Source: Sanghuangporus weigelae (lineage: Eukaryota > Basidiomycota > Agaricomycetes > Hymenochaetales > Hymenochaetaceae). From it: 64,000 nt of DNA. Location: contig CP137318.1 of NCBI GenBank assembly GCA_033182465.1, positions 62,001-126,000 of the forward strand. The letters are read 5' to 3'. The position numbers were made by a program, and so were the translations under genes. Positions 1 to 64,000 of the stretch are shown here, in pieces; the first letter of the stretch is position 1; each line of letters opens with the position of its first letter. The notes below the pieces were generated by a model. The model was not told the origin of the DNA and ran no database searches. It was given only the letters and a program-made list of their open reading frames with translations.

Positions 1-360
1 CGCAGTTAGCATTTTGCACCGTTGAAAGTACCTATGAGAGCCCAGAAATCAAGGAACCAACAGTGAAAGCCACCGTTCTTTTGCCGGTTACTTACAATGA
101 AGAAATGGTTTATTGCAAATTTGACAGACTAGCTCGATAATCATGATCAGCACGAGGCCCGAAGACTTTGGGTTGAACTATCCCAAAACAGGATGCATCG
201 GAAGTTACGGGAGCATTCAATTTTAAATGCCTTTCATTGGTTCACCACGTCGTCGCCCATACTCCGCAGGAGAGCATCCTGGATGCCAGGTGTTCGGTAC
301 AGAAACGCCCAGCCAATATACTGTGCCAGCGTCCGTCTGTGCAGTTGGAACTGACATCAT
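1..360. other. no gene recognised at left edge
   Basis: Short overlapping reading frames only, none with a recognisable domain or convincing splice structure. It may be the 3' flank of the zinc-finger gene or of a gene lying outside the window. Confidence 0.4.
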
Positions 361-1308
361 CTACGAAGTGGTGGGATTCTCTTCTACTTCATTCTCCGAT
401 CCTTCGTTATTTCCCCCGATTTCAGCTTCAGGTATCCTCTTGTTTTTCTTCCGAGCTCTCCTTTCTTCCCTTAGATGCTCCCTGTCTGACCGAGGATTGC
501 GCATATACGTTAGCGGTCGGATGAAGCCGTCGCCACGCACATCTTGCCACGGCCTACCGACAGCTGGTGGCTGTTGAGCTAGCATCCTCTCGTGCGGGGG
601 AGGTGGAACACGTTCAGGCGATGGATCTCTTTCCTTCGTCTCCGATCGCGTTGAAGTCTTGGCAGGCATTGGTGCAGGGGTATATGATGCAACTGTGACA
701 CGTTTCGTCTTGGAATTTAAAGAAAGGACTTTATGCGTTTGCGTCTGCTGAGCTTGCTGCGATTGGCTAGTGTTGTTGCCATTCAGTGACGGGAAAGCCC
801 CAGCGGCCTGACGCGCCTCCTCCCTAGCACGATCCGCCTCTTCTTCCTCCTTCGCAATGACTTCGGCAAGATCGTTCCTTAGTCGCTCCAGCAAAAATAC
901 TCTCCCTGCTGAAGATAACAGAGGCGAGGAGCAGTGTGGACATGCATAACAGGGAGCATTAAGCGAGCAAAGGATGAGTCCGCAATGAGTGCAGATTGGA
1001 CAGTACGCCGATAAATCATGCGTTCGGGCTAATATCCGATCATCAGCAGAAATTCAGAGAGCTAAACTAGCATAGAAATTCGCACCTAAACAGAAACATC
1101 CGTCCTTTGGGTCTCTCCGGTTTCCCGTCTCGCTTTGCAATTGGTTGATACTCGTCTCCAGAGCAAGCACAGTTAGACTCTTCGGAGCTTCCTGCGTTAG
1201 TAACTCCTTTCCCTTTCCCTTGAGTTTCGGAGAATTTGTTGCATGGTTTCTCGGCTTGACGCGGTCTGAGAGTAGAGATGCGTGAGACCAAGGCGTTTTA
1301 TGGCTCAT
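361..1308 (-). CDS. TRIP4/ASC-1-type zinc-finger protein
   Basis: Two exons (1308-1086 and 1028-361) join across a 57-bp GT-AG intron and give 296 residues. The splice rebuilds a C2HC5-type zinc finger: it starts CFCLARTHDL and continues with CPIC, CGLILC and a CYACPHC cluster at about residues 73-112. This resembles the zinc-binding domain of TRIP4 (activating signal cointegrator 1), a transcription and ribosome-quality-control factor. Before the finger is a basic, low-complexity leader. After it come an acidic/Arg-rich helical stretch (EEEEADRAREEARQ), a Gln/Ser-rich linker and a Lys/Arg-rich C-terminus. The ATG at 1306-1308 is the first in frame. Animal TRIP4 also has a C-terminal ASCH domain, and none is visible here. 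The finger assignment is good; the cellular role is inferred. Confidence 0.75.
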
Positions 1309-2048
1309 TCTTAAGTGAAGGCAACTTCGTGAAAGACGAGGTGAGAAGAGATCAACTTCCGTTGGTAGGCATGAGATTTATTGTATAAATTTATCAAATA
1401 TAGAATTCGAAATTTTGACTTCTTATTTTTGTAGAAACTATATATTCGAAATTTTGACTTCTTATTTTTGTAGAAACTATATATTCGAATCGGCCCAGGA
1501 AGTTCATATCGTTGGCTTATTGTCTTATTTGCGCTGGACTGGAATAAACTCGTCGAAAGTAAGCGTCTTCCATTGCAGTGTGCTTTCCATCTCATCACGA
1601 CATGATGGCACGCGCATCGAAAGCTGGAATGCACGACCAACTCGATCGATATGCTAGAATGGTCAAGACATTGGCGTCGGCATCGCGGGTTTGCTGTTAA
1701 CCCGAGCAACGAACAAAGGAGCTCGGGCTAATTGCAAAAGGTTATAGATCACTCTGTCGCGATAACTTCGTAGTCATCCTCCGACACCGCGCGGACGAGA
1801 CGATAATAGATTGTCTTTAACCAACCCGAACTGAGCGGCTTCACTCCTCACCAGACCTTGCCAAGGAGTGTGCCGAGTAGGAGCGTAGAAAGGCGCTCAT
1901 GGTGCACAGGTGCTTGGCGTACGGCATCATGCTACATCATAGAGCTCGGAAGGGGGATTGCGAAGCTACAGTCAAGACTGATATGCTGAACCGAGTGAAT
2001 TACAAGACAATAAACTGACTATGGTCTTCGGATGAGCCCGTGTCATAA
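1309..2048. other. intergenic, contains a short tandem repeat
   Basis: This lies between the start of the zinc-finger gene and the stop of DUS1. It would hold the promoter of the former and the 3' end of the latter. No conserved protein is seen. The reading frames at 1311-1709 and 1415-1657 are driven by the 39-bp repeat at 1405-1488. Confidence 0.5.
1405..1488. repeat. 39-bp direct tandem repeat, about 2.15 copies
   Basis: The unit begins attcgaaattttgacttc and repeats at 1405 and 1444, with the first bases of a third copy at 1483. The two full copies are identical, so the duplication looks recent. The unit is AT-rich and lies about 100-180 bp upstream of the zinc-finger gene's ATG. Confidence 0.85.
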
Positions 2049-3754
2049 TTACGGTTCCACGCCCCCAGCCTCCACTGCAGATACAACAATGACATTAGCT
2101 GGCACCGACTTCCTGAGATTGCCAGTTCCGAGCAAATCCAGTTCATCTGTCCCTGGAACCGCATTGCCATGAATTACTTCGGACTGAGGTTTGCCCCTCT
2201 TCTCGTTGTCTACAGTCCTTCCAGCAGCCTGGGTTTCCTTCCTTGGAGATGATGGACGAAAGTACGGTTGCGCCAGCCAGTGCGGTAAAACTCGTAATCT
2301 AGTTCCCCCGTCGACCTTCACGAGATCCCCAAGCTGAATCTCTCCTTTCCTAACGCTCTCAATTTCAGGAGCAACGCGCGACTCAATCTCCCGTACAATC
2401 GCCTCGTAGTCATCAAGCAACACAGTCATACCCTTCTTCACTCCGACCATACCCAACTTCGCACGCAGGTCCGTGTGGATGCAAAGCGAGGGTCGAAGAA
2501 GCTTGAATAGATGGCCCTTTATTGCACTGTGATGTGTTGGAGTCCGGAGTGCTCGTATGATGTTCAGATATTCGAATGCGAGTGTCGTACCAGGAAGATA
2601 AGAACCTGAATCGTCGGGTAATGTAAAGAATGCAGAGGAAGGATGAGGATTGGAAATCGCTAAAGGATCGTAGAAAAGACTCGAGGAAGACTTGACACTG
2701 GTGGCACTGAATAGCACAGTAGGATTGTACAAGTTACCCTCTGCAGTCATGACAGCGTCCGCTCCCGTGATGTTCAAACATCGTTGAATGTCATCGTGGA
2801 ACAGGATGTTCCCGTTTGCGAAAACAGGGACAGAAACTGCCGTCTTGACGGCACGGATTTTGTCCCAGTCTGCAAGACCCTGCATCATCGTTAGACACAA
2901 AATCATTAAACAGACAACTTCGACATACAGTATTTTGCCCTCGTTGTTCCCTCGTTCGGCCATGACATGTCAAGATCTGTGCACCAGCCCGTTCCATCAT
3001 TTTCGCGTATTCCACCGTCTTCTCAACTGATGGGAAGACCCGAAACTTCGCCATGACGGGTATCGACAAGTTTTCATGCAGCGTATTGACTCAAAATACA
3101 ACATGAGAAGAGGAAAGTTGACACAGAAGTGATGAACATACTTAGTCGGTAAACCAAATCCCAATCATCCTGCAAGTAACATCCATAACGACCTCTTCTC
3201 GCAATATCTTGCGGGCATCCGAAGTTGATATCTACAGCATCACAATGCGCTTCCACTAGCCTTGCAGCTTTCAGGAGCTGGTCTGGATCATTTCCGGCGA
3301 ACTGGACAACGAGGGGCCGATCGAGAGGGCCACCTTCTTCGCCGTGAATCACATTAAAGGCTTGATCTCTGTAGGCTTTATGCTTGCCCTCCGCAAACAT
3401 CTGTGACTAGATTCACATAATGGCTTGTAAAAAATAACACTGGCGTACTTTAGCATTAATCATCGGCGTGTATACGAGCTAGATAACCTTTCAGATATTC
3501 GTCGGCTTCATCAATAGAGACCACTTGTACAACACTCACCTGAGCTCCGTATCGTCGAGAAAGAATTCTCCACGGCTGAAAAAATTCCGGCGTAAGGGAC
3601 GAAACAGCAATGAAAGCAATGCACTCACAAGCTCGCTCTGGTCTACCATCGGTGCAACAACATATTTCGGACTTCCGAGCACATCTCTGTACAAATCATT
3701 ACCGCAAAGTTTTTGTCGCTTCGAGCGGTGCTCGTCGTATAACACTCCAGGCAT
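2049..3754 (-). CDS. DUS1: tRNA-dihydrouridine(16/17) synthase DUS1
   Basis: Six exons (3754-3629, 3575-3540, 3478-3449, 3400-3142, 3089-2929, 2879-2049) total exactly 481 codons, a 480-residue protein. It is a flavin enzyme that reduces uridine to dihydrouridine in the tRNA D-loop using NAD(P)H. Family hallmarks in order: [10 protein letters not shown] near the N-terminus, [27 protein letters not shown] with the catalytic-loop cysteine, [20 protein letters not shown] and VPVFANGNI. These are the FMN-binding TIM-barrel landmarks of Dus1. The last exon carries the helical C-terminal domain and a polar extension of about 100 residues. The start is the ATG at 3752-3754; the frame stays open upstream but has no earlier ATG nearby. 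Two very short exons (36 and 30 bp) are supported by motif continuity. Confidence 0.93.
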
Positions 3755-4165
3755 TATCCCAGGTCTCAGAAGACGCCGGAAAATGTTGAGGCGCCGCAAT
3801 GAAGTGAGAGAGAAAATCGTGGCGACGAGTCAGAAATAAGGCAAGCATAATAAAATTGTCTAACCTAACAAATAATCTTGAAAGAATACAAAATTCCCAC
3901 GCACTTTCACTTCAATTCTCCTCTCCGAGCCATGAAAAATCAACTCGTAAGCCCATATTACAATATTGTCTATCTGTACTTGCGAACCTAATTGTACAAG
4001 AGTGCATTCCAGTCCGAGATAACTAGAATCTAGTGAATAAACAGGATAAAAGCGAAAAATCAAATGAGATAGCGATCCACTCGGGATTAATGCGCAAAAA
4101 AACGAAAGCGAAAGCATGATAGATATGTAGATCCATGTCAAATGATATAGACAAGGGACAAGGCG
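3755..4165. other. intergenic between two minus-strand genes
   Basis: This is the DUS1 upstream region and the 3' flank of the DUF6533 gene. The only sizeable frame (3860-4141, minus) has no family match I can recognise, and I see no good gene here. Confidence 0.45.
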
Positions 4166-6127
4166 TCATACAGCATCAGGGCCCGAGGCCGATGTCTCGG
4201 TAATTGTGGGAAGAGCAAAAGAGATGACCGTGGGTTTAGCTTTGGCGTCCTTCTTCTCGAGTTCGTCCTCGTCAAGCTGAGTAGTGAATTGAGTTGTTCG
4301 GAAATAGTCCGACGGTTCCGTGCTGGTCGTCATAGTGCTCGTTTCAGAATCTTTTTCTCGCTTCAGGAAACGACGGGGAGAGAAGCGTAGACCCGATATA
4401 TGCGCCATTTCGATTTCCGTATCGTTCACTCCCGCGTTCGCGTAGGCCAAGCTGCGGAGATTCAAGAGCATGCGAGAGCCCTGATGATCTCTTCGTTAGT
4501 TTTGGGATATCGAAGAAAAAGGGCAGTCGAGACGTACCGCTATACACCCAGCTGTATTCACTGGAGTGACGAAGAGACTCGATAGGAAAGGCGGCGCATA
4601 TTCGAAGACGAAAAGATTCACAAAAAGTAGTGCAAACACACTACAGAAATGAACCCGGATTCAATTAGTCTGTATCCAGTCAGCGGTAATTGGGGGAACG
4701 CACATAGCAAAATATACTGTTGAATCTCGAGCCATGAGGATCAAGGCCGGCGGAACGCCCATGTTATCGCGAGACCAAACGATTACTCGCCACACGACCA
4801 AAACAAATAACGTGCCTGATGCATTTCAATGCCATGCCCATCAATAGAGTTTGGTACATCAACTGTGGAAATCACCCACTTTCTATTATGGTCGGCGCAA
4901 TCCAATATCCGGCGATAATACTCGGCACACTGGCTGCGTAGCATCCAGGAAGTGCGGTGAAATCCTGCACGACTTCACGGATTTTACTAACGAATTGAAG
5001 GAAATGAGTCAAGTTTTCACGTACTGAGGACTTCTTCTCCCACGTAGTCCTTTATGGTCAAGCCAACCAGGGTGATGGTGCCACCTGATGGATATCAGCT
5101 AAAGCTTCGATGGAGACGAGCTAAAGATAGCTCACCTACGTATAAGAAACTAGCGACAGTCATAACCGGCTGGTCCAAATGTTAGAAACACAAGCAGTTG
5201 ACGTGAAATACGTGTACGAACAATATTATCTCGATCTTAGCAGTAAGTCAGTCGCTACCTACAATAAAATCTTCCAACGTGTAAAACTCACAGAGCGCTA
5301 TCACCCTGGAAAGTAAAATTCCTGGAGACTTGTTGAGCGAGCATTAGTCTAGAGCTGAGAGGTCTGCTGACCTTCCACCACGAAGTTGGTGACGGTGATA
5401 ACACTGAACTAGCCAATGAACATTATCATGAAAATTTTTATGCAACAAAAGAGAGCTTACACGACCAGCCATCGCAAGTAAAACACGCAGCTGCGAGTAT
5501 GTGGCCGGCTTTCAATTAATTTGCATAATATCCACAGTACCGGAGCACGTACAACTAGTGACAATCGTAGGTCAAATTTTATGAAAGTTCAGAAAGAACA
5601 AGAACTTACGCCGGGTGAAAGATGATTCCTCGTGGAGGCTACAGTGACGTGCTATTTTAGCTTGCATTTTCAGAAGGTCGCTCTAGCGGGCTTGCCTATT
5701 CCATTAAAACTGAAATATATCGTCAGTAAAGTCCGAAAGTATTGGGGTTCTTTGACATACACCAGCATTGGAAGAACGACATATCGATTGAGAAAGAAGA
5801 GGATTTTTGGGACAGACAACCGGGCGCTATTGGTCAATTCAGCGTTTCCCTTACCACGAACACAAGGCCAGATACTCACGGCCACATGCGCCGAATCTAA
5901 CACGTGGAACAAATGGTCAAATTCTTCCGCTTCAGACGGGTACATTTTCTCGAACCTTACCTCCTCGCCCACAGTGATCCAGTAGTCGTACAAAACAGTT
6001 GTAGCACAGACAGCTAAAACGCATCTAATGTTAGCATCATCAATATCATCAGGCAAACGAAGTGCAGCGCACCAGTTACATAAGCCACTGCGTATGACTG
6101 CCGGGCCATCTCGAGTTCGTCCGACAT
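4166..6127 (-). CDS. DUF6533 multi-pass membrane protein, copy 1
   Basis: This many-exon gene on the minus strand starts at the ATG at 6125-6127 (MSDELEMARQSYAVAYVT). Exons then encode VCATTVLYDYWITVGEE, then IRRMWP, then SVPKILFFLNRYVVLPML; the YDY...E...W...PK..F..NRY pattern is the DUF6533 signature of basidiomycete membrane proteins. Later small exons (about 5500-4600) encode hydrophobic segments. The last exon begins MLLNLRSLAYANAG and ends in a polar, Ser/Thr-rich cytosolic tail with stop at 4166. About seven membrane helices are expected from the family. Function is unknown. The N-terminus and intron positions match the two paralogs at 37.1 and 39.4 kb. The middle exons (about 4600-5600) were not resolved base by base. 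Confidence 0.75.
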
Positions 6128-6622
6128 GTCATGAACAAAAATGAGGATGACGGTGATACTAGCGGAAAGAGCTGATGTGTGGGGAAACAGGAGTCGTGTT
6201 TAATCAGATTATATAGCCTCGGAAAGACTACATAGAGATAACGTCGATTTGTTTACCGCCGCGCCCCGTTATTGCCCCGTTTAAACTCTAAATCTATCGA
6301 GGGCGCTGGCATGCACTTGTAGCGTCTGTGCGTTTCTCCACTTCCCTATCTTTCGCGGAAGTATTGAAGGGAAGCCAAGATACGGAGAAAGTTCAATGTT
6401 GTTCTTTGTGATGGACAGGCCTAGGTACCAAAAACAATCTGATCTGCTTGATTTATGATGTTTGCACTCCTGTTCGGCTTATCCCGAAGAATCCGTTTCT
6501 GAATTCGTCCTTCGTCTTTCTGACTTGGTTCTTGCCAAGCAATCTCAGCTGCTATATAACCTCAGTTCACTACCATAAACTTCAGACAGCTCAGTCGAAC
6601 AAACTAATCCGTAGCTCTCAAC
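6128..6622. other. divergent promoter region between DUF6533 copy 1 and cupin gene
   Basis: The two flanking genes are transcribed away from each other. A TATA-like element lies at 6553-6559 on the cupin side. The frame at 6448-6648 has no recognisable domain. Confidence 0.5.
6553..6559 (+). promoter_or_regulatory. candidate TATA box for the cupin gene
   Basis: TATATAA lies 63 bp upstream of the cupin ATG at 6623, within the range usual for fungal core promoters. Assigned by sequence and position only. Confidence 0.45.
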
Positions 6623-7332
6623 ATGGACAACTACCCATCTGGGAATAAGGAGCTCATAAAATCCCTCTCGCTCATAAAGCATACGGAAGGCGGGTATTTC
6701 TATGAAACGGACCGCCAGGAACTGACAATACCGTCTCCTTTTGCTGGCAAGTTTGGGTGCCTTCTCCCTTTCTGAGCTCGATGCTAAGTCCGCAGCCCAG
6801 ATAATCAGGCTCGCAGCCTTGCGACGTCAATCTTCTATCTTCTGACTCATGACGATCCGATTGGTGTAATTCACATGAACAAATCAGTCGTATGTTTATG
6901 CTAGTGCATGTCTATCTCTCTGAATTTGCCTGATGCTGCGCTGTCCTCGTATCTGTCCAATAGACTTACCATGTGCTCCATCAGGGCCGCGCAGAGTACA
7001 CCCTCATCACTCCGGGCGTGGCCGGCAAACCTCCCATGATCGAGAAGAAGGTGATGGGACCAAACGCGGCTGCGGGCGAACTTCGCATGTTGTTCGTCGG
7101 AACCGGAATTTGGAAGATGTCGCGTCTCTTGCCTGAAGACCTTGCTCTCGGCACAACTCCTGAGAAGGCCGACAAGGTTGGATGCCTTATTCACGAAATC
7201 GTCGTCCCTGGATTCCACTGGGAAGATCATCAGTTCCTTACCAAGGAGAAGCTCGAGGCGCTATTCGAAGGAAGTTCAGACAAAGAGGAAAAGATCAAGC
7301 TGTTGGCGCCGCATGTCAAGAAGTCCGGATAA
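6623..7332 (+). CDS. DUF985 cupin-superfamily protein
   Basis: Three exons (6623-6746, 6801-6889, 6964-7332) give exactly 193 residues. The first intron uses a GC-AG pair (GCAAGT donor) and the second is GT-AG. Family motifs: HTEGGYFYETDR near residue 20, ARSLATSIFYLLT at about residue 45, then VIHMNKSVTYHVLHQG (the cupin metal-site strand in related folds). These are followed by PNAAAGELRMLFVGTGIW and VPGFHWEDHQFL. This matches the DUF985/YML079-like small beta-barrel family, whose substrate is unknown. The protein is probably cytosolic, with no signal peptide. A TATA-like element precedes the gene. Confidence 0.85.
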
Positions 7333-7587
7333 TAACATGCAGGAAGATTTACTGATGTATCGTGTTGGATGTATGCAGAATTTGAAGCTCCCAATCCGTC
7401 TGTATTCCAGAGATGATCAGCAAAACAGCATGTGTCTATTTTTTCAGAACTTTGCTGGACAGATCTGCAGTCCTATGTGCCACTTTGATATCTGAATATG
7501 CACCATATCATGCGTCAACATAACGCGCTCGCGGTGTTCAACGAAATCCCTCTTGCATTAGCATATCCAGCGGCCTTCTGAAGTCGC

Positions 7588-8211
7588 TTAAGCTGTCAAT
7601 TCATTCGTAGGATTATCTTGAATCCGATTCGAATGGAGGTACGCAGTAAGCAACCTTCTTCGAACACAATCGGCAGTCACGCGGCGTCTCGATCGTAAAA
7701 GAAAGATACTGAAGTTCGTGAAGCCAGTTATTGATATCAAGATCAGAAGCCCGACCAGCAATGATACAAGGAAGGTACCTAGGTTACGCCGTGGACGAAG
7801 TGACGAGAACGCCGCTGAGTACATTGAACACCGCTTATCTGATGATCGAGAAGCGGTAGAATTGCCAGTGACCGCTATTGCATTGACGCCAGAAGAAAAA
7901 ATCTTCGCGCAGTTTCCCCGCGATGTCTCGGACAGATCCACCTAAAAGGAAGAACCTGGATTGCATCCAGAGAACATGACAGATGCACAGGAATATTTGA
8001 TACAAATCCCGTCTTCTTGAATATCCACCAAGGAAATCCAGTAGCAACGAAGACAGCCTTGGTCAGCCAGACAAAGATTCGCGAAGCCACATATGCATGC
8101 CGACATACCAGAAGCTACTTGTATGTGAGTTACCATTTGCTCACTTATGCGCAAGCGCATGCTGAGGACGTAGAACCTCGGATTCAAGAAAAGAACATAC
8201 AATGGGGTCAA
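7588..8211 (-). CDS. possible small membrane protein, uncertain model
   Basis: The strongest piece is 7941-7588, which encodes a polar segment and then one clear hydrophobic helix (about FLVSLLVGLLILISITGF) and a basic C-terminus. Upstream frames up to 8211 also carry hydrophobic stretches (LYVLFLNPRFYVLSM and IFVWLTKAVFVATG) that plausible GT-AG introns could join. There is no clear ATG at the top and no family match. It could be a decayed multi-pass membrane protein of the DUF6533/6534 type. Confidence 0.25.
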
Positions 8212-8407
8212 ATAAATAGCTATGGACGGTCATTTTGCATTTTGAGTGAGCAACGGTAAATGACGTGAGAATATATGGCTTTATTTAGCAACTATTACGT
8301 AATAAAGTCACGAATTTCTTTTTCGTCATGGTTCTGTACCATTCTAACCACGTCTGCGCTAGAGGTCCAGATGAGTAGAGTTGACCTCGAACCCTTTCAC
8401 TTCATTT
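8212..8407. promoter_or_regulatory. upstream region of TEL2
   Basis: AT-rich sequence with no coding potential, directly before the TEL2 start. No specific motif is identified. Confidence 0.3.
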
Positions 8408-11400
8408 ATGTCGCCAGATAATAGGGAGGATGCCTCGGCGCAGATTCGCGAGATAATTGCACGCCTTCAGTCGCCCGTTTCGGACATTTCTGAACTTTTA
8501 TCCTTGCTTTCTGGACCTCTGGATATAATTGGGCTACTACCGCCTTTATTCGCTGGCAGAAAGTTCAGCAATAGTGGTCTATCGTCAGCAGTCAGGGATA
8601 CTTTCCAAATTGCTAAACACATTCCTCCGATACAGAACGCGATACTAGAAAGTATCGCTCCGACGTGGGAGAAGACTCTTCAAGAACAGGCTTACGATTC
8701 CATACTCTACCAGTACTTCTCTCCAGAAGCGTTCTCTGCGTCATTCCGAGCTAGTGGAGATGTCGCGCTGCTCGCATATACATCTGTCCTATCATTTCCC
8801 CTTACGCAATTCTCTGTCGAAGTTCTACAGAGGCTTACTCGTCAATATCCGATAGATCGCTTACATTCGGTTGTTTACTCTCGAGGCTCTTCAGTTCCTT
8901 TTCACAAAAATAGTCTTACTTGGGAAGAAGTGGTTCAGAATGTTGTCTCTCTACCAGCGAAGGTGGCCAACAAGAGCGATGTGCTAGAGATTCCTCTGGG
9001 ACTAGAGCCCCGCGAGTATTATAGCTCGCTATGTACGCGGTTCGAGACCCTCGTCGCGTCCTTCGATTTGCCTCTAGATTCCGGTGAGATTCTTTTCTCG
9101 TGTTTCTTTCTTTTTGACTGACTTATGATGCTCAGAAATCATTTCGTCGATGTCCTTTCTGCTGACGAAGCTGGTAAACGTCGGCTTATTTCCGAGTACA
9201 TCGTCGCTCTCCCCGTCTCAGACAAGTTTTCCTTCCGTTACGCTCTCTACCATCAGGTCCCGCATTGCGTCTTTCTCAGGTGGGATCCAGGAAAGCTACA
9301 TATGCGTTTGGAGAGACGTGTTCGCGTCGCTGCCCACGAGCCTATTCTGCAAAGTCCTTCCTTCTTTCGTTGCACATCTGACGGAACTACCGGATGATTT
9401 TGACCCATCTAACGAGTCCAGAAGTCTTGTTAAAAGAGAGGCTTTGTTGCTTTCGAGGATCCTTGGTAATTTAGAGGGAGAAGAAGACGAGAAGTGGCTT
9501 TCTATCTCATCTACGTTCCTCGTACGGTCATGGAACATAGCGAAGGCGAGAATCTTGGTCTGCTGGGCGACTATTAGCGACGAGGAAGGTATACTACTTC
9601 AATGTTTCATGACATACTAGCGCTGATTGCTCTGACAGCTATTCCGCCACGTGCAAGGGAGGCATTACTAAACCAAATTATGGAAGTCTGGTCATCAGAA
9701 GAACATATCAAGCATTCACTCCTTTCGCACCACCAATGTATGTTCATATCGAGGCTATTTTTGTAACGAACTCAAGACGGTCCTCGTTACAGATCTAACA
9801 ACAGCTCTTATTCTTGCAATTTACTCACTACCGACTTCCCATCTGGCAATTCAATCACTTGCTTTTTCTGGTGCCTTTATTGGAGCTATCAGCCAGTATA
9901 TATCGCATCTTGATCCTCGCGTACGTCTCTGTGGGATGCTCGCAGCTGAGCTTCTAGCAGAACGGACGAACAAGAAGCTCGATTTTAAGCAGTGGGAAGG
10001 TGAAGGCGAAGGTCGGGAATGGGCGCGTGCTGTTCGGACATTGGTGAAGAAACGCGATGCGGATGTCGAAGAGGCTGCCGTGGATGTTCTGAGGCTTGAG
10101 CCAATGGATGTGGGCGAACAGAGTACAGAGATTCGTGGCGAGGAGCCTGTATCATCTTCCGTCGTTACACGTGTCCAGCTTTCCGAAACCGCTCACGATT
10201 CGGATGATGACCTTGAGGGATATGTCGATTCTCCTACCTCTTCTCGTTCCCCTTCACCCACGCCTTCCGAATTGGAGGAAATTGAAAAAGACCCAACAAT
10301 TAACGTTGGAAAGAAAAAGATTCCGAGGCCCGTATACTTATTCGATCTCGCTCAGCTCATCACGAGTAGCAAGAAACCCGACGACCCTGAAAACGCCGAC
10401 AGGATTCAGATGACGCTGGATTGCGCTGAGGAATTGATCCGAAGGAAGAAGAATTTTGGATTCGAACTCGGTGAGCATCATTCAGTCAAACCTGACAACT
10501 GAATTGATTCATTCTGTGGCAGAGGAAAACGCTGTAAATCTTGTTTACGTGTTTGTTGGACTGCAAAACAATTATGAATTGGACGGTTTTGATGAGAAAC
10601 GACAAGCTGCCATCCATGCTCTCGTCGCTTGTTGCCCAAGGAAAGCGGCACCGTAAGTACATTCGCGAACGAACGAGCGATGTATCTAAATTTGATTTCA
10701 GTGCGATCATAGATCAATTCTTCAAGAATCAATACTCAACAGACCAACGATTCGTAATGCTCAACGCTCTTGCTCTCGGCGCACGCGAACTTGCGTCGCT
10801 GCCCGTTCCGCCCCTTATTGTCACATCCGAACGTACCGCTTTTCCAAGCAAGCAGCTTCCGCCGGCTCTTCATATTGCGTACGGCGAAGGAAACGATGGC
10901 CAGGTTCAGCGTATGCTTGAAGACATCAGTCAGAAAGCTATCGAGAGTGGGAAGAACGCTGCAGAGGCGAAGACTGTTCCCATCGTTCGTGAGCGCCAGC
11001 TTCGTATCAAGCAGCCCATTCGCATTGCAGAAGTTAGTCCCGGGGCACCGTACATCCCAAAGGAAAGCACCTTTTCGGAGCTTGCTGCGGAGTATTTCAT
11101 TGGACCACTTGTCGGCAAGTTCTGGCTTTTCCTGCGTGATGAACAAGAACGAGAAGGCAGAACTGCGCACCAGAAGACGGCGTATCGCGGTACGGGAACA
11201 GGTCTCATACTCAGTCCAATGGTCCTCGCGCATTTCCTCGGAACGGTTGCAGTCCTAATGCATGCAGCACGACATGCTCTGGCCTTCCTTGCCGTCTTGG
11301 CACCGGACACGCTGGAGCTGGCAGTAACTCTCGGGACTCGTCCTATGTCAGGTGCCGAGGAGGATAAAGAGCGCGAGGCGGCCGTGTTGACTGCAGCTCT

Positions 11401-11656
11401 GGAACTGGCTGTCGTAGTTCTGGATGGTTGTCTTGAGCTTGATGGAGGGAGGTCACTTTGTCTCGAACATTCTGCGCTCCTGCTGGGGTCAGGCGAGTGG
11501 GCCGGAGAAGTATTGAGCGCCCTAGAGCGAGGTGTACGCGTTCCCGGAGAAGGTGGAGTGCATGAGATGAAGTTGCGACGAGCAGCTGCGGGAGTGGTCT
11601 TAAAAGTCGATGAACTCACTTCACGCTGGAGACAGTCAATGATATCATTGTATTGA
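8408..11656 (+). CDS. TEL2: TEL2/TELO2 telomere length regulation protein
   Basis: Six exons (8408-9083, 9136-9588, 9639-9737, 9793-10470, 10523-10652, 10702-11656) total exactly 997 codons, a 996-residue protein. TEL2 is the scaffold of the TTT complex (Tel2-Tti1-Tti2), which with Hsp90/R2TP stabilises PIKK kinases such as TOR, ATM and ATR. The N-terminal two-thirds is alpha-solenoid-like. An acidic Ser/Pro linker (about 10190-10290) is followed by the conserved Tel2 domain, which begins RPVYLFDLAQLI and continues through AVNLVYVFVGLQ to DQFFKNQYSTDQRFVMLNAL and GARELA. The C-terminus is helical. The ATG at 8408 is the first in frame; an earlier non-ATG extension is open but unsupported. The acidic linker is a plausible CK2 phosphorylation site, as in human TELO2. 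Confidence 0.88.
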
Positions 11657-11865
11657 AAATTGTACTTGTTATTATTTTGCATGTGTTGTTAGAAAATGTA
11701 ATCGTGGGAAGGTCATGACCAACAACAACAACTCGAGGGATCGACTTGTGGCAAACTCTTACTTCGTCCATCACCTCAATCCACAGACCATGAGTGTGAG
11801 TCGCATTCATGCCACGCGTTAATTGGATACTCAAACACACCCAGCTTCTCGCAACGCCTCAACCA

Positions 11866-16120
<4,255 letters not shown>

Positions 16121-16441
16121 TTTTTTTACCCTTCAGCTTCGCCTTTATAGATTGGTCTATGTTCCATGTGTATTGACTAATATACTAGATATTATATTGT
16201 ACAATCCTTCTCAGTCAATATAATGATCGGTATCATCCAGTGCTCAAAGATAAGGTCCAGATATCGTTCTTAAGTCTACTGCAGCTCAAGGCAATCAATT
16301 GGGGACCGTTTTCAACGAGACCATCTTATTGGCATATCTCGCAATCTTGCAAAGTCGGACTCTTGTTATTTGAGACAAAGAGACGATGTGAAAAGGTCTT
16401 GGATAATACATCATTCTCAACACTGTCGAAAACGAGAGCAG
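16121..16441. other. convergent intergenic region
   Basis: This lies between the stop codons of ISWI (plus) and the RRT8-like gene (minus), so it is shared 3' flank. Nothing else is recognised. Confidence 0.5.
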
Positions 16442-17852
16442 TTATTGCAATTCCTTTTTCGTGGCCGAATCTGCGTCTGCGTCTTGCCAGCCTCCGACCA
16501 TTGGTCTGAGTTCTGTGTCTGGATTAGGGGTTGGCATGATAGGACTAAGTTGCCCAGACGCAAACTCGTGCTGGCGTTTTTCCAAGTCTAGGTACAGAAA
16601 GTAAACAGGGGCAATGAAATTAGATGTGAGGTACGATGCTTACCATGAGCCCACATCGCTGCGCCGACGCGGTTTGAGATTGAGAAAACCAAACCGACAA
16701 TAGGTAGGCCTTCTAAAAGGGAAGCAGCAAAACCAAAAGCTAGTGACAGTGCACGATGAGCTCCTCTTGCACCTTCGCCTTCGAAGAACGCGGAGAAACG
16801 TACAGATGTATTGTGGTTTACGCTCTTCCATGAAGATTGAGATTTGATCCTGTGTCATTTTCTTGGCCTCAAAGTACTATATCCGAACGGTAATCAGTGT
16901 GTAGACAAGTAAAGAATGGGCTGAGAATACGCACCCGACGGTGCAAATGTCGTGCTGCCCCGACTGCCTTCAGGTATGCCCCTACGGCAATACCAACAAA
17001 GGGATAGAAGTTTAAAGGGAGAAGGACGACTAGGAAGCACGTCGTCATCACCACATTTGTGCAACCTCGGTCTCAGCAAGAGCTAGCCTCACCTCTTCGA
17101 ATAGCAAACCTCACAACGAAATTCCCCGCAAGCCTCTCCCACTTCGACTCTCCTTTTTGGCGCAGATTAGGAGGAACTGCGAATTCCTCCACATATGGTC
17201 TCCAGAACTCCGGCCCCTTACCGCGAGATCGGACGGTATGGTCCCATGCTCTGTCCCGGGCGATTCGCAAATTTTTAGCTAGGAAAACTCGGATGATGTA
17301 GGTAATTTGGTCGGAGAGGAAAAGGAGTGTCGCGTCTGGGCAGGAATGTCATTACTGTAATATACATGACTGAATAGAATGCTACTCTCACAGGTTGTGA
17401 TGCTGAACGGTAGCTGATATCCGAAGAGTGTGTCGTTGGAAAGACCTGTCACACGAGGAGAGCTGACGAAGAACTCATCAATGCGAACGTAAAGTCATAG
17501 ATGCGTATGCGCACACTTACTTTCGGAGAAATATTTCGACGAACTTGCGCTGGACATTGAATGTGATCGCAGCCTGCACTCCCCGCAAGACAGGATTTAC
17601 GATATCAATGACTTCTTTAGTGTGCGTTTAGATAAATTCAAGTAGTAGTTTACACACCCAGCCCAATCCGACGATGGCGCCTCGGACGAAACCATGTTTA
17701 CACTTCTCCCAAGTAGGGACATAGAGGTTCTTGTCAGTGAGAAGTCTATGTGCTCCAACGACTACATAAATCGGGGGGAAATCAAGTCGCTCATTGCGCA
17801 CCGTGCGCGAGATGTCTGTATTTGTTGGGTCGGCGACAGTGCTGGTAGACAT
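16442..17852 (-). CDS. EI24/RRT8-like membrane protein
   Basis: Eight exons total exactly 357 codons (356 residues): 17852-17654, 17611-17521, 17462-17392, 17335-17093, 17065-16935, 16876-16822, 16778-16644 and 16587-16442. Order of landmarks: a soluble N-terminus, a membrane-associated block around GFVRGAIVGLGWVF, SNDTLFGYQLPFSITT, a charged loop RARDRAWD-like with RGKGPEFW, the hydrophobic hairpin LVVLLPLNFYPFVGIAVGAY, then YFEAKKMTQDQ and a second hairpin LLEGLPIVGLVFSISNRVGA ending MWAHDLEKRQ. The paired helical hairpins and the GAA-W-DLEK end resemble the fungal EI24-domain family that includes RRT8/LDS lipid-droplet or spore-wall proteins. A 43-bp intron at 16779-16821 is unusually short, but without it the frame breaks. 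Function is inferred by resemblance only. Confidence 0.7.
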
Positions 17853-18059
17853 GAGGGTAACGAAGATGGTATCGAAAGGCGCGCGTCTAGTATGCGTACG
17901 GTCACGAGCGTCGCGTCAGCATCAGATCTCAATTTTGCACGTAGAAATTTCATTATCAACGGTACTTCATAATCCCTGTAAATAACTATGAAAATATTAC
18001 TTTCGCAGAGGTGTGGAAGTTATATAGTGACAAGAACGAGGCATAATTGTATGGATAAA

Positions 18060-21000
18060 TCATCTAGAAGCACGAGCCGCAAGAGCGGCGAGCTCGTCGT
18101 CGTACGAAGGTAGAGGCTCCCCGAACATAGCTCGTTCTTCTCTAATCCTCTCGATCTCTCTTCGAATGTTATCCATCTCAAAAAGGATCTCATTCTGCTG
18201 CAATCCAATTCTCGATAGAGCATGCGAGCGTATAATTTCGCTCTGGCCATCCGGGGTCACCGATGTGTTTCTGTTGACTCTGGTCTCCCTCATCTCTCTT
18301 CCGAGTTTCGTCTCTGCCACATGTTGTGCGTGGATAGCAACGACATCTGCGCTTCCAGAACTCGATGGTGGGTAGGAGTTATCAGTGCCACTCGCTTGCA
18401 ACGAATATTGATATGGCACGGCGCGTAATTGCTGCGTTTCACTATCCACAGACGAAGTTGAGGGCTGAATAACGTCGCCAGAACGAAGATTCATCTGCTG
18501 CATGGAATTTGCGGTGTAATCGACGTAGTATACTCCTTTCTGCTGTCGGACACGTCGGCGACGGAAGAAAAGCAGGAGCGCCGCGATGATCCCCAGACAC
18601 AGGAGTCCTCCGACAACCGCTCCGACTATGATTCCAATGTTAGACGATCCGGTTGAGTCTTCACCGTCTCCATTTCCGCCTCTGTTTTCTGAGAAGTCAA
18701 CTGGTCGTAAAGGAACGCTAAAGAATTGGTCACTATCTGAGCAGATTCCAGTCGGAGAAAGAGGCATACTTCAGTGCAAGAGGCGCGAACATCGCTCCTT
18801 GAGCTGGACTGTGGGTATCCAATGAATACTGTGCTTCACATAAATCGAGAAAGATAATATGCACCTGCTCTGTCCTGCGACCCAAGAGCCACTGTCCGCA
18901 TGGTACGAGATTGGGAACGGCAGGTTCTGATCGGAATTCGCAGAGCCATACTCCCAAACTTGTGATATCATCGCATCTCGAACTGTCGTATCAGACGCGC
19001 TGGAGGCAGCAAACAGCATCCAGTCTATGACGACGTTAGCCGAGCATGAAATTGAAACAGTGTATTCTTTTACCTGAACGAGTGATCGAAGACGCGTTGG
19101 AGCTATCTAAAGGGATTCCGTATTTCCATAACGCTGTTTCGTTGCGTATTAGTCTGGGAACTGGTCACGAGTAAGAAGCACATACACGTCTGTTGCTTGT
19201 AAAAGGACGTCTGCAAGCTGTATACCTTAAGGGACATCAGCAAACTGGAAGCAAATCGGAAGACAACGAGAGAGCTCACCGAACTGTCGATGAGATTGAG
19301 TTGCAGAAGTTTGTCTGCATAGAGGTTATAGATTAGCCCAGAAGAACCGGAGCCAAAGTTCAGGACAAGCTGATCCGATGCGGAAGCAAGATTGGTCCAT
19401 TGCTGGACATATTGCTTTGCGATCGTCTGTATCCGAACCATAAGCATCAATCTCGAGAAGAGGGCTATTAAGCGCACATCATAATTGCTCTGGTCGTCCG
19501 AGCGTCCCCCGTATTGGCTGATCTTTGCCATCGCTCCTATGCCGATGATCCCCTTGAGTATCAAGTTTGTTTGATTTGCTGAGGTGATCCCATCCGAACT
19601 CGATGTGGTTCTGAGTTTTGTGTCAAATAGTATTTCAGAAGGTCTGGTAATATGTACTCACTCGTCAACAGGGTTCATCGTGTTGTTGACAAGGTAATCC
19701 GCCCATCTATTCAAGAGACCATACTGGGTTGAAGATATATGAGTCCATCGGGAATGAAATATGACCGAATACTACATACGTGCTCGGCAAGGAGGCTCCC
19801 ATCACCAGTGGTCTGAGCATGTGCGAGACTCATGATCAGCATGTTCGCCGAGTCTGAAACGCGAATTCATTGCGGAGTCAGGCTTGGCTATAAGTATGTC
19901 CGTCAGAATACACACGTTCAATCTCCTGGTTATGTCCGTTGGGATTACCCGTAACGTTCGGGAATCGGCTGCCTACATGAAATCAGAACATAGCTATAAC
20001 TATTTGAAAGATCAGAGACAACGTACCAGCATCCTGAGCAGCAAATAAGTTTGTGTACTGGGGGCTCTCCTGATACTCCAAGAGCGGACTCAGAAGGTAA
20101 CCGAGAATATCAGGGTTAAGATAGAGGTAAATGGGCATGGCTGAGTATAGGACATCGACGGCGTTCACTCTATGTACGTCATGAATTTCTGTGGGACGAT
20201 AGACGGAACAGAGACCGGTCTTACCCTCCTGAACCGATGCCCCCCATGTCCTTTATGAAGGCCTTCACATCAGATGTGTTGAGGGCTCCATTTGCCTTCG
20301 AAAGGGTATATTCGAGAGCGCCCATTGCCTGACGTGTAGACAGGGACAAAATATCTCCGTAGTTGTTGGAGATTTTGCTTGCATCACCAAGGATCTGGTT
20401 GTCCAGAGAAACCGCTGTGGACAGAGCATCGACAGAATGGTTGACGACGTCCCCGATCTGAGAATTCTGACGGTAAGTAATAGGATTATCTCGGAGTGTA
20501 ATGAGACTGACAGCATCGTGGATGTTGGTAAACTGAGACCAATAATATGCACTTCGACCCTCAATCTGAGTCAATCTATTGGTGTATTGGATGACAGGAT
20601 CGCGGACAACTCCAAGAGCGAAGGCTATTGGTTCGCTGGTCGAGGACACGCTTCCGAGGTCTACTGAAAAGCTCAACGTGTTGAATGGACTGTAAAAGAC
20701 ATTCGTCAGTCAGGTTATTGCAGCCGCGCGAGGCAAACCCGGTACTGACTTCCCGACCGGGTGAGTTCCCGCTTGAGCTTGATCATTGAGACTAGTGCCA
20801 TTTGCAAAACCAGCTCGAATGTCATCGGCAGGCCCAATTTGCCAGGATACGCCTGTCGTCTGAAGAGAAGAGCGCAAGGATTTTTCAGTATGAAAAGCTT
20901 CAGCCATTGTATGTTTCTTGCCTTTTTAGCGCAGTAGTACACGGTTGCGTCCTGGGGTCTATCATCAATCTCCTGGAACGGGCCTGGAGACGTCAGACCC

Positions 21001-21769
21001 ATCTGCAAATAAACAAAATCGCTCGATTCATTTATCTGCCATTCTGATTCCAGCCCACTGTTCCCCGATATCCATTCTACAGACATAGATTATGGGCCAG
21101 TCTTTCTTGAAAAGTGAATGAATACGCACGTCCGGTCACATCGGAGTAAATCGTAATGTCGTGAGCGTTTCCATCAATCGAGTCCACTTCGAAGTACAGA
21201 TACGAAAATGGCAGAGACTGACGGACAATGTCTTTGGCCTAAAGGATACGCAGAACATCCAGCACTCAGACCAACAAATCCTCAAATGCAACTGACGAAA
21301 CATACTTCAATTGGACTCATGAAAGTCATGATGACGTTTACAAGACCAGCTTGCAAGACATATGACGACCGCGTCGGAGTGAATACAAATGATTGCTGGA
21401 TTGCGTTCACTAAAGGTGTATTTGTTGGCGGAACTCCTAACAACTGATACGGATTTCCATCGACGAGGATCGCCGCATCCCACCCCATGTCCTACAGCAT
21501 GGGTAAGCGAAGCAGCCATAATAACAAAGATCGCAAGTGACACTTACTGCACTGACGTCGCTCCATAATCTCGGGATGGCTTGATTCAAAGGAACTGAAC
21601 CAGTTGTGTTGAAACCTAAAGGTGCCCATGCATTGACGTAGGGAGATTTTACAGCGAGAGGTAGCGAGAATGGATTGAAAGGTGACGTTGTCCAGTTTCC
21701 CTGGGCCAGTACGAGAGTACTGAGAAAAAGCAAAGAAAGTAGAGCACAAAAGAGTGTGTGTGTCGACAT
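18060..21769 (-). CDS. GtaA-like membrane-anchored protein, copy A
   Basis: Spliced from a dozen or so exons, roughly 900-1000 residues. The signal peptide (MSTHTLFCALLSLLFLSTLV) is followed by the N-terminal GtaA/DUF5127 region (SPFNPFSLPLAVKSPYVNAW, MGWDAAILVDG, QSFVFTPTRSSYVLQAG). The DUF4965 six-hairpin region follows: SAYYWSQF, LSLSTRQAMGALEYTL, VNAVDVLYSAMPIYLYLNP, LILKGIIGIGAMAKISQYGG, GLIYNLYADKLLQLNL, then SPAQGAMFAPLALK. Aspergillus GtaA is an extracellular glutaminase; activity of this paralog is unproven. After the ectodomain come one helix (IIVGAVVGGLLCLGIIAALL), a basic stop, a Ser/Gln-rich tail, a coiled coil (NIRREIERIREERAMFG) and a terminal LPSYDDE. Several introns use the donor GTCAGT. 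It is divergent from peroxiredoxin-like copy 1. No lesion was seen. Confidence 0.82.
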
Positions 21770-22222
21770 TTAAAGCTGGAAGAGAGGATGAAAGAGTGGG
21801 ATGAAGATGCGAGGATTGACTGTAGCATCCCAGGCCCTTCGCTTCCCGTGAGATAGATGCTACACACAGCCTGAGCCTGGTAGCGTCAGCATGGCGAATC
21901 AAGAGAGATTTAAGAGAACAGAACGGGCGCATCAGACGTATGTGGCTAAAATCCCGGTAATAGCCGTCGCCAACTACGAGAACGAGACCAAAGCTCGGAT
22001 GTACCGATTCGCGTTCCTGCCATCATGATTCACGTTTCAATGGGCTCGCCTATCTAAGTACTACAGATGGGGAAGATCCAAACCAGTGGATTCCTGATGA
22101 AGTCGGCGAGGCGGCAACGACTCGGAGTGGGTTTGAAAGTGCTGATCGAAATTGAAGCGGAGTTTCAACAGTACAAGATTGACGATCAAATGGACGGACA
22201 CCCACTCATGTCATGAATAACC
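21770..22222. promoter_or_regulatory. shared divergent promoter region, module 1
   Basis: This 453-bp gap separates the ATG of GtaA-like copy A (minus) from the ATG of the peroxiredoxin-like gene (plus). Blocks of it, such as catgattcacgtttc near 22024 and ttcctgatgaagtcgg near 22090, recur in the matching gap of module 2 (near 27350 and 27414), with weaker traces in module 3. Constraint or recent duplication could both explain this. Confidence 0.5.
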
Positions 22223-23229
22223 ATGACGGATGCTGATGCTATTCATCCTACGAACATTCCATCCGCCGAAACAATTGAATTGGCATCTCATGTCAAAGTT
22301 TTAGACGGCAAAGGGAATCAGGTCCCATTTGGTGATCTCTTTGCATCGTCAAAAACTATCATTGTTTTCATCCGTAAGTGCTGTGCTTGATCGACCATGC
22401 TTATTGACGTCAATCATACTACACAGGTCACTTCTTTTGCGGGGTATCAATTCTGTTTGCCTGAGATTAAGCGATTACACTGACGTTGTAAATATTCTAG
22501 ACATGTCAAGTATGGCTCATAGCTCGAATCCTTGAATCAGCGCCTAATAACTTTCCTGTCCAGGCATATGTGTCGCGGCTCGCAGCAGTTCCAGGGACTA
22601 AGCTCGCCGAATCCAATGTCCAGCTGGTAATCATCGGGTGCGGTGAATGGGAACTTATAGATGACTACAAAAGTTTGTATGTTCGTGTACATCGCACGGG
22701 GCACTCACAGAGCTCTGCGCAAGAAAACACCGGTTTCACAGGAAATATATACGCCGACCCATCTCGGGAGCTATATCGCAAGCTTGGAATGATGACCGAA
22801 AACCTGAAGATAACTCCTACCGGACAAAAGAAGCGCAGTTACGTTCCTGAGACAGTGCCGAGCGTCTTGAAGAGTATCTGGGCAAGCGTTCTTCGTCCGA
22901 TGTAATTCCAATGAATCCCGCTGAGCTCCGCCGCGCAGAAAGGACCTATAACACATCCTCTTCAGCTTGGGAAACAGGGAAATATCTCCCAACTAGGTGG
23001 TGATTTTATATTCGGCCCAGGTAGGTTTACCGTTTTGATATTGGTTTCTGGCTTTGGTTCAAGCAGTTTCTAGGAAATACGTGCCACTTCACCCATCTAA
23101 TGGAGCATACAGAAGACCGTAAGATTAGATTTTTTTTCTGTTTTTCATTGCCCTTGACTCATTATTTAACTTTACCTAGATATCGAAGTCGTAGACCTAA
23201 TGAAAGAAGCTGGCGTAAAAATACAATAG
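22223..23229 (+). CDS. AAED1/PRXL2C-like peroxiredoxin-like protein, copy 1 (intact)
   Basis: Eight exons (22223-22373, 22427-22443, 22501-22509, 22564-22672, 22724-22881, 22939-23020, 23074-23118, 23180-23229) total exactly 207 codons, 206 residues. The protein belongs to the AhpC/TSA antioxidant-like thioredoxin-fold group. Landmarks: TIIVFIRHFFCGTCQAYVSRL with a CxxC redox pair (CGTC), VQLVIIGCGEW, GNIYADPSRELYRKLGM, the QLGGDFIFGPG loop typical of the family, then TCHFTHLMEHTED. Exon 3 is only 9 nt and supplies the second cysteine (T-C-Q). The intron at 22882-22938 is GC-AG. There is no signal peptide, so it is probably cytosolic. This is the only undamaged copy of the three here. Confidence 0.85.
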
Positions 23230-24118
23230 TTTATTGTGTTTTTGGCTTCAAATGTTTTGCACTCCTTCGTTTATAATTGTGAGAGCAGTCCACCAAACTA
23301 AGGGAAAATGGAGCGTCCTCGAACGCGTCACGCGCATGTACAGCATTTACAGAGGTATCTAAGCTACTCTGCAGTAAGGACGACGCGTAATTGCGTTGAA
23401 ATATCATCTGCTCGAAGCATGAACTGCAAGAGCAGCAATCTCAGCCTCCTCCTCGTAAGAAGGCAGAGGCTCCCCGAACATAGCTCGTTCCTCCCTAATC
23501 CTTGCGATCTCTCTGCGAATATCATCCATCTCAAAAAGGATTTCATTTTGTTGCAATCCAAGTCTTGATAGAGCATGTGAACGTATCATTTCGTTCTGGC
23601 CATCCGAAGTTACCGAAGTGAGCGTTTTGGTCCTGTTCTCCGTCATTGCACTTCCAGATTTGGTCTCTCCCAAATATTGTGTGCGTGCACCAGCGACTTC
23701 GGTATCTCCGGAGGACGATGGATATTGATATGGCACGGTGCGCAATTGTTGCGCTCCAGTATTTACCAACGAACTGAAGGGCTCAATGATGGAGTCAGAA
23801 GGAAGATTCGCCCGCTTTAGGGGATTTGTGTGGCCTTCGCGATTATGTGTCCCACTCTTCTGTCGTCGACGTCGACGATATAAGAAAAATAGGAAGATCG
23901 CGATGATCCCTAGACCCGTGAGTCCTCCGACAACCGCTCCGACTATGATTCCTTTGTTGGACGATCCGTTTAGTTCTCCTCCGCCTCCACCTTCTTCCCT
24001 GTTTCCCGAGAATTCAACGGTTTGCAATGGAACGCTAAAGAATTGGTCACTGTCTGAACATTCTCTGACATGAAAAAGAATCTTACTTCAGTGCAAGAGG
24101 TGCGAACATCGCTCCTTG
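22606..24118. repeat. near-identical segmental duplicate, copy 1
   Basis: This 1.5-kb tract matches 27865-29377 at a constant offset of 5259 bp with no indel. By eye there are only about seven base differences. It covers the 3' half of peroxiredoxin-like copy 1, the convergent gap and the membrane-tail exons of GtaA-like copy B. Outside the tract identity falls and indels appear. Confidence 0.85.
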
Positions 24119-27091
24119 AGCCGGACTGTGGGTATCCAATGAATACCGTGTATCACACAAATCGAGTAAGGTAATATGCACCTGTTCTGTCCTGCGACCC
24201 CAGAACCATTGTCCGGATGGTACGAGATTGGAAACGGCAGATTCTGATTGGAATTCACAGAGCCATACTCCCAGACTTGTGATATCATTGCATCTCGAAC
24301 TGTCGTATCAGACGCGCTGGAGGCAGCGAACAGCATCCAGTCTAGGATGACGTTAGTCGAGCATGAAATTAAAGCACTTTAATCTTTTACCTGAACGAGT
24401 AATCGAAGACACATTGGAGTTATCCAGAGGAATCCCGTATTTCCTTAACACTGTTAAGCTACGTATCAGTCCGGGAAACGGTCACGAGTAAGAAGCACAT
24501 ACGCGTTTGTTTCTTGTAAAAGGCCGTCTGCAATTTGTATACCTTAAGGGACATCAGTAAACTAGAAGCAAATCGAAAGAAAACCAAAGAGCTCACCGAA
24601 CTGTCGATGAGGTTCAGCTGTAGAAGTTTGTCCGCATACAAATTGTAAATTAGCCCAGAAGAACCGGATCCAAAGTTCAGGACAAGCTGGTCCGATGCAG
24701 AAGCAAGATTGGTCCATTGCTGGACATATTGCTTTGCAATCCCCTACATTGGGCGTCATAAGCATCAGTCACGGCACATCGTGAGAAGACAAATCAAGCG
24801 CACATCATATCTGCTTTGGTCGTCCGAGCATCCCCCGTATTGGCTGATCTTTGCCATCGCTCCTATTCCTATGATCCCCTTGAGTATCAAATTTGTTTGA
24901 TTTGTTGAGGTAATCACATCAGAAGTCGATGTCGTTCTGAGTTTCGTGTCAAATAGTATTTCAAAAGGTCTGGTAATATGGACTTACTCGCCAACAGGGT
25001 TCATTGTGTTGTTGACAAGGTAACCTGCCCAACTGTTCAAGAGACCATACTGGGTGGATGACATGTGAGTCCATTGAGAATGAAGTATGACCGAATACTA
25101 CATACGTGCTGGGCAAGGAGGCTTCCATCACCAGTGGCCTGAGCATGTGCGAGACTCATGATCAGCATGCTCGCTGAGTCTGGAACGCGAATCAGTTTGG
25201 GAGTCAGTCGTAGCTATAAGTACATCCGTCAGGGTACATACGTTCAATCTTTTGGCTGTGTCCATCGGGATTACCTGTAGCGTTCGGGAATCGGCTGCCT
25301 ACTTGAAATTAGAACATAGCTATAACTATCTGAAAGATCAGAGACAACATACCAGAATCTTGAGCAGCGTATGAGTTTGTGTACTGAGGGCTCTCCTGAT
25401 ACTCCAAGAGCGGACTCAGAAGATAACCGAGAATATCAGGATTTAGATAGAGGTAGATGGGCATGGCTGAGTATAGGACATCAACTGCGTTCACTCTATG
25501 TACGTCATGAATTTCTGTGGGACGATAGACGAAACAAAGATCGGCCTTACCCTCCAGAACCAATGCCTCCCATGTCTTTCATGAATACCTTCACATCGGA
25601 TGTGTTGAGGACTCCATTTGCCTTCGAAAGGGTATATTCGAGAGCGCCCATTGCCTGACGTGTAGACAAAGACAAAATATCTCCGTAGTTGTTGGAGATT
25701 TTTCCTGCATCACTAAGTATCTGGTTGTCCAAAGAAATGGCTGTGGATAGAGCATCGACAGAGTGGTTGACGACGTCCCCGATCTGAGAATTCTTGTGTC
25801 AATTCATAGTACTATCTGGAATCATTGCAACGGGACTGACGACATCTTGAATATTGGTGAATTGAGACCAATAATATGCACTCCGTTCCTCAATCTGAGT
25901 TAATCTGTTGGTGTATTGGATGACAGGATTGCGGACAACTCCAAGAGCGAATGCTATTGGTTCACTGGTCGAGGACACGCTTCCGAGGTCTACTGAAAAG
26001 CTCAGTATGTTGAATGGGCTGTCAGAGGCATTCGTCAGTCTGATTATTGCAGCTGTTCGGGGCAAACCTGGTACTGACGGCCCGACCCGGTGAGTTCCCA
26101 CTTGAGCTTGATCAGTGAGACCAGTGCTATTTGCGAAATCAGCTTGAATGTCACCATCAGGTCCAATTTGCCAGGATACTCCGGTCGTCTGTAGACAAGA
26201 GCACCGGGAGTTTTCAAAATGAAAAGCTTCAGACATTGTAAATTACTTGCCTTTTTAGTGCAGTAGTATACGGTTGCATCTTGGGGTCTATCACGGATCT
26301 CCTGGTACGGTCCTGGAGACGTCAGACCCATCTGCAAATAAACAAAATCGCTCGATTCATTTATCTGCCATTCTGATTCCAGCCCATTGTCTCCCGATAT
26401 CCATTCTACAGACATAGATTATGGGCCAGTCTTTCTCAAAGGTGAATGAATACGCACCTCCAGTCACATCGGAGCGAATCCTAATGTTGTGAGCGTTTCC
26501 GTCAATTGATTCGACTTCGAAATACAGATACGAAAATGGCAGAGATTGACGGACAATGTCTTTGGCCTAAAGGATACGCAGAACATCCAGCACTCAGACC
26601 AACAAATCCTCAACTACAACTAACGAAGCATACTTCAATTGGACTCATGAAGGTCATGGTGACGTTTACAAGACCAGCTTGTAAGACATATGACGACCTC
26701 GTCGGAGTGAATACAAATGATTGCTGAATTGCGTTCACCGTATTTGCTGGTGGCTCTCCTAACAGCTGATACGGGGTTCCGTCAACGAGGATTGCCGCAA
26801 CCCATCCCATGTGCTAGCACATGGGTCAGCAAAGCAGCCATAACGGCAAAAATCGCGAGTGATGCTTACTGCATTGACGTCGCTCCATAATTTCGGGAGG
26901 GCTTGACTCAAAGGAGCTGAACCTGTTGTATTGAAACCTAAAGGTGCCCATGCGTTGACGTAGGGAGATTTCACAGCGAGAGGTAGAGAGAATGGATTGA
27001 AAGGTGACGTTGACCAGTTACCCTGAGCCAATACGAGACTACTGAGAAAAAGCAAAGAAAGTAGAGCACAAAACAGTGTGTGCGTGGACAT
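23404..27091 (-). CDS. GtaA-like membrane-anchored protein, copy B
   Basis: Same architecture and exon layout as copy A. Signal peptide MSTHTLFCALLSLLFLSSLV starts at the ATG at 27089-27091. Then come PFNPFSLPLAVKSPYVNAW, WVAAILVDGTPYQLLG (shorter here than in copy A by a few residues), QSFVFTPTRSSYVLQAG, LSLSTRQAMGALEYTLSKAN, VNAVDVLYSAMPIYLYLNP and IIGIGAMAKISQYGG. The tail has IIVGAVVGGLTGLGIIAIFL, an Arg-rich stop, a Ser-rich segment, DIRREIARIREERAMFG and LPSYEEE near the end. Its 3' part lies inside the 1.5-kb tract shared with copy C, so its tail differs from that of copy C by only about one residue although the ectodomains differ more. No frameshift was seen. Biochemical activity is inferred from the GtaA family. 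Confidence 0.82.
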
Positions 27092-27502
27092 TTAAGGCCA
27101 GAAGAGAGATGATGAAAGAGTGGAATGAAGATGCGGGGCTTGACTGTGGCATCCCAGGTCCTTCGCTTCTCGTGAGATAGATGCTATACACAGCCTGGTA
27201 GCATCAGCATGTCGAATCAAGAGCGAGTTAAGAGAACAGAGCGGGCGCATCAGACGTATGTGGCTAAGGTCCTGGGAAATAGCCGACGCCAACACTATGA
27301 GAACGAGACCAAAGCTCGGATGTATTGAGTCGTGCCCTTTCGACATCATGATTCACGTTTCGAGGGACTCGCTTATCTGCTACAGATGGAGAAGATCCAA
27401 ATCAGTGGATGGATTCCTGATGAAGTCGGCGGACTGGATCGCAATTAAAGCGGAGTTTCAACAGTACACATATGACGATCAAGCACTGACACCTTCACAA
27501 CC
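27092..27502. promoter_or_regulatory. shared divergent promoter region, module 2
   Basis: This lies between the ATG of copy B and the ATG of peroxiredoxin-like copy 2. It is similar to 21770-22222 with several deletions. Confidence 0.45.
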
Positions 27503-28488
27503 ATGACGGATACTGATGCTACTCACGTTCCATCTGCCGAAACAATTGAGCTGGCATCTCGTGTCAAAGTTCCCATTTGGTGATCTCTTTGCATTGTCAA
27601 AGACTATCATTGTTTTCATCCGTCAGTGTTGTGCTTGATCGACCATGCTTATTGACATCAATTATACTCACGGCGGCACAGGTCACTTCTTTTGCGGGGT
27701 ATCACTTCTGTTCGCCTGAAATTAAGCGATTCATTCCACTGACATTGCAAATATTCTAGACATGCCAAGTACGATTCATAGCTCGAATCCTTGAATCAGC
27801 GCCTAATAACCTTCCTGTCCAGGCATATGTGCCGCAGCTCGCAGCAGTTCCAGGGACCAAGTTTGCCGAATCCAATGTCCAGCTGGTAATCATCGGGTGC
27901 GGTGAATGGGAACTTATAGATGACTACAAAAGTTTGTATGTTCGTGTACATCGCACGGGGCACTCACAGAGCTCTGCGCAAGAAAACACCGGTTTCACAG
28001 GAAATATATACGCCGACCCATCTCGGGAGCACTATCGCAAGCTTGGAATGACGACCGAAAACCTGAAGACAACTCCTACCGGACAAAGGAAGCGCAGTTA
28101 CGTTCCTGAGACAGTGCCGAGCGTCTTGAAGAGTATCTGGGCAAGCGTTCTTCGTCCGATGTAATTCCAATGAATCCCGCTGAGCTCCGCCGCGCAGAAA
28201 GGACCTATAACACATCCTCTTCAGCTTGGGAAACAGGGAAATATCTCCCAACTAGGTGGTGATTTTATATTCGGCCCAGGTAGGTTTACCGTTTTGATAT
28301 TGGTTTCTGGCTTTGGTTCAAGCAGTTTCTAGGAAATACGTGCCACTTCACCCATCTAATGGAGCATACAGAAGACCGTAAGATTAGATTTTTTTTCTGT
28401 TTTTCATTGCCCTTGACTCATTATTTAACTTTACCTAGATATCGAAGTCGTAGACCTAATGAAAGAAGCTGGCGTAAAAATACAATAG
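27503..28488 (+). pseudogene. AAED1/PRXL2C-like, copy 2, frameshifted
   Basis: It starts like copy 1 (MTDTDATHVPSAETIELASR). Relative to copy 1 it lacks 23 bp right after the sequence gtcaaagtt (about 27572). The loss shifts the frame and brings a TGA within a few codons. Downstream exons, including the 9-nt micro-exon (here ACATGCCAA), the GC-AG intron and the last exon ending at 28488, are intact and, from about 27865 on, almost identical to copy 1. No obvious in-frame ATG rescues the N-terminal strand and CxxC, so this is most likely a recently dead gene. Confidence 0.8.
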
Positions 28489-29377
28489 TTTATTGTGTTT
28501 TTGGCTTCAAATGTTTTGCACTCCTTCGTTTATAATTGTGAGAGCAGTCCACCAAACTAAGGGAAAATGGAGCGTCCTCGAACGCGTCACGCGCATGTAC
28601 AGCATTTACAGAGGTATCTAAGCTACTCTGCAGTAAGGACGACGCGTAATTGCGTTGAAATATCATCTGCTCGAAGCATGAACTGCAAGAGCAGCAATCT
28701 CAGCCTCCTCCTCGTAAGAAGGCAGAGGCTCCCCGAACATAGCTCGTTCCTCCCTAATCCTTGCGATCTCTCTGCGAATATCATCCATCTCAAAAAGGAT
28801 TTCATTTTGTTGCAATCCAAGTCTTGATAGAGCATGTGAACGTATCATTTCGTTCTGGCCATCCGAAGTTACCGAAGTGAGCGTTTTGGTCCTGTTCTCC
28901 GTCATTGCACTTCCAGATTTGGTCTCTCCCAAATATTGTGTGCGTGCACCAGCGACTTCGGTATCTCCGGAGGACGATGGATATTGATATGGCACGGTGC
29001 GCAATTGTTGCGCTTCAGTATTTACCAACGAACTGAAGGGCTCAATGATGGAGTCAGAAGGAAGATTCGCCCGCTTTAGGGGATTTGTGTGGCCTTCGCG
29101 ATTATGTGTCCCACTCTTCTGTCGTCGACGTCGACGATATAAGAAAAATAGGAAGATCGCGATGATCCCTAGACCCGTGAGTCCTCCGACAACCGCTCCG
29201 ACTATGATTCCTTTGTTGGACGATCCGTTTAGTTCTCCTCCGCCTCCACCTTCTTCCCTGTTTCCCGAGAATTCAACGGTTTGCAACGGAACGCTAAAGA
29301 ATTGGTCACTGTCTGAACATTCTCTGACATGAAAAAGAATCTTACTTCAGTGCAAGAGGTGCGAACATCGCTCCTTG
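27865..29377. repeat. near-identical segmental duplicate, copy 2
   Basis: Partner of 22606-24118. It carries the 3' half of peroxiredoxin-like copy 2 and the tail exons of GtaA-like copy C. The right edge is sharp: after gctccttg the two copies diverge at once, inside the exon encoding PAQGAMFAPLAL. Confidence 0.85.
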
Positions 29378-32331
29378 GGCAGGGCTAAAGATATCATTCA
29401 ATAAAGTACTACAGCAACTGAAAAGGGTGAGGGACACCTATTCTGCCCCGCAATCCAAGAACCACTATCCGGATGGTACGAGATCGAGAACGGCAGGTTC
29501 TGATCGGAATTTACAGAGGCATACTCCCAAACTTGCGATATCATTGCATCTCGAACTGTCGTATCGGACACACTGGAGGCAGCGAAGAGCATCCAGTCTA
29601 TGAAGACATTAGTTGCGCATGAAATGAAAACACTTTAATCTCTTACCTGAACGAGTGATCGAAGACGCGTTGGAGCTATCTAAAGGGATTCCGTATTTCC
29701 ATCTCGCTGTTTTGTTGCGTATCAGTCTGCGAACCGATCACGAGTAAGAAGGGCATACTGTCTGCTGTCTATTGCTTGTAAAAGGATGTCTGCAAGCTGT
29801 ATATCTTAAGGGACATCAGCAAACTAGAAGCAAATCGAAAGACAATGAGCTGAGAGCTCACCGAACTGTCGATGAGGTTGAGCTGCAACGGTTTGTCCGC
29901 ATACAAATTGTAAATTAGCCCAGAAGAACCGGAGCCAAAGTTCAGGACAAGCTGATCCGATGAGGAAGCAAGACTGGTCCATTGCTGGACATATTGCTTT
30001 GCAATCCCCTACATCGGGCGTCATAAGCATCAATCACAGCACATCGTGAGAAGACATTCGAGCGCACGTCATATCTGCTTTGGTCGTCCGAGCGTCCCCC
30101 GTATTGGCTGATCTTTGCCATCGCCCCTATTCCGATGATTCCCTTGAGTATCAAGTTTGTCTGATTCGTCGAGGTAATCCCATCCGAACTCGATGTCGTT
30201 CTGACGCTGGCGTCAGATAACACTTCAAAAGATCCGGTTATATACTTACTCGTCGACGGGATTCATCGTGTTGTTGATCAGGTAACCTGCCCAACTATTC
30301 AAAAGACCATACTGGGTGGAAGATAAATGAGGCCTTTAGAAATGAACTGCGCTCTAATACAACATACGTGACGAGCAAGGAGGCTACCATCACCAGTGGC
30401 CTGAGCATGTGCGAGACTCATGATCAGCATGTTCGCCGAGTCTAGAACGCGAATTCATTCGAGAGTCAGTCGCAGCTATAAGTACATCCGTCAGGATACA
30501 TACGTTCAATCTTTTGATCGTGTCCGTTGGGATTACCTGTAGCATTCGGGAATTGACTGCCTACATGAAATCAGAATATAACCATGACTATCTGAAAGGT
30601 CAAAGACAACGTACCAGCATCCTGAACAGCATACGAGTTTGTGTATTGAGGGCTCTCCTGATACTCCAAGAGCGGACTCAGAAGATAACCGAGAATATCA
30701 GGATTTAGATAGAGGTAGATGGGCATGGCTGAGTATAGGACATCAACTGCGTTCACTCTATGTACGTCATGAATTTCTGTGGGACGATAGACAGAGCAGA
30801 AACTGGGCTTACCCTCCTGAACCGATGCCTCCCATGTCTTTCATGAATACCTTCACATCGGATGTGTTGAGGACTCCATTGACCTTCGGCAGGGTATATT
30901 CGAGAGCACTCATCGCCTGGCGTGTAGACAACGATAAAATGTCTCCATAGTTGCTGGAGACCTGCCCTGCATCAGCAAGTATCTGGTTGTCCAAATAAAC
31001 TGCCGCTGATAGTGCATCATCGGTATGGTTGAGGACATCTCCGATCTGAGAACTCTGATGTCAATTAAAAGTACTATCTGGAATTATTGCAACGGGACTG
31101 ACGACATCTTGAATATTGGTGAATTGAGACCAATAATACGCACTCCGCTCCTCTATCCGAGTCAATCTGTTGGTATATTGGATGACAGGATCGCGGACGA
31201 CTCCAAGAGCGAATGCTATTGGTTCGCTGGTCGAGGACACGCTTCCGAGGTCTACTGAAAAGCTCAGCGTGTTGAATGGGCTGCGAATTGCATTCGTCAG
31301 AATCGGAGCAATAGCTTTTTGAGGCAACCGGCTCTGACTTATTAACAGGATGTGTTCCTACTTGAGCTTGATTATTGGGACCAGTGCCGTTTGCAAAGCT
31401 AATTCGAAGGTCGGCGGAGGGTCCAATTTGCCAGGATACACCGTTCGTCTACAAGAAAGAGAGCAAGGATATTATTAGTAAAAAATCTTGAGCGATTGTA
31501 GCTTCCTTACCTTTTTGATGCTATGATACACGGTTGCATCCTGAGGTCGGTCACTGATCTCCTGGTACGGACCGGAGGACATCAAGCTCATTTGCAAATA
31601 GACAAAGTCACTTGACTCGTTTATTTTCCACTCTGCTTCCAAATCGGGATCAACTGTAATCCATTCTACGAGCAGAGATTATGGGCCAGGCCTGTTCGAA
31701 GATGATTGGATGCTCACCTCCAGTCACATCGGAGTAAATCGCCACGTCATGAGTGTTCCCATCAATTGAATTGACCTCGAAGTACAGATACGAAAAAGGC
31801 ATCGACTGACGGACAAGATCTTTGGCCTAAATAGCAATCAGAAAAACGGAGCCTCAGTGGCAATTGACAGAAAGCACTTCAATAGGGCTCATGAGGGTCA
31901 TGGTAACATTTACCGGACCAGCTTGCAAGGCGCATGAGGATCGCGTTGGAGTAAAAACGAATGATTGCTGGATTGCACTCGGTAAAGCTGGCGCTTGGAG
32001 TCCCAGCAGCTGATACGGATTTCCGTCGATGAGGATGGCGGCATTCCATCCTAAAACCAAATTCAAAGCCGCAGATGAATGAGACAGTCATATTTACAAA
32101 GGCTGCAAACGACACATACAGGGTCGCTCCACAGTCTCGGGATAGCTGTACTCAAAGGAGCTGAACCTGTTGTGTTGAAACTAAAGGTGCCCATGCGTTG
32201 ACATAGGGAGATTTTACAGCGAGGGGTAGCGAGAATGGATTGAAAGGCGATGTCGTCCAGTTTCCCTGAGACAGAGCGAGAGTGCCAAGACACAATAAAA
32301 GAAGAGCGCAAAAGGGAATGTGTGCCAGCAT
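28663..32331 (-). pseudogene. GtaA-like, copy C, 1-bp frameshift in exon 1
   Basis: The layout equals copies A and B: signal peptide from the ATG at 32329-32331 (MLAHIPFCALLLLCLGTLAL), then PFNPFSLPLAVKSPYVNAWA. At 32180/32181 one base is missing relative to copies A and B (plus strand gaaactaaag instead of gaaacctaaag). The frame shifts after the codons for WAPL and reaches a TGA ten codons on. The rest looks undamaged: WNAAILIDGNPYQLLG, QSFVFTPTRSSCALQAG, LSLSTRQAMSALEYTL, VNAVDVLYSAMPIYLYLNP, the membrane helix and the LPSYEEE tail. It is therefore either a very young pseudogene or a sequencing error. The tail is nearly identical to that of copy B. Confidence 0.7.
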
Positions 32332-32918
32332 TGGAGATTTCGGGGGAGTGTATGAGAGAATGATAGGCGGGAAGGCATGAAAAGACAGTTAGATGGATGC
32401 AGAAATCACTTTGCATCCCGTGAGATAAATGTCATACAGGTAGTTCCTTCACAAGTCTTGACTCCCTTGACTACACACGTGTCGAGCAAAGAGGCAGCTG
32501 TGAACAGTGGCGCAGGATCCATGATGCCCTTCGCTTCTTGTGAGAGGGACGTTGAACATAGCCTGATAGGATCAGCATGGCAGTCTAAGAGTTTGGAACA
32601 GGATATCCAAGGGGACGTATCAGATGGCTTCGGCGACAATCTAAGAGAACGACTCTCATCAACTACGAGAACAAGACCAAAGTCACCCAAACCCGGACGT
32701 ATCAAGTTGCATCATGATATAGAAGACTAATGGTCCACTTGGGGACGGAGAACATCAAGAGCAAAGGATTCCTGATGAAATCGGTGAGCGTTGCGATCAA
32801 GGCCAGGAAGAAGTTCAGTTTGAAAGTGTTGATCACAGTTCAAGCGGAGCTTCAATAGTCCAGATACTGTACGGTCAGGTCAGGGTTATCAACGTTAAGT
32901 TGTCCCCTTGAAACAACC
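32332..32918. other. divergent gap of module 3
   Basis: Matches the module 1 and 2 promoter gaps only in patches (for example attcctgatgaaatcgg near 32766). The frames at 32377-32730 and 32406-32705 have no recognisable domain. Confidence 0.45.
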
Positions 32919-33883
32919 ATGACGGGTACTCATATTATGAAAACCCCATCGACTGAAATGTATGTTTGAGGCAGTGATAGGTACAAGCGCTCTTTGGTGA
33001 TCTCTTCTCATCGTCAAAGACTATTATTATATTCATCCATGAGTTCTATGCCGGCTTTGTCTGCCGCTCTTATTGCTTTTAATTCTGCAATTATTGCATT
33101 GCTCAGGACTTTTTTTTGCAGTATATAAGCTCTATTCTCTTGATATCAGGGAAGGCTATTGATTTCTAGACATACCAAGTATGCCTAAGACCTTTGAATC
33201 AAATCCTATCTAACAACTTTCTTATTCAGACATGCATATCTCAGCTCGCAGCCGTCCCAAAGACTTCATTTTCAGGATCCAAGCTAAATCTGGCGATAAT
33301 CGGGTGTGGTGAATGGGAACTCATAGATGACTATAAAAGTGTGTCTGCTCGCGTACATATGCGAAACGCTCACGAAATCCTACGAAAGAAAGCACTGGTT
33401 TCACAAGAAATATATGTGCCGATCCATCTCGGGAGCGTTGTCACAATATTGGAATGACGACCGAAAACTTGAAGACAGCGTCTGCCGAGTAAATGAAGCG
33501 TAGTTACGTTCCCGGGACTGTGTCAAATGTCTTGAAGAGTAAGCCCCTTCGTCCGATGTAATCACAATGAATCCTGTTGAGTTCCGGGCAGAAAGGACCC
33601 ATAACAAATTCTCTTCGGCTTGGGGAGCAGGGAAATATCTCCCAACTAGGTGACGATACTCTATATTCGGCCCAGGTAGATTTACCGTTCTGATATTGGT
33701 TTCTGGCTTCTGTTCGAACAATTTCTGGGCAATACGTGCCACTTCGCCCAACTAATGGAACATACAGAAGACCGTAAGATTGATCGCCGCCTTAGGTCGA
33801 TGTTGATTCATTATTGTCATTACCGCATTTTGTTTAGATATCGAAGCTGCAGACCTAACGAAGAAGTGACATTAAAAGTGTAA
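32919..33883 (+). pseudogene. AAED1/PRXL2C-like, copy 3, degenerate
   Basis: It begins MTGTHIMKTPSTEM and meets a TGA after a few more codons. The N-terminal strand and the CxxC exons are scrambled. The middle part is still recognisable (LNLAIIGCGEWELIDDYKS at about 33287-33343), then the frame shifts before the YADPSRE region. TCHF...LMEHTED-like remains occur near 33737-33773. It ends near the position equivalent to the copy 1 stop. This is the most decayed of the three copies. Confidence 0.8.
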
Positions 33884-34027
33884 TGAGTAGTCGTGCTGTA
33901 CGAGCATTTTGTAATATGTAATCGTGAGAATGTTCAACCAAACTAAGAAATGTCCTCGAAGAGTCGAACGCGTCGCGTAGACTTCTAGGCAACTTTCACT
34001 CAGCTTGCTTCTACATCTTCAGAAATC

Positions 34028-35994
34028 ATGGCAGCACCTGCAGGTCCAGGACTTCCTGTCCTGGTTATGAGTGAGTGAGCCGAGCGTCTTTGTCCATCCA
34101 GAGACCTCATCGAAGTTCTGTAGACACTGCACCGGAACGACAGTCTGGTCGAAAAGCCCAAATGTCGAACATAACGGCAGCAAAAGTGTGTTTCTAATCT
34201 CTACGTCTCGAAGAACTTTTCTAACTTGTCTTCAGACAGTTGCTGATGTCATCCGAACATGCCTTGGCCCTAAAGCAATGCTTAAAATGATCCTTGACCC
34301 GATGGGCGGTATTTTGTAGGTTCTCGTCTATCTAATCGAGTTCGTTTGCTGAGGAACATGCAAGGCTAACGAACGACGGAAACGCTATTCTACGAGAGAT
34401 AGAAGTCGCTCATCCAGCGGCAAAGAATATGATTGAACTTAGTCGGACACAAGATGAGGAATGCGGAGATGGAACAACGAGTGTCATCATTCTTGGTGCG
34501 TATTGTTCTTGTTTCAAACAGTGCATGTTTTAACAAGCATTGTCAGCCGGAGAAATCCTTGCGCATTCTCTGCTGCCACTGGAACGAAATACACATCCAG
34601 TCGTCATCATCTCCGCTTTCAACAAGGCCTTAAAAGAAGCGCTCGATGTAATCGACCGCATATCCATCCCCATCAATACGTCAAGTGACGACGACATGCT
34701 CGCACTGATCAAAACTTCCATCGGGACTAAGTTCGTCGTGCGTTGGTCTGATCTCATGTGCAAACTCGCGCTGCAAGCCGTCCGAACGGTCACACAAAGT
34801 GACGCAGGAGTAACCTCTGTAGACATCAAGCGATACGCTCGTGTGGAGAAGATACCCGGAGGCGAGATTGAGCAATCCTGCGTGTTGAGCGGTGTCATGC
34901 TCAACAAGGATGTTACACACCCCAAAATGCGCCGCCGGATTGAGAGGCCGAAAATTATTCTACTGGATTGCCCGTTAGAATACAAGAAGGGAGAAAGTCA
35001 GACGAATATCGAGATCGCGAGGGAAGAAGATTGGAATCGCGTGTTAGAAATTGAAGAAGAGCAGGTCAAGGCAATGTGCGAGAAGCTCGTCGAATTGAAA
35101 CCTGACCTTGTCTTTACCGAGAAAGGTATCTCGGATCTCGCTCAACATTACCTCCTAAAAGCGAATGTTACTGCAATTCGTCGAGTACGGAAATCGGATA
35201 ACAATCGTATTGCGCGGGCTGTTGGTGCAACCATCGTCAATCGCGTGGAAGACCTTCGCGAATCGGACGTAGGGACAAAATGCGGGTTGTTCTACATTGA
35301 CAAAATGGGTGACGAGTATTTCACGTTCCTTACTGAATGCGAGTCTCCAAAAGCGTGCACGATCCTGCTACGCGGTCCGTCAAAGGACATCCTTAACGAG
35401 ATTGATCGAAATCTTGCAGATGCGATGTCCGTTGCCCGAAATGCAGTGTTCAATCCACGTCTTGCACCAGGAGGCGGGGCGACAGAGATGGCGATTAGTG
35501 TGATCCTGCACCAGAAAGCGAGAAGTATCGTTGGCGTTGAGGGTCTACCATTCCGCGCTGTTGCCGATGCTATGGAGGTTATCCCGCGCACACTTGTACA
35601 GAATGCTGGTGGTAATGCAATTAGAGTGCTTACCGAGCTGAGGGTATATACGTTCGTTTTCGCAAGCAAACTTGTTTTACTCACCATCTGCCCATGTAGG
35701 CTAAGCATGTCGCTGGAGAACATTCCTGGGGTATCAATGGTGATACGGGCAAGATCGTCGACATGAAGTCTTATGGATTGTACGAGTCTGCCAGCGTCAA
35801 GGTATAATCAATATATTCTCTCCACTTAATCTACATTATCATCTAATCACTCTTCCGCTATCTCTCAGGTCCAAATTCTCAAAACTGCCATTGAGGCGGC
35901 ACGTATGCTTTTACGTGTCGACGATGTCGTGCAGGCTGTGCGCAAGGAGAGAGGCCAGCAGGAGCAGCCGGTCCCGGAAGAGATGCAGGAGTAA
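34028..35994 (+). CDS. CCT3: T-complex protein 1 subunit gamma (CCT3)
   Basis: Seven exons (34028-34070, 34124-34185, 34236-34315, 34365-34495, 34547-35643, 35700-35801, 35869-35994) total exactly 547 codons, 546 residues, the usual size. CCT3 is one of eight subunits of the TRiC/CCT chaperonin that folds actin, tubulin and WD-repeat proteins in the cytosol. Motifs: [32 protein letters not shown], the ATPase motif [22 protein letters not shown], the gamma-type [26 protein letters not shown] and the late GDTGKIVDM. The last exon carries [16 protein letters not shown] and a polar tail. It starts 144 bp after the end of the degenerate peroxiredoxin-like copy 3, so it marks the right border of the tandem array. 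Confidence 0.96.
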
Positions 35995-37091
35995 ATGTAG
36001 ATGAATAAGCTCATTGATCATGATGTATATTTACGAGATAGCACTCAGAAGAGGTTACATGTAACAACCCACATTTCTCTACCAAGCAAACAGACGCAAA
36101 TAAAAATCAGCTTATGCAAATAATTCTCACGATTGGATTTGTTATTGATAAGTCCGATCATCTTTTCTGTCTTTCTTCCTCCTATACTAATCCAGGTGAT
36201 TTTGATTCTCTCGACGGACTAGCAAAAGTCATCCTCTGGTGGCTCTCTTGGATTGGAGATCTGGTCAAAGCTTCATACTGCAAGTTGGGATCGCAAACGT
36301 GACGAGACTCTAGAAAGGTTCAGGCAAATTCCAGGGCTTGATTTTTTCTTTCTCTTACCCGAGCTCTTCGAATTTCAATCGATTGGACTAACCGAGAACT
36401 TTGAATAGTCAGTCACTAGTCGTTTGGTCATGTGTATTCTTTCCGCCAGCACAAACGCCACTCCTTTTTAAGTAGATTAGCTCTTATCAAGATACGTGGC
36501 ACTGGCTTTTAGAGATACATCAGATTGATGCTCTTCGTGAAGTGCTTCCGAGGACCTGATCAATCTTCAAATGATCTTAACGTTCGCTGGGTAGTATTCT
36601 GTAGTACTGCATGCAGGCACGAAACGCCACTTCTTGATGCTCCATATCTGTTGGTTTTTGTCAATGCCTAAACGATTTTAGGCGCTGATTCCGGTCTTGC
36701 ATGGGATGGTATCTAGTCAAGAAGCGTGCTAAACCTTCACTTCTCTGTCAATTGGCACTATCCCTCTTGGTTGACAGGCTCTGGCGAGTGTAGATGGGAG
36801 TTCGAAGTAAAGTATTGCACCCGGAGACTCTGTTTTTTTCCGTGAAGGACTGTCAAGGGGAATACGAAATATTGTGCGTTAGCGCCTTAGACGGTGTTGG
36901 CTTGTCTATCCGGACACGCGGAAGAGAAGCCAGAAGGTTCTGCTGTATCAGATCTGGAGTGTGCAGGATTCACAATGAATGATAGGCGGTGATGATCTTG
37001 TCAACCCTATCTGTAATCTGCTGGAATATAAAATCTGACGCTCCATCCTTCCGTACGCTACCCAACTACCCATTCACGTCCCTTCAGCGAC
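35995..37091. other. long intergenic stretch with no gene recognised
   Basis: About 1.1 kb between CCT3 and DUF6533 copy 2. Frames at 36114-36302 and 36794-36982 are short and show no domain, repeat or splice-consistent extension. A TATAAAA element lies at its right end. Confidence 0.5.
37027..37033 (+). promoter_or_regulatory. candidate TATA box for DUF6533 copy 2
   Basis: TATAAAA lies 58 bp upstream of the ATG at 37092. Assigned by sequence and position only. Confidence 0.4.
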
Positions 37092-38952
37092 ATGGCGGAC
37101 AGATTAGAAACGGCCAGAGAATCATATGCCGTGGCGTACGTGACCTGTGGGCATTGAAGATACTTGTCGCCGACATTCATACTTACCACTATATCTCAGC
37201 TGTCTGCTCTACTGCAGTTTTGTATGACTACTGTCTGACCGTTGATGCCGAGGCAAGCACTTATTATGCGTAATTGATAAAGGAGCGAACCTGACATTCG
37301 TTTTTCCTTTCTGAACAGATACGACGCATTTGGCCGTCAGTCCGCCTTTCGATGCATATTCGGAGAATGACACGAATTTACAGGAGCCGATGGTCCATTC
37401 CCAAGTTCCTGTTCTTAATTAACCGATATGTTATCATCCCGATGCTCGTGTAAGTCAAGAAATAGATGCAAAATCAGAATGTTGATGAAGCTCTTCCCAG
37501 ATTTACCGGAATAGGTGCGTCTCGCTGGGTTTCCGTCTGACAAATAGATACTAACAAGATATATTATGGTAGCCTCCACTAGGAATCACCTTTCTCCTGG
37601 CGTAGGTCCTCGCTCTTGCTTTACTTTATTCCGTTTGCGTTAACACTAAATTTTGAAACTAGTTGTGGGTTCTTGTGTATACGCGATGATGATCGTGCTT
37701 CAATGAATCTTGCTCAACAGCTGCACGTTTTACTTGCGATGGCTCGTTGTGTACGTTCGACTCTCTGACTTGACGTCGGGAATGAACACTTAACATTGTG
37801 TATAAGAGTCGTTACCGTGACTAACACTGTGGTAGAAGGTCGGGCGTTTCTCTAGAGCTGCTTTGGTCGCTAAGAATGTGTATTGCAGGTGTGCTACCTT
37901 CTAGAGTCATTGCGCTCTGTAAGTGGTCTCGACACTGGTTCATGTTCCTCATCAGTACTGATATTTTACGCAGACAGAGACAATATGGTGATTGGTGTTC
38001 ACCACATATAATGTATTCGATGCTTCTGTTAATCTCGAACTCAGGTGGTCAAAGTTGCCGCTAGCGTCTTATATGCGGGTAAACCCTACAGTATGACATA
38101 GTCGAATATTTCTGACCTATTTTTACCAGGAGGCGTTGTTACTCTCATAGGCTTAACAACCAAAGACTACGTCGGAGAACCTGTGAATAGTATGTTGAAA
38201 ACAAGATAATTACGCCCGAGGCAGTCGTTCATCCCCTTTCAGTCGTAGAAGATTTTAGCGCTTTACCAGGATGCTACGCAGCTAGCGTTCCAAGTATTAT
38301 CGCAGGGTATTGGATTGCTCCAACGATTATAGAAAGTGAATGAGAAAAGCAGCTAGTCTTTCAGCTTGACTAACGACTCGTGTCGATCAGGTTCATTATT
38401 TGGATTGGTCTTATGGAGGGCAATCGCATGGTCTCGAGCCAATATCAGCGTTCCTCCTGCCTTATTTCTCATGGCGCGCGACTCAGCGGTCTATTTTTCA
38501 ATGTGAGTCTATAAGTACTCATCGAGACTAACGAAATCCTGATATAAATGAACCTTTCTTAGAATCTTTGCACTTCTTTTTGTTAATCTCTTTGTCTTTG
38601 AGTATGCTCCACCCTTCCTGTCTAGTCTGTTCGTCACTCCTGTGATTACCGCGGGCTGTATAGCAGTAAGCGTCCAACTTTTTGAGATCTGATCCAAGAT
38701 TAGAACCTCCTCTACAAGGGATCACGCATGCTGCTTAACCTTCGGGGCTTGGCTGAAGCCGACACGAATGAAAATAACACGGAAATAGAAATGGGACGTT
38801 TATGTGGTCGCAGTCCTTACTTCATCGCACTCAGCAGTAAAGCGAAAGGTCCGGAGGTTATCACTACATGCGGAAGAACAGCGCCCGCGCCCTCTGTTCC
38901 CATGTGGACGACCGATCTTGCGAGTGCTGTGCTTGGGAGTGGACGCGCTTAG
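37092..38952 (+). CDS. DUF6533 multi-pass membrane protein, copy 2
   Basis: Starts MADRLETARESYAVAYV. Following exons encode SAVCSTAVLYDYCLTVDAE, IRRIWP and SIPKFLFLINRYVIIPML, the same signature and intron positions as copies 1 and 3. The intron after VDAE uses a GC donor (GCAAGC at about 37252). The next one, after IRRIWP, uses GTCAGT. Later exons encode hydrophobic segments including LFFVNLFVFEYAPPFLSSLF near 38560-38650. The last exon carries MLLNLRGLAEADTNENNTE and a short polar tail ending at 38952. Several central exons are tiny and were not fixed exactly. Function is unknown for the family, which is expanded in Agaricomycetes. Confidence 0.72.
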
Positions 38953-39387
38953 GCATCATTTGCGAAAGTCGAAGGTGGCTTCATCTAATCTATGCGCGCG
39001 TTGGATACGGCTCTTTCTTGTACTTATATGCACGCTGAAATGAAACTTGTCTTGACCTGTGCAAGATATGATATGACGATGATGGCCAAAGCTGGTAAAT
39101 CTTTCTCTGGCTGTGTCTATCTTCGGTGTCAGTATTTGCAAAGCCTCATCACTCGCGCTGGCACGGAGTGGAAACGAAATGCCACGCCCTGTCCGTGATG
39201 CCATGATGATGGGAGAATGAAGTGTAATTGGGAGAGAAAGGTGTGTTTGGTTCCTAGTTAACACTGATCGGTTATTAATCTAAAGACCCTGAAACCGATT
39301 TTACCATCTATATCAACGCATTGTTTGACGCGTCGAACATTGCATGCCCTGGAAGGAGAGTGTTAGTCACATCCACTCTTCAGCACT
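38953..39387. other. intergenic between tandem DUF6533 genes
   Basis: Copy 3 promoter region. No conserved product is seen; the frames at 38956-39264 and 38992-39198 look incidental. Confidence 0.45.
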
Positions 39388-41342
39388 ATGGCGGATGTCC
39401 TGGAGACAGCTCGCCACACCTATGCAGTTGCATATGTGACTGGTATGATTTTTGGTTACTTCTGCTCAGCTTCTCTTTGAATCGAGACACATTCAAGCTG
39501 CCTGCACATCAGCTGTCCTTTATGACTATGTACTAACTGTCGGAGATGAGGTGAGAATCCTGAAATAAGTCATTGCTCTTGTCGGCACTGATGATTGTCT
39601 CGAACAGATTCGTTACATATGGCCGTCAGTGAAGTTCCTGTTGGCATATTTATTTCAGACGGCCAACAACAATCAATATCACTAGGAGCCAAGCATCAAT
39701 TCCGAAGATATTATTCCTCACCAACCGATATATCGTCATTCCGATGCTGCTGTAAGTCAGGATGTTGATTGTGGCTAGGAGCAACACTGACTTCTCAGGT
39801 CAGCTTTACTGCAATAGGCAAGCCTATCCTGGAGTTTCTTCTTGAAACGTTTGCGCTGAAATAGAACGAATTTATAGCCTCCATGAGAAATCATCTGTCA
39901 TCAGGAGTAAGCTCGTTGTATTATAGGTCCTTTATACAAGCTGATGCACATGTGCTTCCAGTTGTACGGACTTCTTTTCTAAGAAACTTCTTTAAGAATT
40001 AATACAGGTCTGATTACAGCTGCGTTATCTACCTGAAATGGCTCCTCGTGTATGTATTTCCATACTGTCTTTGCTTCCATACTTAATTGTGTCCACTTGC
40101 CTAATTAGCATCATAACAGCCGCTAACTTTGTAATGGGAGGTCCGTAAACCAACTGATTCTAAAGTTTCTCGCCGTCTCATATAAGAGTACTGCTCAGGA
40201 ATCCTATTAGCCAGAGTGATTGTACTTTGTACGTCCTTGATACGACAAAGCCATGTACTTAAGTTCTGAATCCTCGCCTAGATCATAATAATCAGGTAAT
40301 TGCCCACTTCGTATATACTCTCCTTCCCTAGTTGATATTAGCACAGGCAGTCATAGCTATCGCTAGCTTCCTATTTGCGGGTAATATTCTCATGTCTGGG
40401 TTCCGTTCCAGGGTTCCTGATTTATACGTATCAGGTGGCACTATCGCCCTAGTCGGATTGAGTATCAAGTACATTACGGGACAGCCAATCCATGGTAAGA
40501 GTTCAGCCGGAACTGAACTATCCTTTTCCAACACTGGTAATAATACTTCCAGTGCTGCAAATTTTGAATGTCCTGCCTGGATGTTTTCCATCTAGTGCAC
40601 CAGATTTTCTCATCGCATACTGGATAATACCAATTATAACAGAAAGTGGGTATTGAACTCTATCTTTAGTAGATGCAATTCATGGAAAGCGCTTTATCCA
40701 GGCGTGCTTTTCGCACTGGTGCTGTGGCGAGTGATCTCTTGGTCCCGCAATAAAATCATGATGAGCGTTTCACCGATCTTGTACCTCATGGCACGGGATT
40801 CGGCAGTTTATTTTGCTATGTGAGTTTTGAAAAAGATTCTATCTAGGACGAAGTAATAACCGATTGCTCACTAAACGTTCAGCATATTTGCGCTGCTTCT
40901 TATTAGTCTTTTGACTTTCCTATTCGCGTCGACCTCTCTAGCAACTCTCTTCATCACGCCTGTAATTACAACAGGTTGCATAGCAGTAAGTTTCCATTAC
41001 CTGTTATTGCACTGAGATAAGAGCTTTGTATAATCTGCTTTCCATTAGGGATCGCGAATCCTTCTGAACCTGCGTGCCTTAAAAAGGGCCGACGAAGATT
41101 CGGATGATAAAGAGATGGAAATGGCACGCAGGAACCACGTTAATTCGCATTCCATACGCGTGCGGGTAGGAGGCCAAGTAAATGATCAGCAAGCAAGCTG
41201 TACAACAACAAACACCAATAGTTATTTCTTTTCAACTTGGACGAGCGAGGCCTTAGGTGACTCGGACAAATTTGCGGGCCAACATCGCGAAGTTTACGAT
41301 CCGAGTATTCATCGAAATGCGATAGATTCTCTTTCGTTGTAG
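39388..41342 (+). CDS. DUF6533 multi-pass membrane protein, copy 3
   Basis: Starts MADVLETARHTYAVAYVT and continues with AVLYDYVLTVGDE, IRYIWP and SIPKILFLTNRYIVIPML across introns at the same points as copies 1 and 2, including the GTCAGT donor after IRYIWP. Exons at about 40680-40980 encode further membrane segments (LVLWRVISWSR, then FALLLISLLTFLF). The final exon begins ILLNLRALKRADEDS and ends with a polar, Asn/Ser-rich tail and a TAG at 41340-41342. It is a tandem paralog of the gene at 37.1 kb on the same strand. The role is unknown; a multi-pass plasma-membrane or endomembrane protein is expected. Confidence 0.72.
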
Positions 41343-41668
41343 AATAATGATTTGGTCGGCGCAGGATTTGATTAGATTTATGACCTAGTATGAGATGGGA
41401 CGTTCTCCGAAAAGTCGTGTTCAAGTTCTGAGTGTTCTGAGTGTGTGACAGTGATACAGACGTGACATGCGCGTGATAGCGTGAGAAGTAATTGCTGCTG
41501 CAGCTGTTCCGGACGGAGGTGAGACTGGCGTAGCGAAGGGCGGCACTTCTTGCTCATCGTCATCGCGCAAACACCCTCCGCCACCCGTACCCACGCTCAG
41601 CATCGTTGACGGCCTTCGGTCAGCATACCTCTCCGTATAGGCCTCCACTCTGTGACCTCATAGGTGCG
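41343..41668. other. intergenic, promoter side of SCC4
   Basis: No gene is recognised. The minus-strand frames at 41378-41648 and 41140-41424 are shadows without conserved sequence. Confidence 0.45.
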
Positions 41669-44170
41669 ATGAATCCCGAAGATGACCAAGGTGATAGTGG
41701 TCCAGAGACGCCCACACCGCGCTCACAGGCTCTTACGCGCTCGAGGAAGCGTCGACGGTCTTCATCGCCTTTAGATAATCGTGAAGGAAAGAAGAAATCT
41801 TTGGAGAGGATGCCTCCGAGCGTTCTACTCCTCTCTTTACCGAGTCTCCTTGCTGTTCCACCCAATCACAGACAACAAGCTGCTTGCTACGAGTTGTCAC
41901 TTACCGCATTGCGAAAGTGCGTCGCGCTCGGTGGGCTTCCGCCTGATGTTGAGTGTCGTGCGTGGACGGGTATCGCTGAGCTAGGTTTACGGCTCGTTCG
42001 CGCTGGTTGGACCAAATATGATCACTTTCCATGGGCGCGAGGCCTTGACTTAGAGGCGAGTGTCCTGTTTTCTGCTTCCATCATGTTTTTTACCTTCGAT
42101 ATAGGTCGAAAATGCGATTGGAAAAGGTCTTCTCATTTCCCAACAAAATCCGTCACTCGCGGTCTATAAGCAAAACCTAATCCTACTACATGCCCGCCTT
42201 GCGCATTGGCAGCAGAACGAAAAATACTCTCGTTCGCTTCTCAAACGGCTCACCTCGACTTTTACTGCGCCGAAGAAGTACGAAGTTGCTATTACACCAC
42301 CGTGGATAGTCTATGCCACACATCTTACTGGAGTTGCTCAAGCACTTTCGCGAACACCGCCTGATCTCAAAACAGCCTTCAGTACCATTCAGGAACTCCT
42401 CACGCAGTCAGAAGCATACGGGGATCCGCCTGTAACTCTTCTGACGCATGTCTTGCGCCTGAGGACTCTCGTGGACGCGGGAATGTGGGAGGCAGTTGGA
42501 GACTCGCTGGCGTTGGCTGAGTCCGCTCTTGGGATGGTATTCTATGATACACCATCTTCTGAGAAAGGGAAGGAGAAGGCCAGAGATGAGTTTTTCAGTT
42601 TTGGGGATCCGTTCGAGGCATCCTTGGCTATACACACACTCCTTATGGGCGTTGTGTATTATACACATATTGGCCAATCGAAGAAGTCGTCACCTCGTTT
42701 GTCGCATTTGCACGCGCTCCTAGACTCGGATGCTTTGAACCTCTTCCCAAATGGTAATATTGAAGTACGTCCCATATTCTCTTCTTTGGAAGTCTGATGT
42801 TTATTGCTATCCATTATATAGGTCAAGCTTTCTTGTGGCCCACCTCTTTTTCTGAAGTGTACTCATCCACGAGTGCTGTATCATCTTGCTTATCTTGTTA
42901 GCAGTATCTCAAAGCGGGACGCTGTGGGACGAAAGCCGAAACGGAAAGTGTTCGCAATTGAGGGATTGAATGTCTGGGAAAAAGAAGTCAAGAAAGAGAT
43001 ACCGCGTATGTCTAATTGCTCATCATCTGGTATAGCGACTTATTCCTTTCATAGTGAATGTCTGGGCCGAACCACGAGATGCTGAAGAAATAGACGAACG
43101 AATGGTCAAAGTGAAAGCTGATCTTCTTTCTGAGCTAGTTGCTGTAGGTGTTTCATATGCTTTTGCATAGGAAATGCGCTCATGTCTGCAGGTCTGTATC
43201 GTGCGGAGCGAATTCGAAGATGCTTCGTCTGTAAGTGTTTCTCTATAGAAGTGGGTCGATTTTACTCAACAAGTTCTGCTAGCATCTTAACAAGCTCATC
43301 GCCCACACTCGGAGCTTCAATCTCTTCAACGCCTATGCTGCTCGTATAACTCTGCACCATGCACATCTCGCTCACTCTCTTGGTGATACTGTCCGTGCAT
43401 CTCAATGTTATGCCGTGGCTGCCCATCTCGCCGCGGAAGGCACCTTCGTGAATGTGTCTGCTCGGGCAGGTGGCTTGGCTTTGCGAATAGCACACGGAGA
43501 AGGGAGCAGGACGGATCTAGAGTGGGAAGAGGAAGTTAAGTCTGTCGTTGAAGCTTGTCGAGGAATGGGTGGTACTCTCGAAGCGATTGGTCATGTCTTG
43601 CAGGCATGTTTATCGAATGAAATTCTCACCGCAAAGTACGTTGGGTATCTGTCGGTTTATGCTTGCTTATGACTCTCTTCATAGATCTCATCTGAAATCT
43701 GCCCTTGACCTCGCGTCAAGCGCTCAAGATAACCACCTCCGTGCTTTGGTCCTTGCTTTGATCTCTGCGCTCTACCTACTCACGGCCGAGCAGCACTCCC
43801 GTCAGATGCTTGAATCATGCGCTCAACTTGCTGCTGGACTCGGAGCTTCGGCAAAGAGGGATGATACCCAAGTCGGATCTGGTTCGAGTCCCAGTAAAGA
43901 AGGCCACGGATCATCCACAATGACGTCTGTCGGTAATGCTCCTCTTGGTCTATGGGTCGGTCAGAGATTCCTTGGTATGTCTTGCCTTTGTTCAACTAGC
44001 TTCTGGACATCGTGTGTAACACGATTCTATATCCCTTTATAGAAATCTACCGGCAAGAAGGAGATAATGCTAAGGCACAACGCCAAGAGGTGATCAATAA
44101 CCGCCTTCAAACTGCAGTAGATGGTCTTGCTGAACGACGGAAAGCGATCCTCGGTACTTCATCGTCATAG
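41669..44170 (+). CDS. SCC4: cohesin loading factor SCC4/MAU2
   Basis: Starts MNPEDDQGDSGPETPTPRS, a polar, basic leader. Then comes an all-helical TPR-type protein: LLSLPSLLAVPPNHRQQAA, YKQNLILLHARLAHWQQ (about 42170-42220) and FGDPFEASLAIHTLLMGVVY. A block characteristic of fungal Mau2 proteins follows at about 42740-42960 (LFPNGNIEVKL, HPRVLYHLAYLVSSISKRDA, GRKPKRKVFAIEGLNVW). The end is YRQEGDNAKAQRQE...RRKAILGTSSS with TAG at 44168-44170. At least seven exons are needed, with introns near 42063-42105, 42765-42820, 43005-43055 and 43640-43685. Scc4/Mau2 pairs with Scc2/NIPBL to load cohesin on chromatin. The identification rests on the TPR layout and these blocks. Confidence 0.72.
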
Positions 44171-44855
44171 CTTGTTTTGTTCTCCTTTTTCTGTTTCTTC
44201 TTCTGCTTCGCAATCGTCTTTCGGACTGCGTTATTCTCATCTCTGCTAATCGAATCAAAATAAAATTCTCAGCCTTCCATTCTCTTCTGATTTCCCTCGT
44301 CAGCTCACTCAGTTGCTACGTACTGTTATACCTTACACTTTTCTGAAACCCGCTTCCACTTCAGCTATTACTTTTATTACGCTCATGCTGCTGCTCGCAT
44401 CGACCGGCCTTCTGAAAATTTGTTCACACCAGCATCAACCGAAATAGTTATTATGTAATGCATTTCTTCCTGCCTCCTTTATCAAACCATCGTAATGTAG
44501 AATAGCTGTTTTCTATCAGACTTAAGACATATGTACATACCACATAGTGCTACTGCTGCCGTAGAAGAATCAATATGATCAACTTGAAGATTATACCTCC
44601 ATGGGTTACAAAGGCGGGTCTGTACAGGCTGCTAGAGCGCTTGCACAGCGGAGTGTGTGAGTAAAGGATGGTGTTGGGATCCGGTTTACAACTATATAAT
44701 GATGAACCGATGACAAGAGTGATTCCGGTTGCAAATTAAATGCAATGTAGTACTGCCTGCAAATACGCGTCAGTGACACGTGCAATGCACGTGCCCAGCC
44801 TTACTTGCCCGCTGTGTTTCTTTCTATTGACGCCCATGTACTACAATTACGAACG
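44171..44855. other. intergenic between SCC4 and ATG101
   Basis: About 685 bp with pyrimidine-rich stretches after SCC4 and no reading frame of note. It serves as the 3' region of SCC4 and the promoter of ATG101. Confidence 0.5.
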
Positions 44856-45798
44856 ATGGAAAATGCTACCCCAATAATCACGATAGACCTCGTTCGTGAT
44901 CGCTCGTTATTCCATATATCTGCTGAACCTATGAAACGATGCCAATAACAGGTCCTCGATAGGCTAACGACCAAGGATGTCTTGCGGGCCCTTCTGCACG
45001 CTATTCTCTTCCATCGACTCTTTGGCACGATTAAACCGCAGGCTATGGAGGTGCTTGATGTAACAGTGGTGGGTTGAGAAACATCTGTCACTAGACATCT
45101 TGCTGATAATCTTTCTGCCGTATTTCCTGTTGGATGTGTGTAGCCAGGTGTGAAGGACGCGCAAGTGGAAATGCTTATTGACGAGAAGGTTGACGCATTT
45201 TGGAAAGGGGTGGAGAACGGGACAAATAAGCGAGGTCAGGTAAGAAGACATTGCTTCGTTTCTGTGCGACTTGACGTCTTACAACCAACTGGTGATTTTA
45301 TTTCCTTTCGGGAAGTAGATTACGATAACTTTCGCGGAGAAGAGGCAGAAGAAGCTGTGGTTCACAATGGGAGAGGTACACTTCAGTCTTTGTCTCGTCT
45401 AGTATTTCAGCGTTGATGAATCAATCATTACCAATTCCCATTTATAGGAAGAGGTTCCTTGGGAGAAGTGGTATGCCAATCTCAAAAATTCTCCTCTCAT
45501 ATATACTCGAAGGCTCATTTCCTGTGATGAAAGGATAATCAACACAGAAGTGCGACATCCAAAGACCGATCGAGGTGCGTCGCGTGCATTCTGATCACTT
45601 ACGCTTGCGAATTCACCTTGCTTTCTAGAGCGTAACACGACAATCTCAACGACTCTCTCCGACGCACTGATGACCATCCTGACGTATACGTCTTCCGAGC
45701 GAGGGCGAAGTGCCGTCCCGCCTATTACGAGCACCTCAGGCATTAGTCCATTTCCATTTAAGATTGGTGTTAAAGTAGCAGGCGTTGAGGTTGGCTAG
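44856..45798 (+). CDS. ATG101: autophagy-related protein 101 (ATG101)
   Basis: The start exon MENATPIITIDL joins to VLDRLTTKDVLRALLHAILF, FHRLFGTIKPQAMEVLDVTV, then PGVKDAQVEMLIDEKVDAFW. Later exons give VDYDNFRGEEAEEAVVHNGR, then EVPWEKWYANLKNSPL (the PWE/CWE...W block with the WF-finger surroundings of the family) and ERNTTISTTLSDALMTILTY. It ends SPFPFKIGVKVAGVEVG. ATG101 is a HORMA-fold partner of ATG13 in the autophagy-initiation kinase complex; it is present in most fungi but absent from Saccharomyces. The usual length of about 210-220 residues fits. Donor choice after IDL (GTTCGT) is weak but gives the only continuous frame. Confidence 0.85.
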
Positions 45799-46061
45799 TG
45801 TTGCCCACCTGGGACTTCTCCTTCCCACTGGACCTATGAAATCAATCTCATGTAATTGTACACTGTAATCTAGCGCCGCGCCATAGTCCATTACGTACGG
45901 CGTACAGAGTCGGAAATAGCCGAGAATGTAGATCGTCACTTGCCTTGAGAGTAACTTGAACTTACCTTTCACGAACTACTTGCCCGCAAATACTCAAGCT
46001 CGCAATTTTCACCGTGGCCGATTCTCCCAGATAGATTCACTTAATTGTTTCGCATTTCATT

Positions 46062-47770
46062 ATGGCCAAAGGCAAAAGTTTAAACCCTGCAGAAGCGCTT
46101 AGTGAGTAAGTTGTCTGGTATAGCACTGATGGACTCGAAGTCCTTACTGTGTGCACTATCAGGGAAGGCGCAAAGAAAGAAAGAACTAAAGAAGAACAAG
46201 GATCAACGACAGAAAACTAGAGCTTTTAACTTGGTAAAGAAGGACACCTTTGGTACGTGAACAGGCACGTTCATCTCTCCGATTGACATGATCGTTGCCC
46301 TCCTGTAGAACTTGAAGATGAGATCAACGAGCTTGAAAAGCTCTCCGAACGAACAAAGGCTCAGAATGAGCGTCTGACGGAGTTAAAATCTGAGCTAGAG
46401 AATATTACGAAGAAAAAGGAGGAGTACGTGGAGGAACATCCTGAGGCGCGGAACCTCGTTTTTAAGCGACGGAGAGATAAACCGAAGGACGATGACGATG
46501 AAGAGAAGAAAGCAGAAGCTGCAGCTGGCGCAAAGAAGAAAAGGAATTTGTTCAATAAGAATGGGCTACCTCGACATCCTGAGAGGAGCATTTATTACGA
46601 CCCTGTTATGAATCCGTACGGAATGCCACCACCAGGTCTGCCATATGCTGAGCGAGGTCCGTCTGTCGTGTCCTAGTTTCCCGTGTCTCGACTACTAGCT
46701 AATTTGGCTTTGCAGCTTTGTTACATGACGAAGTCGACAGTGAAGCAGAAGAGGCCGGCAAGGATGCATCAGGTTTGTGGTCTGTCATGTCTCGATATGT
46801 TGGTTCAATTCTTACGTTGTGATCACATAGACTCAGATGATGACATTCCAATGCCTGAAGGACCACCTCCTGGTGCTCCCAATGATGATGGTGAAAGTGA
46901 CGATGATATCCCCTTACCAGAAGGTCCACCACCAGGCGAAGGTAAGCAATGCTGCGTTCTTCATTTACTCGGCGCTGACATTCGTTACCAGAGGAAAATT
47001 CGATTCAACCTCCTCTCCCTCCTGGTCTACCACCTCTTCCTCCAGGTGCTCCTCCTCCAGTTATGCCTCCATTTGCTCCGAACTTGCCGCCATTTTTTCC
47101 GATGGTTTCTGGAATGCCTTTACCTCCGCCTCCTCCAGGTCCTATCCCGGGTCAGTCATATCCGGTCGCAGGCTTCTCTGTTCCACCCCCTCCCCCTCCC
47201 ATGGTTTTCCCTTTTCCACAGAACAACCTTCTTCCACGACTCAACTCCCATTCCAGACGTGGAGCCTCTTCCGGTTGGGTTCAGGACCCCCTCTCAGATC
47301 AGCCGCACAAGACGTTCCAAGCGTTTCGAGCGGAGCGTCACTCGGGAGCCTCCACTGAAAATGCGGACACAGGTGCGAGTACGACTGCAACAGTCAGCGC
47401 TGAACCCCAGCTTCGCGACTTTAAGAAAGAAAGTACGGCATTCGTGCCTGCTGCATTGAAGCGCAAGAAAGCTGGTGGTACCGGAGGCGGAAAAATAAAC
47501 GCGGCGCCTTCCGTGAGCTCAGACGCCGGGAATGGCGAAGCGAATGAAGCAGGCGAGACTGAGGCAGCGGCCGCACCGAAGCCGGATCTACTAGGCTCAC
47601 TGCGCGATAAATTCGGTCCAATGACGAGCACGAATGCAAGTATGGGCAGTGATGCAAACTCCGAGAAGGACGGTGATCAACAGACAAAAAAGAGAAAGGT
47701 CCAGAAGTCTAAGGACGATTATGACAAGTTCTTGGAGGAGATGGGCGAACTGTTAGATGCTCGTCGATAG
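46062..47770 (+). CDS. WBP11: WBP11-type splicing factor
   Basis: Starts MAKGKSLNPAEALRKAQRKK, the highly conserved WBP11 N-terminus, joined across the intron at about 46101-46162. Then KELKKNKDQRQ and a coiled coil (ELEDEINELEKLSERTKAQN, then LKSELENITKKKEE), followed by NPYGMPPPGLPYAER. Two acidic repeats of the type DSDDDIPMPEGPPPG and ESDDDIPLPEGPPPG occur at about 46830-46940. A Pro/Gly-rich stretch (about 47010-47230) with PPPPP runs would bind WW or GYF domains. The C-terminus has a nuclear-type basic patch (KKRKVQKSKDDYDKFLEEM) and stop at 47768. It acts in pre-mRNA splicing and binds Npw38/PQBP1 in animals. Confidence is high from the N-terminus and repeats. Confidence 0.9.
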
Positions 47771-48361
47771 CTATTATGGTAGCGAGTATTTTGTGTGAGT
47801 TGGGTTTTTCTAGTTTCGTCCGTTGCATCGCTGAGTCTGGAAAAGATAACATTTTAGGCTACGACTAATATACTCATTTATTGCTCAAACTACGAGACTC
47901 AGCAGAATTTTGATGATGACGCTGAGTTATTTTCATCTGCGAGTCGTTCCTATTTCGTCGCGCTCAGGTGATCATACGGCATGCCAGATCCTTTAGGCGT
48001 CCAGTGAATCCGTTATGATTAAGAATAGCTATCGGTCAGCTGGTAGCTTGAGACCTGTTCATCCAACCATGTGAAGCGCGCCATGAGAGGCACTTGATGA
48101 GAAGGTGATTCTTCTCCCGTAGCCTGGCCCGCCATTTGCTCTTTCCAATGACTGCAGAGTATGCGGGCTTTGGTAGGTTGCGTCCGGAGGGTTTGGCTAA
48201 CGAGCCGTGTGGTGTGAGTTTGAGAAGCCGGTGGGTCAGGTTAATGAAGGAACTAAGGCGATGGGAGGCTATAAAGACAAGGCGTCGTCTTATGGACTTG
48301 CACGGTCCGCCAGCCCGTTCAGTATCCTCCTTACAGGCGTCCTCACCGTTCGCTCAACATC
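47771..48361. other. intergenic, promoter of the sugar transporter
   Basis: No gene is recognised. A TATAAAG element at 48270-48276 lies 86 bp upstream of the transporter ATG. Confidence 0.45.
48270..48276 (+). promoter_or_regulatory. candidate TATA box for the sugar transporter
   Basis: TATAAAG is at a suitable distance from the ATG at 48362. Assigned by sequence and position only. Confidence 0.4.
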
Positions 48362-50563
48362 ATGGCTACTAGCAAGGCAGTCTCTAGCTCTGACTCAGAA
48401 CCTCAGACAGATTACCATAAGCTGGTCGACCCCAATGCGAAATGGTACAAGAATTCTAGACTCGTGAAGTTGAATCTCTGGATCCTGCTTCTGTACGTCT
48501 TTCGCTTTCATGTCGTCCGTTGTGGAGAGGCGCGAGCTGAAGTGGTGGAATACAGACTGATCACCTCGACAGCCAATGGCTACGATGGGAGCATGATGAG
48601 TGCGTTCGTCTTCCTCTTCCATGTTCTCGGCGCTCATCCGACCAATTCCCTCATTCAGACGGCCTCCAACTCCTCAGCCAATGGGAAACCACTTTCAACT
48701 TCCCAAGCGGATCCAAGCTAGGATTACTAGGTGCTATTCAAAACATCGGCAATCTAGGCAGCCTTCCGATGACCCCATATTTGTGCGATGGCATCGGGCG
48801 GAAGAGGACCATTTTTGTGGGCGCGACGATCATCATTATTGCTGCTGTTTTGCAAACTGCATCTCAAACTGTCGAAATGTTCATTGGTGCCAGGTTTATG
48901 CGTGAGTCTAACTTCCTCTACTATAGCACGGATAAACTTCCAATAGTCTTTTAGTTGGATTCGGGCTTGGGTTTTGTGTACAAATCTTCCATGTTGCTCT
49001 TCGTATCCTTTGTTGATTTCATAGAGCATTTCTAGGCTGCCGGAGCACCCATGCTGGTCACCGAACTTGCATATCCGTAAGAATTGATTATACCTACGTT
49101 TATGGTATGTTGACTGCCTGAGATTCTTCGTAGAACTCAGCGAGGTCCGGTCTCCTCTGTATACAATGCTCTTTGGCCTGCAGGTGCTGTCGTGTGCGCC
49201 ATTGGTCCTTAACTTACAATCCTTGGGATGCTAACAAATACGCTGATATTCTAGTGCAGCGTGGCTGACTTTTGGGACCTTCCATTTCAACTCTTCCTGG
49301 TCATGGCGCATTCCGTCCGCATGTCAGGCTATCCCTTCAGTCCTTCAATTCTTTTTGATACTTTTTGCACCTGAATCCCCGCGCTGGCTCATAGCAAAGG
49401 GTAGAGAAGACGAGGCTCTGCGCATACTCGCGTATTACCATGCGAACGGTAATGATCAACATCCTCTTGTGCAATTTGAGTTTCAGGAGATTCGCTCGGC
49501 CATCGAGGCGGAGAGAGTGCAGAAGCAAACGGGGTGGCTTCAGCTGGTCAGAACACCGGGAAATAGACGCAGGATGAGGATTATTATTGCTATTGCGTTC
49601 TTTTCGCAGTGGAGCGGGAATGGTCTTGCGTATGCTCATCTGATGTCATTGTTCAATCTGTGACGTTCTGATTGCAGTTGTGTTCTAGATCTTATTATCT
49701 CAACAAAGTCTTTGACACCATCGGCAGTGAGTTCCACATCTCTTTGAGTACATCGATCAATGATTGATCCTCGTATTTGAAGTAACGGATCGTACGGAGC
49801 AACTTCTGATCAGCGCGTGCTTGAGTATCTGGTCCGCAATCACCGCTATTACAGGCGGTCTACTCTGTGACAAAGCAGGGCGTCGTCCGCTCTTTCTCGC
49901 ATCGACCGCCGGGATGTTAGTTACCTTCATTTTACAGACGGTCTGCTCGGCCCAGTTCGCTCTCCATGGAAACAAAGCAGCGGGGAATGCCGTCGTCGCG
50001 TTTTTATGTCAGTTCAGATCTAATTATTGCTTTCGATTGGAGACTCAGAACTGATTATTTGACCAATTGGAACGTCCGACGTCGTTTCAGTCCTTTACAG
50101 CGCCGCATATGGCATGGCCTATTCACCACTCATCACATCGTATACGCTCGAAATTCTCCCGTTTAATTTACGAGCGAAGGGCTACACCGTCTTCGGTTTC
50201 TCCCTCTGTGCGTCGTTGGTATTCAACCAATATATAAACCCTATCGCGTTGGCAGCGATCGCATGGAAGTACTACATCGTATACTGCGTGTGGCTCGCAT
50301 TTGAACTGGTATTCATTTACTTCTTCCTCATTGAAACCAAGAACAGAACGCTTGAGGAAACAGCCTTGTACGTTTTCAGTTTAGTTTATTCGACGTGCTT
50401 TTTTCATTCGGGATTTTGCGTCAGAATCTTCGACGGACTCGATAACGTTGTGAAGGTGACGACCAGGGCTGCAGCTCGTGCGGGCCTGGAGGGCACTGAT
50501 CTTGGGCCTGTCGACGACGAGAAACCATCGGCATCTCTACACGAGGAATTGAGCAAGGTTTAG
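48362..50563 (+). CDS. MFS sugar transporter (hexose/lactose permease type)
   Basis: Starts MATSKAVSSSDSEPQTDYHK. Membrane segments and sugar-porter signatures follow in order: SANGYDGSMMNGLQ (TM1 motif), GAIQNIGNLGSLPMTPYLCD, GIGRKRT (the loop 2-3 motif), LIGFGLG-type TM4, AAGAPMLVTELAYPTQRGPV, then FAPESPRWLIAKGREDEALR (PESPR motif). The second half has FFSQWSGNGLA-YYLNKVFDTIG, DKAGRRPLF, YTLEILPFNLRAKGYTVFGF and FFLIETKNRTLEETA. The C-terminal tail is cytosolic and ends with TAG at 50561-50563. About ten introns are needed; the exons checked keep the frame. The substrate cannot be fixed from sequence; the fungal lactose permease-like group is the closest resemblance. Confidence 0.85.
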
Positions 50564-51099
50564 GGGATGGAGTGTCTTGCATGGCCTTGCATGGATACTT
50601 ACAGGTGGTCACGTCGGGTGAATTGGAGCAGATTGGAGCAGGTACCTTCATGATGTTTATCAGTTTCATTGCGTTCCGAACAACATCGACTTTATCAAGA
50701 TCAGCAAAAGGATCTGATCCGGTCTCCTTGCGTGATCGGCACCGAGATTGATCAAACTACTTAAAGTAGCAATGAATTTTTTGTTTGACAAGAACATGTG
50801 AAAGAGAGCCCAGGACAGATGAGTATTCAACTTTTGGTCAATGCTTAGAGGTCTGAATGCGCCTAACTGAGCTACTCGTTCGGAGGTGTATCGTTATGAT
50901 CTCGGCTCGAAAAGTAATCAATCAGCGCGCATTATGTAATTTACTGTAACACAACGCACTACATTAATATTTCTTTCTTAGCATGTAAGTGATACGCCGC
51001 GCCGACAAAATTCACGACCCTGATGATGGTGTGGGCGGCATACCCACTCTGTACGTGGCCTTTTCTCCACTCTGTCAAGTTCTGACCAGATAAACAGCC
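50564..51099. other. intergenic between transporter and GtaA-like copy D
   Basis: Unlike the divergent gaps of the three tandem modules, it contains no recognisable peroxiredoxin-like remnant. Confidence 0.45.
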
Positions 51100-54000
51100 A
51101 TGCTTCATAATTTGCTCGTTTTTCTCCTTTTTTCCTTATGGCGCAGTGTCCTAGTTCGAGGTCAGGGGAACTGGACGACATCACCGTTCAACCCGACGGC
51201 GATGCCCCTTGCTGTAAAACACCCTTATGTCAATGCCTGGATGGCGTTGGGTTTGGGGACTACTGGATATTCCGCTCTGTACCAAGCATGGCCTAACACT
51301 TTTACTATGTCCAACGTAAGTGTTATTTGCGATTTTATTAACTCGGGCGTTCTAATTGAATGATATTTGAACAGATTCTGGGTTGGTATGCATCCGTCCG
51401 TGTGGATGGAGAGGCATACAGACTCATGGGAGATACAGGGATCCCGTCAACCACCGCGGTTCAACAGTCATTCGTTTTTACCCCGACTCGGTCATCTTAT
51501 ATCATGCAGGCTGGTCCCGTCAACGTGAACATGACCTTTTTAAGTCCCATTGAGGTGAGTGTATGGGATTAGTCGTCACACTCCGTCCTTTTCTTCATAA
51601 CGAAGAACTTTCTGCATCATATAGGCAACAGACTTGGTTCACCAGTCAACGCCATTCACATATTTGTACTTCACTGCCCAATCGACGGACGGGAATGAGC
51701 ACAACATCCAATTCTATTCGGATCTCTCTGGAGGTAAGCATGCAAAGCTCCGTATGTGATGCCCGTTCTCAGACCTTGGACTGTTTTCAGAGTGGATAAG
51801 TGGAAATACTGGATTGGAGTCGCAGTGGAAGATTAACGAGTCGAACAACTTCGTCTACCTGCAAATGAATCTTGTGACCTCGGGAGCGTATCAGGAGATA
51901 AACAATCGGCCGCAGGATGCAACTGTGTATCACTGCATGAAGAAGGTACATAGGCTTTTGTTCCACTGCGGATGATCTTTTCTGATCTCTCAATGACACT
52001 TTTGTCTTTTAGACGAACAGTGTTTCTTGGCAAATAGGACCAGCCGACGACATTCGAGGCCTCTTCGCAAACGGGACCGGTCTGAATAATCAAGCCCAGC
52101 AAGGAACCCATCCAGTTGATACGTGCGTTTTCTCTTTCTTAATCATCTGACTCGGCACTTCTAAGGCGTGGTCTGGCAGTCCTTTCAACACTCTAGGCAT
52201 CGCGGTTGACATCGGGTCAGTATCCTCAAGCAGTGAACCGGTCGCCTACGCTTTAGGTGTCGTTCGAGACCCAGCCATACGATACACCAACGAACTGGTG
52301 CAAATCGAAGAGCGGAGTTCATATTACTGGTCTCAGTTCACAAATATACACGATGTCGTGAGTGATATTCGCTTATCGTTGAGCCTGTGTTTTCCTACCT
52401 CTCGCCGACTGTAATATTAGATCGCAGAAGTTGTCCACCATTTCGACGACGCTCTGTCTGGGGCGATTTCCTTGGACAGTGAGATTCTTGGTGCTGCCGG
52501 CCAGATTTCTGGCAACTATGCAGACATTTTGTCTCTCTCCACGCGACAAGCTATGGGTGCTCTAGAGTATACACTTGTCAAGTCACACGGTTCGTTCAAT
52601 ACATCTGATGTGAAGGCGTTCATGAAGAATATGGGAAGCATCGGTTCTGGAGGGTAAGCTCGTTTCTAGTTCTCCATAGCACATCAGAGAACTGAGTGAC
52701 GCACACAGAGTGAATGCAGTTGACGTCCTGTATTCTGCCATGCCCATCTACCTGTATCTCAACCCTGCTATCCTCGGGTTTCTTTTGAGTCCTCTTTTGG
52801 ATTACCAAGAGAGTACTCAGTACACTAATCCATACGCCGCGCAAGGCCTTGGTACGCCGAATTAGTTATCATTTTACATTCACTATATTCATGTTCGTTC
52901 TTTTACAGGTGGTCCGTTCCCGAATGCTACAGGTAATCCTGACGGACACGACTACAAGGTTGAACGTATGTATCATGAGGAACATTCATACTGCAATGCA
53001 CGATGCTTAATACAGTCTCGCTTTAGAATCGGCGAATATGCTCATCATGAGTCTCGCACATGCACAAGCCTCTGGTGATGGAAGCCTTCTTGCTCAGCAC
53101 GTACGTAGCATTCCAGTCTTAACTTTTTACTGAGGATCTCATAAATCTTCTGTTTAGTATGGTCTCTTGAACAAATGGGCGGGTTACCTTGTCAACAACA
53201 CGATGAACCCCGGCGACGAGTGAGTCCATATATTACTGGACCTTCTGAGATACCATTTGACATGAACGTCAGGACTACGTCAAGCTCAGATGGCATTAGC
53301 TCGAATAATCAAACGAACTTGATACTCAAAGGAATTATCGGCATAGGAGCTATGGCAAAGATCAGTGAATACGGTGGATACTCAGACGACCAAAGTAGAT
53401 ATGACGTGCGCTCGATTTGTCTTCTCGCGTTGTACTGTGACTGATGCTTATGATGCCCGATATAGGGAATAGCAAAGCAATATGTCCAGCAATGGACCAA
53501 TCTTGCTTCCGCATCGGATCAGCTTGTCCTGAACTTTGGCTCCGGTTCTTCTGGGCTAATCTATAACCTCTATGCAGATAAACTTCTGCAACTCAACCTC
53601 ATCGACAGTTCGGTGAGCTCTCTCGTTATCTTCCGATTTGCTTCCAGTTTGCTGATGTCCCTTAAGGTATACAGCTTGCAGACGTCCTTTTACAAGCAAC
53701 AAACGTGTATGCTCTTCTTATCCGTAACCATCTCCCAGACTAATACGCAGCTCAACAGCGTTATGGAAATACGGAATCCCTTTAGACAGCTCCAACGCGT
53801 CTTCGATCACTCGTTCAGGTAAAAGACAAAAGTTTTTAATTTCATTCTCGACTAATGTCTTCCTAGACTGGATGCTGTTCGCTGCGTCTAGCGCGTCTGA
53901 TACGACAGTTCGAGATGCAATGATATCACAAGTTTGGGAGTATGTCTCTGTGAATTCCAATCAGAACCTGCCGTTTCCAATCTCGTACCATCCGGATAAT

Positions 54001-54834
54001 GGTTCTTGGGCCGCTGGTCAAAACAGGTGCGTTACTGTTCCAAACCGCTGTTGTATTTTGTTGACTACGTTTTGTAGTCCCGCCCAAGGAGCGATGTTCG
54101 CTCCTCTAGCTCTGAGGTATATCTTCTCTTATATAAGATGGTCGCTCAGACAGATAGTGACCGATTCCTATAGTGTGCCACTGAAATCTGTCAAATTCAC
54201 GGGAGGAGGCGGCTCGGGTGGTTCAAACAATACAGCTATCATCGTAGGAGCGATCGTCGGAGCTGTTGCGGGTCTGGGAATCATCGCCGCCCTTCTCTTT
54301 CTTTTTTATCGTCGCCGTCGACAGCAGCGAAAAGGAATTTACAATCGCACGGACCGTATTGAGCGCGTCAAGCCTTCAAATTTCCCTTCCGATTCCGTTC
54401 TCGAGCCGCTCAGCTCCACGATACACCCGGAAATGTACGACATGCGTGCCGTACCATATTCATCGCAAACGAACACCAGTGGAACATTCAATGCAAACGA
54501 TAGCACTCCAAATATGGTTACGTCTCATTCAACTAATTCCGCACCTTTCCACGTACGGAACCTGGCAGACGCAGAGTCGGGTCCGGTAGCGGATGCAGAT
54601 GGGTTGTCAGCTTTAGGTGGTGATTCCTCTACATTCGAAAGCTCCCGTCCTATGCCGGTGTCTCCACGATCACGTAACAAAAGCGCTGCACACCAAGATG
54701 AATTACGATCGGAGGTGGATAATCTTCGAAGAGAGATCGAGCGGATAAAGGAGGAACGAGCTGTGCTCGATGAAGCTCCACCTTCATATGATGAAGAGGT
54801 TGTCAATGCGCTCGGATCTCCTGTTGCAAGGTGA
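51100..54834 (+). CDS. GtaA-like membrane-anchored protein, copy D
   Basis: Plus-strand paralog, clearly closest to A-C. Signal peptide MLHNLLVFLLFSLWRSVLV, then SPFNPTAMPLAVKHPYVNAW, ILGWYASVRVDGEAYRLMG, QSFVFTPTRSSYIMQAG, ATDLVHQSTPFTYLYFTAQS, LSLSTRQAMGALEYTLVKS, VNAVDVLYSAMPIYLYLNP, IIGIGAMAKISEYGGYSDDQ and ASGLIYNLYADKLLQLN-like sequence. SPAQGAMFAPLALR precedes the tail. The tail has a Gly-rich linker, the helix AIIVGAIVGAVAGLGIIAAL, RRRRQQRKG, a polar segment, a coiled coil (DELRSEVDNLRREIERIKEE) and DEAPPSYDEE, a full PPxY motif. No frameshift was found. It is not paired with a peroxiredoxin-like gene. About a dozen introns lie at the same places as in copy A. Confidence 0.83.
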
Positions 54835-55707
54835 CATGTGCGCATTGTGGTGCAAGCGCACATCTTTAACTGTTTTTGTATCGTATCAATGGATTACTTG
54901 TCGCATCTTTCCACTGTTATCTGCTCAATGGACACCTTCCTTCCTCCTCTGTCACATTATTCTTGTTTATTGCTCCCGCAGGGAGTGTGATATTCTCAAC
55001 TAAAGGCATTTCATAGGCATATAGCTCGTGTTTAGAATAAGAACGCTCTGCCATGGAATTCTACGACTCGCAGATCAGACATTATATATCAAATAATGTA
55101 GAGAACGGGTAAGCTAATTCTAGAGAGATAGCAAGCACAAAAACAGCGATGGGACCATGGACAGTAAAGCCTGAAAGTATCATGATGAGTTGAGATGCAA
55201 TGTCGCGATTGTGTCTCCCAATATTAATGTTGTCGGCTTTAGTATACGCAAAACAGCCGTTCCATTGCTGTCTAGACGGAATACTCCATTCGGAATCTGG
55301 CAAACTCGACATTCAGGAGAAATTAAGCAAGATCGGGGCCTTGGAATGGTCTCCAAGTCACTTGGCCATATATTCACGCGAAACAACACTTCTGAAATGA
55401 TGGCTTCAGAGTCCCAGGTAGCTTTTGGGTAAGTACTAGTATTTGGCAGTTGTGAGAGAAGAGCGCCTTCTGAGGCCACAAAATCTCCAAGTAATTAGTG
55501 GCCTTGCCAGCAGTTATCTATGCGGCTTTATAATGCTTCCGGCATATGGTCAAGGCTCTAGTGCATAGGTGAAAAAAATTCATCCGCTGGGTAGTTGAAA
55601 TGAGAAACCGGACGGACGGACGGAAAGTCCCGGACGGAGATAATTATCTGCTTACGTCATCGCAAACGCGCAAAATTGAATTTATTGGATATTTATTGAA
55701 TAATAAA
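54835..55707. other. intergenic, no gene recognised
   Basis: Overlapping short frames on both strands at 55082-55479 show no domain. An open frame from an ATG at 55600 runs into the F-box-like gene and could be a 36-codon N-terminal extension of it. Confidence 0.45.
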
Positions 55708-57341
55708 ATGCTGCTCTCATCTTTGCCGCCTGAGCTTTACGCAGCCATCCTCGACCACATCGACGACAACGACATCCAGTCAGCGATACTTGCGCTCACC
55801 AGAGCGGCACCCCACGCACCCGTTCCATTAGACAGGTTATTCGAGTCCATCAGGCTATGCACGCCACAGTCGGTGATACATCTCCATCGTCGATTGCGCG
55901 GCGGTCAGCCAGAGGCGCTGTACGTGAGGAGTTTGCGCATTCAGTCGTGGACGGCGGATGCACAGGTCATCATCAACCTCCTCGCGCTGCTTGATAATTT
56001 GACCGCTCTCGCGTTATTCGTTGGTCCCAACTTTGCACCAGAAAACGTGTTGGAAATATTTGAGAAACCCCGAGAGCGCTTAGAATCCCTGTCTCTACGA
56101 TTCCGGCCGTAGTACGTGCTTTATGCAATTTTCCTACTCATGTATCTCATACTCATAAACTGGCTTCCCTCAGTGTACAGCGAGCCAACTACTACCAGTT
56201 CCTCAAAGGTGCATATTTTGATCCAACTATTTCTGCAATCGCAAGCTGGCCATCATCCTCGCTGCATACTCTATCAATTGTGCAAGATCCGTCAACGCAC
56301 CAAGTTTCTTTCGCACAGCCTCTCGTATTCTTCAACTTCAAGCCTCTTCTCACGCTCTCTGTTTCCCCAGTGGCGTACAATATCACATCTTTGTGCATTC
56401 GCATACCAGGAAGAGACGTCGGACCGTATCTTGCTGTTGCGCCGAAATCATTCCCAGCGCTAAAAGTTCTAGACCTCTCAACGGGGAATATTAAAGGCGC
56501 GCAGTTTGATCGCCTACTAGCGCGCTTCGACTGCGTCCAGCACGTTCGGTTGGATTCATGTGCGCTACTTGCAGGACGCGAGCCGGACGAATGGTTCGCG
56601 CTTGGTAAGGACTGTGCGCTGACTGGCGCTCGGAGAGCGCGTGAACGTGAAAGAGCACTGAGAGCTTGGAAGGAAGCGCAAGAACAACGTATACATCCTT
56701 CACAAGAACAGGCTGCAGCTCAGAATCGAACTTCGAAAGCTCGTGCGGGACGGAAAGGTCTTTCAACCGCTACTCTCTCGCTGCGTGGTGCCTCTGAGCC
56801 TACTCTTCCTACGCCCGAATCCAGCTCGTCCACCTCCGATTTACCTCCTGTAGACCCATTGGTCCTTCAACGAAAGATTCGCGTTGCTCCCTTTCCACCC
56901 TCTCTGCTCACACTTACCACAACTGCTCCACCTCCCCTCCTCCCTGATCAACCCCTTCAGGACCATCATGACCCTGCTGTAGTTCTAAGTGATCATTACA
57001 CAGAACTTCGCAAGTCCTTTGCAGAGGGATGGGAATCCGGCATCGCTCAGCTACGCAGCACCTGGACGAGACTCCGCTCCTTCGTACGGAACAATAACAC
57101 GCATGTCATGGTCCTTACTCCAGGTACGCCTCCAGAAGGCTCCGCACTGGATGGCCTGGAGGAGGTGACTGAGGAAGGTTGGAAGAAGCTCGAAGCAGGG
57201 AGTTACCCTCCACCGATCCTGTGTTTCGCTGGTGAAGTTCAAGGTTATGACGGTCATTTAGGAAAGTTGCATCCGGCAGGCTGCGGCCATCAAACCACCG
57301 AGATGATGTGGGGGCATTCTGATTTTCTCGGAGTGAAGTAA
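55708..57341 (+). CDS. F-box-like hypothetical protein
   Basis: Two exons (55708-56108 and 56174-57341) give exactly 522 residues. The N-terminus LLSSLPPELYAAILDHIDD has the LPPEL..IL..I pattern of fungal F-box-like motifs, and the middle has leucine-rich, LRR-like strands (LESLSLRF, LKVLDLSTGNI, VQHVRLDSCALL). The C-terminal third is Ser/Pro-rich (about residues 300-380), followed by a more ordered end. The ATG at 55708 was preferred because it puts the F-box-like motif at the very start, as is usual; an upstream in-frame ATG at 55600 adds 36 residues. The role could be a substrate adaptor of an SCF ubiquitin ligase, but that is an inference from the motif only. Confidence 0.68.
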
Positions 57342-57872
57342 ATATTGATGGCGCATTTGATATTGTACTTTTTTGTATTCAAGGGAATAGATGACACACG
57401 ATAAGCGATGTGCCGATGGAATTTCTATCGGCGGGCGAAAGCAAATAACGATGTGATAAGTTTTGCAGCTTCTCTGCAGACGCGTTTTGAACAAGGTGAA
57501 AATAAAGACGGTCTGAATGAGTCGATCCTTCACTTCATAGTCAGTTCATAGAAATGGTGTGATCCCAGATTTTCGATGCAAGAGAAAAACTAAAGGACAG
57601 TAATTTCGCAATTGCGAAGACAAGAATAACAAACAATGATGGATGAAAGACAAAGATGTGTAGGTACAAGTACAACAAGAACAGGTGATTTTCTGGAGTG
57701 TCAGGTAAGAGCAAGGGAGAACGTATAACAAGCGAAAGCATCAAAGAAAACGTAAAACTCGAGCAAATCTCTGGATCGGGTTACACGACGACGAAAAATG
57801 TGCAGAGGTATGAATCACTGGACCGGCCGAGTATGCGAAAAACACAACAGAAGTGATGATTGAATTCGAATT
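57342..57872. other. convergent intergenic region
   Basis: Shared 3' flank of the F-box-like gene (plus) and GtaA-like copy E (minus). Nothing recognised. Confidence 0.45.
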
Positions 57873-60800
57873 CTAAGCATCCGAATATGACGGCGGAGCT
57901 TCCGAGTTCCCATGAGACAAGTGTCGCTCTTGTCTTAGCTGTTCCACCTCCTGTTGCAATCTGTCAAATTCCTCTCGCGTTGGCACCTGTATGACAACGT
58001 CATTATTTGGCTTTCGTCCAGGCACGCAATTGACTCGCTTACCGTCAGAGTGCTTCCGGTACTTTCAAATTGTTGCCTTGATGTGGCACCTCTTCCAGCT
58101 CCACGATCACCATTTTCAGTCATAATCGCTCCATTCCTTGACAGTGCTTCTGTCCTTAGTTGGACTTCGTCAAATATTAATTCACCCTTTGCCTTTGACA
58201 AATGAGCTGAACTATTAGTTAGAGCCGAAAGGCCATTCTCTGGGCCTCTAGAAAGCACCGGCCAGAATGTCTGTGGCCTTGGCAATGCATCTTGTAACTC
58301 GCGATTACGACGCCTTCGAATCCAGTAGAAAGCAGAGAAAGCAATAATGCAAGCACCGAGAATACCGCCGATGATAGCACCTATGATAACGCCAGGAGAT
58401 GGGCCGGTGCTAGCAGATCGAGTCTCGTCAGAGGAAAAGTATATTGTTTGATTCGTCGTGCTGCCACATTTGTGAGAGGAAATGATCATAGTGAAGACGG
58501 AAAAAATCTCACTTTAGAGCCAACAGCGCAAACATGCTTCCCACAGCCGGTCTATAATCGAAGCTGAGAAAACTCAGAGCACTGCAGAAAAGAAAAAGAC
58601 TTACGTATTAACGCCCAGACCTGAACTAAATCTCAAACCATGTCTGGATCGTAATGCGAAGAGAAGGGCTGATCGTTTAGGTTATTGGAGGCATACTCAT
58701 ACACTTTTAATATGAGGAGCTGTTGCGTATCAGGGTCGGATTCCGCTCCTGCAGCAAACATCATCCAGTCTACACGACGAACCGGTCAAAAGAATCGATA
58801 TACTCATAATCAACCAACCACTCACGCGTCGTTGTGTTCTGACCAGGGGAGCCGGTAAGCGCATAGCCAAACTCAAACGTATCTTTCGGCACCACTCAAA
58901 TAAACACACACGATATATGCACGGAATATAAGGACAAACCTGAAAGATTCTGATAGTACATAGTTGAGACATCATAGACCGTTTGGGGTACTACTCCGAG
59001 GCCGAGCAGCTTGTCAGCGTATAGATTATACATCATGCCATTCGAGTTTGAGTCATTTAGAATGAAGTTAACGTAAGAAGGCGAGAACGCTTCGTTCTGC
59101 CATCGCTCCATCGCCGTAGTTGCACTGTTCTAGAGCCCACATTGAATCGCTCCTGGTCGGTGACATTTCCGGAGACTTCAGCAATTTTTGCCATCGCGGA
59201 TATAGCAATGATACTCTTCAACAACAGATTTGCTTGGTTGTCGCTTACAAAGTCGGAGTTTGTGCTGAAGTCACCGCTTGATCTACCATTTGAAAAGTAG
59301 AGAAGATATCTCAATGTCCAATTACACGGGATACCATTCGACCAACTCACTGGTTAGTGGCTGATACTGAGTTGTCGACAAGGTAGCCTGCCCAGTTCTG
59401 AAGCAGATTATACTACGAAAATGCTGAGTTTAGAATATCATCTAGGTCTAAGAAAGCTCATACTTACATGATCACTCAAAAGAACTCCGTTTCCTGAAGC
59501 TAACGAGTAGGCCAAAGCCATGATTATCATGCTGGCAGATGCTTTGACAATGTTGATGAGGAATATCGTACTGTATCGAAATCAAGACTCACCATCAATA
59601 CCATAAATATGAAGATCATTTATTCCGTCAGCTACCGCATTCGGATAAGTGGTTCCTGTCAAGATAACTGAGATTTTGCAATCAAGTGCTGAAGATCGAG
59701 TTCACCTATATTCGTTGCCGCGTACTCTAACAGGTACGACGGAGAATTTTGGAACTCCAGTAGGGGCGCAAGAAGGTAACGACCAATTTCCGGATTAAGG
59801 TATAGAAAGGCTGGAAAGGCTGGATAAAGTGCATCCACAGTATTTATACTTCTCCCTGTCCTGTGCATTCGACGAATTAATGAACAACAAGCACACTTCA
59901 CAGGTGACTTGAGCTCACCCGCTGTCTGACCCGATTTTGCCCACGTTCCTCATGAATATTCTGACGTCTGTATTGTTCCAAGTTCCATCATCCGCTGGCT
60001 CGGGAAGCGTGATGTCCATAGAGCCCATAACTTGGCGGGCGCTGAGAGATACAAGAGCACCGTACTCTGGAGAAATAGCTTCGGCCACTCCGATTATCTG
60101 ATCGTCCAACATTTGGGCCGATGTCCTTGCCCTTGGAAAATCGTCTAGGAAAAATTCGATCTACAAGCCAATGAAATGTCAGTGTTCTATTGATAAGCGA
60201 AGGAATGTGTCAATACTTACAGCATCAATTACGCTGCTGAATGTCGACATGAAGTATGGTCGTCTATTTTCGAGATCATTTTCCGGTGTACGATATTGTA
60301 CAGAAGGATCACGAACGGCTCCAAGAGCCCAAACAGCTGGTTCTGAGGTTGTCGTGATATTACCCCAGTCAATCGCTATACCGAGAACCGGCGTGTCGCT
60401 CTCATTGGCGGCTCTAAATACGATTGCATGAGGATCATACACCGTAGGACCGAAGAGACTCACGGCAGCGCAGCACGGAAATTTCTGTCGGCTTGATTAT
60501 TGAGAGTTCCGCTGCTGGGATCTGAAACGAATATGCCACGCGTATTGTCTCTTGACGAGATTGACCAAGATGTCGTCGTTCCGTTGATCTAAGAGTATAA
60601 TTATCGGAACTTGCTCAATATAAGTTCCGAAAAAAGGGCATTACCTTCTTGAATGCGTAATATGCTTTTGAGTCTCTTGCGAGCAGATCAGTCTCGACGA
60701 ACCGTTCCTGATCCTGCAGTTGCATACTCAGAACGACGTAATGCGAGGCATCATCCGTCTCTTCAGTTTGCCATGTGACAGTATCCGATGTGTCTCCCGC

Positions 60801-61483
60801 AATCAGCCCTGATGTAGGCACAGACATGAAGCATATGACGGCAAGGTACTTATCAAACTAGCACTTACCTCCTTCAATATCGGAATACAAGTGAACTCTG
60901 TGTGCAAATCCGTCCATAGATTGCGCAGATACGGATAGGTATGAAAAGGGAAGAGATAAGAGCGTGAAATTTCTTGCCTGAAATACATAAACGCACCGAA
61001 CTTCAAGTAGTATTAACTGAAAACGCACCTCTATGGGACTAAGAAACGACATATTGAACTGCATTCCACCAGCTGTCATGACGAAAGTGGTCCGAGTTGC
61101 CGTGAACTCTGCTAATGTCTGATTCGGAGTGCTCTCGGTATCGTTATATTGGCCAAGGAGGCGGTATTCTTTGTCGTCGACAACAACGCTAGCGTACCAT
61201 CCTGTATTCTAGTCACAAAATGGGGCATGCGTTTTATTCATCGAGTTCGACTCAAAAAGAAAGAAAGACGAACAAGTCCAAACCATGCTTGTGGAGTGGC
61301 CTCGAAGGGTCGGACTTGTGAGCTCTGGCCTTGTTGCAGCCACACATTGAAATAGGTTGAACGAACAGCAAGCGGAAAAGCTGGCGGGTTGAAAGGAAAG
61401 ATTGATTGATTTTGGAGTCCTGTTTGTCCGAGAACCTGCAAGGCATAAACGAGGAAAAGTGCCAAAGAAAGCAGACGCATCAT
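57873..61483 (-). CDS. GtaA-like membrane-anchored protein, copy E
   Basis: A more divergent paralog. Signal peptide MMRLLSLALFLVYALQVLG (two adjacent ATGs at 61483 and 61480), then FPFNPPAFPLAVRSTYFNVW, NTGWYASVVVDDKEYRLLG, MQFNMSFLSPIE, YLSVSAQSMDGFAHRVHLYS, VSLSARQVMGSMDITL, VDALYPAFPAFLYLNPEIGR, LLLKSIIAISAMAKIAEVSG and GMMYNLYADKLLGLG. The tail begins with VIIGAIIGGILGACIIAFSA, then RRRRNRELQ and a polar region. A last small exon after an intron at about 57987-58036 encodes VPTREEFDRLQQEVEQLRQE and finishes APPSYSDA, a PPxY motif, with TAG at 57873. No lesion was seen. The same domain order as copies A-D despite low identity argues that the tail is selected. Confidence 0.8.
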
Positions 61484-62257
61484 GGAGATGGTAGAAGGAA
61501 AAATAAAGATAAGTGCGCAAGTAGGAGAAATAACGGACCGACATATTGAATGTCTCCGCGTGATCACCAGAACAACGGTAGGTACAGAGGTTAGTAGATC
61601 AAACAGAAGAGAAGAGAAGGGACTGTATAGAGTACGAATGATGGCAATAAAAAAATCAGAGCTAACTCTCACACATCAGAACCATATACAGCCAGCCGAT
61701 CGTGCAATGATCTCCGAGTCGGGGTTACCAGTGGATACCATTGGACGCGAGAGTGAAGATTACGTTCTGGGAGTCATATTCAATAAAAAAGTCGAACTTG
61801 CTTTCCCGCATCTCGATAGTATGCCTTTAGAGAAGAAGGTAAAATGCCAAGAGGAAGGCCGAACTTGGCGTGGAACATGGTTACGTCTACCACGTCAGCA
61901 TGTGAATGTTGCTAAAATCCTAGACGAATACTTTGTACGCCTTTTCTGGCACGTTCTATAGAACATAAAAACAGTAGAGCTAGGTACAACAAAGGGCGTA
62001 TACCGGGATGTGCTTAGCAGTGATGCACTACGAAGGCCCAAGAATATATGAGTTAGATCAGAATGAGAGCAGTACTATAGCGAGGAGCAGAAAAAAGCGA
62101 AGACATTTGGAAAAACAAACTTTTGATTTTGAGAGGAATGCAGGTTTCCAATGTCTATGAGAATATGACCAGACCGACGACCATACCACACAAGAAAAGA
62201 GCAAGAAAAGAAAATACTTAACGACAGGATAGAAAGAGCGAAAGAATAAATAATATG
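61484..62257. other. intergenic between GtaA-like copies E and F
   Basis: Holds the copy E promoter and the copy F 3' flank. A 159-codon plus-strand frame (61482-61961) crosses most of it but matches no family I know. Confidence 0.4.
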
Positions 62258-64000
62258 TTAAGAAGGTCCATCATACTCAGGCGGCGCCTCATCATGCATC
62301 GCAGCTAGCCGTTCTTCACGTATCCGCTCAAGATCCCGTCGGAGATTATCCACCTCAGATCTCAGCTCCTCATTCACCAGCGTCTGCTTTGCGAGCATGA
62401 CTTGCTGCGGGGCAGTCCCGTCGCTCACTGAGCCTCCACCGTGTCCTCCTCCACGAGAGCGGCTAGAGTGACTGCCCCGTCCACCTCGTGAGGACCCGCG
62501 CCCGCTACTCGTCGTTGCGCTCCCGACTTGCGAGGCTGACGGGCCGATGTCATCGCTCTCCCCCGGGCGATGTGTGCGGAAGTACGTACTGTCCCGTACG
62601 TTCTGCGCCGTGCTCGCTCCATACGGATCCGGCAGGACTGGCTCCGCACCATTCGAGTGGGTGTACGCAGCGGTACCAGCGCCAGTAGCACCAACACCAG
62701 CGTAAGTAATGGCACCGTATCTTTGCGAATCCGACCCCGTCCCTGTTCCCGTAGCAGTTCCAGTTGGAGTCGTTCCTAACGTAAACGGCTCAAACGTCGC
62801 GCCGTCACTAAATCCTGGTAACTTCGGTCGCCTATCATACGACGACGGAGAAGTTAGAGCGCCCGTACTCATGGGATTCACCCGTGTATCGTATATCTGC
62901 TGTTCGCGTAGATGCCGTCGACGACGCAGGCAGAAGAATACGCCTGCTCCGATAAGAGCCGCCCCTGCTAGGCCACCTACTACTCCGCCTGCTATGGCAC
63001 CAGCGTTGGAACCGCTTGAAGCAGAGAATTCTGAGCCGTCTGGGATGGTGCTGCCATCCCGAGGAATGTTGATGTCGGATTGGATTGTAGTGCTGAAATA
63101 CACATCAGACGACGGATTCCGCTGAAAGGTATACAGAAGTAACATACTTCAATGCTAACAGTGAGAAAACACCTCCAATTGCAGGACTAAAAGGTAAGTT
63201 GGTGATCAGAAACATATGAGAGAGCGTCTCTCAATAATTACCTGTTCTTCCCGGCATTTGGACTACTATCCACAATCCCACTCGACGGATCATAATATAG
63301 CGAGAATGGTGTATTGTTCTGATTTGACGCCGCGTACTCATGCACCTGGTTTATCATGTACTCCCTTGTCGCAAAATTCTGGACAGTAGAGGCAGAGAAC
63401 ATCATCCAGTCTATTTAATCGAAAAGAAATCCCGCAGGTCAGATGGTGCCAGCATAGAAGAACGACAGTATATGATACACACGTGCACCCGTCCGATCCG
63501 TGTCTTCATTATTCAAAGGTAACCCATATGTCGCTTGACCTACAAACGCAAACAATCAAAACGCATTAATATCCACGACCACATGCTAGCATACGCTCAT
63601 TCGCAATGAACCGAAAATACTCACTCGCGATGTTGTTATAAAATACGGTGGCCACTTGATATACCTGATCCGATACGAGGTCCAACTGGAGTAACTGATC
63701 CGCATACAAGTTGTATATCAATCCATTCGTGTCGGTGTCGCCAGAGATGAAGTTGATATGCGAGTTATCCGAAGCAAGTGCATTCGCTTGCCATTCCGAG
63801 ATATATGACGTTGCAGTGTCCTACGTATTTGATCAGTTCAGACCAGTTATTGAGAGATGCATTCGCATTCCTTGATGCTTCGAGAGAAAGGAAGGCTATG
63901 ACGTATGACTCACGTTGAAGTGCTGCTGATCGCCACTAACATCCGCCAACTCAGCGATCTTAGTCATACATGCGATACCAATGATGCCCTTCAACACAAG
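62258..64000 (-). CDS. GtaA-like membrane-anchored protein, copy F (5' part outside window)
   Basis: Only the 3' half is present; the start lies beyond position 64000. Visible ectodomain blocks: LVLKGIIGIACMTKIAELAD, GLIYNLYADQLLQLDLVSDQ, then DWMMFSAST with EYMINQVHEYA and a SPAIGGVFSLLAL block. The tail is the longest of the six: AGAIAGGVVGGLAGAALIGA helix, RRRRHLREQ stop, a Gly/Ser/Thr-rich stretch with TGTATGTGTG and SSRGGRGSHSSRSRGGG, a coiled coil (NEELRSEVDNLRRDLERIRE) and DEAPPEYDGPS with a PPxY motif, TAA at 62258-62260. The Arg/Gly-rich low-complexity stretch is absent from copies A-D. Confidence 0.8.

Follow-up and report, generated by a model that had tools for sequence, protein, structure and literature searches.

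The head-to-tail array found in the window (the whole 64,000-nucleotide stretch of Sanghuangporus weigelae DNA analyzed here), with three units each about 5.3 kb long, is most probably the outcome of local tandem duplication, in which a peroxiredoxin-like gene (P) was carried as a decaying passenger, a GtaA-like gene (G) stayed under clear selection, and a conversion-like tract arose later, no functional link between G and P being needed. In all three units, G lies on the minus strand and P, a member of PF13911, on the plus strand, as the initial annotation had it. Its three tandem copies of about 5.3 kb were borne out by the spacings of repeats: 25 repeat families were found in the region of 14–38 kb, and the 20 for which spacings are given (three of the 20 with two copies only) recur at 5317–5353 and 5243–5265 bases in the G part and at 5248–5259 and 5396–5417 bases in the P part. 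Identity between the units ranged from 75 to 100% in 200-base bins, far above chance. The divergent gap between G and P, previously put at about 450 bp, spans 453 bases in unit 1 (21770..22222) and 411 bases in unit 2, while the two convergent gaps between P and the next G are both 174 bases, exactly as annotated, and identical to one another in sequence. We also considered a haplotype or assembly duplication as the source of the array and rejected it, because the divergence outside the near-identical tract described below is too high (200-base bins there mostly differ by 5–25%).

The gene models of G and P were spliced by hand, and the Pfam matches agreed with the gene identities proposed earlier (PF16335 and PF17168 for G1, PF13911 for P1). 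G1 (18060..21769, minus strand) comprises 18 exons and encodes 921 residues with one stop at the end. It matched GtaA_6_Hairpin (PF16335) with an E-value of 2e-100 (336.8 bits; gathering cut-off of 24.9) and DUF5127 (PF17168) with an E-value of 6e-61 (206.6 bits; gathering cut-off of 28). The predicted protein starts with a signal-peptide-like segment, as judged by eye, followed by DUF5127, the GtaA six-hairpin domain, a transmembrane (TM) segment and a tail with LPSY, the TM segment and this PY motif being taken from a crude scan. A TGA near 20708 was considered as a stop that kills G1 and was rejected, as an intron at this site is backed by the paralogue at 51100-54834 and leaves G1 open. 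G2 (23404..27091, minus strand) is likewise intact, with 18 exons and 910 residues. G3 (28663..32331, minus strand) is a pseudogene: exon 1 has lost one base, and an in-frame TAG interrupts exon 14. Among the 217 differences seen only in G3 over exons 1–17, no RIP-like bias was detected (79 C-to-T plus G-to-A changes versus 78 in the reverse direction).

The substitutions between G1 and G2 show purifying selection on the two predicted genes, with strong constraint on the putative ectodomain. The overall dN/dS ratio was 0.288. Within the first 715 aligned codons it was 0.184, and 89.5 of the 215 changes in this part (entered in the test as 89) were nonsynonymous, where neutrality would predict a share of 0.77 (p ~1e-28).

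The near-identical tract (22606..24118) matches the sequence 5259 bases downstream (27865..29377, in units 2 and 3) with 7 mismatches in 1513 bases. Besides the convergent gap, it includes the 3' half of P on one side and, on the other, the final exon of G with most of the penultimate one; the 200-base bins bordering the tract show 84–93% identity. A tract of about 1.5 kb with this distribution of identity appears conversion-like. It also bears on the possibility that the array has been kept for surface-protein dosage or diversity, with the G copies diversifying chiefly in the cytosolic tail and conversion moving tails between copies. Such a role would fit the dN/dS ratio of 0.62 in the tail of G1 and G2 (versus 0.18 for the 715 aligned codons at the start), the last exon of G2 and G3 being 99.7% identical versus 71–96% in the 17 exons before it, and the 11 GtaA-like loci in the 33.9-Mb genome, 9 of which are located within C1:18-222 kb. 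On the other hand, G3 is dead, and the conversion tract therefore serves no working G3; the ratio in the tail may reflect merely relaxed constraint. We thus regard maintenance for dosage or diversity as unlikely.

The copies of P have fared differently from what was claimed, namely a 206-residue CxxC gene in every unit. Only P1 (22223..23229, plus strand) encodes 206 residues, in 8 exons and with the motif FFCGTCQ, in which CGTC represents CxxC; the predicted model, spliced by hand, requires an exon of just 9 bases as well as a GC-AG intron. It matched AhpC-TSA_2 (PF13911) with an E-value of 6e-23 (81.9 bits; cut-off of 27), and neither a signal-like start nor a TM segment was evident by eye and in the crude scan. 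The open frame of P1 and its retained CxxC are points counted against P being a passenger. P2 (27503..28488, plus strand) carries a deletion near 27570 that leaves exon 1 23 bases shorter than that of P1 and shifts the frame, the first ATG reading 26 codons. A second ATG at 27516, 13 bases downstream, opens a frame of 191 residues with a different N-terminus, from which P2 might produce a protein. P3 (32919..33883, plus strand) is a pseudogene: its frame runs from the ATG to a TGA after 16 codons, a TGA and a TAA stand in register with P1, the first splice donor reads AT instead of GT, nine bases are missing across the fifth exon-intron border, there is a 2-base insertion, and the codon of the second CxxC cysteine is altered.

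Over the first 140 codons, a comparison that includes the start of the near-identical tract, P1 and P2 gave a dN/dS ratio of 0.50, and 12.5 of 20 changes (entered as 12) were nonsynonymous (p of 0.08). These values lean towards constraint, though purifying selection is not clearly indicated; this leaning and the possible downstream ATG of P2 were both counted against the passenger view. The dS between P1 and P2 over the same 140 codons (0.089) was well below that between G1 and G2 (0.33), for which earlier conversion or constraint may be part of the explanation.

Altogether, P is intact in one of the three units and G in two, and both genes are whole in only one unit, for which reason we consider G and P to be neighbors copied together rather than working partners. 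Of the 11 GtaA-like loci, the three with a P neighbor are those of the array, and the functional link suggested in the initial annotation is unsupported within this genome, whereas the simple alternative offered there, hitch-hiking by duplication, is favored. It is very unlikely that G and P constitute a functional pair on a shared bidirectional promoter (for instance, as the surface and redox proteins of one stress or nutrient response), with unit 1 working and units 2 and 3 redundant and decaying: the layout is divergent with a gap of 453 bases, units 1 and 2 both have this gap and unit 1 has both genes whole, but 8 of the 11 GtaA-like loci have no P, P2 is frameshifted beside an intact G2, conservation of the gap barely exceeds that of coding DNA (89 versus 87%), the two proteins are predicted to act in different compartments, and no peroxiredoxin-like gene is named within 5 kb of five annotated prokaryotic GtaA loci (in an incomplete gene table, which has no entries for a sixth locus). 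In exact terms, the gap shows 89.4% identity between units 1 and 2 over 396 aligned bases, and the corresponding yardsticks are 87.3% for the coding sequence and 86.5% for the introns of G; that the gap was kept in both units with an identity slightly above that of G coding sequence is a further point counted against the passenger view. Among the matches listed, no literature on a GtaA-like/peroxiredoxin-like pair was found at the level of titles and the starts of abstracts.

For the array itself, we prefer tandem duplication with a passenger. An ancestral segment, comprising one GtaA-like gene and a divergent small peroxiredoxin-like gene, would have been duplicated twice in tandem, most simply via unequal crossing-over. 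G would be the member under clear selection, leaving two intact copies with a strongly constrained ectodomain, and P would have been carried along; the intact P1 may by itself serve in ordinary thiol-redox chemistry of the cytosol, the other two copies presumably decaying. A later conversion-like event would then have made about 1.5 kb of neighboring units nearly identical. As a gene pair, the array carries little weight, other than as a warning against inferring function from repeated adjacency within a single tandem array.

The GtaA-like family appears to be of more interest than the pair. The GtaA family is named for Aspergillus glutaminase A, and the genome has a single conventional copy, at C1:2720k. 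The KE, EE and TDDF motifs, the acidic positions of which we infer to be catalytic, were present in all seven conventional sequences compared (one fungal and six prokaryotic). The KE motif, the same in the conventional copy and the six prokaryotic homologues, is altered in the other 10 loci; at the three motifs, G1 reads KD, IEH and SSSD, and G2 KD, IEH and STSD. PY motifs (LPxY or PPxY) serve as ligands for Rsp5/Nedd4 ubiquitin ligases. It is quite possible, if not quite probable, that the array is part of a family of fungal pseudo-hydrolases anchored in the membrane and represented by about ten loci in this genome, in which a six-hairpin ectodomain has lost the conserved acidic residues and kept purifying selection, a single TM segment leads to a cytosolic tail with the PY motif, and the protein senses or binds at the cell surface instead of acting as an enzyme, the peroxiredoxin-like gene being a passenger. 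The membrane tail gives a testable non-enzymatic role. Naming such genes 'glutaminase' would mislead annotation, because the conserved acidic motifs are lacking while selection maintains at least G1 and G2. A Streptomyces homologue of the Phanerochaete member is reported to have no glutaminase activity but weak beta-galactosidase activity (PMC9668830). Searches of solved structures yielded four weak, chance-like rows only with G1 and no match with the conventional GtaA, and two pattern-based searches for relatives of GtaA in prokaryotic genomes matched 33 and 82 stretches, none of which was confirmed.

The array resembles a known general process, in which segments duplicated in tandem undergo gene conversion and their passenger genes decay: it has head-to-tail copies, uneven survival of its genes and a near-identical tract with diverged flanks, and compared with that process it shows nothing unusual. 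P1 resembles the AhpC-TSA_2, PRXL2 (FAM213) and SelL-like redox proteins, names that we take to be connected through PF13911, in its PF13911 match and its CxxC, but its similarity to them is low. The closest solved chain was prostamide/prostaglandin F synthase (9us9; E-value of 2e-5), the match to the SelL-related NF040769 was weak (76 bits, under the cut-off of 120), and nothing was found among plasmid records at an E-value of 1e-3. When the whole genome was searched with P1 at E-values up to 10, the 18 rows obtained, with the best candidates scored, all came from either the three units or a single locus on C7; the other PF13911 protein found, at C7:788k, is distant, unlinked to the array and contained in a much longer frame. 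G1 resembles the GtaA family in aligning lengthwise with the copy at C1:2720k and the six prokaryotic homologues. Unlike conventional GtaA, G1 and G2 are without KE, EE and TDDF and have a TM segment and a tail.

Between 18.1 and 33.9 kb, the repeats lie about 5.32 and 5.26 kb apart in the part carrying the GtaA-like genes (G1, G2, and G3 for units 1, 2, and 3) and about 5.26 and 5.40 kb apart in the part carrying the PF13911 peroxiredoxin-like genes (P1, P2, and P3), which confirms the three tandem units. Gene structures were predicted by hand from splice signals and the alignment of the array copies; according to these models, G is intact in two of the three units, P in one, and both together in one. 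The initial annotation described a gene pair repeated three times with a 206-residue CxxC gene in every unit. The three units stand, but only one retains both genes intact, and P is whole in P1 alone, P2 being damaged and P3 a pseudogene. Thus, we regard the array as a real but ordinary tandem duplication in which P is a decaying passenger. Open frames at 34540-35766 (+) and 12497-14524 (+) flank the array; the former appears to resemble a chaperonin (TCP-1/CCT) subunit, and the latter an SNF2/ISWI-type remodeller. The gene families and short introns resemble those of filamentous fungi.

G1 (18060-21769, minus strand) and G2 (23404-27091, minus strand) each comprise 18 exons with a single terminal stop and encode 921 and 910 residues, respectively. 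A candidate in-frame TGA in G1 was rejected, as it sits within an intron, the placement of which is backed by the paralogue at 51.1-54.8 kb. G3 (28663-32331, minus strand) bears a 1-base deletion in exon 1, which produces a stop at codon 60; in addition, exon 14 contains an in-frame TAG. P1 (22223-23229, plus strand; 8 exons, 206 residues, FFCGTCQ) matched PF13911 (AhpC-TSA_2) with 81.9 bits against a cut-off of 27, its predicted model requiring one 9-base exon and one GC-AG intron. P2 (27503-28488, plus strand) is alignable to P1 over its whole length but lacks 23 bases of exon 1, and its first ATG consequently yields only 26 codons. A second ATG, 13 bases downstream of the first, begins a 191-residue frame with an N-terminus foreign to P1, so this damaged copy may not be silent. 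P3 (32919-33883, plus strand) is a pseudogene: 16 codons are readable from its own ATG, TGA and TAA stand in register at P1 positions 27 and 130, the first splice donor carries AT in place of GT, 9 bases are missing across the fifth exon-intron border, 2 bases are inserted, and the codon of the second cysteine is altered.

G has been under selection. Over all aligned codons, G1 and G2 showed dS of 0.33 and dN of 0.096 (ratio 0.288), the ratio being 0.184 in the first 715 aligned codons versus 0.616 in the remaining tail. In those 715 codons, 89.5 of 215 differences were nonsynonymous (tested as 89) versus a neutral share of 0.77 (p about 1e-28). The corresponding test of P1 and P2 is weak (first 140 codons, overlapping the beginning of the near-identical tract; 20 differences, 12.5 of them nonsynonymous, tested as 12; ratio 0.50, p 0.08), and P1 and P3 gave a ratio of 0.36 despite P3 being dead. 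The dS between P1 and P2 (0.089) is far below that between G1 and G2, and could reflect either earlier conversion or constraint.

Of the 1513 positions in the near-identical tract (22606-24118), 7 differ from the DNA lying 5259 bases downstream, while the bordering 200-base bins differ by 7-16%. It contains the 3' half of P, the convergent gap (174 bases, identical at both P-G junctions), the last G exon, and the greater part of exon 17. In exon 18, G2 and G3 share 99.7% identity, against 77.5% for G1 and G2. Its simplest cause is probably ectopic gene conversion. An ancestral G-P segment probably underwent two tandem duplications, presumably by unequal crossing-over, after which selection kept two copies of G, P stayed intact in a single unit, and 1.5 kb was made uniform more recently by a conversion-like event.

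The Sanghuangporus weigelae genome (33.87 Mb, 13 contigs; the window is C1:62001-126000) yielded 29 PF17168 matches at 11 loci (contig C1 at about 18, 82, 88, 93, 114, 122, 127, 217, 222, and 2720 kb; contig C2 at 3347 kb), and 49 PF16335 matches fell at the same loci. PF13911 matched three places, namely P1, P2, and C7:788 kb, and the P1 protein (E up to 10) gave 18 matches among the best candidates scored, every one of which lay within the array or at C7:788 kb. The last is a distant relative (32-38% identity, far longer frame); a long Pro/Ser-rich open frame leads into the PF13911-like region at C7:786500-790800, which appears to be a P relative within a much larger protein. Thus, P neighbours a GtaA-like gene at three of the 11 loci, all in one array, and among the best candidates scored with P1 none lay beside the other eight, including the window genes at 51100-54834 (+; the closest relative of the array by exon identity), about 57935-61600 (-), and 62258-64000 and beyond (-). 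A functional G-P link is not supported within this genome.

Prokaryotic GtaA homologues were found in 11 plasmid records, eight with at least 80% of the query covered. Six were taken for comparison, and neighbours were read in five, the sixth being without annotation. Polysaccharide-degradation genes (GH92, GH76, GH125, SusD-like, or arabinofuranosidase-domain) neighboured three of the five, and other genes the remaining two. No peroxiredoxin-like gene was named within 5 kb of the five in an incomplete gene table, and a search of all 72,556 plasmid records with P1 at E 1e-3 gave no match.

The G1 protein comprises a signal-peptide-like start (by eye), DUF5127, and the GtaA six-hairpin domain, followed, in a crude scan, by a hydrophobic segment, RRRR, and a tail of ~160 residues; G and P are predicted to act in different cellular compartments. 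A crude one-frame scan of the 11 loci found a hydrophobic segment with a long tail in seven and LPxY or PPxY in six; no such segment and tail appeared in the conventional copy (C1:2720k), C1:18k, or C1:222k, and C2:3347k gave one short, probably spurious match. An RREIERIREER-like conserved stretch precedes LPxY or PPxY in the tails near 18100 (G1), 23450 (G2), 54780, and 62260.

The conventional copy, a single gene (C1:2719000-2721500) spliced to residue 585 and with no TM segment by the crude scan, carries KEISS and TDDF (LKEISSNGNMNTVD, VEESGN, STDDF), and the KE, EE, and TDDF positions are identical in it and the six prokaryotic homologues (7/7, by alignment). At these positions, G1 reads KD, IEH, and SSSD, and G2 reads KD, IEH, and STSD. 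KE is changed in all ten divergent loci, as G3 also has KD and the other seven have N. Intact TDDF was not seen in G3, the locus at 57.9-61.6 kb, or the five divergent loci whose match spans that stretch (C1:222k covered in part), and EE is not lost everywhere, C1:124k retaining IEESAN. The lost acidic residues may have been catalytic.

The setting of the three bacterial GtaA-like genes mentioned above (L046, L048, and L049), amid GH92, GH76, GH125, SusD-like, and arabinofuranosidase-domain genes, is in line with a glycosidase role. In a published study (PMC9668830), a Phanerochaete GtaA-family protein was labelled by a glycosidase probe, a Streptomyces homologue had weak beta-galactosidase activity with glutaminase not found, and a glycoside hydrolase function was proposed. 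If that function holds, the array G proteins, in which catalysis may have been lost, would be pseudo-hydrolases retained by selection.
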